Origin: an uncultured Candidatus Peregrinibacteria bacterium | GTDB taxonomy: Bacteria > Patescibacteriota > Gracilibacteria > Peribacterales > Peribacteraceae | Length of the DNA stretch: 44,645 nucleotides | Assembly (NCBI GenBank): GCA_937863435.1 | Contig: CALMES010000151.1 | Span: 1-44,645 of the forward strand | Direction: 5' to 3' | Part shown: positions 1-44,645 of the stretch, one piece after another | Numbering within the stretch: position 1 is the first letter of the stretch | How the letters are laid out: the number at the start of each line of letters is the position of its first letter | The notes under the pieces: generated by a model | Seen by the model: the letters and a program-made list of their open reading frames with translations, nothing else | The model's database searches: none | Told to the model about the DNA's origin: nothing | Made by a program: the position numbers and the translations under genes

Positions 1-1133
1 ATTTGAAATAATTTATAAAAAACATCTTTTGCAATTTTCTTAATTTCAGTTATATGCATTTTATCCAAATATTTTGTGCCTTTGTGAACCAAATCACATC
101 TCAATTGATATAAATCTTCAAAGTCTTTCTTTTCTTCATTTGGAAAAATTAAGCACAAAAATTGAATAATATCTCCCTCATTATGACCCCGACGAGCTTG
201 TGACATAACCTCAATTGCGAACCAGTATTTTAGAAATTCAAAAGATGGCAATCTTTCGCGATTGCTATGAAAAAAAGGGATGGCAGTAAGCAAAGAGTGT
301 CTTTTAAAATTAGAATCAAGAAGCTTAAATAAACCAAAATGCACGTGGCAAGTTGGGCGAACATAATAATTACGACATTCATTTTCAACAGCTTGTTTCA
401 ACCAAAATATGCTTGCAGGATCATTTTTTTCACATGCTTTCCAGTCAATACTTATTGATTTCATATCAGACTTAGTCGGAAACAATATTTTCCCCATAGA
501 AAAATCACGCTCAAACGCCCATGAATCTATTATTGCTTCTTCAAATTCTAACAAAGCCAAAATAATAGAAAGATCTGATCGCAATTGGAATTCAAATTTA
601 GTATAACTTCCTGAATATGTCATTTTTATAATAACCTCATCAGTACTACTGAGAATTTCTATCCGATTGGCTATTATAAAATTTACGCAATGAATGACTG
701 TTTTAAACGGTAAAAATAATTCGACAGAATTGCTGTGGCACTTGAACTTTTCGTTCAACTTATTGACCAGTTGTATGAAAATTTCATAAGCACCTCGATC
801 AATATCTGACAACTTACCTTGAAATTCAATCTGTTCAGTATCGCCTTTTAATGACCCTTTATCCCATTCTATAAAAGTTCTGCTGCTTTTCTCAATCAGA
901 TTATGAGCAATACCAAGTAAAACACTTATTACGTCAGCAGAAGCCAATGACAATAATTTTTGTTGACTAATTATTTTCTCACCTAACTCAAATAATTCTT
1001 TAAAATTTTCATAACGATAATTTAGAATTTTTTGATACGTATTCCAATCATTAACTTCCAGATTCTGCACATAATTCTTAATTTCTTTAAGTTTTTTTAT
1101 AATATTTCTGCCATCATTTTGTGTAGTTTTCAT
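1..1133 (-). CDS. HEPN/ApeA-like protein, 3' end cut by the window edge
   Basis: An open frame with no stop runs from an ATG at 1133 to the left edge (377 codons). The protein is AT-rich and Lys/Ile/Phe-rich, with no signal peptide or membrane segment. Near the visible end it reads LYQLRCDLVHKG (about residues 341-352), matching the R-x4-H signature (R345, H350) of HEPN ribonucleases, in the style of ApeA-like HEPN domains where an acidic helix precedes LR-D-VH. HEPN proteins of this kind act in antiphage abortive systems by cutting RNA, but that role is inferred here. The gene starts 3 nt after the stop of the restriction-modification gene, so the two are probably co-transcribed. No Shine-Dalgarno is visible. 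The gene is incomplete, so further domains may lie outside the window. The reading frame is secure; the family call is moderate. Confidence 0.72.
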   Translation of the reverse strand, partial: MKTTQNDGRNIIKKLKEIKNYVQNLEVNDWNTYQKILNYRYENFKELFELGEKIISQQKLLSLASADVISVLLGIAHNLIEKSSRTFIEWDKGSLKGDTEQIEFQGKLSDIDRGAYEIFIQLVNKLNEKFKCHSNSVELFLPFKTVIHCVNFIIANRIEILSSTDEVIIKMTYSGSYTKFEFQLRSDLSIILALLEFEEAIIDSWAFERDFSMGKILFPTKSDMKSISIDWKACEKNDPASIFWLKQAVENECRNYYVRPTCHVHFGLFKLLDSNFKRHSLLTAIPFFHSNRERLPSFEFLKYWFAIEVMSQARRGHNEGDIIQFLCLIFPNEEKKDFEDLYQLRCDLVHKGTKYLDKMHITEIKKIAKDVFYKLFQ

Positions 1134-1136
1134 AAG

Positions 1137-4100
1137 TTACAGAATCGGAAACCCACCACCTTCCACAATCACCCCATCCACCTCCCTCATCAGCCTGTCC
1201 GTATTCGTAAGCGCCACGACAATCTTCTGCCAGTGATCCAGATCGTCGCTGCTTAAGGTGCGTCCTTTACGATCTTTGAGCCATTTTTGCAGCGGCTGGT
1301 AACCGCCGATGGGGAAGTTCCAAGCTGTTTCTGAGACGCCTTCGAAGTATTGCGTAGCATTGATCCAAACCTTTCCTTTTGACTTGTCATCCTGAGCGCA
1401 GTCGAAGGATATTTTCTCCACCACATTGTCGCCAACAACCGGAAAACTCGTCATGCGTTCGCCAAGGGCAGGATGTTCCAGCAAATGAAATTTGCGAATC
1501 TCGCGCCCGAGCGAAACGAGCTTCCAGAACAATTGCGCGTTGGACGTAAACGACACACGCGGAAAATCGATCTTCAGAAATTCCTTGTAACGTTCGCGAT
1601 AAGTAGGACTGTGCAAAACAGCATAGATGTAATCAAAAATATCCTCTGGTCCACAAGAACTTTTGCCATCGCCAACGCCGTCGGATACCCAATCCAATTT
1701 CAATTTTTTAAGGACCGGTTCATAGACACTTGGAAGCAAATTTGGAATGCGTATTGCTTCATCAAGAATAGGTGAATTTAAATATGTATAAAGTGGGATT
1801 GTATATGTCATTTCTCTTGTTCTATTTGATACTGAGCAACATTCAGTTATCTGGTTGGATACAAAAATATGCCTGAATCCTGAGCTAGCCTGTTGGCGAC
1901 AAACAAGTAGTGAAATATTATTTTTCGATAACAAATGACTCATTATAGGAAATCCTGGAGTTCCAATATATCCTCTAGTTTGGCCGCTATACCAAGTAAA
2001 ACGAGTATCGAAAGGGCGATATAGAATTTTTTTAAATAAATTAGTTTCTTGCTTATTTTTTACATCTTTTTTAGCACCCTGCACTGTCCAATCACGACTA
2101 TCTTTACCGAGATCATACTTAAGACGCAATTCTTGATCTGAAAGCGTTCTAAAATCTTCGACTGATTTTTTAGCATCATTTTCTGTCCAATGAATAGACA
2201 CTCTATCTCTTTCTGTCTTAACACCAGAACCATATACGCCGAATAAATCTCCTAACTTTAGTCCCTTCTCATATTCCCCCATCAACCCAAAATCCTTCGG
2301 CACAAAGAAGAATCCTGGCTTTGGCGCTTCCAATTCCTGCCAATCCGTACTTGTGACATCGTTATTATCTAGGTAATTGTACTTGTATTCCTGTTTGCCG
2401 TAGAGATCGAAATGATGAACTTTTCCAAGTGCTTTCTTTTTGCCAGCGCTGGTTTTTACGAACAGGAAAATACACACACCCTGCTGAATATCGAACACGT
2501 TTTCATCTTTGCTACCGTCTGGCGCCTGTTCTTTGCGCTTACTATTACCGTGCAAGTCCAGCACGTAGAGATGATCGAAGGTTTGCAGCAGGCTTTCGCG
2601 CATGCGACGGTGTGTAATGCCGTCCAGAAACGAATTATTGGTGATCATTGCTACAATTCCCTGTCCGTTTTTATCGATTAAATGATGCGAGAAACGGATG
2701 AATTTGATGTAGTCGTCATCCAAGTTGATCTTCTTCTCGTTCAAATCTTTCTTGTAGTCATCGATCAGATTTCCTATCCACGTCTTGCGCTTTCTGCCAT
2801 CGCTGCCAATTTCGACGGATGCATTTTGTGAACTCACGCTATACGGCGGATTGCCCATCACGACCATTATCGGCAAGTCGCGTTTTACTTCGTCGGCTGC
2901 CATTGCTTCTTCTGTCAGTGCGCCTTGCAGACCTAAGCTGAATAAAGAATCATCTTTTTCCGACGCCTCTTCCAAGCTATTGGTTAAGTAAATTTTCAAG
3001 CGTTTGCGCAAATCAGTTATGCCGCTTTCGGCAAGAGTCATGCTCAACTTCAAGTGTGCGATGGTGTAGCTGGCCATCATCAGCTCGAAGCCATGCAGGC
3101 GCGGAATCAGATGATCGTTCACATACGCTGGCCATTCGCCTGCACTGAGTTCGTACTTGCCATGCGCAAAGCGGATCACTTCGTTTAAAAACGTTCCGGT
3201 ACCAACCGCAGGGTCGAGTATCTGCACGCGGTCGATCATTATTTTGGATTTTGTCTTCTGCTGAACAGAAATATGCTCGACTTGGCTACGATCAATCAAG
3301 CCGCCGGCAAGTCCGAAATGCTGTTTAAGCAGCGCATCCACGCTGCGGACAATGTAACGAACAACGGGGAGCGGCGTATAAAACACGCCTCTGTCCACAC
3401 GCAGCTTGGGGTCGTACTCACGTAAAAAATCTTCGTAGAAGTGGATGATGGGATCTTCGGATAAAATTTTAGCTATGCGAGTATGTGCTTTCGTTATATC
3501 TGGATCTGATAATGCTTGGAAAAATTGATCTGCTTGCATTTCTGAAAGCTCAGCACTAGAGCCTTGTCTCCAAAGGGCAGATAAAGAATTGGTTGCCTTT
3601 GCCAATTCTCCACTTACTTTTTTGAACATTAATCTCACATCACTATGTAAAAATACGTCACAGAGTTCATCAATGATGTATGACAAATCTTTTACAAAAT
3701 TTGCGCCGGCAATATGATCAAAAAAATGCCGTAATAAATGATTGGATTTGGGAATGCAATCCCGGGCTTCCATTCGGGAAAAAGTATCTTTTGTTGAATC
3801 GTGATAACGAGCTACAAAAAGTCCATATACTAAAGTTTGAGCGTAAATATCGGCAAATTGCGACAGAGTAAGATCATGAATTAATTTGGATTTCAATATC
3901 TCAAATATGTCATCTAAATCTCCTCGATCTCTTTTAGAGCTCTGATCCAATATGGTCATAACATTTTCACGCAAAAGTCGTGCCTTGCCACCCATTATTT
4001 TAGCCAAGTGCGACGCCGAGCGAATGGTGTCTATGGGGCCTTCAATAAAATCCTTCAGAGTGCGTACAAGCATTCCGGCAGCGTCTGGATGTGCTTCGAG

Positions 4101-4475
4101 CGTGTCGCCTTTTTTAACCGCGATGATAATCGGATCACCGTATTTTTGTCCGTTTTTATAGAACCGAAACTCGAGCCCATTGGTAAGGATGAGATTGGCG
4201 TAGCCGAAGTAGCGCGCCATCTGTTCGCTCTTCTCTATTTTTTCCAGATTGATATGTACGTCCTTTGCCTCCACCCACGCTATGGGTATTTCGCCTTTCA
4301 GGAAAATAAAATCGGGCCTGCCATGTGCGCTGCCTTTTGGTTCGTTGACTACTTTCAGCTGTGTTGTGGCATCGAAAAGCGCTTTGAGCGCTGGGCGGTA
4401 ACTATGCTCCTGCGCATGGCCAGTTGCGAGCTGAGACTGAATATCGGCCAGATACCGCAGGACTGCTTCTTGCAT
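1137..4475 (-). CDS. Single-chain restriction-modification enzyme (type IIG/type ISP-like, no helicase)
   Basis: A 1112-residue fused nuclease-methyltransferase-specificity protein. Residues 52-71 carry a PD-(D/E)xK nuclease site (GRPDFIF, D55, then VEAKD with E69 and K71). Residues 362-379 hold the FYTP motif that opens gamma-class adenine methyltransferases, 421-430 the SAM-binding DPAVGTGTFL, and 542-546 the catalytic NPPYS. The C-terminus (WNFPIGGYQPLQKWL, then HWQKIVVALTNT) resembles the type ISP specificity domain. True type ISP enzymes are about 1,500 residues because a helicase lies between nuclease and methylase; none is present here, so type IIG-like behaviour (local cleavage) is more likely. 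A TTG 36 nt upstream (4511) is in frame, but ATG at 4475 fits the conserved start better. A dispersed repeat is read through in frame near residue 1022. It probably heads an operon with the HEPN gene. Confidence 0.88.
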   Translation of the reverse strand: MQEAVLRYLADIQSQLATGHAQEHSYRPALKALFDATTQLKVVNEPKGSAHGRPDFIFLKGEIPIAWVEAKDVHINLEKIEKSEQMARYFGYANLILTNGLEFRFYKNGQKYGDPIIIAVKKGDTLEAHPDAAGMLVRTLKDFIEGPIDTIRSASHLAKIMGGKARLLRENVMTILDQSSKRDRGDLDDIFEILKSKLIHDLTLSQFADIYAQTLVYGLFVARYHDSTKDTFSRMEARDCIPKSNHLLRHFFDHIAGANFVKDLSYIIDELCDVFLHSDVRLMFKKVSGELAKATNSLSALWRQGSSAELSEMQADQFFQALSDPDITKAHTRIAKILSEDPIIHFYEDFLREYDPKLRVDRGVFYTPLPVVRYIVRSVDALLKQHFGLAGGLIDRSQVEHISVQQKTKSKIMIDRVQILDPAVGTGTFLNEVIRFAHGKYELSAGEWPAYVNDHLIPRLHGFELMMASYTIAHLKLSMTLAESGITDLRKRLKIYLTNSLEEASEKDDSLFSLGLQGALTEEAMAADEVKRDLPIMVVMGNPPYSVSSQNASVEIGSDGRKRKTWIGNLIDDYKKDLNEKKINLDDDYIKFIRFSHHLIDKNGQGIVAMITNNSFLDGITHRRMRESLLQTFDHLYVLDLHGNSKRKEQAPDGSKDENVFDIQQGVCIFLFVKTSAGKKKALGKVHHFDLYGKQEYKYNYLDNNDVTSTDWQELEAPKPGFFFVPKDFGLMGEYEKGLKLGDLFGVYGSGVKTERDRVSIHWTENDAKKSVEDFRTLSDQELRLKYDLGKDSRDWTVQGAKKDVKNKQETNLFKKILYRPFDTRFTWYSGQTRGYIGTPGFPIMSHLLSKNNISLLVCRQQASSGFRHIFVSNQITECCSVSNRTREMTYTIPLYTYLNSPILDEAIRIPNLLPSVYEPVLKKLKLDWVSDGVGDGKSSCGPEDIFDYIYAVLHSPTYRERYKEFLKIDFPRVSFTSNAQLFWKLVSLGREIRKFHLLEHPALGERMTSFPVVGDNVVEKISFDCAQDDKSKGKVWINATQYFEGVSETAWNFPIGGYQPLQKWLKDRKGRTLSSDDLDHWQKIVVALTNTDRLMREVDGVIVEGGGFPIL
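1387..1410 (-). repeat. Dispersed 24-nt element inside the R-M gene
   Basis: On the minus strand the element begins ATCCTTCGACTGCGCTCAGG and ends ATGA. This CTTCGA...CTCAGGATGA sequence is a short dispersed repeat familiar from intergenic regions of many bacterial drafts. Here it is translated in frame (SFDCAQDDK) in the presumed specificity domain. A related copy lies at 6311-6330, and a partial look-alike at about 32130 in an SRPBCC gene. Confidence 0.7.
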
Positions 4476-4598
4476 ATGCGGGACTCTAGAACAAAGATGT
4501 CTTACTGACAATCTTGAACCGCGCCAAGCATACTACTCCTGTGCAGGAAAATCGGAACGCGACATCCCGACTGCGGCTATAAAAAAATTCTGCATCGT

Positions 4599-4628
4599 CT
4601 GGTTCTTCTGCTTCCTCTGGTTCTTCTG
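4599..4628. repeat. Short 18-bp-period direct repeat downstream of the ABC-F gene
   Basis: CTGGTTCTTCTG occurs at 4599-4610 and 4617-4628, just after the ABC-F stop codon as read on the minus strand. In the frame shifted from the ABC-F frame the minus strand would encode an acidic tail (EDSEEPEEAEEPDD). The rest of the 4476-4634 gap shows no gene. Confidence 0.6.
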
Positions 4629-4634
4629 AATCCT

Positions 4635-6086
4635 CTACAAAGCCCCCAAATCCAACTCTTCATCAATACGAATCTGGCCCATAAATTCCTCGTCGTGGCT
4701 GACGATAATCATACCGCCTTCGTATTCATTGAGCGCCTGTGCGATGACGGGCAGGTGACGGAAGTTGATGTGGTTTGTCGGCTCGTCCAGGATGAGGAGG
4801 GTCGGCTTCTGCAGCATGAAACGTGCGAAGCAGAGCAAGCCTTTCTGGCCTTCGGAAAGCCCGCCGACCGGCGTCTGGATTTTGTCGCCCGGCAGCAGGA
4901 AGCGCGCGGCAGTCGCATAGATTTCCTGATGATTCTGACGCTCCATTTCGGCTTCGAGAATCTGATACACCGTTTTATCTGTCGGCAGACCCGAGAAATC
5001 CTGACGGTAATAGCCGACCTTCACACCCTTGGTAATTTCCGCTCCTTTCTCGCGTCCGCTGGCGATGGCTTCGAGAAGCGTTGTTTTACCAATGCCGTTT
5101 GGACCGGTGATGCGCAGCCTGTGGCGACGGCGCACGGTGATCTTCACTTTTTTGCTGACCGGTTTGTGATCGTGCATCACGGTGAGGGCCGTGATATTTA
5201 CAAGCGGCAACGGGAATTCAGTTGCCTCAATGTTGAATGGCGGAATGGTTTTATCCTCGCGGCGCACATCCACTTTATTCTCTTCGGCTTCCTCGACATC
5301 TTCGCGCATTTTGCTCGCCAGCTTGCGCATTTTTCCTCCTTTGTGAGAAAAGAAGTTGATCTTCTCCTTGCGGTCTAAGATATCTTTTTCCATGCGCGCA
5401 TTCTGGCGTTCTTCGGCCTCGATGATATCGGCGATGCGTTGCACAACATCGTAGTAGTCGCCAACGTACTGGTCGGTTTTGTGCGTATGGGAATCCAGGT
5501 GAATAACGCCGTGTGTAAAGCAGTTTAAGAAGTTGGCATCGTGGGAAATGACAATCGCGGTTTTTTCGTAACCAATGAGGAAGCTCGTGAGATGATCGAT
5601 GCCGGCTGAGTCCAAGTTGTTCGTCGGCTCGTCGAGCAGGAGAATATCCGGCTCGGCGATGAGAGCGAATGCAAGGAGCAAACGCGCTTTCTGGCCACCG
5701 GAAAAGTCTTTGATCTTCTTGCTGTAATCGGTCTTGAGGTTCACGGCATCCAGTACCTTGGCAATGTGGCGATCGAGGTCGTATTTCTTCTCGGTGAATG
5801 CGCCGGCAAAATACTCTGAGACGGTTTTTTCCATATCGGCCGGAGCGATGACCTGCTTGGCGATGCCGATAGTTGTGCCTTTCTTGATGTGAATCTGGCC
5901 TTCTTTCAGCTTGTATTCGCCCATGATCAGTTTGAAAATCGTGCTCTTGCCGGCACCGTTCTGGCCCATGATGGTGAGCTTGGCATTCTCGCGTACCGAG
6001 AAATTGGCCGCCGCCAGAATCGGCTTACGGTGATCGAAGTAGAACGTGGCTTCGTCGAAGCGCAAAATGACATCTCCGTGGTCCAT
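4635..6086 (-). CDS. ABC-F family ATPase (ribosome-associated type)
   Basis: A 483-residue protein with two tandem ATP-binding domains and no membrane segment, which defines the ABC-F class (EttA/Uup/Vga type) that acts on ribosomes rather than in transport. Domain 1 has Walker A GQNGAGKST (about 41-49), signature FSGGQKARL (about 128) and Walker B ILLLDEPTNNLD. Domain 2 has GPNGIGKTT, LSEGQKGLL and LLILDEPTNHINF. The charged interdomain linker (about 215-290, Lys/Glu-rich, KGGKMRKLASKM) is the region that inserts toward the ribosomal P-site in this family. It could be a housekeeping translation factor or an antibiotic-protection protein; the sequence alone does not decide. It is transcribed away from the M23 gene. 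Confidence 0.9.
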   Translation of the reverse strand: MDHGDVILRFDEATFYFDHRKPILAAANFSVRENAKLTIMGQNGAGKSTIFKLIMGEYKLKEGQIHIKKGTTIGIAKQVIAPADMEKTVSEYFAGAFTEKKYDLDRHIAKVLDAVNLKTDYSKKIKDFSGGQKARLLLAFALIAEPDILLLDEPTNNLDSAGIDHLTSFLIGYEKTAIVISHDANFLNCFTHGVIHLDSHTHKTDQYVGDYYDVVQRIADIIEAEERQNARMEKDILDRKEKINFFSHKGGKMRKLASKMREDVEEAEENKVDVRREDKTIPPFNIEATEFPLPLVNITALTVMHDHKPVSKKVKITVRRRHRLRITGPNGIGKTTLLEAIASGREKGAEITKGVKVGYYRQDFSGLPTDKTVYQILEAEMERQNHQEIYATAARFLLPGDKIQTPVGGLSEGQKGLLCFARFMLQKPTLLILDEPTNHINFRHLPVIAQALNEYEGGMIIVSHDEEFMGQIRIDEELDLGAL

Positions 6087-6116
6087 AATTGAGTAGAGTA
6101 AATGGTTTGGTGCCGC

Positions 6117-6145
6117 ATTGTACGGCAGAGAAGTGGGATTTGGAA
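6117..6145 (-). promoter_or_regulatory. Candidate promoter of the ABC-F gene
   Basis: On the minus strand TTCCAA (6145-6140) and TACAAT (6122-6117) are separated by 17 nt. The predicted start lies about 24 nt before the ATG at 6086. The -10 is good; the -35 is weak. Confidence 0.35.
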
Positions 6146-6158
6146 GGCCAGAAGCAAC

Positions 6159-6190
6159 GAATTACGAATTAGGAATCATGAATTACGAAT
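6159..6190. repeat. Low-complexity GAATTACGAATT repeat
   Basis: Imperfect tandem copies of GAATTACGAAT fill this intergenic stretch. Similar TAATTCGTAAT runs occur at about 15255-15290, so it looks like a dispersed intergenic simple-sequence family. The 6087-6380 gap otherwise holds the ABC-F promoter and the palindromes listed separately. Confidence 0.5.
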
Positions 6191-6207
6191 GATAGTACAT
6201 ATACTGC

Positions 6208-6227
6208 GGAGCAGGTATCTACCTGCG
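6208..6227 (+). repeat. REP-like palindrome, copy 1
   Basis: GGAGCAGGTATCTACCTGCG contains the inverted arms GCAGGTA/TACCTGC around a 2-nt centre. The identical 20-mer occurs in reverse orientation at 33024-33043, and a degenerate copy at 33075-33094. Confidence 0.75.
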
Positions 6228-6300
6228 GTTCACTTCTATTCCAAACTTGTTTATTTGGTCATTCATTTTTACAAGACTACGCTGATTATCCTATAAGTCC

Positions 6301-6339
6301 GCGGGTAGTTCTTCGATATGCTCAGGATAAAATACCCGC
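6301..6339. repeat. Nested repeat: palindrome split by a second dispersed element
   Basis: Arms GCGGGTA (6301-6307) and TACCCGC (6333-6339) resemble the REP-like palindrome family of this window. Between them sits CTTCGATATGCTCAGGATAA (6311-6330), a relative of the 24-nt element in the R-M gene. The pair forms a 7-bp stem about 42 nt upstream of the M23 start. It may act as a leader hairpin or may simply be repeat debris. Confidence 0.6.
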
Positions 6340-6380
6340 TCCCCATCAAAGAATTAATTCCTTTCTTCGTCTTCATCTGC

Positions 6381-7031
6381 ATGAAATCATCCATCCTTCC
6401 TTTTCTAATTATTAACACTCTTTGCCTTGCTTCATGCCAGGCAGCATCAAGTAATCTGCAAACACCCGCATCACAACAAGCAGTCAGCGCCTATTCTTCA
6501 TCCGCTTCAATGAATGGAAGCAGCCGTGCATTAACTTTCCCCTACCCGATCAGCAATGGAAAAAACCGCATCACCAAGAAAACACTCGGAACTTATGTAA
6601 CACCAGCTTCATCACCAATCCAACCAGAAAAATTTACGGGCTTTCATACCGGACTCGACTTCGAGACATTTCCAAATGAACAATCAATCGATATACCGAT
6701 CAACGCGGTGTGCGAGGGGAAAGTTCTGTTTACCGGCCATGTAAACGGCTACGGCGGCGTGATGATTCAGAGCTGTACCTATAAGGGAGAAGCGGTGACT
6801 ATTCTCTACGGACATTTGCGACAATCAACGATCAGTGTCAAAAAGAATGATCCGATCAAAGTCGGCGATCGGATTGCCGTGCTCGGAAAAGGCTTTAGCG
6901 CCGAGACGGATGGTGAACGCAAGCACTTGCATCTTGGCATTCATACAGGAAACTCAATCGAGTATCGGGGATATGTGAAGAATGAAAATGAATTGAGCGA
7001 GTGGATTGATCCTTTTGATCACAATTTTTGA
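6381..7031 (+). CDS. Lipoprotein M23 (LytM-type) peptidase
   Basis: A 216-residue exported protein. The start at 6381 gives a signal with lipobox LASC (cleavage before Cys about residue 19), so the mature protein is probably membrane-anchored outside the cell. After a Ser/Ala-rich spacer, the C-terminal two thirds are an M23 metallopeptidase domain with the zinc motifs HTGLD (H-x3-D) and HLHLGIH (H-x-H), plus YGHL. M23 enzymes cleave peptidoglycan cross-links, so a role in wall remodelling is likely; all zinc ligands appear present, so it should be active. A longer in-frame start at 6318 would bury the lipoprotein signal and is rejected. It stands alone between the repeat-rich region and the CsbD-like gene. 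Confidence 0.88.
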   Translation: MKSSILPFLIINTLCLASCQAASSNLQTPASQQAVSAYSSSASMNGSSRALTFPYPISNGKNRITKKTLGTYVTPASSPIQPEKFTGFHTGLDFETFPNEQSIDIPINAVCEGKVLFTGHVNGYGGVMIQSCTYKGEAVTILYGHLRQSTISVKKNDPIKVGDRIAVLGKGFSAETDGERKHLHLGIHTGNSIEYRGYVKNENELSEWIDPFDHNF

Positions 7032-7169
7032 ACAATAAGAAATCACTTTGCTGTAGAGGATTTTTTGCGTTGCCCGCTAGCCGGACGCGAGTATTTCGTA
7101 AGCAAATCCCGCACTGTACGGCTTCTACTCCAGACAAGAGGTTCTTCATTCTTTTTTCCCTTATTTTTT

Positions 7170-7388
7170 ATGACACACGCACACGACTCCGAAACAGACG
7201 ACACCAAGAAAGCGGCAGCCAAAGAAAACGCAAAGGCGTGGATTGATGAATCCAAAGGTCAGGCCGAAAAATGGGTAGGGAAAGTCACGGGCGACAAAGC
7301 CAAGGAAGAAGCCGGCGCCGCCAAGCAGTCCGCTGCCAATGTCGACAAGCACGTAAGCGGGCTCGTCAAGGATCAGGCAGCTATCTGA
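7170..7388 (+). CDS. CsbD-like small stress protein
   Basis: A 72-residue, highly charged Ala/Lys/Glu-rich protein with the CsbD/UPF0337 core DESKGQAEKWVGKVTGDK followed by a second helix-like half. The family is induced by general stress in other bacteria; the molecular role is unknown. A His/Asp-rich stretch (MTHAHDSETDD) precedes the core. ATG at 7170 is chosen because upstream in-frame codons are unlike the family. It lies 138 nt after the peptidase and 64 nt before the next small gene, with a pyrimidine-rich leader and no Shine-Dalgarno. Confidence 0.75.
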   Translation: MTHAHDSETDDTKKAAAKENAKAWIDESKGQAEKWVGKVTGDKAKEEAGAAKQSAANVDKHVSGLVKDQAAI

Positions 7389-7452
7389 TGCGTATCCGCC
7401 TCTCTCTCCTCCGACGCAACTCTCACCTCTTCCTCTGATTCTTCTTCTGCGT

Positions 7453-7707
7453 ATGCCAACTGCCAGCCAAGACATCACATCGTACATGATCGATACCTAC
7501 CGGCAGGCGTCGACCGGTCTGTATCTGGCTGGCGCCATCACTTTCCGCGGCAGAAAGAAAGTGGAAGTTGTGCAGTGGAAGAAACGGACGTTTGACACCC
7601 AGAGTTCTGCGGACGATTTTGTCCGGTCACACTTTCGCGCAAGCGGTCTGCATGAAGCCGCCAGCGAGAGCGAACTGTCCCGCTACGATGCTTCGACGCG
7701 CCGGTAA
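7453..7707 (+). CDS. Small protein of unknown function
   Basis: An 84-residue soluble protein with no family I recognise. It contains a basic centre (FRGRKKVEVVQWKKRTFD) and an acidic/Ser-rich tail. Support comes from its position in a same-strand cluster, its neighbour-like codon use, and the leader TCACCTCT (7423-7430), which recurs before other starts in this window. It ends 108 nt before the histidine kinase start, so the two could be co-transcribed. Confidence 0.6.
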   Translation: MPTASQDITSYMIDTYRQASTGLYLAGAITFRGRKKVEVVQWKKRTFDTQSSADDFVRSHFRASGLHEAASESELSRYDASTRR

Positions 7708-7815
7708 ATCGCACCTGTCTTCCGTGATGCGGCGGAAGCAGTGTGCCAATGCCGGTCTACCGGCATTTACAATGAAGGGATTTGTGAGTATTTTTCTCTG
7801 CCGCTTCATCAATAC

Positions 7816-10506
7816 ATGACACGCTTTCGCGTCTCCACTGTGCTGCTTGCACTCAGCCTTGTCCTGCTGGTCTTGCTCCTGAACGCTGCCGTGTCTTTTT
7901 ACAACACCAACATCGTCGCAGAGAACATGCAGAAAGTGACGACGTCGCAACGCGTTCTCACGCAGCTCCGGGAAACACTGTCTTCCATTATAGATGCGGA
8001 AACCGGTCAGCGCGGATATCTCCTGACCGGTCAGGAGGGCTATCTGGCACCCTATAAAGACTCCATCGAGCAGGTGCAGAGAAATTTTGCACTGCTCGAC
8101 ACGCTGTTTGAAGCGGACGGAGAACAGAAGGCGCGTCTCGACGAAGTGAAAAAAGCGTATAACGACAAAAGAAAGGAAATGGAGCAGACGATCGCCCTGC
8201 GCAGAAACGGCGGACTTCAAGATGCCGTACCATTGGCCCTGCTTGGAAACGGCAGGCGTCAGATGACCATCATCCGGCGTGCCCTCCACGCAATGGAAAA
8301 CGCAGAAAAACTGCAACTGGACGAGCAGACCCTCCAGGCCCGGCGCAGTCTCGAAACCGCCACCACCGCCTTCTATGCGACGCTGCTTGCCGCGATTCTG
8401 ACTGTACTGGCACTGTTTTTGCTTATCCGGCGTTACATAGCTGTCTATCAGAGAGCGGAAAAGGAATTTCGTGCACTCAACGCCCTCATGGCGAATTCCG
8501 TCGATACGATTTATATTTTTGATCTGCACGGACGCTTTACCCATGCAAGTAAAGGTGCGGGGAAACTGCTGCATATTTCCCCTGAACAGATCATCGGCAA
8601 GACAGGCAAGGATGTGGGCATTCCTGACGCGATTATCGAACCGTTTGACCGTGACCGGACTATGGTGCAGCAAACCGGCATACCGGTGCGCAATACGCTC
8701 ACGTACAACACAAAAGGCAAAACCCTGTACTTTGACTACATTCTCTCTCCTATCTATAACGAGAGAGGGGTCATCTCCGCCACCGCCCTCATTTCCCGCG
8801 ACAGCACGGAAGAGCGCATGCGCGAGGAGCAGGCACAATTCCTGTCGAAAGCCAGCGAGATTCTGTCCTCCTCGCTGGATTACGCCACCACGCTGACAAG
8901 TCTGGCGAATCTGGTGGTGCCGACACTTGCCGAATGGTGCACCGTTCACATTAAAAAACAGGATGGCGGCATTGAAGAGCTTGCACTCGCTCATGCCGAT
9001 CCGGACATGATCGCCCTGGCCCGGGAGTATGGGGAAAAATATCCGCCCAACTATGACGGACCAACCGGTATCGGTGCGATCATCCGCACGGGAAAGCCGG
9101 AAATAATTCCGGACATTACCGATGAAATGCTCGAAGCGGGCATTCGCGATGCCGACCAGCTGGCATTTATCCGCAATCTTCATCTGGCATCGTACATGGC
9201 TGTACCGCTGACCGCACGGGGCAGAACACTCGGCGTCATCAGCTTCTTCGCCACAACCGGACAGCGTTATACCGATACCGATCTCGTCTTCGCCCAGGCG
9301 CTGGCCGGACGCGCGGCGCTGGCCGTCGACAATGCGCGGCTGTATCAGGAATCTCTTGGCATGCTGCATCAGATTCAGGATTTGAACGAAGGTCTGGAGG
9401 AAAAAGTGCGCGAACGGACGCGGGAATTACAGCTCTCGCAGGAACGCGACCGGGCCAACCTGCACCGCCTCAAGAGCATGCTGGCACAATTGCCGATGGC
9501 AGCACTGATGATGGATGAGCGCGGCAATATCATCGAACTCAACGAGCAGTACTGCCGCACATTCCACATCGGACTGTCAGCTGCCGAAGCGATGGCACTC
9601 CCCACATCGGAACTCAATGAAAGGTTCAAGAAATCGCTCGCCAATGTCGAAGAGCACATGAGCCGGCTGGCTGTGACCCTCGAAAGAAAAAAGCCCCTGC
9701 TTGGATACGACATACATCTGCGGGACGGACGTGTCGTGCAACGCGATTTTCTGCCATTTTACGACAACGGGAAATTCGGCGGACAGCTCTTCCTCTACCG
9801 AGACGTCACGCAGGAGCGCCGCATCGATGCCGCAAAGTCCGAGTTCATGTCACTGGCTTCGCATCAGCTGAAAACACCGCTCACTTCCATACGCTGGGTG
9901 CTCAGCCGCCTGCAGAAAGTGATGAGTGATGCCATCGACCCGGCGCAAAACAAGCTGCTGGCCGAAGGCCGCAAAGGAGTACTGCGGATGAGCGACACCA
10001 TCGACACGATGCTGCAGATCTCCCGCATCGAATCGGGCCAGACACAGCTGAAGCCGGAACCGATTGCCGTTTACGACTTTGTCCGGAAAATCCTGCAGGC
10101 CGAACAAAGCGACTTCGCCCACAAGCGACAGAGGGTGGAGCTGGACTGCGATCCGGCCATGGCACTGAAAAGCGATCCGCGCTTCCTGCGCGAGATTCTC
10201 AGCAATCTGCTGAACAATGCCATGAAGTACACGCCGGATGAAGGAATGATCAAAATCGTCATCCGCCAGCAAAACGATTCTGCCACTTTCTTCATTCACG
10301 ATTCCGGCTATGGCATACCCGCTCATCAGCAATCAAAGATTTTCAGCAAATTCTTCCGCGCGGACAACGTCGTCGGCAAGGTCACCGAAGGCACCGGCCT
10401 TGGCCTCTACCTCGTCTACCTTCTCACCAAACTGCTGGGCGGCACGATTTTCTATGAATCCAGCGAGGGGAGAGGGACAACTTTTATGCTCACTGTTCCG
10501 GGCTGA
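7816..10506 (+). CDS. Membrane sensor histidine kinase (CHASE3-PAS-GAF-PAS-HisKA-HATPase)
   Basis: An 896-residue hybrid sensor without a receiver domain. Residues about 8-30 are the first membrane helix. An extracytoplasmic CHASE3 domain follows, with its hallmark DAETGQRGYLLTGQ, then a second membrane helix near 190-210. A PAS domain (about 225-335), a GAF domain (about 360-510), a coiled coil (EEKVRERTRELQLSQER) and a second PAS (about 555-660) come next. The HisKA box is SLASHQLKTPLTSIRW with H683 as the phosphorylation site. The ATPase has the N box NLLNNAMKYTPDEG (about 797), G1 DSGYGIP (about 829) and G2 GTGLGLYLV (about 859). All catalytic motifs look intact. No response regulator is encoded nearby, so it is an orphan kinase. 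ATG at 7816 is preferred to 7741 because it places the membrane helix at the N-terminus. Confidence 0.93.
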   Translation: MTRFRVSTVLLALSLVLLVLLLNAAVSFYNTNIVAENMQKVTTSQRVLTQLRETLSSIIDAETGQRGYLLTGQEGYLAPYKDSIEQVQRNFALLDTLFEADGEQKARLDEVKKAYNDKRKEMEQTIALRRNGGLQDAVPLALLGNGRRQMTIIRRALHAMENAEKLQLDEQTLQARRSLETATTAFYATLLAAILTVLALFLLIRRYIAVYQRAEKEFRALNALMANSVDTIYIFDLHGRFTHASKGAGKLLHISPEQIIGKTGKDVGIPDAIIEPFDRDRTMVQQTGIPVRNTLTYNTKGKTLYFDYILSPIYNERGVISATALISRDSTEERMREEQAQFLSKASEILSSSLDYATTLTSLANLVVPTLAEWCTVHIKKQDGGIEELALAHADPDMIALAREYGEKYPPNYDGPTGIGAIIRTGKPEIIPDITDEMLEAGIRDADQLAFIRNLHLASYMAVPLTARGRTLGVISFFATTGQRYTDTDLVFAQALAGRAALAVDNARLYQESLGMLHQIQDLNEGLEEKVRERTRELQLSQERDRANLHRLKSMLAQLPMAALMMDERGNIIELNEQYCRTFHIGLSAAEAMALPTSELNERFKKSLANVEEHMSRLAVTLERKKPLLGYDIHLRDGRVVQRDFLPFYDNGKFGGQLFLYRDVTQERRIDAAKSEFMSLASHQLKTPLTSIRWVLSRLQKVMSDAIDPAQNKLLAEGRKGVLRMSDTIDTMLQISRIESGQTQLKPEPIAVYDFVRKILQAEQSDFAHKRQRVELDCDPAMALKSDPRFLREILSNLLNNAMKYTPDEGMIKIVIRQQNDSATFFIHDSGYGIPAHQQSKIFSKFFRADNVVGKVTEGTGLGLYLVYLLTKLLGGTIFYESSEGRGTTFMLTVPG

Positions 10507-10660
10507 CGCAGCCAGGTGATACCATTCGGGCTTCTGCAGACAGACATGCTTTGTACGGCATTATCCAGAAAGAATGATCTGAACGCGGGGCGGCTGTACA
10601 ACGGACGCAAGCCGGACAGGCAAAGTACCGTGCTGTCATAATACCTGCCCGGCTGCGTCA
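10504..10660. repeat. Long-range inverted repeat with a competing hairpin
   Basis: TGACGCAGCC (10504-10513, overlapping the kinase stop) is the exact reverse complement of GGCTGCGTCA (10651-10660). A second stem, GCCGGACAGG (10611-10620) with CCTGCCCGGC (10644-10653, one mismatch), shares bases with it, so the two cannot form together. The interval contains no gene and precedes the 39-codon membrane peptide. Confidence 0.55.
10613..10642 (+). promoter_or_regulatory. Candidate promoter of the 39-aa peptide gene
   Basis: CGGACA (10613-10618), an 18-nt spacer, then TGTCATAAT with an extended -10 (CATAAT at 10637-10642). The predicted start is near 10649. It overlaps the 10611-10653 hairpin arms, which could serve as an operator. 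Confidence 0.4.
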
Positions 10661-10694
10661 TCATACTCACCTCTCCCTCTTTTCTCTTTTTTCT

Positions 10695-10814
10695 ATGATC
10701 GCCGCTCTCGTCGGATTCTTCGTCGCATACAAGCTCCTGTCGTTTATCATCGGCGTCGTGATGGTGCTGGCTGTCATCAGTATCATTCGCGCCATGATGC
10801 AGCCGCGGCCCTGA
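10695..10814 (+). CDS. 39-residue membrane peptide
   Basis: ATG at 10695 opens a 39-codon frame ending in TGA at 10812-10814. The product is one strongly hydrophobic span (LLSFIIGVVMVLAVISII) followed by a short basic tail (RAMMQPRP), i.e. a single-pass membrane peptide. The leader carries TCACCTCT (10667-10674) and a long pyrimidine run, the same context as several other starts here, and a candidate promoter lies just upstream. Function is unknown. It sits between a sensor kinase and an ABC exporter, so a small regulator of either is possible, but that is speculation. Confidence 0.55.
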   Translation: MIAALVGFFVAYKLLSFIIGVVMVLAVISIIRAMMQPRP

Positions 10815-10857
10815 CGCATACATGCATCACTGCTAGGAATGGGCGTGATTTTTCATG

Positions 10858-10890
10858 TATACTTCATTCTCTATTGATTGAGATATCAAT
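10858..10890 (+). promoter_or_regulatory. Promoter -10 and palindromic operator before the ABC exporter
   Basis: TATACT at 10858-10863 is a good -10; no clear -35 is seen. The predicted start (about 10870) is followed at once by the inverted repeat ATTGAT-TGAGAT-ATCAAT (10873-10890), a plausible repressor site 22 nt before the ATG. Confidence 0.45.
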
Positions 10891-10911
10891 TGTTAGCTAC
10901 TCTCACTATTG

Positions 10912-12666
10912 ATGAATGTCGCACAAAAATCATCTGCCCCTTCCTCAAAAGAACCCAATCTCTTCGGGATACTGAAGCCCTACAGAGGACTTGTCCTGCT
11001 CCTGCTTGCACTGGCTGTCTTAAGCAACAGTCTGAACCTGGTCCAGCCGAAAATTATCGCCATAACAGTCGACGCCTTTGCCAAAGGCAACTTCCGCATG
11101 CGTACCGCACTTCTCCAGTTCGGTTCCGTCTCCCTGCTGATTTTCCTGTTCACCTACCTGCAGAATATCGTGCAGACATTTGCCTCTGAAAAAGTCGCAC
11201 GCGATATGCGCACGGAACTGGCGGCGAAAATCTCGCGCCAGAGCTACGGCTACATTCAGGAAGTCACCGCCTCCAAGCTGCTGACCAACCTGACGTCCGA
11301 TATCGATAACGTCAAACTGTTCGTGTCGCAGGCGATTGTGTCGATCACCTCCTCCTTATTACTGATCATCGGTACCAGCGTCATGCTGCTGCTCATCAAC
11401 TGGAAACTGGCATCTGCCGTCCTGCTCATTATTCCGGTCATCGGCGGAATATTTTTTGCCACCCTGCGCAAAGTCCGCGTGTATTTCAAGAAGGGCCAGG
11501 AAGTTATCGACTGGCTCAACAAGGTGATCAATGAAAGCATTCTGGGATCGGCACTCATCCGCGTGCTCAATTCCCAGCAGTATGAGTATCAGAAATTCCT
11601 GGCTGCCAACACGAACGCAAAAGGTATCGGCATGAGCATCCTGAGCCTGTTTGCCACACTCATTCCCACGATCACGTTTGTGGCCAATATGGCCACACTC
11701 ACTATTCTGCTGCTGGGCGGCCACTTCGTCATTGCGGGCAGCATGACACTCGGCAGCTACGCCGGGTTTGTCAGCTACCTCGCCATTCTCATTTTTCCGA
11801 TTATCATGATCGGTTTCATGAGCGGCGTGATCACGCGCGCATCGGCGTCGTACAAGCGCATTGCCGAAGTACTCGCCATGCAGGAAAAAACGGAAACCGG
11901 ACTGCGCACGGATACACTGAAAGGCGATATTGAGCTGAAGAACGTCTCGGTTATTTTCGGCGAAAAATCGGCGCTCAAAGATGTCTCGCTGAGCATCCGG
12001 GCCGGCAGCAAAACGGCCATCATCGGTCCGACTGCCGCCGGAAAAACGCAGCTGCTGTACCTGCTCACCGGTCTCATCAGTCCGCAAAAAGGCGAGCTGG
12101 ATTACGACGGGCGTCCGCTGGAAAGCTACGACAGGGAAGCTCTGCACCGGCAGATCGGGTTCGTGTTCCAGGACAGCATTATTTTCAGCATGACGCTGCG
12201 CGAGAATATCGCGTTCAGCGACACCGTGAAAGACAGCGATTTGGACAAAGCCATTGAAACCGCGGAACTCAAGGATTTTGTGGCAGCGCTGCCGGACGGC
12301 CTCAATACCATTGTCTCCGAGCGGGGCACCAGCCTGTCGGGCGGTCAGAAGCAGCGCATCATGCTTGCCCGCGCACTGGCCCTGAATCCGAACATTCTGC
12401 TGCTGGACGATTTTACGGCCAGAGTCGACAGCAATACCGAGAAGAAGATTCTGCAGAACGTGGAGAAAAATTACCCGGGCATCACGCTCGTCTCCATCAC
12501 GCAGAAGATCTCATCCATCGAACACTACGACAAAGTCATCCTCATTATGGAGGGTGAAAAACTGGCCGAAGGCACGCATGAACAACTGATGCACACCTCA
12601 CCGGAATACGTGCAGATTTTTGACTCGCAGCGCAGCACCAATACCTATGAAGAACTACACGCTTAA
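10912..12666 (+). CDS. ABC exporter half-transporter, degenerate-site subunit
   Basis: A 584-residue half-transporter: six-helix membrane domain (about 20-310), then an ATPase domain. Walker A is GPTAAGKT and the signature LSGGQKQR is canonical. Walker B is ILLLDDFTARVD, so the catalytic glutamate is replaced by Asp, and the H-loop reads SITQKIS with Gln in place of His. These two changes mark the inactive half-site of heterodimeric exporters such as TM287/288, BmrCD and TmrAB. The downstream gene overlaps by 20 nt and encodes the partner, so the two are translationally coupled. The substrate is unknown; lipid, peptide or drug export are all possible. ATG at 10912 follows an in-frame TTG at 10909. 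Confidence 0.9.
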   Translation: MNVAQKSSAPSSKEPNLFGILKPYRGLVLLLLALAVLSNSLNLVQPKIIAITVDAFAKGNFRMRTALLQFGSVSLLIFLFTYLQNIVQTFASEKVARDMRTELAAKISRQSYGYIQEVTASKLLTNLTSDIDNVKLFVSQAIVSITSSLLLIIGTSVMLLLINWKLASAVLLIIPVIGGIFFATLRKVRVYFKKGQEVIDWLNKVINESILGSALIRVLNSQQYEYQKFLAANTNAKGIGMSILSLFATLIPTITFVANMATLTILLLGGHFVIAGSMTLGSYAGFVSYLAILIFPIIMIGFMSGVITRASASYKRIAEVLAMQEKTETGLRTDTLKGDIELKNVSVIFGEKSALKDVSLSIRAGSKTAIIGPTAAGKTQLLYLLTGLISPQKGELDYDGRPLESYDREALHRQIGFVFQDSIIFSMTLRENIAFSDTVKDSDLDKAIETAELKDFVAALPDGLNTIVSERGTSLSGGQKQRIMLARALALNPNILLLDDFTARVDSNTEKKILQNVEKNYPGITLVSITQKISSIEHYDKVILIMEGEKLAEGTHEQLMHTSPEYVQIFDSQRSTNTYEELHA

Positions 12667-14407
12667 CACAACCGGCCCCGAAGCGAAAACTCCGCCGCTC
12701 ACCGCGGTACGCAAGCTGCTGTCTCTCATCCGGGATGACAAACGAACACTCATGCTCGCTTTCATTGCGATTTTCATCAACTCCGGCCTCAACCTTGCCG
12801 GTCCGGTCATCGTCGGACACGCTATCGACAACTACATTGCCCGTGGCGCATATCAGGGCGTTGTCATCTCCGCTGCTCTTCTGTTGGTCATCTATACAAT
12901 CGCGTGGTTTGCCGGAGTCGCGCAAACAAAACTGATGGGCGGAGTGGGCCAGCGCCTGCTCTTTAACTTGCGCAATGCGGTATTCACCAAGCTGCAGGAG
13001 CTTCCGGTCGCTTTTTTCAATCAGAACAAAACCGGCGACCTCATTTCGCGCATCAACAGTGATACGGACAAGCTCAACCAGTTCTTTTCTCAGTCGCTGA
13101 TGCAGCTCATCAACAACCTGTTCATGATCATCGGCGCCGCGATTGCCATCCTCATTATCAAGCCTCAGCTTGGCGCCGCCGCCCTGCTGCCGGCCGTCGG
13201 CCTCCTGCTTTTCTCGCAGGCTGTCGGTGCCTGGATCCGCCGCAAGAATGCAGCCAGTCTGCAGGCCACCGGCGGCATGAGCGCCGAGATTTCGGAGAGC
13301 CTCAATAACTTCAAAGTGATTGTCGCCTTTAATCGCCGCGATTACTTCCGCCGCAAATTCGCCGAAGCGAACGAGGCGAATTACAGGGCGTCGCTGCGTG
13401 CCGGCATCGCCAACAACGTCTTCATTCCGATCTACGGATTGTCGTCTGATATCGCGATGCTGATTGTGCTGGTCTACGGCATTTACCTGATTACCGTCGG
13501 CCAGTTTACCATCGGACTGCTCATCAGTTTCTTAAGCTACGTGACGCGCTTTTATGATCCTCTGCGCCAGATCGCCACCATCTGGGCATCGTTTCAGGTG
13601 GCGCTTGCCGGCTGGGACCGCATATCGGCCATTCTGTCGCTCGAGTCCGATATGCTGCCTGTGCCTGGATCAGAGGCCAAAAAGAATGATGCGCTGCTGA
13701 CATTCGAGAACGTCCACTTCCGTTACAGCGACGGCAAGGAAGTGCTTAAGGGGATTGATTTCACTCTCGAGCGCGGCAAAACCTACGCGCTTGTGGGACC
13801 GACAGGCGGCGGCAAGACAACCACCGCGTCGCTCATGGCTCGCCTGTATGACCCAACAGAAGGAATGGTGTTGCTGAGTGGCAAAGATATCCGGTCGTTT
13901 TCTGATGCTGATCGCACCAAGAAAATCGGCTTCATCCTGCAGGAACCATTCCTGTTTACCGGTACCGTGCGCGATAATATTCTGTACGGCAACGAACAGT
14001 ATGAAAAGCTGACAAACAAAGAGTTGCTAGACGTGCTTGTGAAAGCCAATCTCGATCGTTTACTGGAGCGATTTGAAAACGGATTGGAGACGAAGATTAT
14101 GAGCAGTGGGGACTCAATCAGCCTCGGCCAGAAACAGTTGATCGTGTTTATCCGCGCCGTTCTGCGCCGTCCGGATCTGCTTATTTTGGACGAAGCAACG
14201 GCGAATATCGATACTGTCACCGAGCAATTACTCGAAGATATTCTGAAAAAATTACCCAAGGAAACGACAAAAGTGATCATCGCTCATCGCCTGAATACCA
14301 TCGAGAACGCCGACGAAATCTTCTTCGTGAATGCCGGCACCATTGTCCGGGCAGGCTCGATGGAACATGCGGTAAAAATGCTGCTGGAAGGGAAGAGGGA
14401 GAGCTAA
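12647..14407 (+). CDS. ABC exporter half-transporter, catalytic-site subunit
   Basis: A 586-residue half-transporter with a six-helix domain (about 35-320) and an ATPase domain. Walker A GPTGGGKTT, Walker B LLILDEATANID (catalytic Glu present) and H-loop IIAHRLN are canonical, but the signature is SISLGQKQL instead of LSGGQ. In a heterodimer this altered signature faces the Asp/Gln site of the upstream subunit, giving one degenerate and one consensus ATP site. Both subunits show exactly the complementary defects expected. ATG at 12647 lies inside the 3' end of the first subunit gene, which argues for coupling. Confidence 0.9.
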   Translation: MKNYTLNTTGPEAKTPPLTAVRKLLSLIRDDKRTLMLAFIAIFINSGLNLAGPVIVGHAIDNYIARGAYQGVVISAALLLVIYTIAWFAGVAQTKLMGGVGQRLLFNLRNAVFTKLQELPVAFFNQNKTGDLISRINSDTDKLNQFFSQSLMQLINNLFMIIGAAIAILIIKPQLGAAALLPAVGLLLFSQAVGAWIRRKNAASLQATGGMSAEISESLNNFKVIVAFNRRDYFRRKFAEANEANYRASLRAGIANNVFIPIYGLSSDIAMLIVLVYGIYLITVGQFTIGLLISFLSYVTRFYDPLRQIATIWASFQVALAGWDRISAILSLESDMLPVPGSEAKKNDALLTFENVHFRYSDGKEVLKGIDFTLERGKTYALVGPTGGGKTTTASLMARLYDPTEGMVLLSGKDIRSFSDADRTKKIGFILQEPFLFTGTVRDNILYGNEQYEKLTNKELLDVLVKANLDRLLERFENGLETKIMSSGDSISLGQKQLIVFIRAVLRRPDLLILDEATANIDTVTEQLLEDILKKLPKETTKVIIAHRLNTIENADEIFFVNAGTIVRAGSMEHAVKMLLEGKRES

Positions 14408-14519
14408 GGCTGAAAATACCAAATTCCAACTACCAATTACCAAAAAAATGGGAGCGCCATGCTTGGCGCGGGGATCGATCAGTTTCTCATACTTTAACCG
14501 TTTCTTAACCTCGCCTACG

Positions 14520-14525
14520 TATAAT
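14520..14525 (+). promoter_or_regulatory. -10 box (TATAAT) of the secreted Ala-rich protein gene
   Basis: A perfect TATAAT lies 34 nt before the ATG at 14560, in an AT-rich stretch after two TTAACC copies; the -35 is unclear. The rest of 14408-14559 shows a low-complexity ACCAATTACC run and no gene. Confidence 0.5.
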
Positions 14526-14559
14526 GATGTCAATATTTTTATTCTTCACCTCTTTTTCT

Positions 14560-15096
14560 ATGAAGAACCGTTTCACTCTTGGCGTTGTTGCCGGCGTTTC
14601 GTCGATTGCTTTGGCAGTGCCGCTTTTTGCGAGTGCAGCCAGCACCACGACCGCGAAGGTTACTAAAACGACGCCGACTGCGGCTTGTCTCACCGCTCTC
14701 GCCGCTCAGGAAACAGTGCAGATCAACCGGATCGACGCAGAAGCTTCTGCGCGCAAGTCGGCTCTTTCGGCACATGTAACCGCATTGAAAGCGGCTGCAG
14801 CCATCACCGATGACACCCAGCGCGCTGCAGCCATAAAAGCAGCCAATGATGCGATGCGGACAGCATTGCAGGCCGCCATGCCAACCCCCGATACAGCCGC
14901 AATGACTGCTCTGAAAACCGCCTGCGCCGGTAGCATGATTGGCGGACACGGCGGATTTGGCGGCGGTATGATGGAGGGCAGAGGTGGAAAAATGCCTGGC
15001 TGGAAAAATATGAACGGAACCAGTTCGAGCAAAGCAGCAACGAGTGGCCTGAAGGCTGTGAAGAAAGCGGTAGCGACGGCGATTAAGACGAAATAA
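14560..15096 (+). CDS. Secreted Ala/Thr-rich protein with a Gly/Met-rich loop
   Basis: A 178-residue protein. Residues 1-27 form a clear signal peptide (MKNRF, hydrophobic core, cleavage near FASAAS). The mature part is Ala-rich and helical (about 40-125) with two Cys residues (ACLTAL and TACAGS) that could pair outside the cell. A Gly/Met loop follows (GGHGGFGGGMMEGRGGKMPG), then a Lys/Ala basic tail. No family is recognised. The layout loosely recalls Spy/CpxP-like periplasmic helical proteins, and the His/Met residues could bind metal, but neither is shown. The leader is TTCACCTCTTTTTCT followed directly by ATG. Confidence 0.7.
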   Translation: MKNRFTLGVVAGVSSIALAVPLFASAASTTTAKVTKTTPTAACLTALAAQETVQINRIDAEASARKSALSAHVTALKAAAAITDDTQRAAAIKAANDAMRTALQAAMPTPDTAAMTALKTACAGSMIGGHGGFGGGMMEGRGGKMPGWKNMNGTSSSKAATSGLKAVKKAVATAIKTK

Positions 15097-15110
15097 ACAC
15101 CCCTCACCCG

Positions 15111-15149
15111 CCCTTCGGGCACCCTCTCCCAGCTTTAGCTGGGAGAGGG
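15111..15149. terminator. Hairpin between convergent genes (repeat-like)
   Basis: A 13-bp perfect stem, CCCTCTCCCAGCT (15122-15134) with AGCTGGGAGAGGG (15137-15149), follows a small GCCC-TTC-GGGC hairpin (15111-15121). It lies between the convergent Ala-rich gene and amt, so it can act as a bidirectional terminator, though no long T-run follows. The CCCTCACCC...GAGAGGG form is itself a dispersed element in many genomes. Confidence 0.5.
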
Positions 15150-15159
15150 ACATTCACAA

Positions 15160-15331
15160 ATTTGTTTTGTATTTTCCTTGAGCTCTCCTCTCGCTCGCTT
15201 TAGCATTGATCGAATCATTCTTCATTCTGTATTCCGCATACCGCATTCTTCCCTGAATCATGCATAATTCGTAATACATGATACGTAATACATATCTCCA
15301 TTCTTCATTCTACATTCTCAATTCTCCATTC
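15160..15331. repeat. Degenerate CATTCT / TAATTCGTAAT simple repeats
   Basis: The stretch up to the amt stop holds many imperfect CATTCT-type units and TAATTCGTAATAC-like runs similar to 6159-6190. I see no gene in it. Confidence 0.45.
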
Positions 15332-16537
15332 TTAGAATGCATACGCCTCCTCTCCATGCAGCGCGCGATCCAAACTCTCCTCCTCTTCCTTGAGCTGGAC
15401 TTTGACATTCATCACGACTTTCATGACGCTGAGCACCACGAACGTGACGACGAATGCGTAGACAGCGGAGATAGCTGTTCCCTCTAGATTGGCTATAAAT
15501 TGCTGTGTGTTTCCTTCCAGGAGTCCGGAGAAACCGCCGATGCTCTTAACCGCAAAGACACCGGTGAGAACCGAGCCGATAATGCCACCCACACCGTGAC
15601 AACCCCAGACATCCAGTGCATCATCCCAGCCCATGCTGATGCGGAATTTGATGGCGTAGAAGCAGCCGACTGCCGCAACGACACCAATAATGAGTGATCC
15701 GCCCGGTGCCACGTAGCCGGCTGCCGGCGTAATGGCGACGAGTCCGGCAACAGCGCCGGTGAGCGCGCCGACCATGCTTGGACGCCCATCGACCAGCCAC
15801 GACAGGAAGAGCCACGTGACCATCGCCATGGACGCGGCTATATCGGTATTGGCAAACGCGGCGGCAGCTATTCCGTTCGCCGCAAGCGCGCTTCCTGCAT
15901 TGAAACCGTACCAGCCAAACCAGAGGAGAGCAGCGCCCAGCGCGACGTAGGTAATGTTATGCGGCATGTGTTCGGTGCGCTTGCGTTTGCCGAGTACAAA
16001 GACCGATGCGAGGGCCGCCATACCGGCCGAAATGTGCACCACTGTTCCGCCGGCAAAGTCGATTGCTCCGAGCTTGGCGATGAATCCCCCGCCCCACACC
16101 CAGTGTGCAAGCGGCGCGTAGACGACCAGACTCCAGACGACGAGGAAGATGAGATAGCTTTTGAAATTCATGCGCTCGGTGAATGCACCGGTAATGAGTG
16201 CCGGCGTAATGATGGCGAACATCATCTGGAAGACGAAGAACGCAAAGAACGGGATGGTTGTGCCGTAGACAGTTGATGGCTCGAGTCCCACGCCATTCAT
16301 CATGAAGTAACTGAGTCCGCCGATGAGTCCGTGAATGTCGTTGCCGAAAGCGAGAGAGAACGTGAGAACTGTCCACAGCACGGTCACCACTCCCATGGAG
16401 ATGAAGCTCTGCATCATGATGGTCAGAACGTTTTTGCGTTTCACGAGTCCGCCATAAAAGAACGCCAGGCCCGGTGTCATAATGGCAACGAGAGCGGAGG
16501 AAATGAGGACGAATGCCGTGTCTCCGGAATTGATCAT
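15332..16537 (-). CDS. amt: Ammonium transporter, Amt/MEP/Rh family
   Basis: A 401-residue polytopic protein with about 11 membrane helices that conducts ammonium across the inner membrane. It has the family start (INSGDTAFVLISSALV, then PGLAFFYGGLVKRKNVL), the AGGTVVHISAG segment with the first pore His, and DVWGCHGVGGIIGS with the second. ATG at 16537 is chosen because the 77 in-frame upstream codons are unlike any Amt and would precede the first helix. The C-terminal tail is short and acidic (KEEEESLDRALHGEEAYAF). No glnK/PII gene is adjacent, although PII usually controls Amt. The start is preceded by CCTCCTCCTTTCT, a pyrimidine leader. Confidence 0.93.
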   Translation of the reverse strand: MINSGDTAFVLISSALVAIMTPGLAFFYGGLVKRKNVLTIMMQSFISMGVVTVLWTVLTFSLAFGNDIHGLIGGLSYFMMNGVGLEPSTVYGTTIPFFAFFVFQMMFAIITPALITGAFTERMNFKSYLIFLVVWSLVVYAPLAHWVWGGGFIAKLGAIDFAGGTVVHISAGMAALASVFVLGKRKRTEHMPHNITYVALGAALLWFGWYGFNAGSALAANGIAAAAFANTDIAASMAMVTWLFLSWLVDGRPSMVGALTGAVAGLVAITPAAGYVAPGGSLIIGVVAAVGCFYAIKFRISMGWDDALDVWGCHGVGGIIGSVLTGVFAVKSIGGFSGLLEGNTQQFIANLEGTAISAVYAFVVTFVVLSVMKVVMNVKVQLKEEEESLDRALHGEEAYAF

Positions 16538-16961
16538 AGAAAGGAGGAGGGAAAGAATCGGGGCAAACGTACTGGGTTTTTGAAAGGTCGCAAGTGACCG
16601 TACGAACAGCATTTTTACTCTGTTGTCTGTTTCGACAACTATTCCGATGAGGAGCGATGCATCAATAACTGATGCCGATTGATCGATGTGTTGAAAATAC
16701 CAACAACAAATTGCGCTTGGCGGAGAATTACTTTTATTGTTATGCCAGCTTTCTTGACGAAATTTCAAAAAGCTTTATTAGGCAATAAAATTCAAAATGT
16801 ACAGTTCTTTTCACTTTCACTCTATTCTTAGCCTGTCTTCATCATTAGAATCTTGGGACTACAGAAGCCGCTGGAGTCAGCTTTTGATTCCTAAGACGGT
16901 GCACTGTAGCACCGCTCTTTGATTTCAACGGTTTTCTGTTTTCAACTTTGAGGATCACCTC
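16538..16961. promoter_or_regulatory. Divergent regulatory region with two palindromes
   Basis: This 424-nt gap separates amt (minus) from the gene at 16962 (plus). It holds two perfect 6-bp inverted repeats: GTTGTC-tgtttc-GACAAC (16622-16639) and GCATCA-ataac-TGATGC (16659-16675). Both lie 85-140 nt upstream of the amt ATG and are candidate regulator sites or leader hairpins. No coding frame looks real. The gap ends with GGATCACCTC directly before ATG at 16962. Confidence 0.45.
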
Positions 16962-18167
16962 ATGCTTCTCGCCTCCGCCTTGCGCTCGATCTTTCCCAGC
17001 CGCAACATCCGCCGCCGCACCCGCCGTCAGTTTGCCTTCGGTTGGGATCCGTCCGGCATTCAACTGCCTCCGAAGATCCTGCCGGCCAGCCTCGTCGTCA
17101 ACTTCGACGAACCCGTGGACTTCGCACATCATGCGCTGCGTTTCGGCACGACCGAAGCGGTCGCCCAAGTTCAGTTCGAGGCGACGGGCGGCCCCGCCGT
17201 CATCAGTCATCTGGAACTCGACAACTTCGCTGCCCAGCCGGGCGTCGATACGCACACCATCACTTCGCTGAAGCTCAAAAAGCTCAGTGGACAAGTGGTC
17301 GCGAACTTCGCGCACCCCGCCGGCGACGACTCGACCTGGGTCAATACGGCCGCCTTCACAGTGCCCGCGGGCACCACGGACTACGTTATCGAGGTCACGA
17401 CCGGGACGCTTGCCTCCGGCAATGCCTCGGGTAACCCGATTCTCCTTGGGATCGTTGGCGACCCCAGCTACGGAGCGGTCATCGCTTCCGTCAATGGAAC
17501 TCCGCTCGCTCCAAACAGCGGCCAACCCGATGGCGCCATCGTCATCGGCTCGACCGTTGGCGAAGAGAACCAAGACGCCGTCAGCTACAATTTTGCACTG
17601 ATCGTCGCGTCCGAAATTACAAATGTTCAGGCCACGGGGCCACTGCTCGGCTGCCTGAGCGACGGCGTCAATCAGACTCTTTCAACCTTCAGCTACACGG
17701 CGTCCGCCAGCGGCAAAATCACGGCCGATGAGGTCCAGTTCGTGCTCTGCACGAACGGCATCATCGATACCACGAGCTTCAAGGTCGGGAACTCGAGCGG
17801 TTACACCGCTCAAGGGCTCTACGTCACGGATGCAAACGACGTTCTCCTCACGGGAACTGTCAACGGTTCGCAAGTGGGAATGATCAAGATTCACTTTGCC
17901 CTCACGGGCACCAGCGTCAACACGACGGCCCTGGCCGGGAAGTCGCAGAGTCTCAGCCTCAAGGGCAAGATCTCTCTCAACCCCGACGAGTGCATCACGA
18001 CCGTCCTCACGGGCTTCGAAACCGCCGGATTCGTCTGGCATGACCAATACGGGACAACCATCATCGGTGTCGATAACGGCGCCATCGGTTGCTATTCGGT
18101 GGACACGATTGTTGTCGGACAACTCTTGGTCGGCATCAACATCCGGCCGCGTCGGCCTCGCTGCTAG
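16962..18167 (+). CDS. Beta-rich protein of unknown function, GC-rich codon use
   Basis: A 401-residue protein rich in Thr, Val, Gly and Ala with alternating hydrophobic residues, as in beta-sandwich surface or virion proteins. The N-terminus is basic (IFPSRNIRRRTRRQF) and lacks a clean signal peptide. Several Cys residues (GCLSDG, LCTNG, DECITT, GCYSVD) are spaced as if for disulfides. The segment is visibly richer in C/G-ending codons than its neighbours and reads like a recent arrival. No family is recognised. ATG at 16962 directly follows GGATCACCTC. An ORF on the opposite strand (16845-17573) has low-complexity composition and is taken as a shadow. Confidence 0.6.
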   Translation: MLLASALRSIFPSRNIRRRTRRQFAFGWDPSGIQLPPKILPASLVVNFDEPVDFAHHALRFGTTEAVAQVQFEATGGPAVISHLELDNFAAQPGVDTHTITSLKLKKLSGQVVANFAHPAGDDSTWVNTAAFTVPAGTTDYVIEVTTGTLASGNASGNPILLGIVGDPSYGAVIASVNGTPLAPNSGQPDGAIVIGSTVGEENQDAVSYNFALIVASEITNVQATGPLLGCLSDGVNQTLSTFSYTASASGKITADEVQFVLCTNGIIDTTSFKVGNSSGYTAQGLYVTDANDVLLTGTVNGSQVGMIKIHFALTGTSVNTTALAGKSQSLSLKGKISLNPDECITTVLTGFETAGFVWHDQYGTTIIGVDNGAIGCYSVDTIVVGQLLVGINIRPRRPRC

Positions 18168-18330
18168 ACGATCGAATCCATCCGATCTGTCTCACAGAAA
18201 CCATTGTCAAAGAGCTCGTCGCCTGTCTCCCTCGGGGGGCAGGCGGCAGCTTTTCGTGAAAGCTTTTCCTGCCACATCAGAAACAATCATCTGTCAAAAA
18301 AGGTGTGAATTGGATTACGAATGGAATGCA

Positions 18331-18404
18331 GTTTACAATGTGTTTACAATATAATTAATTTTTGTTTACAATGTGTTTACAATATTAACTAATAAGAGTA
18401 CTAT
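18331..18404 (+). promoter_or_regulatory. Promoter embedded in four phased GTTTACAAT repeats
   Basis: GTTTACAAT occurs at 18331, 18342, 18364 and 18375, i.e. at offsets 0, 11, 33 and 44, all on nearly the same DNA face. The last copy supplies the -35 TTTACA (18376-18381); after a 17-nt spacer comes the -10 TACTAT (18399-18404). The predicted start is the A of ATG at 18411. This fits an operator array for cooperative binding, possibly by the HTH protein it controls. Confidence 0.75.
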
Positions 18405-18410
18405 ATCTAC

Positions 18411-19430
18411 ATGAATACCAAGGAGAAAATCATCCGGTTCATTCTCGCGCAGAATCTGATAAAAGCTGCCACATTGGCAGAAAAATTTGCAGTGTCTCGC
18501 CAATACGCGACTCGTATTCTCAAAGAGTTAACACTGGGCGGGATGCTTATAAAAATAGGAACGACCAATGGTACAGCATATGTTTCACCAACCTCTAAAA
18601 CTGTCCTTGATAAAATAGTAAAGAAAACTCTTGTGAATGAACAGCTTGAGGAATTCACTGTTTTCCAGGATCTTCAAAAGAAGGCTGCCTTTCTTTTGTT
18701 ATTGGATGAAAATATACAAAGTATTTTTACCTACGCATTTTCCGAAATGCTTAATAATGCCATTGAGCATTCGGGGTCAAAAAAAATACAGATTGAGATT
18801 GAGAAAGGAAAGAATTTTATATTCCGCATCAATGATACTGGCATCGGCGTCTTCCGGAATATCATGAAAGGCCGCAAGCTGCGCTCAGAAACAGAAGCTG
18901 TTCAGGATCTTCTGAAAGGCAAAACCACCACTCAGCCGCAAGCGCATTCCGGCGAAGGTATTTTCTTCACTTCCAAGATCGCCGACCGATTCATTCTCGA
19001 AAGCTTCGGCTACAAACTGACAATCGATAACCGGATCGGCGATGTATTTCTGGAAGAAGCAAAGCGCAGCAAGAAAGGAACACGTGTGACATTCGAGATT
19101 GATACTGCATCAAAAAAGCACCTGAATGATGTTTTTGCCAGATACCAGACCGATCCGTCGGAGCATGCATTCGACAAAACCGAGATTCAGATCAAGCTCT
19201 ACACGATGGGCACTATTCATGTGTCGCGGTCTCAAGCCAGGCGCGTGCTTTCCGGGCTCGAGAAGTTCCGTACTATTATTATGGATTTCGAGAAAGTGCC
19301 GACTGTCGGCCAGGCGTTCGCCGATGAAATTTTCCGCGTCTTCAAGCTTAAGCATCCGGCTATTACGGTGCAGCCCGTCAATATGAACAGTGCTGTGACT
19401 TTTATGGTTGAACGTGTCGAGAAAGTGTAA
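18411..19430 (+). CDS. HTH - GHKL ATPase - STAS-like (DUF4325) fusion regulator
   Basis: A 339-residue cytosolic protein. Residues 1-60 form a winged HTH (LAEKFAVSRQYATRILKEL). Residues about 95-230 are a GHKL/HATPase domain with N box SEMLNNAIEHSG (E112, N115), G1 NDTGIGV (D142) and lid HSGEGIFF (179-186). Its form recalls anti-sigma kinases such as SpoIIAB/RsbW, and there is no HisKA His. Residues about 262-335 are a DUF4325 STAS-like domain with TVGQAFADEIFRV. DNA-binding, ATPase and STAS-like parts in one chain suggest a partner-switch mechanism folded into a single transcription factor; that mechanism is inference. It lies behind phased repeats likely to be its own operator, and 15 nt before a YdeI-like gene. 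Confidence 0.85.
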   Translation: MNTKEKIIRFILAQNLIKAATLAEKFAVSRQYATRILKELTLGGMLIKIGTTNGTAYVSPTSKTVLDKIVKKTLVNEQLEEFTVFQDLQKKAAFLLLLDENIQSIFTYAFSEMLNNAIEHSGSKKIQIEIEKGKNFIFRINDTGIGVFRNIMKGRKLRSETEAVQDLLKGKTTTQPQAHSGEGIFFTSKIADRFILESFGYKLTIDNRIGDVFLEEAKRSKKGTRVTFEIDTASKKHLNDVFARYQTDPSEHAFDKTEIQIKLYTMGTIHVSRSQARRVLSGLEKFRTIIMDFEKVPTVGQAFADEIFRVFKLKHPAITVQPVNMNSAVTFMVERVEKV

Positions 19431-19445
19431 TTTCATTCTGTCTTT

Positions 19446-20027
19446 ATGCCCATTCTCCCCTTCAAAACTTCCGCTGATTTCCGCAATTGGCTTTTGGAGC
19501 ATCACAATAAAGAAACAGAGCTGTGGCTCGTGTACTACAAAAAAGCCAGCGGCAAGCCGAGTGTCGGCTACAAAGAAGCTGTGGATGAAGCACTGTGTTT
19601 CGGCTGGATTGATGGCGTTCGGCTCGCGATTGATGAAGAGACATTCAAACAGCGTTTCACGCCACGCACGAAAAAAAGTATCTGGAGCCAGGTGAACATA
19701 AAACGTATTGCCGAACTCACTGCTGAAGGTCGGATGCATGCATCGGGAATCAGCGTTTTTCAAAATCGCGATCCCAAACGTGAAAAACTTTACTCAGCCG
19801 AACAGAAAGATTTGAAGCTGGATAGCGCATCACTCAAGCGTTTCAAGGCCAACAAGAAAGCGTGGGAGTTTTTCGCAAGCAAACCGCCGTCGTATCAGAG
19901 ACCGGCAATCTGGTGGGTAATGGGTGCCAAGAAACCGGAAACCAAAGAGGCACATTTACAAACACTCATACAAGACAGTGAAGCGGGACGAACACTTAAG
20001 CACTTAACGCGCAAGCCGAAGAAATAA
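19446..20027 (+). CDS. YdeI/OmpD-associated family protein
   Basis: A 193-residue soluble protein of the YdeI/OmdA (bacteriocin-protection-like) family, recognised from LWLVYYKKASGKPSVGYKEA, VDEALCFGWIDG, RFTPRTKKSIWSQVN and the C-terminal AIWWVMGAKKPETK. Members are common in soil bacteria; the biochemical role is unclear despite the historical link to antimicrobial-peptide resistance. It follows the HTH-GHKL gene by 15 nt on the same strand and may be co-transcribed with it. It converges with the gene ending at 20045. Confidence 0.85.
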   Translation: MPILPFKTSADFRNWLLEHHNKETELWLVYYKKASGKPSVGYKEAVDEALCFGWIDGVRLAIDEETFKQRFTPRTKKSIWSQVNIKRIAELTAEGRMHASGISVFQNRDPKREKLYSAEQKDLKLDSASLKRFKANKKAWEFFASKPPSYQRPAIWWVMGAKKPETKEAHLQTLIQDSEAGRTLKHLTRKPKK

Positions 20028-20044
20028 TTTACGCGGCGCGGTTT

Positions 20045-20431
20045 TTAAGCTTCCACAGGTTTTTTGCGCGCCGGAGAAAACGGTACCATCTGCTTTTTCA
20101 AACCTTGTAACGCACCGGCGGTGCCGCCTGTTACTTCGCTTCGTGTCACTTTTTCGCCGAATTTCGGCACAGGGATGGGAATGAATTTTAGTACGTTTCC
20201 CAAAAGCCTCATTGCTCCTCCCGCCATGCCCAGTGTGGCGGCTTTCACTACCTTAAGTGGCAGCGATACCGTACTTTTCATCGCGTTCTTTACACTTGAG
20301 GAAATCGCCGGAATGGGGCTTTTCCCAGCAAACATTTCGACTCCGGCCATTGCCGCATCCACAGGCACATTGGCGACAGTTTTGACCGTCTCTCCGACGT
20401 TGCCTTTGATTGTTTCAAACGTTTTACCCAT
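20045..20431 (-). CDS. Small Val/Gly/Ala-rich protein of unknown function
   Basis: A 128-residue protein with amphipathic stretches (VPVDAAMAGVEMF, LPLKVVKAATLGMAGGAMRLLGNVLKFIPIP) and a basic tail (SPARKKPVEA). No signal peptide and no recognised family; the mildly hydrophobic centre could associate with membrane. The coding call is supported by an upstream TATAAT (20444-20439) whose end lies 7 nt before the ATG, implying a leaderless transcript. Confidence 0.6.
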   Translation of the reverse strand: MGKTFETIKGNVGETVKTVANVPVDAAMAGVEMFAGKSPIPAISSSVKNAMKSTVSLPLKVVKAATLGMAGGAMRLLGNVLKFIPIPVPKFGEKVTRSEVTGGTAGALQGLKKQMVPFSPARKKPVEA

Positions 20432-20438
20432 ATTCTAT

Positions 20439-20444
20439 ATTATA
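20439..20444 (-). promoter_or_regulatory. -10 TATAAT placed for a leaderless mRNA
   Basis: TATAAT on the minus strand ends 7 nt before ATG at 20431, so transcription should start at or next to the A of ATG. No convincing -35 is seen. Confidence 0.5.
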
Positions 20445-20494
20445 CAATAAATCGTATAAAATAGCTATATTCGCGACGCTCGGCATGTAGGCTT

Positions 20495-20827
20495 TCAGAC
20501 ATCAAACCCAAATATTCCAAAAAAAGATGCTGCCTGTTTTTGCAGGCGCTTAGGCTCAACTTTTCCAATTTCACCCAGAATGATTTTCTTGCTTAGCGTC
20601 ACCATTTTATCGAAGCGGATGCACGATCGGACTTTTACACCGGAACCATCGCCTGGCTGCAGAATAAGCCCTTCTTTTTCCCTTGTGACCTTTGAGGTAA
20701 TAAAACAAAGAATGACCTCATCATTCTTTGGATTATATCTAGATACAATAAGCGCCGGACGCACTTTTGCATGCGAAAGATCGCTAAATGGAAACGGCAC
20801 GAGGATAATAGAGCCAAATTCAAACAT
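20495..20827 (-). CDS. MazF/PemK-type toxin
   Basis: A 110-residue MazF/PemK fold protein, usually a ribosome-independent mRNA endonuclease. The N-terminal FGSIILVPFPFSDLSHAKVR is typical, followed by PALIVS, the ITSK strand and VRSCIRFDKMVTLSKK. ATG at 20827 overlaps the antitoxin stop codon by 8 nt; an in-frame ATG at 20845 would lengthen it by six residues. Encoded directly after a Phd-like antitoxin, it forms a standard toxin-antitoxin pair. Confidence 0.85.
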   Translation of the reverse strand: MFEFGSIILVPFPFSDLSHAKVRPALIVSRYNPKNDEVILCFITSKVTREKEGLILQPGDGSGVKVRSCIRFDKMVTLSKKIILGEIGKVEPKRLQKQAASFFGIFGFDV

Positions 20828-21062
20828 ATCTCTTCGTAAGATCATTGAGCGAATAGAGATCGGGCTCCTGCTCTAAAAATGCAAAGCTCTCGGAAGCACT
20901 TGCCATCTCTGCAATCGGAACAGTGTCTTCATCTGTTAAAGAGATGAGAAGAACATCGGCTTTCCCATGTTTTCCGAGTGCGATAGGCTTCTTTAAGTAC
21001 TTTACCTGGTTGACCAATTCACCCAATATCTTGCGACCTTCGCTGATTGAATAGACTTTCAT
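20820..21062 (-). CDS. Phd/YefM-like antitoxin
   Basis: An 80-residue antitoxin. The N-terminal MKVYSISEGRKILGELVNQV, then KKPIALGKHGKADVLLISL, fit the Phd/YefM fold that dimerises and binds DNA; the acidic C-terminus (EQEPDLYSLND) would wrap and block the toxin. ATG at 21062 is preferred to 21101 because the promoter -35 overlaps the longer form and the family begins at this Met. It overlaps the MazF-like gene by 8 nt. A palindrome in its promoter suggests the usual autoregulation. Confidence 0.82.
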   Translation of the reverse strand: MKVYSISEGRKILGELVNQVKYLKKPIALGKHGKADVLLISLTDEDTVPIAEMASASESFAFLEQEPDLYSLNDLTKRYV

Positions 21063-21072
21063 ATATGAATAA

Positions 21073-21101
21073 ATTGTACCATATGTACATTTTGTAATCA
21101 A
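21073..21101 (-). promoter_or_regulatory. Toxin-antitoxin promoter with embedded operator
   Basis: On the minus strand TTGATT (21101-21096), a 17-nt spacer, TACAAT (21078-21073). The inverted repeat TGTAC-catat-GTACA (21075-21089) sits across spacer and -10, as expected for an autoregulatory operator. The -10 ends 10 nt before the ATG, so the leader is only a few nt. Confidence 0.7.
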
Positions 21102-21106
21102 TACGA

Positions 21107-22147
21107 TTATGCCACGGGATTTGGATACTGTTCGTGAATCTCTTCGATACCCTTGAGCACATCGTCAGACAAAATCATCTCGCCCGTGTCTATGTCTTCT
21201 TTCAGCTGATCAAGATTCGACGCGCCGATAATATTACTCGTCACAAACGGCTGCATATTTACAAAAGCCAGCGACATTTGGGCGAGTGACAGACCGTGTT
21301 TTTTGGCGAGATCGGCATAGAGCTGTGTGACTTTCTGAGCCTGCGGCGTGCGGTAACGAGGGGCAAACTGCGGATGAAGAGTAAAGCGTCCGCCCTTGGG
21401 CATATTGCCGCCCAGGTAGCGTCCGCCAAGAACGCCATAGCCCAGGGGGGAATAGGCGAGCAATCCGATAGTTTCGCGCATGGAAATTTCGGCCATATTG
21501 ATGTCGTAATGACGATTGAGAAGATTGTACGGGTTCTGCACACTCACCATACGCGGAAGATTTTTCTCTTTGGCGATGCGCAAAAATTCGAGTGTCCCCC
21601 ACGATGTTTCATTGGAAAGGCCGACATATTTCACTTTGCCCGCTTTTACAACTCCGGCGAGTGCCTCGAGCGTTTCTTCGATCGGTGTTGCCTGCTCGTG
21701 GTCTGCATGAACGTATCCGCGCTGACCAAAATAGTTCACATTTCTGTCGGGCCAGTGCAGCTGATACAGATCTATTACATCCGTTTGCAAACGCTTCAGA
21801 CTTTCGTCGAGCGCCGCTTCAATATTGGCTTTGTCGAGCCGATTGTCGCCGGTACGAATATGAGTGTAACGATTGGGTCCGCCCACTTTGGACGCCAAGA
21901 CAATCTCCTTTCTTTTGCCTGTTTTTTTCAGCCATCTCCCAATAATGCACTCTGTCTCGCCGTATGTATCGGCCTGGCTTGGCACGGGATACATTTCGGC
22001 TGTGTCGATGAAATTCACCTGATTACCCACCGCGTAATCGAGCTGCGCATGCGCATCGGCTTCGTTTACCTGATGACCGTAGCTCATGGTGCCGAGACAG
22101 ATGTTACTGACCTTGAGATCGGTCGTGCTGAGAGTGGTGAATTTCAT
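21107..22147 (-). CDS. Aldo/keto reductase, Tas-like
   Basis: A 346-residue NADPH-dependent oxidoreductase of the aldo/keto reductase TIM-barrel family, closest in pattern to E. coli Tas. The catalytic tetrad is visible: Asp and Tyr in NFIDTAEMYPV, Lys in IVLASKVGGPNR, His in LYQLHWPDRN. The C-terminal cofactor region SNIIGASNLDQLKEDI is present. The start at 22147 (MKFTTLSTTDLKVS) is the family start; six upstream in-frame codons are dropped. It stands between a divergent DUF1697 gene and the TA pair. The substrate is unknown. Confidence 0.9.
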   Translation of the reverse strand: MKFTTLSTTDLKVSNICLGTMSYGHQVNEADAHAQLDYAVGNQVNFIDTAEMYPVPSQADTYGETECIIGRWLKKTGKRKEIVLASKVGGPNRYTHIRTGDNRLDKANIEAALDESLKRLQTDVIDLYQLHWPDRNVNYFGQRGYVHADHEQATPIEETLEALAGVVKAGKVKYVGLSNETSWGTLEFLRIAKEKNLPRMVSVQNPYNLLNRHYDINMAEISMRETIGLLAYSPLGYGVLGGRYLGGNMPKGGRFTLHPQFAPRYRTPQAQKVTQLYADLAKKHGLSLAQMSLAFVNMQPFVTSNIIGASNLDQLKEDIDTGEMILSDDVLKGIEEIHEQYPNPVA

Positions 22148-22253
22148 GCAGAGATCAAGAAACAAAATGGAATACAGACTCTAGACGGAACTGAGAATTT
22201 TCGGAAGTGAAGTTGAGACTTTCTCACGCGCATTTCGCTCAGTGAAATACGTG

Positions 22254-22259
22254 TACAAT
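22254..22259 (+). promoter_or_regulatory. -10 TACAAT of the DUF1697 gene
   Basis: TACAAT ends 8 nt before ATG at 22268, giving a leader of about 2 nt. No strong -35 is seen. Confidence 0.4.
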
Positions 22260-22267
22260 AGTGATGT

Positions 22268-22825
22268 ATGACACCTGTCAATAATTCAACAACCCGCTTC
22301 GTCGCCTTCCTGCGTGGCATCAATGTCGGCGGCAACAAGATGATTCCGATGGCGAAACTGAAAACAATGTTCGAGTCTCTGGGCTTTACGAATGTCAAAA
22401 CCCTGCTTGCAACCGGCAATATTCTGTTCGATGCGCCAAAATCCACACCGGAAACATTGGTGACGTTGATCGAAAAGAAAATCGAAGCAACTTTTCGTCT
22501 GCACTCTCACGCCATTGTTCGCAGCCTTGCCGACATACACGCGCTGGTTGATCGTGATCCTTTCAAGCACATATCAGTGACGCCGCATACGCGCTTATAT
22601 ATTACGTTTTTGGCAACCAAGCCGAAAAGTTCGCTCAAGATTCCCTATATGTCGCCCAATAAAGATTTTACGATTCTGAAAGTGAGCGATACCGAGATTT
22701 GCAGCGTGCTCACACTCAATCCAAGCACACGATCTGTCGATGCCATGCAGGTACTCGAGAAAGAGTACGGCAAGCACATCACGACCAGAAACTGGAATAC
22801 GGTCAAGAAAATCGCCCATTCATGA
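22268..22825 (+). CDS. DUF1697 family protein
   Basis: A 185-residue soluble protein of the DUF1697 family: the N-terminal FVAFLRGINVGGNKMIPMAK, then the TLLATGNILFDA motif (usually NVxTYIQSGNVVF) and the C-terminal RNWNTVKKIA are characteristic. The biochemical role is unknown; it is widespread in soil bacteria. It is a single gene divergent from the aldo/keto reductase, with a candidate terminator right after the stop. Confidence 0.9.
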   Translation: MTPVNNSTTRFVAFLRGINVGGNKMIPMAKLKTMFESLGFTNVKTLLATGNILFDAPKSTPETLVTLIEKKIEATFRLHSHAIVRSLADIHALVDRDPFKHISVTPHTRLYITFLATKPKSSLKIPYMSPNKDFTILKVSDTEICSVLTLNPSTRSVDAMQVLEKEYGKHITTRNWNTVKKIAHS

Positions 22826-22826
22826 T

Positions 22827-22909
22827 GCACCGTTCATGTCTGTCCAGTGCTGCATAGAGCGACTTTATGCCGCCTGCTGAGGCAGCCGGTCCGGTGCGTT
22901 GTTTTTTTC
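22827..22909 (+). terminator. Candidate intrinsic terminator after DUF1697
   Basis: GCACCG (22827-22832) pairs with CGGTGC (22892-22897), enclosing smaller GC hairpins, and is followed by GTTGTTTTTTT. The long outer loop makes the exact structure uncertain. Confidence 0.5.
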
Positions 22910-22948
22910 TAAAGTTGATTCACAATAATTATTTATCTTTGATAAGCG

Positions 22949-22993
22949 AATTCATCTTTTATGAATTGTCATCCGGCAAAACATCCATAGAAT
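22949..22993 (+). promoter_or_regulatory. Promoter and operator of the tail-like gene trio
   Basis: TTGTCA (22966-22971), a 16-nt spacer, TAGAAT (22988-22993); predicted start near 23000, giving a 22-nt leader. The perfect 7-bp inverted repeat AATTCAT-ctttt-ATGAATT (22949-22967) overlaps the -35, a good position for a repressor. Confidence 0.6.
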
Positions 22994-23021
22994 GGGTTCA
23001 ACCTTTCCTTAACCGCATTTT

Positions 23022-23402
23022 ATGGCACGACTTCCCGTATCCGGCAGCGACAGTGGCACATGGGGTGATGTCCTCAACACGTTCCTGCAAGTTGGTCACG
23101 CGGCAACCGGTGAAAACATCGGAGCTGTCGTCGAAGCAACAAAAAGCAGTAACTATACTCTTGCAGCAGCCGACAGCGGCAAGCGATTTGTCGCCACGGC
23201 ATCCATGACTTTCTCCCTTCCGACAATCGGCACACTCGGTAACGGCTTTGAAGTGGAGATTGTCAATGATTCCGGCACCACTGTCACCATCGACGGACCT
23301 GGCGCCACCAACGTGTCTCTCGACAGCGGGGATGTTGCCTGTGTCCTGGAAACAAATTCCAAGCAACGGGTTGTGAAGGGGCCGAGCACGGTCGTGTCTT
23401 AA
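23022..23402 (+). CDS. Phage-tail-like small structural protein
   Basis: A 126-residue protein. The N-terminus MARLPVSGSDSGTWGDVLNT is a pattern seen before phage tail-fibre-type domains and in many CPR surface proteins. Residues about 45-115 resemble a tail-fibre beta unit (NYTLAAADSGKRFVATAS, then FEVEIVNDSGTTVTIDGPG). No Sec signal is present, as in virion proteins. It is first of three genes with 17-nt and 6-nt gaps behind a dedicated promoter. No capsid, terminase or portal gene is nearby, so the island may be domesticated. Confidence 0.6.
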   Translation: MARLPVSGSDSGTWGDVLNTFLQVGHAATGENIGAVVEATKSSNYTLAAADSGKRFVATASMTFSLPTIGTLGNGFEVEIVNDSGTTVTIDGPGATNVSLDSGDVACVLETNSKQRVVKGPSTVVS

Positions 23403-23419
23403 ATCTCCTCCATCGACAT

Positions 23420-24127
23420 ATGCGTCTTCCAGTAGCCACACTAGCGGCATCTACCGGTCCACTCGTGAACTTTCGCGCAACGGGCAGCTTGTTTCAGGAT
23501 TCCTCCCGTACAACAGCCGCCACTGTCAATAACAACCCTGTGGGCAGCTGGCAGAATGACAGCGGCGATAATTACAGGATGACACAAAGTACTTCGGGCA
23601 GCCGCCCACTCTTGCAGACGGCGCTGCCAAGTATTCTTTTTGACGGCACGGATGATTATCTGAGCACCGCGAATACCATAGCCGATACCGTCGGCTCTGC
23701 CGTCATCACTTTTAAAACGGGATCAACGGCTTTTGCCACCCGCGGCGTGCAGGTGCTTCTTTCGGCCGCCGATACCGGTACTGCGAACAACTGGTTTGAA
23801 ATCGGCATTACGGCAGCCGGTCTTGTGTATGTGGAATCCAATGCCGGCGGCACCAAGCACACGGTCACCGGTGTCACGACTCTGTCTGTTTCCACCACCT
23901 ACCTGCTTGCCGTTATTCATGACGGCACCGACTATTACATCAGCCTGAGTGGCGCCGAAGAGAATCCTCTGACCATCACGAACATCGGCACGTTCGCCTG
24001 GTTTGGCGATGTATCGGGCGTCGATAATCTGGTTCTTGGCGGCACCGTGACTTCGGCCGGACTCGTGCGGCCGTTTCAGGGCGAAATACTGGAAGCGTCG
24101 CTCTACTCCTACGACATCACTACGTAA
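23420..24127 (+). CDS. LamG/concanavalin A-like beta-sandwich protein
   Basis: A 235-residue protein whose layout fits a LamG/ConA-like lectin fold: LPSILFDGTDDYLSTAN near residue 75, ITFKTGS, WFEIGITAAGLVYVESNAGG, LLAVIHDGTDYYISL and the C-terminal GEILEASLYSYDIT. Such domains bind glycans or decorate tail and surface proteins. No signal peptide. It is second in the tail-like trio, 6 nt before the next gene. Confidence 0.65.
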   Translation: MRLPVATLAASTGPLVNFRATGSLFQDSSRTTAATVNNNPVGSWQNDSGDNYRMTQSTSGSRPLLQTALPSILFDGTDDYLSTANTIADTVGSAVITFKTGSTAFATRGVQVLLSAADTGTANNWFEIGITAAGLVYVESNAGGTKHTVTGVTTLSVSTTYLLAVIHDGTDYYISLSGAEENPLTITNIGTFAWFGDVSGVDNLVLGGTVTSAGLVRPFQGEILEASLYSYDITT

Positions 24128-24133
24128 GTTATT

Positions 24134-26323
24134 ATGGCTGCCATTACCTCTGCTCAGACTGGGAACTGGTCATCTACCTCCACATGGACAGGGGGGGTTG
24201 TTCCGGGAAACGGCGACACGATCACTATCGCTGCCGGACATACCATAACAGTTGCAGACGGCGCGGGAACAGTGACAATTGGCCCATCGTATTTAGGCGT
24301 ACCGGCAGCGCCGTCATATTCAGGAAGTACGGCTGTGACCACAGTTCCGTGGTCCAGCGGCGGAGTCAATATTGCCATAGCTGTCATAGACAGCGGGGGG
24401 AAAGAATCCATGCTTTCAGCAAACCAGCAACAGTCATTCACGAGCGGTGTAAGCAAGCCGCGTCTTACTATGCCTTCCCTGCCATCGGGAGCAAGCTCTT
24501 TTTCGGTGTACATGGATAACGGATCCAATGGAACAAAGCGGTTGTATGCCTCTGGAGTAGCAGGCGGCGCTACCGTTGACCTGACCAGTGCCAACTGGAT
24601 CACGGGCACCAACGATTACAATACAGCAGCTGCAGCGCCTCAGCATGCCATTGCCATTACAATAGCCAACACCGGAAAACTTGTTGTCGGGGCATCATCG
24701 CCCTCCAGTCCGCCGACACTTGTTGTACGCGGCTGCATACTCAGCCAGCAAACAAACGGCTCGCGCACCGCTGGCTTTTATCCGCTTACTGTCAATCCTG
24801 GTGCCATACTGGAATTTGACTCAAGCCAGGCAAGCAGCCCGACCAGCCAGTCTTATGTCTTTGCCGCCAGCGGCTATAACCAATACAACAATTATCTGCT
24901 CTTCAATGGCTCTGCCAGCAACCGTGCAACCGTGCGCTCCAATGCAAGCGGAGGTTACGGACGCATCAGCATCAACGGCATGACAGGGAACATGCAAGTA
25001 ACGGCTCAGTATACAGATTTTATTCGCCTGGGAGACGCTACGTACCCCGCTATCGACGTTTCACTGAATGTGACCGGACATTCAACATCGATTACCTACT
25101 GCACTTTTACTTCCTGCGGAAGTTTTTCGATGTATGCAGGAGGAGCGATAACCTCCACAGGTACATTTATCTTTAATGACAATACATTTGCTTCGACGAC
25201 TGACACCCGATCACTTAGAGTGAGAGCCTCAAACAACCTTTCCAGTGGCACACGCGAAATAAAGCGTAATTATTTTGATGCAGCGGTAAACGACCCTTCT
25301 TTTGGCGGCTCTATCGGCGGAGTTACCGTTCAGTTCAATATTTTCGCTAGCGATATTTATATGGATACTGCACAGATGTATGCGGTTTTTTCGTATAATG
25401 TCGTTCGACGTATTCCGTCAAACTGGAATGCAATGGGTGTTGCGGGAGATATTGCAAATTGTTACTGGCTGATGGATGGGAATGTGTACAATCCGAAAGG
25501 ATTTGGCTTGCCCGATCGCGACACAGTCATTGACGGCGTCATCTTGCAATGCACAGGATCCTCCACAGCACAAGACGGTGACGGCATTATTGCAACCGCC
25601 TATTCAAGATACTACACCGTCAAACACTGTCTCGTGCTGCCCCGATCCGGCGACAGTGCCCAGTCTTCGTGCACATTGCTCACAACAACCGGAAATGCGA
25701 GAATTACAGACTGTCTGCACAATACCTTTATGGGCTCCCCAGCCTTTGAACATGGCGTACAGCTCAACGAAACACTTGAATCCGCTATCGGCTCTTTGCC
25801 GCTGTATCGCGACAATGTCTACTGGGATACCTCAGCACGCGGCAATCATTTCAATACCGCAACATCGGGCAAAAACCCGCCGAATGACAATATCATCACT
25901 CCGACAGGCGTGACCAATAATTGCGCTTACAATGCTTCAACCTACAGCAATGTGGGCAAAACATCACATGGAACGTATTATGGCGCACCTACGACAGGCA
26001 GTACGCCGGGCACAGGCGACGTGAATGTTAATCCCGGATTTGTGGATTCCACTCGAAATTTTGAAGGTTTTGCCACAACATTCAGCGACACGGCATCTGT
26101 CACCAATACTCTCATCCGGCTGAAAGAAGACCCAGCCAACCGCATCCCCGCACTTCTCACATGGGTACGTGCCGGATTCTCACCCACAAATTCTCTTGTC
26201 CGAAATGCCGCCCACGACACAGGTGTTATCGGTGCATGCAACTACGCAAAATCCACCCGCTCACTCACGAAGCTGACGGCTTTGCGCAGCACTATCAGCA
26301 CACGATACAGCGTCAGTGTGTGA
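24134..26323 (+). CDS. Large repetitive beta-helix-like surface or tail protein
   Basis: A 729-residue protein. It opens with SAQTGNWSSTSTWTGGVVPG and GDTITIAAGHTITVADGAGT, a motif at the start of many beta-helix surface proteins. After an Ig-like/fibronectin-like stretch (about 50-155), residues about 170-600 alternate short strands and Asn/Gly/Ser turns (for example FIFNDNTFAS and REIKRNYFDAA) as in right-handed parallel beta-helices of tailspikes and pectate-lyase-like enzymes. No catalytic residues can be assigned. No signal peptide. It closes the tail-like trio. Confidence 0.65.
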   Translation: MAAITSAQTGNWSSTSTWTGGVVPGNGDTITIAAGHTITVADGAGTVTIGPSYLGVPAAPSYSGSTAVTTVPWSSGGVNIAIAVIDSGGKESMLSANQQQSFTSGVSKPRLTMPSLPSGASSFSVYMDNGSNGTKRLYASGVAGGATVDLTSANWITGTNDYNTAAAAPQHAIAITIANTGKLVVGASSPSSPPTLVVRGCILSQQTNGSRTAGFYPLTVNPGAILEFDSSQASSPTSQSYVFAASGYNQYNNYLLFNGSASNRATVRSNASGGYGRISINGMTGNMQVTAQYTDFIRLGDATYPAIDVSLNVTGHSTSITYCTFTSCGSFSMYAGGAITSTGTFIFNDNTFASTTDTRSLRVRASNNLSSGTREIKRNYFDAAVNDPSFGGSIGGVTVQFNIFASDIYMDTAQMYAVFSYNVVRRIPSNWNAMGVAGDIANCYWLMDGNVYNPKGFGLPDRDTVIDGVILQCTGSSTAQDGDGIIATAYSRYYTVKHCLVLPRSGDSAQSSCTLLTTTGNARITDCLHNTFMGSPAFEHGVQLNETLESAIGSLPLYRDNVYWDTSARGNHFNTATSGKNPPNDNIITPTGVTNNCAYNASTYSNVGKTSHGTYYGAPTTGSTPGTGDVNVNPGFVDSTRNFEGFATTFSDTASVTNTLIRLKEDPANRIPALLTWVRAGFSPTNSLVRNAAHDTGVIGACNYAKSTRSLTKLTALRSTISTRYSVSV

Positions 26324-26431
26324 GAAGCGTCCCCGTCGGTCAGTTACGAATATTCACTGCATTTTTCTTCGCTTATTGATTTGTAAGGACTATTGTCTTT
26401 CATATTGATTATTCCTTTCACCTCTTCTCGT

Positions 26432-27019
26432 ATGGACACTCTCAGAATCGCCGTCATTATCGGCAGCACGCGCCCCGCTCGTTTTGGCGACAAGCCGGCA
26501 AAATGGATAGCGGCCGAAGCCAAGAAATTGGAAAGTGTGGAAGTAGAGTTACTGGATCTTGTGGATTATCCCATGCCGTTTTTTGAGGAACCGATGGGAC
26601 CGTCTCAGTTGGGGAAAAAATACTCCAATGATGTGGTGAAGAAGTGGTCGGCCAAGATCGATGCAGCCGATGCATTCATTATCGTGACACCCGAATACAA
26701 TCACAGCACCTCCGGTGTTTTGAAGAATGCTCTCGACCATCTGTTTCCGGAGTGGAACAACAAGCCTGTCGGTTTTGTGAGCTATGGCGGAGTGGGGGGC
26801 GCCCGCGCGGTTGAGCATTTGCGCCAGATTTCGGTAGAACTGGAAATGGCACCTATCCGCAATGCGGTGCACATTCAAGGCAGCATTCTGTTTCCGATCA
26901 TTATGGGGAAAGCTCAGTGGAATACTGAGACAGAAGCGCATTTGAAAGACAACGCCGATAAAATGCTCAGCCAGCTTCTATGGTGGGCAAAGGCACTGAA
27001 GGCGGCACGCATGAAATAG
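26432..27019 (+). CDS. NADPH-dependent FMN reductase
   Basis: A 195-residue flavodoxin-fold reductase (NADPH-dependent FMN/quinone reductase family). It has the FMN phosphate loop GSTRPARFGDKPAKW near the start, TPEYNHSTSGVLKNALDHL and SYGGVGGARAVEHLR. It reduces flavin or quinones with NADPH in the cytosol. ATG at 26432 is preferred over 26393; its leader is TTCACCTCTTCTCGT directly before ATG. The 108-nt gap before it shows no clear terminator for the tail-like trio. Confidence 0.92.
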   Translation: MDTLRIAVIIGSTRPARFGDKPAKWIAAEAKKLESVEVELLDLVDYPMPFFEEPMGPSQLGKKYSNDVVKKWSAKIDAADAFIIVTPEYNHSTSGVLKNALDHLFPEWNNKPVGFVSYGGVGGARAVEHLRQISVELEMAPIRNAVHIQGSILFPIIMGKAQWNTETEAHLKDNADKMLSQLLWWAKALKAARMK

Positions 27020-27066
27020 TATGCGCTGCCAGACTCATTTTTTTCTGCCTGTTGATTGTTTCAAAG

Positions 27067-27109
27067 TGCTCTCTAGAGCATTGACAAAATTTCTTCCTTT
27101 GCGTATTAC
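27067..27109 (+). promoter_or_regulatory. Consensus promoter with adjoining palindrome (candidate RNA gene)
   Basis: TTGACA (27081-27086), a 17-nt spacer, TATTAC (27104-27109). The 14-bp palindrome TGCTCT-CT-AGAGCA (27067-27080) abuts the -35. No credible ORF start follows within 400 nt, so the promoter points to a noncoding transcript starting near 27116. Confidence 0.65.
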
Positions 27110-27115
27110 ACCCTG

Positions 27116-27557
27116 CTGAAAAGGACCTGCTCTTTTTCACCATCGATGACAATGCGGATTCAGCAGTGTGCGGAGAATGTCTCTTCAGGCTGCTGAATCC
27201 GTCTGACTTGGCCATACCAAGGGCGGAAGAGGCCGCTTTTACGTGGAGACTCATGATGTGGTCTCACGTGGTTATGTGCTATAAGCACTACCGACGAGAC
27301 TGCCTGGCTTTCTTGAGCTTTTGCAGCTGCATGTCATTCCAGTTCCGCAGGATGACACCGCACGCGCAAGGATGCTACCTCTGCTTGCTGGTTCTGTTTT
27401 TTGTCAGCATCGCCTCGCTTGAGATCAGCTGGCGCAGACACGGCGACATGCATCAGGAGCGGACCAGGCGGCCGCTTCATGATTGAAACGCCGGCGTCAT
27501 CGAAACCAGCCGCGCTTTGGTGCGGCACCCCACCCTCTCACACCGAGAGGGTTTTTT
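27116..27557 (+). ncRNA. Candidate ~440-nt structured noncoding RNA (or long riboswitch-like leader)
   Basis: Between a consensus promoter and an intrinsic terminator the sequence is packed with helices. Stem 1: CGGATTCAGCAG (27155-27166) with CTGCTGAATCCG (27190-27201), 12 perfect pairs, with a GAGA/TCTC mini-stem in its loop. Stem 2: CTTGG/CCAAG (27207-27221). Stem 3: GCGG/CCGC (27223-27236). Stem 4: ACGTGGAGAC/GTCTCACGT (27241-27269, one bulge). Stem 5: GTGCT/AGCAC (27276-27288). Stem 6: TGTCAT..CC/GG..ATGACA (27332-27357). Stem 7: GATGCT/AGCATC (27371-27411). TCGATGAC (27143-27150) and GTCATCGA (27496-27503) are exact complements and could close the whole domain. Motifs of tmRNA, RNase P, SRP and 6S RNA are absent. 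Because the terminator ends 9 nt before the next ATG, a cis-acting attenuator is an alternative. Confidence 0.55.
27533..27557 (+). terminator. Intrinsic terminator
   Basis: CCCTCTC-acac-CGAGAGGG hairpin followed by six T (27552-27557). It lies immediately before the start of the next gene, so it ends the candidate RNA or attenuates that gene. Confidence 0.8.
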
Positions 27558-27565
27558 ACTGTAGA

Positions 27566-28003
27566 ATGAGGACTATGGCCATGTTCGTGCATCTGACACT
27601 GGAGAAAAATACTGCTCGCATCAAGCGAGGCGGGATTGCGAAAGCCGCAACGGGCATAGAGGAGGTAAAAGGAGTGTATGCCATGCCGCTTACTGCCGAC
27701 TTTAACGCCAGCTTCCAATGGACGAGGGAGCTGAAACGAGGCAAAAACGGAAAGATTGTGGCTGTGCAGTTTCGCATTCCAGATGATGAGCTGGTCCTCT
27801 TCGGCCACTATCATCACCGCCACGATGCCATGAAAAGCGCCGAGGCTGTCGGCCTGTTCATGAAACTGCCGGACGCTCGCGGCTACGAAGTGATTATCCC
27901 CCGCCGTATCGCGGCAGACGAAATTCACAGTATCAGGCCCGTGCCACAGACAACCGGCTGGCGATACTTTCCCGGATCAAACGGAACGAAGCCGCAATTA
28001 TAA
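27566..28003 (+). CDS. Conserved protein of unknown function, possible ART-like fold
   Basis: A 145-residue soluble protein. I do not recognise a named family. MFVHLTLEKNTARIKRGGI followed by GVYAMP resembles the opening HxT...GI...GVY pattern of some ADP-ribosyltransferase-like folds, and FGHYHHRHDAMKSAEA, RGYEVIIPRRI and TTGWRYFPG look like conserved blocks. The ART link is only a resemblance. In-frame ATGs at 27566, 27575 and 27581 are all possible. A terminator hairpin ends 9 nt upstream, so its expression may depend on read-through from the structured leader. Confidence 0.65.
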   Translation: MRTMAMFVHLTLEKNTARIKRGGIAKAATGIEEVKGVYAMPLTADFNASFQWTRELKRGKNGKIVAVQFRIPDDELVLFGHYHHRHDAMKSAEAVGLFMKLPDARGYEVIIPRRIAADEIHSIRPVPQTTGWRYFPGSNGTKPQL

Positions 28004-28010
28004 GACGCAC

Positions 28011-28057
28011 AAAAAAGCCGCCGCTCCCCTGCGGTTTGCAGGGGCACTTGCGGCGGC
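28011..28057 (-). terminator. Intrinsic terminator of the 79-aa gene
   Basis: GCCGCCGC (28017-28024) pairs with GCGGCGGC (28050-28057), with an inner CCCCTGC/GCAGGGG stem. On the minus strand the hairpin is followed by TTTTTT (28016-28011). It lies directly after the 79-aa gene. Confidence 0.85.
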
Positions 28058-28069
28058 GGATACCAGTTT

Positions 28070-28309
28070 TCAGGCCTCGAAGAGCTGGCCGAGCTCATCA
28101 GCGGTAAGGTCTGGCGGATTGTCATTGTAGGCAGCGGTGAAGAACGGATCATGGACCCGATACGTTCGAACGCCTCCTTCGTCGTTAATTGCGCCGTTTG
28201 CAACGCACAGCTCAATAACATCTGAAGGCTCAAGTGTAGCGTAGTCCAGAGGACTGATTTCGACAACGGCAACCTCAGATCCATCGACGATCCTCTTTTC
28301 GACCTGCAT
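28070..28309 (-). CDS. Small acidic protein of unknown function
   Basis: A 79-residue acidic protein (SPLDYATLEPSDVIEL, NDNPPDLTADELGQL) with no membrane segment and no recognised family. It is one of the few genes here with a strong Shine-Dalgarno: GGAGGGAG lies about 4 nt before the ATG. With a strong intrinsic terminator just downstream, this is a compact, well-expressed single gene. A role cannot be given. Confidence 0.72.
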   Translation of the reverse strand: MQVEKRIVDGSEVAVVEISPLDYATLEPSDVIELCVANGAINDEGGVRTYRVHDPFFTAAYNDNPPDLTADELGQLFEA

Positions 28310-28445
28310 CGAACTCCCTCCGATGAACTGTGAAAGAGCGTCAACTGGTTTTATTATTATGCATCGAAAAAATTTTGTGTCAAAAACAATATATTTCGTT
28401 CGGTATTAATCCCATCAGAAAGCCAAAATCTGATGAATCGAATTC

Positions 28446-29903
28446 TTACACTCCATGCACCACGTGTGCGCCCATATCCGTGTTCTTGGAAATCTTGATC
28501 ATGGTTGCCCCAAGGATACCAGCGATAATTGCCGAACACGCACCGACAAGGAACGCGGTGTGATACCCGCCGTTTAAAGCAATCAACTCGCCTGATCCGG
28601 CAGCAACCATACTGGTATAACGGGCTGCGGCGAGGCTTGCCAGAACCGCAAGACCGAGTGCTCCACCCATCATGAACGCAGTATTCACGATGCCGGAAGC
28701 AAGACCGGATTCGTGCGCCGGCACATCGCTCATGGCTGCAAGTAGCATGGGGTTAAACGCGATGCCGCCACCAATGCCGAGCAAGACCATTCCCGGCAAA
28801 ACGTCCATAAGGAAATGTCCATCGATCGGCGAACGAGCAAACCAGGCAAGACCGCAGCCGGCAATAAGCAAGCCGACGCCAAGTGGCTTTCGGATACCGA
28901 ATTTCATGACGATTTTGGCAGAGAGTCCAAGTGAGAAGGTCGCCATAATCAGGTTGGCAGGCAGGAAGGACAAACCGACTTGTAGTGGCGAGTAGCCAAG
29001 AACCAATTGAAGATAGAGTGCCGAAATGAAGAACCACGCAAACATGGATGCGGCCCACAGTACGCCGACAATATTGGCGACGACAACGTTGCGCAGACGG
29101 AATAATTTGAGCGGAACGAGCGGTGAACGAATAGAACTTTCAATCCATAGAAATATGCCCATCAGCACAACCGAGAGTGCCAGAAGACCGAGTGTGAGCC
29201 CAGAGAGCCAGCCATTCTGATTGCCGTTAACAATGGCATAGACCGCCAGCATCATGGATGCCGTGACGGTAATTGCTCCGCCAAAATCCAAGTGTCCCGG
29301 CGCTTTTACGTGTGCCTTTGGCAACAAGATGATCGACAAAATAACAACGAGTACGCCGACTGGAATATTGACGAGGAAAATCCAGTGCCAGTTCAGAGAA
29401 CCGGTAAGAAGGCCGCCAAGCAGCACGCCAATGCTTCCGCCGCCAGCCGAGACAAAGCCATAGACACCCATCGCTTTGGCGCGTTCAGCTGGATCCGTAA
29501 ACAAATTCATGGTGAGTGAGAGTGCGACTGCCGAGACGATCGCACCGCCAAGACCTTGCACGCCACGGGCGACGATGAGCATCCATTGCGCAGTCGCAAG
29601 TCCGCACAAAAGAGACGCAGCGGTAAAAGAGACAATGCCGATCAAAAATAATCTGCGATGACCAAACAGATCACCAAGCCTGCCACCAAGGAGCAGGAAG
29701 CCGCCGAATGTCAGCAGGTATGCATTCACCACCCACGCAAGCGACGAGTCCGAAAACCCAAGATCTGTCTGAATGGAAGGCAACGCGACGTTCACGATGG
29801 TTGTATCGAGCACGATCATGAGTGAACCGAGACAGAGCACCATCAACGCCAGCCAGCGGCCGTCGCGAGAAGCGGATTTCTGGGGATGAGAATGTTTCGG
29901 CAT
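28446..29903 (-). CDS. MFS drug exporter, DHA2 (EmrB/QacA-like, 14 helices)
   Basis: A 485-residue polytopic protein of about 14 helices. It carries LDTTIVNVALPSIQ in helix 1 (motif D1 of DHA2), GRLGDLFGHRRLFLIG (motif A) and GVQGLGGAIVSAVALSL (motif C, the antiporter motif). Such proteins export drugs or lipophilic compounds using the proton gradient. A basic N-terminus (MPKHSHPQKSASRDGR) precedes helix 1. It is a single gene with an extended -10 promoter. No adjacent membrane-fusion partner (EmrA type), as expected for a single-membrane envelope. Confidence 0.93.
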   Translation of the reverse strand: MPKHSHPQKSASRDGRWLALMVLCLGSLMIVLDTTIVNVALPSIQTDLGFSDSSLAWVVNAYLLTFGGFLLLGGRLGDLFGHRRLFLIGIVSFTAASLLCGLATAQWMLIVARGVQGLGGAIVSAVALSLTMNLFTDPAERAKAMGVYGFVSAGGGSIGVLLGGLLTGSLNWHWIFLVNIPVGVLVVILSIILLPKAHVKAPGHLDFGGAITVTASMMLAVYAIVNGNQNGWLSGLTLGLLALSVVLMGIFLWIESSIRSPLVPLKLFRLRNVVVANIVGVLWAASMFAWFFISALYLQLVLGYSPLQVGLSFLPANLIMATFSLGLSAKIVMKFGIRKPLGVGLLIAGCGLAWFARSPIDGHFLMDVLPGMVLLGIGGGIAFNPMLLAAMSDVPAHESGLASGIVNTAFMMGGALGLAVLASLAAARYTSMVAAGSGELIALNGGYHTAFLVGACSAIIAGILGATMIKISKNTDMGAHVVHGV

Positions 29904-29932
29904 GAGTCTGGTAGAGGAAAAAATGAGTGATG

Positions 29933-29941
29933 AGTATAGCA
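29933..29941 (-). promoter_or_regulatory. Extended -10 promoter of the MFS gene
   Basis: TGCTATACT on the minus strand (-10 TATACT at 29938-29933) gives a leader of about 23 nt, pyrimidine-rich (TTTTTTCCTCT). The same TGCTATACT occurs before the gene at 43122. Confidence 0.55.
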
Positions 29942-30003
29942 GAGAAAATCCGTACGTGGGAGCGACTTATCCCTCTCTTTAAAGAATGAATTGATGATTC
30001 GAT

Positions 30004-30447
30004 CTATTTTGTTGCAAGCTCTGCCTCCAGTTTATCCAGATTCTCCTCATTTCCAGGAATGACAAATGATTTAACCTTCTCGCATTCTTCGACGGTATCG
30101 TGCACCATCTGCCAGATAATTTTTGTGCTGTCGCCGATAGCCTCGAATGTGACAATAGCGCGGAACGGATGCATCGGTTTTTGATGGTCAAACACGATAC
30201 GCTCAGGTTTTTGCAGCTCCACAAAGACACTCTCGTTCTCGAACTGAAGATCATTCGGTCCATGCATGGTAAAGCGCCATAGGCCGCCAGCAACAGGATT
30301 GAACTCGTGGAAGGTATTGGTAAATCCTTTCGGCCCCCACCAGCGCGCGAGCTTCTCGCCCGTTGTCCACGCCTGCCACACTTTCTCGCGCGGCGCATGG
30401 ATGATACGAGTGGTAACAATTGTCCGTGATGATGGATCGGCTGTCAT
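30004..30447 (-). CDS. SRPBCC/AHSA1-type protein, copy 5 of the array
   Basis: A 147-residue START-like (AHSA1) domain protein, last of five tandem paralogues. Diagnostic features are the N-terminal IIHAPREKVWQAWTTGEKLARWWGPKGF and the long C-terminal helix NEENLDKLEAELA. The fold has a hydrophobic cavity for a small ligand; no ligand is known for this clade. It is separated by 71 nt from copy 4. Confidence 0.9.
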   Translation of the reverse strand: MTADPSSRTIVTTRIIHAPREKVWQAWTTGEKLARWWGPKGFTNTFHEFNPVAGGLWRFTMHGPNDLQFENESVFVELQKPERIVFDHQKPMHPFRAIVTFEAIGDSTKIIWQMVHDTVEECEKVKSFVIPGNEENLDKLEAELATK

Positions 30448-30518
30448 AAACGATGAGGAGAAATAATTTGTATCCGCAGCGCAGGTTCCGCAACCTCGCC
30501 TACGAATGCTCTCTATTC

Positions 30519-31052
30519 TTACTTCGACGCTTCGGCCAGGCGCTTGATATCGGCCAATCCTTTCTCAAACTGTCCGCCGATCATCTTGTCCATATTCATG
30601 AACAGACCAAATACTTTGCCCATGAAGCTGTTGCAGCCATACATTGCCTGCGTGACGATGACATTATTTCCTTCCTGCTTGAACGTGAATTCCGTCGTGT
30701 TGTGACCAGGCATCGGCTTTAGGAACACCAGATCAATTTTGATGAGTTCATTGGGTTTGCTCTCGAGAATTTCCATGTGACCGGAACCGACATTCTTGTT
30801 GCCTTCCCACGCATACTTGGCACCAACACCCGACTGTGCACCTGTAATGGTTCGCTTGGTATTCGGGTCGACTTTCTCCCATGGCGACCACGCTTCCCAC
30901 TTGTGAAAATCGTTCACGAGGGCAAACGCAGCGGCGGCCGGAGCATTGATAGTAATAGAGCGTTCGTAGCGAAACGTTGGTTTGCGCAGAGCAATAACGA
31001 CGAGAAGAATGACGATGATCGCGACAACAGCAATGAGGACAGGAACAAACAT
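30519..31052 (-). CDS. Membrane-anchored SRPBCC (polyketide cyclase-like), copy 4
   Basis: A 177-residue protein. Residues 1-24 are one strong membrane helix (VLIAVVAIIVILLVVIAL); the rest is an SRPBCC domain starting YERSITINAPAAAAFALVND, then WEAWSPWEKVDPN, typical of the polyketide cyclase/dehydrase-like branch. It is the only anchored member of the array, so it probably acts at the membrane. The leader is pyrimidine-rich (TTTTTCCTTCTCCC before ATG). Confidence 0.9.
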   Translation of the reverse strand: MFVPVLIAVVAIIVILLVVIALRKPTFRYERSITINAPAAAAFALVNDFHKWEAWSPWEKVDPNTKRTITGAQSGVGAKYAWEGNKNVGSGHMEILESKPNELIKIDLVFLKPMPGHNTTEFTFKQEGNNVIVTQAMYGCNSFMGKVFGLFMNMDKMIGGQFEKGLADIKRLAEASK

Positions 31053-31093
31053 GGGAGAAGGAAAAAGAATAATTGAGTGCTAGCGTAGAGCAA

Positions 31094-31552
31094 TTAGTTC
31101 GCTGTCAAAAGAGTAGCTAGCTTGTCGAACGATCCGCTCCAGCCCTCTTTCTGACCTTCGAGTGCCATATGCGCCGGGCCGATATCGGCGAGCACATCGG
31201 CCTTCATGGTGATTTTGGTTTGACCATCGATCTCTTCGAAGGTGACGGTATTGCGAACCTCCAATTGCGGTTTGCCGTTTTCATCTTCCAGTGCACCTGA
31301 TCGAAAGACTAATTTGCTTGGCGGATCAATCTCTTCATACGTCGCACTCATCGGGTAACGATTGCCTTGCGGATCTTGCATCTCGATACGCATTTTTCCG
31401 CCCACGCGAAGATCCACTTCGCAGACCGGATTGGTGAACATGGCGGGACCAAACCATTTGGCTAGTTCGACCGGGTTTGTCCATGCTTTCCAGACGATTG
31501 AGCGGGGTACCGCGAACATGCGAGTGAGAACGAGATCTTTCGGGTGAGTCAT
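31094..31552 (-). CDS. SRPBCC/AHSA1-type protein, copy 3
   Basis: A 152-residue soluble AHSA1-type START-like protein: LTRMFAVPRSIVWKAWTNPV, KWFGPAMFTNPVCEVDLRVG, then the C-terminal helix GWSGSFDKLATLL. It lies 60 nt from copy 2 and 41 nt from copy 4. Function beyond small-ligand binding is unknown. Confidence 0.9.
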   Translation of the reverse strand: MTHPKDLVLTRMFAVPRSIVWKAWTNPVELAKWFGPAMFTNPVCEVDLRVGGKMRIEMQDPQGNRYPMSATYEEIDPPSKLVFRSGALEDENGKPQLEVRNTVTFEEIDGQTKITMKADVLADIGPAHMALEGQKEGWSGSFDKLATLLTAN

Positions 31553-31612
31553 TGTTAGATGAGTAAATAAATAATACGAGTTTTATCTTTTTAATAAGGC
31601 TATTTCATTGAA

Positions 31613-32095
31613 CTACTTTTGTATAATTTCTCCCATTTTGTCGAACATCTCATTCCAGCCGTCACCGGTCATATCCTTCATTTTTCCGGCTGGCATGCCG
31701 CTATGCGTGAGGGTCATTTTGGTCCCCTGTCCATCATCCTCAAAAACAACTGTGACGATCAAATCTTTTGGGAAATCAGCTGGCATTCCATAGGTATCGG
31801 CCGATACGATATTGCCGTCTTTATCCGCAAAATTATCGGCATAGACCAGCTTTTCCATTGGCACTACTTCTTTGAACGTGCCTGTGCCCCATACTTCTTT
31901 TCCATCCGGCATTCTCATGCAAAACAGAAGCTTGCCCCCGACTTTCACATCGATAGTAACAGAGGGAGTGGTGCAATCTTTCGGCGACCACCATTTCTTT
32001 AGCTGCTCAGGGTCCGTCCACGCTTTCCACACAGCCGCGCGCGGAGCGTCGAAGTGGCGAACGACGACGAGATCTTGAGATGCGCTATCAGTCAT
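31613..32095 (-). CDS. SRPBCC/AHSA1-type protein, copy 2
   Basis: A 160-residue soluble AHSA1-type protein: VVRHFDAPRAAVWKAWTDPEQ, KKWWSPKDCTTPSVTIDVKV, and the final helix GWNEMFDKMGEII. The in-frame extension to 32182 overlaps the end of copy 1 and is not family-like, so ATG at 32095 is used (32101 is also possible). It lies 25 nt after copy 1. Confidence 0.88.
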   Translation of the reverse strand: MTDSASQDLVVVRHFDAPRAAVWKAWTDPEQLKKWWSPKDCTTPSVTIDVKVGGKLLFCMRMPDGKEVWGTGTFKEVVPMEKLVYADNFADKDGNIVSADTYGMPADFPKDLIVTVVFEDDGQGTKMTLTHSGMPAGKMKDMTGDGWNEMFDKMGEIIQK

Positions 32096-32120
32096 AAACA
32101 TGAGAGAAATAAATAGAGAA

Positions 32121-32567
32121 TTAGTGCGAGAGTTGAAGGCTGAGCTTGTCGAAGCACTCACTCCAACCGCCTTCGTGACCATCGCGTGAGCCTTTGGATG
32201 TAAACCCTGTCTGCGTGAAGATCATTTCTGTCTTTGCACCCTGATCGATCAATTCTACGGTCACGAGTGTTTCATCATCGTGGCCGCCGTCATCTTCCTG
32301 CTCCCAGGCATGCGTAAACACGAGCTTCTTCGGCTCATCGATCTCTTTGTAGACGCCGACAACGGTTCCTTCGAACTGCGCGGACTTCATGGTGCTGCGG
32401 AATTTTCCGCCGACTTTCAGCTCGCCTTCGCTGAAGATAATTTCAAATCCATTCGGACATGACCACTTCCGTAGCATGGTGTCGTCGGTCCATGCCTTCC
32501 ACACGAGTGCGCGTGGAGCATTGAATGTCCGCGTGATGGTGAGTGAGAGTGGTTTACTTTTTGGCAT
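32121..32567 (-). CDS. SRPBCC/AHSA1-type protein, copy 1
   Basis: A 148-residue soluble AHSA1-type protein: ITRTFNAPRALVWKAWTDDT, KWSCPNGFEIIFSEGELKVG and the final GWSECFDKLSLQLSH. Its start overlaps the arsR 3' end by 14 nt, so regulator and SRPBCC are translationally coupled, a common ArsR-AHSA1 pairing. Near the 3' end TGCTTCGACAAGCTCAGC resembles the dispersed CTTCGA repeat, but the encoded FDKL is a normal family feature. Confidence 0.9.
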   Translation of the reverse strand: MPKSKPLSLTITRTFNAPRALVWKAWTDDTMLRKWSCPNGFEIIFSEGELKVGGKFRSTMKSAQFEGTVVGVYKEIDEPKKLVFTHAWEQEDDGGHDDETLVTVELIDQGAKTEMIFTQTGFTSKGSRDGHEGGWSECFDKLSLQLSH

Positions 32568-32898
32568 CGTCTTGGGGGAGAGTGGCTAAATATTTTTCGA
32601 GGGCGTCAAACCGATCGTTCCAGAGTTTTTCGTAATCCTGTAAGTACTTGGCTGCGTCTTTGATGGCCGGCGGCGACAGTTGAATGAGGTGCTCTTTTCC
32701 TTTCTTGCGCTTGATGATGAGCTTGGCCTTCTCCAGAATTTTGAGATGCTTGGAGATAGCTGCCAGCGTGACGTTATATGACCTGGCGATCTCGCCTACT
32801 GATAGCTCTTCCGTGGCTCCGCGCCGCAGAATGTCGCGGCGGATAGGATGTGCGAGTGAGCCGAAGATGAGATCGAGATCCACACTATATTCAACCAT
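32554..32898 (-). CDS. ArsR-family winged-helix repressor
   Basis: A 114-residue ArsR/SmtB-type regulator: LAHPIRRDILRRGATEE, recognition helix region YNVTLAAISKHLKILEKAKL, and a beta-wing with KRKKGKEHLIQL. There are no Cys residues, so the classical metal site of ArsR/SmtB is absent; such AHSA1-linked members probably respond to something other than metals. It heads the five-gene SRPBCC array and overlaps copy 1. A palindrome across its own start codon suggests autoregulation. Confidence 0.93.
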   Translation of the reverse strand: MVEYSVDLDLIFGSLAHPIRRDILRRGATEELSVGEIARSYNVTLAAISKHLKILEKAKLIIKRKKGKEHLIQLSPPAIKDAAKYLQDYEKLWNDRFDALEKYLATLPQDDAKK

Positions 32899-32935
32899 TT
32901 GGTTAAATGTTATTCTACTTGAAGAGGGGAGTCAA
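32890..32935 (-). promoter_or_regulatory. arsR promoter and operator spanning the start codon
   Basis: On the minus strand TTGACT (32935-32930), a 17-nt spacer, TAACAT (32912-32907). The -10 ends 8 nt before ATG, so the leader is about 2 nt. An 18-bp imperfect palindrome with arms AACCA/TGGTT (32890-32907) covers the start codon and initial transcribed region, a good ArsR operator candidate. Confidence 0.6.
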
Positions 32936-32976
32936 GAAAATAAAAGTCACCTCAAAAAATCCTACAATCTCCAGTA

Positions 32977-32994
32977 GCGGGCGTCCCCGCCCGC
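32977..32994. repeat. GC-rich REP-like palindrome
   Basis: GCGGGCG-tccc-CGCCCGC forms a 7-bp stem with a 4-nt loop. It opens a cluster of palindromes between arsR and the TfoX-N gene (32899-33140); no gene is seen in that gap. Confidence 0.6.
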
Positions 32995-33023
32995 GGAGGT
33001 TTTCGCTAGTTTTAAGAGCCGGG

Positions 33024-33043
33024 CGCAGGTAGATACCTGCTCC
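33024..33043 (-). repeat. REP-like palindrome, copy 2
   Basis: Exact reverse complement of the 20-mer at 6208-6227 (arms GCAGGTA/TACCTGC). Confidence 0.75.
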
Positions 33044-33074
33044 CCAATATCTTTGCTCTTAAAAATCATATAAG

Positions 33075-33094
33075 GGAGCGGATATCTACATGCA
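33075..33094 (+). repeat. REP-like palindrome, degenerate copy 3
   Basis: GGAGCGGATATCTACATGCA keeps most positions of the 6208-6227 element. It lies in the same cluster as copy 2 and in opposite orientation to it. Confidence 0.5.
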
Positions 33095-33140
33095 GATGTT
33101 TATTGTGTGCGCCGCGCCCACGAAGAGGCGCTCTAGGTAT

Positions 33141-33488
33141 TCATTTCTTTCTCTTGATTTTTGGAACCTTGGCTTTTGACTTTTTCCCCTTTACCTCCCC
33201 CGCCGTTATCCGAATCAACTCACACAAAAAATCCCGGTCTTCCCATTTGTCTTCCTCAATCAAAAAATACATTTTACTGCCCGGGTACGCTGGTGCTTCG
33301 GTTACGTCGCCGATGAACTTCCGCCCGGCATCGGTTGGTTTTACAAATAACCGGTCATCGCAGATGAACGCCACAACCTTGTCGTTGCAGTACAGCGCAT
33401 ACTCGCCGAACATCCTGCGGCTGCGCATGGTGCCTGCTGCAGAGAGCTGATCAACCAGAAAGTCGGCGGTGGATTGCTTGGAGGCCAT
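33141..33488 (-). CDS. TfoX N-terminal domain protein
   Basis: A 115-residue protein with the TfoX/Sxy N-terminal domain: VDQLSAAGTMRSRRMFGEYALYC, then FICDDRLFVKPTDAGR and PGSKMYFLIEE. A Lys-rich tail ends the protein (KGKKSKAKVPKIKRKK). The C-terminal TfoX domain of Sxy is absent, as in many stand-alone members whose function is unknown; a competence role cannot be assumed. It is divergent from the gene at 33590. Confidence 0.9.
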   Translation of the reverse strand: MASKQSTADFLVDQLSAAGTMRSRRMFGEYALYCNDKVVAFICDDRLFVKPTDAGRKFIGDVTEAPAYPGSKMYFLIEEDKWEDRDFLCELIRITAGEVKGKKSKAKVPKIKRKK

Positions 33489-33555
33489 AGAAGTAGACGA
33501 ATAATCAAATATTGAATCTGAGTCACTATAACGCAGTTTATGAGGGATAAGATTA

Positions 33556-33583
33556 TTGACAGTAAATCTATATATTTTATAGT
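33556..33583 (+). promoter_or_regulatory. Near-consensus leaderless promoter
   Basis: TTGACA (33556-33561), a 16-nt spacer, TATAGT (33578-33583). Exactly six nt separate the -10 from ATG at 33590, so the expected start is the A of ATG. Confidence 0.75.
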
Positions 33584-33589
33584 GTCCAT

Positions 33590-34282
33590 ATGACCAACTT
33601 ACACATTGGCGCGGATTTACCAGGTTTCACTGATTCATCCATAGACAGAGCTGCTCATCTCATACTTGATAACGTATCGGATGCTATTTATTTTCAGCTG
33701 CATATCCAATACGGACTAAGGTGTGCGCTTCAATCAATTCTTAAGCGCACTGCATTAAGTCAGGCAAATAATGGAATAGATGCACTTATGGAAAGAGAAC
33801 TGAAACGTCAGACTTCTCTTATAAAAGGATTTCTTCAAACTATTCGTACGGATTATCATAAAGAAAGAAAAGATTGTGATATAGATTTTCCGCTTTTTTT
33901 GGAAGATAGTGCGGTTGAATATGCAGTTGGTTGTATGCAAAAAAAATTAGGACTGCATGAGGCGATTATTGATCTTCCTATTAACGGACGGACTATTGTG
34001 GATTCAATCCGTGATTCTTTCAGTGAACGTATGGATGTGTATTCATTAGTCATGAAACATAAAGAGCAATATGAGAACATCCGACCGAAGAAAGCGCGGC
34101 CTCCGAAAAATGGCAGGCCTGAAAAAATAGCAAATACGCAAGAACCAATACGAAGTATGGCGGCATTGAATAGAGCTATTCCGACAACGGCAAAAACCCG
34201 AATTGAAGACGGTAATTTATACATTCACGAACTTCTGATGCGCCCACTCTCCGAAGGTCGTATTCGCGGCGTCAAACTGTAA
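33590..34282 (+). CDS. Unknown protein with a leaderless promoter
   Basis: A 230-residue protein of no recognised family. The first half is helical (RAAHLILDNVSDAIYFQLHI, then ALMERELKRQTSLIKGFLQT). A basic low-complexity linker follows (RPKKARPPKNGRPEK, about 165-180), then a short C-terminal segment ending MRPLSEGRIRGVKL. No signal peptide or membrane helix. The 5' half is AT-rich and differs from neighbouring codon use, suggesting separate origin. Its promoter is among the strongest in the window. The basic linker could bind nucleic acid, but this is a guess. Confidence 0.75.
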   Translation: MTNLHIGADLPGFTDSSIDRAAHLILDNVSDAIYFQLHIQYGLRCALQSILKRTALSQANNGIDALMERELKRQTSLIKGFLQTIRTDYHKERKDCDIDFPLFLEDSAVEYAVGCMQKKLGLHEAIIDLPINGRTIVDSIRDSFSERMDVYSLVMKHKEQYENIRPKKARPPKNGRPEKIANTQEPIRSMAALNRAIPTTAKTRIEDGNLYIHELLMRPLSEGRIRGVKL

Positions 34283-34288
34283 ATCCTG

Positions 34289-34783
34289 TCACCGCATTCC
34301 CATCGCCTGCTCAATGTCTTTGGCGACACTGATGGGGTGCGGCACAAGCGTAATGTCGGGACCGGTTTCAAACTGCAATGTTCCGTAGCGCAGAATGGTC
34401 TGCAGCAAGCCGTGCTTGCGCGCTTCGACTGTTTCCATAATGGTGAAGGCGTACTCGGTCATGTGTTCGTCTAAAAATAACTTGTCGCGCACCCACACAA
34501 CGCGATGATTGGTGATAGCGATGTGCACAGCCATTTCGCACAGGAGCGTGACAAAAAACCAGTGATGGGCGAATAAAAACAGAACGAGTGCCGCTGTGAA
34601 CAGCACAAACGATACCCACTGGGTGTGGTACGCCGTCACGCCGGCAGCGACGAACATGCCGACACTGAGCGAGAGCAGTACGAGATACACGAAGATCAGA
34701 AAAACATATTTGATCCAGTGCTGGCGTACGATGCGCACCAGCTTTTCGTCATTGCCCGGAGTGGATGAAAAAAAGTACGGCAT
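34289..34783 (-). CDS. Bacterial PH-domain membrane protein
   Basis: A 164-residue protein with two membrane helices (about 26-48 and 56-80) followed by a bacterial PH (YdbT/bPH2-like) domain recognised by ITNHRVVWVRDKLFLDEHMTEY and the later strand YGTLQFETGPDITLVPHP. Such proteins sit in the cytoplasmic membrane; their partners are mostly unknown. It starts 1 nt after the stop of the gene at 34785-35075, so the two are an operon. Its 3' end lies 6 nt from the convergent gene at 33590-34282. Confidence 0.82.
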   Translation of the reverse strand: MPYFFSSTPGNDEKLVRIVRQHWIKYVFLIFVYLVLLSLSVGMFVAAGVTAYHTQWVSFVLFTAALVLFLFAHHWFFVTLLCEMAVHIAITNHRVVWVRDKLFLDEHMTEYAFTIMETVEARKHGLLQTILRYGTLQFETGPDITLVPHPISVAKDIEQAMGMR

Positions 34784-34784
34784 A

Positions 34785-35075
34785 CTAAAAAATATGTGGC
34801 TGGAAGAGGAAGATGATGGATGCCAGCACCGTGACAGCTATGGTCAAAACAATATAGATCCACTTGCCTGCAACCAGCTGGCTTTTGATGTGCGCATAGC
34901 TGGCCGGGTCGCCTATTTCCTCAAAAAATCTGGTATGTCTGTCGACCATTTTCCCGAACTGCATTGCCGCAAACGCCATAAACCCGACAGAAATCACCTG
35001 TATCGCTGCAATCACAAACACAAGCGATAGTGATACGGGTGTTGCAAAGAGTGCCTGAGGGTATACTGCATCCAT
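34785..35075 (-). CDS. Small two-helix membrane protein
   Basis: A 96-residue protein: a membrane helix (about 14-38, VSLSLVFVIAAIQVISVGFM), a charged connecting loop (MVDRHTRFFEEIGDPASYAH) and a second helix (about 72-92). No recognised family. It is directly upstream of the PH-domain gene with a 1-nt gap, so the two products may form a membrane complex. Confidence 0.72.
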   Translation of the reverse strand: MDAVYPQALFATPVSLSLVFVIAAIQVISVGFMAFAAMQFGKMVDRHTRFFEEIGDPASYAHIKSQLVAGKWIYIVLTIAVTVLASIIFLFQPHIF

Positions 35076-35107
35076 ACGAAACAGTATACCACTGCCTTGA
35101 CACCTTT

Positions 35108-35623
35108 ATGCCATCTCTCCATTTTCTCTACGCCTCGACAAGCGGGAGCACCGAACATGTCATTGATACGATCGCACACACCGTCGCAACGCTCGCGCCA
35201 GACATACAGGTTGAAATACAGAAAGCGGAGAACGCGCAGGCTGAGGACCTGCTGCGCGGTGATGTTGTTATTCTCGGCTCGGGCACCTGGAATACGGGCG
35301 GAAAAGAGGGACAATTGAATATGTACATGCACCAGCTGCTGATGGACCGAGCGAAAGACGTTGATTTACAGGGAAAGCCGCTCACATTCATCAGTCTGGG
35401 GGATGAACGCTACTATTTCCGCACCCGCTGCACCGAACATTTTCTGCGCTTCCAGCGTGAACATGGCGGCATACTCTATGTACCGCCGCTCATTCTGGTC
35501 AATGAGCCATACGGACAGGAGCAGCGTGTTGAGCTGTGGGCAAAAAAGTTGATTGCAAAACTCCAAGCCACGCCTGTACGGCAGGCTTCGGATAATCAAT
35601 CAAAGAACACTGATTCTGTCTAG
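35108..35623 (+). CDS. Flavodoxin-like protein
   Basis: A 171-residue flavodoxin-fold protein. YASTSGSTEHVIDTI is the FMN phosphate loop (T/S-x-T-G-x-T type); VVILGSGTWNTGGKEGQLN matches the region that packs on the isoalloxazine, followed by ISLGDERYYF. It carries electrons in the cytosol; the partner is unknown. ATG at 35108 gives the family N-terminus and drops 26 upstream codons. Its stop overlaps the convergent SLH gene by 4 nt. Confidence 0.85.
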   Translation: MPSLHFLYASTSGSTEHVIDTIAHTVATLAPDIQVEIQKAENAQAEDLLRGDVVILGSGTWNTGGKEGQLNMYMHQLLMDRAKDVDLQGKPLTFISLGDERYYFRTRCTEHFLRFQREHGGILYVPPLILVNEPYGQEQRVELWAKKLIAKLQATPVRQASDNQSKNTDSV

Positions 35624-37617
35624 CGATCAGAGAGGAATTTTTTGACGATATACCCCGTCTTCCCGTCATCGAACTGTATTCTGGCCCAATCGCCCATAGT
35701 TTCAAGAACCACAACAAATGTACCAGAGGGAATGCCGGCAACAATTTTTGAGCCGGCAACCGGTTCGCTGCGGACATTGACTCCTGTTATCACGCGCTGC
35801 ATGCCAGTGGTATCGGCGGGGGTGTTCATTGGCACTGTATCGGCTGCCGGAGCGGATGCGGCGGAAAGGCCGATATTCTTTGTGAGCACGAAGCCGGTTC
35901 TTCCGTCCTGCAGGCGTACCGATGACCACTCGGACCTGCTGCTTACCACCACCACAGAGGTACCGACAGGCACCACCATAAGAATCGGACTGGCAAGCGA
36001 CGCATCGGAACGAAGATTGCTTGGACGCAGAATAGTGCCGTTTCCGGTTTCCTTCGGCATGTCCTGCGGCTGCACTCCGGCAGACTGCGCAGATGCATCG
36101 CGGATTGTTGCGGATTTCAGCTTGTTGCTGTCGAGTGACTGAGCGCGCACAAGCAGCGCAGCGACCTCGGCACGGATAATAGGTGCATCGGCATGAACAG
36201 TGTTCAGAGGGACGCCGTCCGCATTGGTGTAGCCGGTCACCAGACCGAGAGCGTAGCCCGTGGCAAGTGCCGACGCATACGGATCGTCATTCGGAAGATC
36301 CGTGAAAGGATGATCGTACAGTTTGAGCGGTATGCCGAGAGCTTCCAAAATCGCCTGCACCACAGCTCCGCGCGGGGCCGGTGAACCGACATTGAGCGAG
36401 CGGTCGTAGAAAGAAATTTTGCGCTCGGCAGCAGCCACCCATCCCTCCGCCCAAGTACCTCTGGCGGACACATTGTCAGATGGCACAGACAGTTCCTTGA
36501 AACCTGCCAACAACATTACCATTTTCGCAATCTGATCATACTGAACCGTATCGGTGGCGCCGAACACGTTTGTATTCTCCCCGTTCTCGTTCTTGTAGCC
36601 GGAGACGATTCCGTCACTAACGAGCTTTTCCACAAAAGGTGCAAACCACGAACTTGCCGGCACATCGGTAAAACCGGCTGCGGTGGCATTGGAAGCGGAG
36701 GCAGATGCGCCGCCTGAGTCTGACGAAGATGGCGTGCCTGTCGCACCGGATGCAGGCGCGCCCGACGAAGCTGAACCGCTTGCGCCGGAACCCTGGGACT
36801 GGATAAAGGCACGATACGCTCCTCCTGAACCACCACCACCACCGCCTCCACCACCTCCACCTCCGCCTCCAGATCCACTGGAAGAAGAAGATGACGAGCT
36901 GGCAGGCGCTGTCACTACTTGCGTCACAGTGTTGGACGTACTGCCCGAATGTGTTGCACTACCACTGTAGACGGCAGTCATAGAGTGCGTCCCAACCGTG
37001 AGAGCGGATGTGGTAATGGAACCAGATGCATGACTGACGGATGCCGTGCCAACCGTTGATACTCCGTCCTTGAACGTGAGTGTGCCAGTTGCAGTGACAG
37101 GCGACACTGTTGCCGTGAATGTCACGCTCTGTCCGTAGACTGACGGATTGTTCGAAGAGACCAGCACGTTTGCAGATGTTGCCGGTGTCACAACCTGTGT
37201 CACTGTGGAGCTGGTAGACGTAGCATAGATGGAATTTCCTCCATACACTGCGGTAAGCGAGTGGCTGCCTGCCGCCAGTGAGCTGATAGTAAGTTTACCT
37301 GATCCGTGCCCAATTGTTGCCGAGCCGATAGTAGTCAAACCGTCTTTAAAGGTGATGCTCCCGGTTGCGGCACTGGGAGTAACAGTAGCAGTGAGAGTGA
37401 CTCCGGATCCGTAAGTGGAAGGATTGAGCGAGGAAACCAATGCAATCGTCGAACCGGAGAGTGCGCCTTCGTTGTAGTTACCGCCTCCGTAATAACCGGC
37501 ACCATAATTGAGGGCAAACGCCAGCGACGGCAAAAACAGCATAGCACCGCCTGCGCACATAGATGCACGCAAGACCGCCTTGGCCATTGCAGCTATCCGG
37601 TTATTTCGCACCTCCAT
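35620..37617 (-). CDS. S-layer-like surface protein: two Ig-like, SLH and two SH3b domains
   Basis: A 665-residue exported protein. A Sec-type signal (about 1-35, ending LPSLAFA) is followed by NYGAGYYGGGNYNEG. Two Ig-like repeats of about 90 residues follow (NPSTYGSGVTLTATVTP and NPSVYGQSVTFTATVSP, each with GxxTFKDG). A Ser-then-poly-Gly linker precedes three SLH modules (FTDVPASSWFAPFVEKLVSD, then IISFYDRSLN-type and HPFTDLPNDDPYASALAT). Two SH3b domains end the protein (LRSDASLASPILMVVPVGTS and VRSEPVAGSKIVAGIPSGTF). SLH and SH3b both bind cell-wall polymers. ATG at 37617 lies 14 nt before the mini-protein's stop, so the genes overlap and are coupled; a longer TTG start (37674) is rejected. 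Confidence 0.9.
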   Translation of the reverse strand: MEVRNNRIAAMAKAVLRASMCAGGAMLFLPSLAFALNYGAGYYGGGNYNEGALSGSTIALVSSLNPSTYGSGVTLTATVTPSAATGSITFKDGLTTIGSATIGHGSGKLTISSLAAGSHSLTAVYGGNSIYATSTSSTVTQVVTPATSANVLVSSNNPSVYGQSVTFTATVSPVTATGTLTFKDGVSTVGTASVSHASGSITTSALTVGTHSMTAVYSGSATHSGSTSNTVTQVVTAPASSSSSSSSGSGGGGGGGGGGGGGGSGGAYRAFIQSQGSGASGSASSGAPASGATGTPSSSDSGGASASASNATAAGFTDVPASSWFAPFVEKLVSDGIVSGYKNENGENTNVFGATDTVQYDQIAKMVMLLAGFKELSVPSDNVSARGTWAEGWVAAAERKISFYDRSLNVGSPAPRGAVVQAILEALGIPLKLYDHPFTDLPNDDPYASALATGYALGLVTGYTNADGVPLNTVHADAPIIRAEVAALLVRAQSLDSNKLKSATIRDASAQSAGVQPQDMPKETGNGTILRPSNLRSDASLASPILMVVPVGTSVVVVSSRSEWSSVRLQDGRTGFVLTKNIGLSAASAPAADTVPMNTPADTTGMQRVITGVNVRSEPVAGSKIVAGIPSGTFVVVLETMGDWARIQFDDGKTGYIVKKFLSDR

Positions 37618-37762
37618 AGGATTGATTGCCGTAAGAACCTGGAGCGTGTCCGTTTGCTTTTTTCTCTGTCGCAACCGAAGGCAGTCGGCTCAAAATAAAC
37701 AAACCGAAGAAAGCCGAGGTGTAACGGAGGAATTCTTTGCGTGTCATGACTTTGGTAAGCAT
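37601..37762 (-). CDS. Mini-protein with Tat-like signal anchor and YG-rich tail
   Basis: A frame of 53 codons (ATG 37762) or 48 codons (ATG 37747). The product starts MTRKEFLRYTSAFFGLFILS, which resembles a twin-arginine signal (S/T-R-R-x-F-L-K) with RK in place of RR, followed by one hydrophobic helix. After a short charged segment (TEKKANGHAP) it ends SYGNQSYGGAK. Its stop overlaps the SLH gene start by 17 nt, and tatC and tatA lie directly upstream on the same strand. The YG motif echoes NYGAGYYGGG at the mature N-terminus of the SLH protein. Similar short YG-tailed proteins occur in CPR genomes as far as I recall. A Tat-inserted membrane peptide is the best guess. Promoter: TTGCAC-17-TACTTT just upstream. 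Confidence 0.7.
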   Translation of the reverse strand: MLTKVMTRKEFLRYTSAFFGLFILSRLPSVATEKKANGHAPGSYGNQSYGGAK

Positions 37763-37846
37763 GGGGGAAATCCTACGCTCATTTGAAAGTAAAAAAAATT
37801 GTTTTTTTGTGCAAGTTGATCTGCCATAACAATCTGTTTTATTCGT

Positions 37847-38596
37847 TTATGCAATATCCGGCCTTTGCCCTTCTTTTTCAACCGGTGCGGTATGTTCGGC
37901 TGCACCCATGCGCCACTGCAGGAAACGTGCCGCCAGCAGACTGCCTTCATAGATAATAGCGGCAGGCACAGCGACAATCAGCAAGTTGAATATATCAACC
38001 GTCGGCGTGATGACCGCAAGTGCAATGATACCACCCACATAAATGTACCGGCGCTTGGATGACAGCACATCGGCGTTGAAAGCGCGCATGTAGGTGCCAG
38101 CCAGAATGAAAATGGGAATCTGAAAAATGATCGCGATGATAAACGACTGCACCAGCAGAAAATCCAGATAACTGCTGGCTGTAATCATATTCTGAATGCC
38201 GCTGATGTTGATCGACAGCAGGAACTGCAGACTGATGGGAATAATGACAAAGAAAGCGTAGCCGAGTCCGCACAGCGCCAGAATGGACACCATGAAGTAC
38301 AGCGTACACAAAAGCAGCCAGCCGGATTTCTGCATGGCCGGACGAATGAAGCTTAGAACACTCCAGTTGATGACAGGAAAAGCCAGAATGATGCCGCCAA
38401 ACAGATCGATTTTCAGAATGAAAAAAAGCGGATCGAGCGGTGACAGAAAAAAGAGCTGCTGGTTTTTGGTCGGACGCAGCAGAAAACCGATGATCGCCTC
38501 ATGATAGTAATGGGCGACCAGCGCGCCGACCACGATGGCAGCGACGCACACCAGCACTTTTGATCGCAGTTCCAGCAGATGGTCGAGGAAGATCAT
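37847..38596 (-). CDS. tatC: Sec-independent protein translocase TatC
   Basis: A 249-residue protein with six membrane helices, the substrate-receptor subunit of the twin-arginine translocase. The N-terminal FLDHLLELRSK contains the conserved HLxELR motif, and FLSPLDPLFFILKIDLFGGI the conserved periplasmic-loop region. The cytoplasmic tail ends in TAPVEKEGQRPDIA. It starts 3 nt after tatA and is followed 84 nt later by the mini-protein, so tatA-tatC-mini-SLH probably form one transcription unit. Confidence 0.95.
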   Translation of the reverse strand: MIFLDHLLELRSKVLVCVAAIVVGALVAHYYHEAIIGFLLRPTKNQQLFFLSPLDPLFFILKIDLFGGIILAFPVINWSVLSFIRPAMQKSGWLLLCTLYFMVSILALCGLGYAFFVIIPISLQFLLSINISGIQNMITASSYLDFLLVQSFIIAIIFQIPIFILAGTYMRAFNADVLSSKRRYIYVGGIIALAVITPTVDIFNLLIVAVPAAIIYEGSLLAARFLQWRMGAAEHTAPVEKEGQRPDIA

Positions 38597-38599
38597 ATG

Positions 38600-38812
38600 C
38601 TAAGCGTCTTTTTTGACCTCTGCGTGATGAACCGCCTCTTTCTTCTGCTCCTTTTCTATTTCGGCGGGAGACTTTTCGAAGCCGGCCTTCAGTTCCTTAA
38701 ATGACTTGCCGATACTGCGTGCAAGCTCCGGCAACTTTTCCTTTCCGAAAAAAAGCAGCAGCACAATAAGAATGAGAATAATCTCCGGCGTACCGAGTCC
38801 AAAGAAGTTCAT
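38600..38812 (-). CDS. tatA: Twin-arginine translocase subunit TatA/E
   Basis: A 70-residue protein: a short N-terminal membrane helix (TPEIILILIVLLLFFG), the FGKEKLPELARSIGKSFKEL amphipathic helix diagnostic of TatA, and a charged tail. TatA polymerises to form the translocation path for folded proteins. No separate TatB is seen, so this is a minimal TatAC system as in many Gram-positive-type cells. Confidence 0.95.
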   Translation of the reverse strand: MNFFGLGTPEIILILIVLLLFFGKEKLPELARSIGKSFKELKAGFEKSPAEIEKEQKKEAVHHAEVKKDA

Positions 38813-38847
38813 ACATCGAAAGAGAAACGGATAGAGTAATGCTCCCG

Positions 38848-38876
38848 ACTGTATCTCTGTTCAGACGGTAAATCAA
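38848..38876 (-). promoter_or_regulatory. Promoter of tatA-tatC
   Basis: On the minus strand TTGATT (38876-38871), a 17-nt spacer, TACAGT (38853-38848). Predicted leader of about 29 nt before ATG at 38812. Confidence 0.6.
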
Positions 38877-38921
38877 CGAAAACATGCTCGTTTGTTTCTG
38901 TCCTTGACCATCTGTCCGCGG

Positions 38922-39356
38922 CTACCTGCGCGAACGACTGCGCGTCTTGTGCAGCTGCTCCATCCTAAGCCAGCCCCCGGCCCATGCACTGGGCAATGCG
39001 AGGAGAGTAAGGATAACCGGATACCAGTTCTGCCCGTGCTTCCACATGGCAATGGTGCCGGCGAGGTTGGCGAGCAATGCGATGACACCGAGAACGACGG
39101 CGTGACGCATGGGGTTGCTTGGGGCGAGACGCGCGCCAAGATAACAGCTGAGAACAGTAAAGATGGTGCGATAGGCAATGGCAACAATCAGAAACCACGT
39201 CGGCGATCCATGAGCCATCTGGTCAGCGACTCTGGGAACGAAGCCCGCTATCTCGATTGCGGCATCGGTGACTGTGGAGAGGATGGCACCGACAAGAATG
39301 CCGACAACGATAGCCAGAAAACTCTGAAGGAAGGATGTGATGCGCATGCGGATCAT
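38922..39356 (-). CDS. Four-helix integral membrane protein, unknown function
   Basis: A 144-residue protein with about four membrane helices: SFLAIVVGILVGAILSTVTD, FLIVAIAYRTIFTVLSCYLG, VLGVIALLANLAGTIAMW and VILTLLALPSAWAGGWL. ARLAPSNPMRHAVVLG is a conserved-looking loop, and the tail is basic (HKTRSRSRR). It resembles a widespread uncharacterised membrane family. An in-frame ATG at 39401 overlaps the preceding ORF as TAATG and would add 15 polar residues; 39356 is preferred because it begins near the first helix. Confidence 0.78.
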   Translation of the reverse strand: MIRMRITSFLQSFLAIVVGILVGAILSTVTDAAIEIAGFVPRVADQMAHGSPTWFLIVAIAYRTIFTVLSCYLGARLAPSNPMRHAVVLGVIALLANLAGTIAMWKHGQNWYPVILTLLALPSAWAGGWLRMEQLHKTRSRSRR

Positions 39357-39400
39357 CGTATCGGCCGATGCATCTCTTGTGCAATTGTCAGCAGAGACCA

Positions 39401-39670
39401 TTATGTTGTTTTCTCATGCACAATTTCAGACAGGCTCTCCGGCAGTTGACTGCCGGACGCCGGAAACACCTGTTGCCCCTGAGACAATTGTCTCAAGAGA
39501 TCCTGCAATGATGCAAGGCATGCCGTCCGGATTGCCGCAATCTGCTCCCTCCCCCGAGCAACAACTGTCATGGATTCACGGCCATAGGAACTATCCGCGT
39601 ACTGGAGATGATCCAATTGAATACCCTCCTTACTTGTGCCGATTCGATCAAGTCCAGCAGTACGCCTCAT
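39401..39670 (-). CDS. Small ORF of unknown function, possibly coupled to the membrane gene
   Basis: An 89-codon frame. GAGG lies 4-5 nt before ATG at 39670, and AAGGAGG precedes an in-frame TTG further in. Its TAA overlaps an ATG of the membrane gene as TAATG, a common coupling junction. The product (QYADSSYGRESMTVVARGRE, then helical IAAIRTACLASLQDLLRQL) has no recognised family. The opposite strand is also open, so the coding call is uncertain. Confidence 0.4.
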   Translation of the reverse strand: MRRTAGLDRIGTSKEGIQLDHLQYADSSYGRESMTVVARGREQIAAIRTACLASLQDLLRQLSQGQQVFPASGSQLPESLSEIVHEKTT

Positions 39671-39734
39671 TTTTCCTCAGCCGAAAATTGGCGTGTAGTC
39701 ATGAAAATATTTTATGCTATTTTTTGAAATTGTA

Positions 39735-42700
39735 TCACTTTTTCCCGCCGGACTGCGGCACGCTGTTTTTTTGCGCCAATGCCAGCACAATCATTTTGGC
39801 CACCTCGGCACGGTTGATGGGAGCATTCGGCCGGAAGGTGCGGTCCTGATCTGCCTGTCCTGAGTCTGCCGAAGGATCACCGCTCACAATACCGAGCGTC
39901 GTCGCGGTGGCGACGGCACTGGCATAGATCGACCCGTCCGGCACATCGGCGTAAGGCGACCGCGCTTTTTGCTGCAGAGGAATATCCAGCGCCTCGAGGA
40001 TTGTCTGCAAGACCATGCCGCGGGTGGCGACCGTGGCAGCATCCATTTTCCGCAAAAAAGCGGACAGACGCATGGCCTGCGCCGCATTCATGTAGGGATG
40101 AGCCCATCTGCTGCCAATCGTACTGCCGGTAACAGACCGATGTGCGAGTTGTACCGCCACCTTAGCCAGCTGGCCGAGCGTCATGGAATCAGAGGGACCA
40201 TACCGTCCGGTCATGTTGCCGCTCCCGTCACTGTAGCCCTGGAAAATTCCTTTCTCGATGACATGATGCACCGGGCACGCGAACCACTGGGCGACCGGAA
40301 CATCCTGAAACAGCACGGATTTGTCTTCGATCGGCATCCATAGCTTCTTGTTTTTGCTTGGCACGGTTTCGCCAGAACATGCCAAAGGCCTGGCTGCAGC
40401 GACAGTCGTAGTATCCTGCGATACGACGTAGCGATCCGGGCTGGGCCGGACAATCGACCGGCAATTGCTGCCGCGACATCCGCCGGTTTTGGCCACGGGC
40501 GCACTGCGGGCACTCGACGATGACGATGGGACAGGCGCTCCAAACAGTCCGAAAGACGAAAAAGCGGTCGTGCCGCACGTGAGCGTGTTTGCTGCAGCGT
40601 CCTGGCTGCAAGCAAGCTCCTGCCATGCCGTGGAGCCGGATCCGTAGCGGTACACCGCGAGTGATGTCTCGATTAAGCCGGCAACATCCGCATCAGCATA
40701 TCTGAACGTAACAGTCAGCGACTGGGCAAATGACGTTACCGGCGTAAAATCCGGACAGTACGCCGACAGGTTGTGCGCCGTCACAATCGTAGCGCGGCCC
40801 GACGGCACGCCGAGCGCGTCTTTTACCGGCAAGGGAGCCAGCTCTTTCAGCTGGAAGTGCGCGCCACTGGGGCAGGTGGGATTTGTTGCGATATAGCCGC
40901 TTGGCACACTGAGCGTCACCGAACTTCCGGTGAGGACAATGCTGCCGGTCGAGCCGTTGGCATTGGAAATGACCGCCGTTCCCGTGCCAGAGGTGACTGT
41001 CGCATCCCCCGTACAACCGGTAGTCATGAATGTTCCGTCTCCCGATGTTGCGGAATTCGCCGCTGCGTCCGCCGATACGACGGCATAGTGGTAGATGGTG
41101 CACGCGCGCAGTCCGGTGAGCGTTCTGGTGTGAGAGGTGACACGCGGCGATGTATCGGTGACAGAGGTACTCGCTCCATAGGATGAGGCCAGTCCATAGT
41201 TCACCTTGCTGGAAGCGTTCTCATCGGTCGTCCATGTTATGACCGCCGACCCCGAGCCGGAAACCGCTGCCGCAACGTCCGTAATAACCGGCGGATTGCG
41301 TTCGGTAATGGTGACGTTCACCGTGATGGTGTCCGTGCCGCCCGCCCCGTCGGATGCCTGCACAACAAAGCTATCGGAACCGTTATAATCGGTTGTGGGA
41401 GTATAGCCAATGGCTATGCTGTCCCCCGCTCCGCTTGCCGAAGCAGTCCCGTGTGAAGCTGGGCTGGAGATACTCCAGGTTATACTCTGAAAATCGATAT
41501 CCGTGGCACTGAGTGTGAGAGCAAACGCTCTCGGTGAACCGTTTTGATCCATTGTCACACCCGTACTTGTGCCCTGCGTAATAACGGGAGCCGTGTTGGT
41601 GGCGGTAAACGTGATGTTGCGGAAAGTGAAGTTACTCGCATCGTAGCCGTCTTTTACTTTGAACTGCACGGTACGTGTGGACGTATTGGGCGATGCATTG
41701 CTATTGGCATACCGGACAGAACGCAGCGCTGTCTGATAGTTGGCCAGCGTCGTCGTTCCCAGCAAGGTGAGAGTACCCGCGCTGTACGAACCCGTAATGC
41801 CGTTCTGATTGGTAAACAGGAGCGAATTCTCGCCGCTTTGATAGTTATTGCTGATGACAACCGACCCGCTGCTGATGGTGGCCGAATCGACATCCGCCAC
41901 CGTAATGGCATCGTCGATAATCGCCGACGCCGATCCGCTGATATAGGTCATGGTCGGACGCGTCGTGGCCGGAAACAGATAAGCCTGAGGAATAATCTGC
42001 GTGCTCTGGCCGGTATACGCCCAGCGCAGGCGGGCTGTTTCGCCGCCGCCACGCTCGTAAAACTCCATACGTATCGTGTATTTCTGATCCGCCACAAGGC
42101 TGACAGGCGACGCCGTGTCCGTCGTGTCGCCGTGCAATGTCCAGTTATCGATAATGAGCACATCATCTATCCACAGACGCACTCCGTCATCACTCACAGT
42201 GCTAAAGGTCACGTTACCCGTCACAGGCGATTTCACCTGGCCCGACCACCGCGCGCTGAAATTTTCCGCGTTATAGCCGGGAACCGAAAAATTGTTGCCG
42301 AAATTGATAGTGGCATCAATACGGTTATAGGTAGGACCGGTCAAATCCCAGTTGGTAAGGTAATACGTCGCCGCAAGCCCCAGACCGGTATCGCCGCTGA
42401 GTGTCTGCAGCACAGGTGCATCGTTGACCGCGGTAATGGAAATAGTCGCTATGGAAGCGGTAGAATTGACGGCGCTGTCATGCGGATCGACAACCACATA
42501 TCTGAATGTCGCATTGGTATCTCTACCAGCGTCGGGACGGAAACGAAGATCGAGACGGCTGCTGGAAAGCGACAGAATGGTACCGGCGGCACCGAGTGTG
42601 ATGGAGCTTCCGCCGCTCGTCCACAACGTACCGCCTGTCACCGACAGAATGCGGATACTGTTTGGCGTGCCACCGGCCGGATCGGTGAGAGTGGGCACAA

Positions 42701-42896
42701 TGAGCCGGATGTTGGCAGACTCGGGCTGCACGGCATCTTCGTTGATACTCACCGCACCTTCGCCAGTGGGATTGACGACCGTTGTCGCACCACCCGGATC
42801 GGGAGCGGTGGCGTACGCCGGCACCACGAACAGGCACAGTGCTGCCATGCCAATGACAACGGGCGTAGACCGAAGTCGTTTTATTGAACAGGACAT
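39735..42896 (-). CDS. Large S-layer-like surface protein: PA14, cadherin-like, FnIII and SLH domains
   Basis: A 1053-residue exported protein. A signal peptide (about 1-29, ending VVPAYATA) is followed by a cadherin-like/VCBS-type segment (about 30-165). A PA14 carbohydrate-binding domain spans about 170-310 (YYLTNWDLTGPTYNRIDATI, then FSTVSDDGVRLWIDDVLIID). Next come a second repeat region, a Big_9/cadherin-like unit (GYTPTTDYNGSDSFVVQASD) and an FnIII-like domain (AVITWTTDENASSKVNYGLA). Three C-terminal SLH modules follow (LFQDVPVAQWFACPVHHVIE; the last includes APINRAEVAKMIVLAL). It is probably wall-anchored and faces outward, with glycan binding through PA14. Cys-rich patches (GGCRGSNCRS) may form disulfides. 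ATG at 42896 is preferred to GTG at 42920. Confidence 0.9.
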   Translation of the reverse strand: MSCSIKRLRSTPVVIGMAALCLFVVPAYATAPDPGGATTVVNPTGEGAVSINEDAVQPESANIRLIVPTLTDPAGGTPNSIRILSVTGGTLWTSGGSSITLGAAGTILSLSSSRLDLRFRPDAGRDTNATFRYVVVDPHDSAVNSTASIATISITAVNDAPVLQTLSGDTGLGLAATYYLTNWDLTGPTYNRIDATINFGNNFSVPGYNAENFSARWSGQVKSPVTGNVTFSTVSDDGVRLWIDDVLIIDNWTLHGDTTDTASPVSLVADQKYTIRMEFYERGGGETARLRWAYTGQSTQIIPQAYLFPATTRPTMTYISGSASAIIDDAITVADVDSATISSGSVVISNNYQSGENSLLFTNQNGITGSYSAGTLTLLGTTTLANYQTALRSVRYANSNASPNTSTRTVQFKVKDGYDASNFTFRNITFTATNTAPVITQGTSTGVTMDQNGSPRAFALTLSATDIDFQSITWSISSPASHGTASASGAGDSIAIGYTPTTDYNGSDSFVVQASDGAGGTDTITVNVTITERNPPVITDVAAAVSGSGSAVITWTTDENASSKVNYGLASSYGASTSVTDTSPRVTSHTRTLTGLRACTIYHYAVVSADAAANSATSGDGTFMTTGCTGDATVTSGTGTAVISNANGSTGSIVLTGSSVTLSVPSGYIATNPTCPSGAHFQLKELAPLPVKDALGVPSGRATIVTAHNLSAYCPDFTPVTSFAQSLTVTFRYADADVAGLIETSLAVYRYGSGSTAWQELACSQDAAANTLTCGTTAFSSFGLFGAPVPSSSSSARSAPVAKTGGCRGSNCRSIVRPSPDRYVVSQDTTTVAAARPLACSGETVPSKNKKLWMPIEDKSVLFQDVPVAQWFACPVHHVIEKGIFQGYSDGSGNMTGRYGPSDSMTLGQLAKVAVQLAHRSVTGSTIGSRWAHPYMNAAQAMRLSAFLRKMDAATVATRGMVLQTILEALDIPLQQKARSPYADVPDGSIYASAVATATTLGIVSGDPSADSGQADQDRTFRPNAPINRAEVAKMIVLALAQKNSVPQSGGKK

Positions 42897-42906
42897 AAAC
42901 CAAAGT

Positions 42907-42935
42907 ATTCTACCAAACACGCACGTAGCTGCGAA
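42907..42935 (-). promoter_or_regulatory. Promoter of the large SLH gene
   Basis: On the minus strand TTCGCA (42935-42930), a 17-nt spacer, TAGAAT (42912-42907). The -10 ends 10 nt before ATG at 42896, a leader of about 4 nt. Confidence 0.5.
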
Positions 42936-42947
42936 AAATCTATGATT

Positions 42948-42997
42948 GCATCGGCAGGGAAATCTCGTCGAATAGGAGATAGCACGCCGACCGATGC
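42948..42997. repeat. Nested inverted repeat upstream of the large SLH gene
   Basis: GCATCGG (42948-42954) pairs with CCGATGC (42991-42997), enclosing ATCTC (42962-42966)/GAGAT (42976-42980). No T-run follows on either side. It lies between divergent promoters and could be an operator or a structured element; the 42897-43121 gap holds no gene. Confidence 0.5.
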
Positions 42998-43105
42998 GGG
43001 GGGATGTATAGAGAAATTATGTAGAATATGGAATATTCAAGATTGAGATTTGTCTTGAGAAGAGCATGAAAGACAAACCTTTTCATATCCCCCGCCCCTC
43101 CCCCC

Positions 43106-43114
43106 TGCTATACT
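43106..43114 (+). promoter_or_regulatory. Extended -10 leaderless promoter
   Basis: TGCTATACT (-10 at 43109-43114) ends 7 nt before ATG at 43122, so the transcript should be leaderless. The C-rich region upstream has no -35, consistent with an extended -10 promoter. Confidence 0.6.
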
Positions 43115-43121
43115 CCGTCAT

Positions 43122-44027
43122 ATGCAAAAAATCATCCCACATCTCTGGTTCGCAACACAGGCAAAGGAAGCGGCGGCCTTTTATGTGTCTGCATTCGGTG
43201 GGGACAGCAAAGTCACGCACAGCTCAGTGCTCAAGAACACGCCGTCGGGTGACTGCGATATTGTCTCGTTTGATCTGCGTGGCTATTCCTTTATGGCTAT
43301 CTCCGCCGGCCCGTACTTCAAGATCAATCCGTCGATCTCGTTCATGCTGAATTTTGACCCGTCGATGGATAAAGACGTGCGCAAGAACCTGGATGCACTG
43401 TGGGAAAAACTGTCGGATGGCGGTACACCGCTCATGCCGCTGCAGAAGTACGATTTCAGCGAGCGTTACGGCTGGATCAAAGACAAGTACGGCGTAACGT
43501 GGCAGCTCATTCTCACAAACCCGAGTGGCGAACCGCGGCCATTCATTATTCCGTCACTGATGTTTACGCAAGACGGATTCGGCAAAGCCAACGAAGCGAT
43601 CGATTTGTACACCTCCATTTTCAAAAACTCCAAGCGTGGCACGACTGCCCCGTATCCGCCTGCGATGAAACAGAAACCAGGCACGCTGATGTTCGCCGAT
43701 TTCATGTTGGAAGGCCAATGGTTTGCCGCCATGGACGGCGCGGGTGAGCACAAGTTTGCTTTCAACGAAGCCATTTCGTTACTGGTACAGTGTGATACCC
43801 AGGAAGAGATTGATCACTACTGGAAGCTCTCCGCAGTACCCGAAGCCGAGCAGTGCGGCTGGCTGAAGGACAAGTATGGCGTCTCGTGGCAGGTGACCTC
43901 GGTGATGCTGCAGGACATTATGAAGAGCGGCGATCAGGACAAGGTCAATCGCATCACGCAGGCGTTTTTGAAGATGAAGAAGTTTGATCTGGCGACTTTG
44001 AAGAAGGCAGCTGAGAACATGAAATAG
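43122..44027 (+). CDS. Double VOC-domain protein (PhnB-like)
   Basis: A 301-residue protein made of two PhnB-like VOC (glyoxalase fold) domains. Each domain opens with IIPHLWFATQAKEAAAFYVSAF or SLMFTQDGFGKANEAIDLYTS-type segments and closes with a YGWIKDKYGVTWQL/CGWLKDKYGVSWQV block. Both closing blocks are nearly identical, showing tandem duplication. The family is often called 3-demethylubiquinone methyltransferase-like, but lacks a SAM domain and has no proven activity. The C-terminal Lys-rich helix (RITQAFLKMKKFDLATLKKA) is common in the family. Confidence 0.9.
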   Translation: MQKIIPHLWFATQAKEAAAFYVSAFGGDSKVTHSSVLKNTPSGDCDIVSFDLRGYSFMAISAGPYFKINPSISFMLNFDPSMDKDVRKNLDALWEKLSDGGTPLMPLQKYDFSERYGWIKDKYGVTWQLILTNPSGEPRPFIIPSLMFTQDGFGKANEAIDLYTSIFKNSKRGTTAPYPPAMKQKPGTLMFADFMLEGQWFAAMDGAGEHKFAFNEAISLLVQCDTQEEIDHYWKLSAVPEAEQCGWLKDKYGVSWQVTSVMLQDIMKSGDQDKVNRITQAFLKMKKFDLATLKKAAENMK

Positions 44028-44060
44028 TCATGAGGTTTGCGAAGCAGGTCTATAAAGAGC

Positions 44061-44645
44061 TTATATTCCTAATTTTCGCAGATTCTCATCAAGATTATCT
44101 GAAGCGCCAAATTCTACAACCATGATTGACCCGTGCTGTGAAATAGACGGGTGTTTGCATAAAAGCCTTTTGATTTTACATATCCATATTTCTGGGTCAC
44201 CAATACTAGATGCAGTAAGACCTTGCAGCTCTGGGCGGAAGATTGCTCGACTGGAATTAATAGAATGCTCATCACACAGCTCCATCAAATTTCTAAGTGA
44301 TCGCTGAATCACTTTGCGCTTTTCATCGATATCTGCAGCCTGCTTGCCTGCCTCATCGCGCATTCTTTCAATGTTTTTAAGCTCTGCCGAGTCCGCCAAT
44401 ATGTTTCCCAAACGTACCTTCCAACCAAATAATTCTTGTATCCAATGTTTTTGCTGCCTTTGTTCCGGTGCCTCGACAACAAAGCTATGAGCATGTTCAC
44501 CAGCTCGTTCTACCAAATGAGTGACCAAAAGAGTATTTGGCAGCTGATTATCGTCGTACACACCACAATCACCAGAACCAGCACCTTCTAAGATAATATG
44601 AGTAGCATTCGCAGATAGAGCTGCATCTAAATCCTTCGTCCAATT
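44061..44645 (-). CDS. ComA-like (phosphosulfolactate synthase family) protein, 5' end cut
   Basis: The frame is open from the right edge to a stop at 44061 (194 codons; a GTG at 44561 is internal). The sequence ATHIILEGAGSGDCGVYDDN, then VVEAPEQRQQKHWIQELFG and VRLGNI, matches the (phospho)sulfolactate synthase/ComA TIM-barrel pattern (EGRxSG-x-GIYD, FEAPxKxQQ, VNLGNI). ComA makes phosphosulfolactate from sulfite and phosphoenolpyruvate, the first step of coenzyme M synthesis in methanogens; bacterial homologues exist. After VRLGNI the usual LRxGLRGDT block is replaced by a charged helix and a further domain (about 90 residues) ending GSIMVVEFGASDNLDENLRK. The function here may therefore differ. 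Confidence 0.62.
   Translation of the reverse strand, partial: NWTKDLDAALSANATHIILEGAGSGDCGVYDDNQLPNTLLVTHLVERAGEHAHSFVVEAPEQRQQKHWIQELFGWKVRLGNILADSAELKNIERMRDEAGKQAADIDEKRKVIQRSLRNLMELCDEHSINSSRAIFRPELQGLTASSIGDPEIWICKIKRLLCKHPSISQHGSIMVVEFGASDNLDENLRKLGI

Follow-up and report, generated by a model that had tools for sequence, protein, structure and literature searches.

Long intergenic structured RNAs are known from bacteria and include ROOL, GOLLD and OLE (PMC12286853) as well as a long non-coding RNA (lncRNA) of Lactobacillus salivarius that is species-restricted and ~520 nt in length, with no function established (PMC5643018). Non-coding RNA candidates from the GC-IGR pipeline are likewise long intergenic regions that contain stems and have a GC content above that of their surroundings, and they are judged by cross-genome similarity and covariation (PMC11109978). 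In the aapA3 and hok mRNAs, a long-distance interaction between the 5' and 3' ends makes the full-length mRNA translationally inert (PMC6733600).

Here, we analyzed a stretch of 44,645 nucleotides from an uncultured Candidatus Peregrinibacteria bacterium of the Peribacteraceae (contig CALMES010000151.1 of assembly GCA_937863435.1; hereafter, the window), in which a preliminary description had proposed a novel ~440-nt structured RNA running from its own promoter to its own terminator. The candidate RNA segment (~27116-27557, ~440 nt, plus strand) lies between a gene of the FMN-reductase family (26432-27019; Pfam FMN_red) and a gene for a conserved hypothetical protein (27575-28003, plus strand). 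Similarly to the L. salivarius lncRNA and to ROOL, GOLLD and OLE, the candidate would be a long intergenic structured RNA; unlike these, it has no Rfam match above a gathering score and no sequence family, is known from sequence alone, and has an interior that is not clearly ordered. With the GC-IGR candidates it shares a long intergenic location, a GC content above the surroundings and stems, but it has neither the cross-genome similarity nor the covariation by which those are judged. Finally, it resembles the hok and aapA3 mRNAs in a long-range helix between the 5' and 3' parts, putative here, and in a small hydrophobic ORF with a masked start, but differs in that toxin homology is lacking, the coding signal is weak and no antisense RNA promoter is seen.

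Results

A predicted promoter and an intrinsic terminator bound the segment

As the preliminary description had stated, both boxes and the 17-nt spacer of a sigma70-type promoter, TTGACA-17-TATTAC, can be read directly from the plus strand at 27081-27109 (-35 at 27081-27086, -10 at 27104-27109). The -10 is imperfect (TATTAC), and because the consensus promoter scan requires a final T in the -10, this promoter is missing from its list. When the 102 bp upstream were dinucleotide-shuffled, only 1.3% of the shuffled sequences contained a promoter match of at least 10 of 12 positions. Transcription is predicted from the promoter sequence to start at ~27116-27117, i.e. 6-7 nt beyond the -10; the base of a 5' hairpin (27117-27139) coincides with the predicted start position, and the GC content rises at the same place, being 38% over 27020-27110 and 55% over 27111-27557. 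The latter value exceeds that of the other intergenic gaps listed for the window (30-53%). Elsewhere in the window, the contig end (1-1136; 1.1 kb) has a GC content of only 30%, compared with 50% for the window, and contains no ORF of at least 75 codons.

At the other end, the hairpin plus six T that had been described was found on the plus strand at 27532-27557, as an intrinsic terminator with an 8-pair stem (27532-27552) followed by TTTTTT. Similar terminators follow other genes in G152 and G314, two genomes from the class. Thus, at the level of sequence, the fold is bounded by its own promoter and terminator, as expected for a free-standing RNA gene. Between the FMN-reductase stop codon (27019) and the promoter, no terminator-like hairpin is listed on the plus strand.

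The -35 is adjoined by an inverted repeat, TGCTCT-CT-AGAGCA (27067-27080, plus strand, read directly), a possible operator. The repeat is present where a 14-bp palindrome had been reported, but it really consists of two 6-nt arms and a 2-nt centre; similarly, the promoter is present, but the suggestion that it is regulated was based on this one short inverted repeat. The 12-mer GCTCTCTAGAGC (27068-27079) has a single copy in the genome analyzed and a single copy in the congeneric sister genome G001 (L006:3055-3066), there in another intergenic region and in the opposite orientation, ~800 bp 5' of the orthologue of the downstream gene, in a syntenic neighbourhood common to both genomes. By our own estimate, the chance of finding the exact 12-mer in that 6.5-kb stretch is roughly 1 in 1000. 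The flanks of the two copies have no similarity that would back homology. Separately, a hairpin of the form CCCTCTCCC...GGGAGAGGG (~68 bp, 79%), which is possibly a REP-like repeat, is intergenic in both genomes, at 15107-15173 and at L006:2974-3041.

The segment folds more stably than expected by chance, mainly through hairpin P2 and the 3' end

The predicted fold of 27116-27560 has a free energy of -189 kcal/mol compared with -152.6 ± 5.9 for shuffled sequences (z -6.2), with 0 of 100 shuffles as good; the reverse strand has a z of -3.3. Among 100 tiled 440-nt pieces, both strands included, the segment was the most extreme, lying 37 kcal/mol below its shuffles (next, 26), and its plus-strand advantage over its own shuffles ranked second of the 100, at about two standard deviations.

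The 5' hairpin has nine pairs with a mean pair probability of 0.96 and a z of -3.2 on the plus and -0.7 on the minus strand. It is followed by hairpin P2 (27154-27202, plus strand; 21 pairs with an inner mini-stem), in which the reported stem of 12 perfect pairs with a nested mini-stem could be recognized as CGGATTCAGCAG/CTGCTGAATCCG plus the inner stem; P2 has a mean pair probability of 0.97, is the fourth strongest 50-nt hairpin of the window, and has nearly the same z on both strands (-7.3 on the plus, -6.7 on the minus strand). Toward the 3' end, a hairpin at 27441-27493 with an apical stem at 27456-27478 has outer and apical stem probabilities of 0.87-0.90 (z -4.0 for 27439-27495), and the 3' end (27503-27557; z -5.0) contains a 7-pair GC hairpin with a four-base loop (27509-27526; mean pair probability 1.00) ahead of the terminator stem (probability 0.98). 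The interior between these elements (27203-27438) is a weak middle domain with small hairpins at 27207-27221 and 27276-27288 and alternative stems at 27229-27269; here, 27203-27297 has a z of -2.4, and the fold of 27298-27440 is not better than chance (z -0.6 relative to shuffles).

If P2 and the 3' end are removed, the remaining 27203-27495 is near chance and has no strand preference (z -1.4 on the plus and -1.3 on the minus strand). Because this remainder has a near-equal z on the two strands, most of the plus-strand advantage can be traced to the terminator end. The excess stability sits mainly in P2 and the 3' end. An exact 8-bp complement between 27143-27150 and 27496-27503 on the plus strand had been proposed to close the domain; the model gives this pairing a probability of 0.98, but it is not significant, since 18% of shuffles likewise contain a perfect 8-bp complement separated by more than 250 nt. 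Therefore, of the RNA originally proposed, the elements, the stability of the whole segment and the lack of an Rfam match stand, but a closed domain beyond chance does not: we accept that there are real hairpins between promoter and terminator and do not regard the modeled closed multibranch domain as proven.

The candidate matches neither known RNA families nor other genomes

We took a covariance-model score at or above the gathering score of a family as the criterion for Rfam membership. With the models of Rfam 15, there were 0 matches at the gathering score in the window, and this includes tmRNA, RNase P, SRP, 6S, ROOL, GOLLD, OLE and riboswitches. Scanned permissively, 26950-28100 yielded five matches (E 0.027 to 6.3), all far below the gathering scores, the best being Hrs12-like and located within the downstream gene on the minus strand. 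ARAGORN detected neither a tRNA nor a tmRNA in the window, and the tmRNA of this genome is on another contig (G000:C105:2126-2525). These results agree with the earlier reading that signatures of tmRNA, RNase P, SRP and 6S RNA are lacking.

In blastn searches of 74 family genomes, which are all those of the order, the element matched only itself, apart from a 21-nt exact match in G008 that lies antisense within a 682-codon ORF and that we attribute to chance. Among 353 genomes of the class, we found the element itself and, in G152 and G314, the terminator lookalikes only; among 380 genomes of the phylum, there was no homologue. A covariance model of 27140-27310, built from the single sequence, also matched only itself in the 353 class genomes. 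Phage and plasmid collections gave no match to the element, and exact patterns found nothing in viral contigs except one unrelated P2-like inverted repeat in a contig with no further similarity. The sensitivity of these searches is lowered by strict filtering, by the shortness of the queries and by models built from a single sequence, and a diverged homologue could escape them. A conserved structured RNA would be recognized by homologues with covarying pairs, and no homologue was found in the genomes searched. The preliminary description had named a lack of conservation in relatives as evidence against its proposal, and within the sampled genomes this is what we observe; judged by these sequence searches, the element appears to be lineage-specific.

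The segment is missing from the syntenic place in a sister genome

The sister genome G001 is collinear with the window, with gaps, over 19446-35229. At the syntenic place, it retains 26917-27006 (78%; ~90 bp from the end of the FMN-reductase gene) and 27573-27972 (80%; the downstream gene) and has 52 bp instead of ~567. The segment missing from G001 is bordered in the window by T-runs at 27037-27043 and 27552-27557; these could have mediated a deletion in G001, or the segment could have been gained, and two genomes cannot decide between these possibilities. The best FMN-reductase orthologue found elsewhere in the family, in G045, is 78% identical at the DNA level over the length of the gene; a convergent gene follows it within a few bases, and there is no element. 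Because the downstream orthologue in G001 and the FMN-reductase orthologue in G045 both occur without it, the element is tied to neither neighbour.

Other differences between the two genomes were observed along the collinear region. At L006:3730-3840 in G001, just the last ~30 codons of the FMN-reductase gene are left, as in a deletion scar. Blocks of ~4.1 kb (22810-26917) and ~5.2 kb (27972-33143) are present in the window and missing from G001, the latter containing, besides an MFS efflux gene, clustered AHSA1/polyketide-cyclase-like genes. Also, ~640 bp at 20468-21106 are missing from the sister, in which the flanking genes directly adjoin; in the window, two small ORFs on the minus strand of this stretch (20495-20845 and 20820-21101) resemble, by eye, a toxin-antitoxin cassette.

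As the main alternative, we considered that the region may be a lineage-specific intergenic insert without function, or else extend the FMN-reductase mRNA as a long 3' UTR, with one strong inverted repeat present by chance and a terminator that serves the upstream gene, and we regard this explanation as possible although not probable. It would account for the absence of a homologue from every genome searched, for the short syntenic spacer in the sister, for the chance-level interior, and for the roughly equal strength of P2 on both strands, as for an inverted repeat in DNA; moreover, no earlier plus-strand terminator is listed, so the one ending at 27557 could also end the FMN-reductase transcript. 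It does not, however, readily explain why stable hairpins lie at both predicted ends with a promoter just 5' of the first, why there is a step in GC content, and why the segment has the most stable fold of the window, and a conserved 3' UTR is specifically contradicted by G045, in which another gene lies 3' of the FMN-reductase orthologue and the region is missing.

The segment contains no credible gene

The preliminary description had noted no credible gene in the segment, and indeed the segment has no coding signal or a very weak one. The longest candidate is an ORF of 77 codons with a hydrophobic segment (27253-27486, plus strand; 106 codons if read from a GTG at 27166), which is probably no gene. 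Its gene-likeness is -0.08 compared with 0.17-0.42 for the 18 window genes, i.e. below all of them; 27166-27486 has little synonymous-codon signal; and its length is unremarkable, being reached in 7% of shuffles. No frame, read-through frames included, gave a family match, and a coding gene was rejected on this basis.

If this ORF were nevertheless translated, the transcript could be a structured mRNA that encodes a small membrane peptide and is silenced by its own fold, similarly to type I toxins of the hok/aapA kind, a reading that we consider very unlikely. Consistent with it, the putative 5'-3' closing helix encloses the ORF, a GGAG 7 nt 5' of an ATG at 27256 falls within alternative stems, and the hydrophobic segment (mean Kyte-Doolittle score of 2.2 across 19 residues) outscores 99.7% of shuffles, 0.3% being as strong, in a test that was picked only after the sequence had been seen. 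On the other hand, a U-rich stretch can by itself yield hydrophobic codons, Shine-Dalgarno-like sites are infrequent before window genes (3 of 29), and the composition, judged by eye, is unusually Cys-rich. In addition to the low gene-likeness and weak synonymous-codon signal, no relatives above noise were found in 348 class genomes, and none in plasmids, phages or viral contigs, with no significant Pfam or PHROG match; a consensus scan, which is a weak test, found no minus-strand promoter in 27116-27557.

The downstream gene is present without the candidate RNA in a sister genome

The orthologue in G001 (80% identical, same Met) places the start of the downstream gene at 27575 (MAMFVHL), and not at 27566 as assumed previously; accordingly, the terminator ends 17 nt, rather than 9 nt, before the ATG. 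The protein has a 37% identical relative in a Chloroflexi MAG and no significant Pfam match. It has a relative in the sister and is missing from the other 72 family genomes; the gene was possibly acquired horizontally. A -10-like box, TAGAAT (27562-27567, plus strand), lies 7 nt before this ATG and is overlapped by the ATG at 27566, and in G001 TATAGT lies 6 nt before the same ATG. In the window, -10-like boxes at leaderless distance precede 8 of 29 genes compared with 2-7 at control distances, which is not convincing, and we use the box as a two-species observation only.

The proposal had left open a free RNA or a riboswitch-like leader; a free RNA fits all measurements, whereas an attenuator or riboswitch leader of the 27575 gene with the terminator (27532-27557) as expression platform, to which we give the least credence, has in its favour the closeness of the terminator on the same strand but is disfavoured by the lack of a strong antiterminator pairing in the model, by the -10-like boxes in both species and, as what seems from the sequence comparison to be the stronger argument, by the persistence of the gene in G001 with 52 bp upstream replacing the RNA, so that the conserved association expected of a cis-acting leader is not observed.

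Discussion

We suggest that ~27116-27557 is a free-standing, lineage-specific structured RNA gene, an assignment that we hold to be evenly poised. In this candidate RNA gene, RNA polymerase would start at ~27116 at the TTGACA/TATTAC promoter, and the resulting ~440-nt transcript would stop at the terminator hairpin. The end hairpins (27117-27139 and 27509-27552) would shield the transcript, and P2 and the 27441-27493 hairpin are proposed to be its main ordered elements. The product would most likely be a stable trans-acting or protein-binding RNA and not a leader of the next gene, which would have its own start signals. We infer transcription, transcript stability and action in trans from these features. 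A broader reading appears doubtful to us, namely that the element, restricted to a single species-level lineage of bacteria with small genomes, represents a class of large structured RNAs not described before, or else a hok/aapA-type mRNA in which the RNA silences production of a small membrane peptide.

If transcribed, the candidate would be, as in L. salivarius, a large structured RNA restricted to one species, here from a lineage of small-genome bacteria, and it would be an RNA of the kind that conservation-based discovery pipelines overlook by design.
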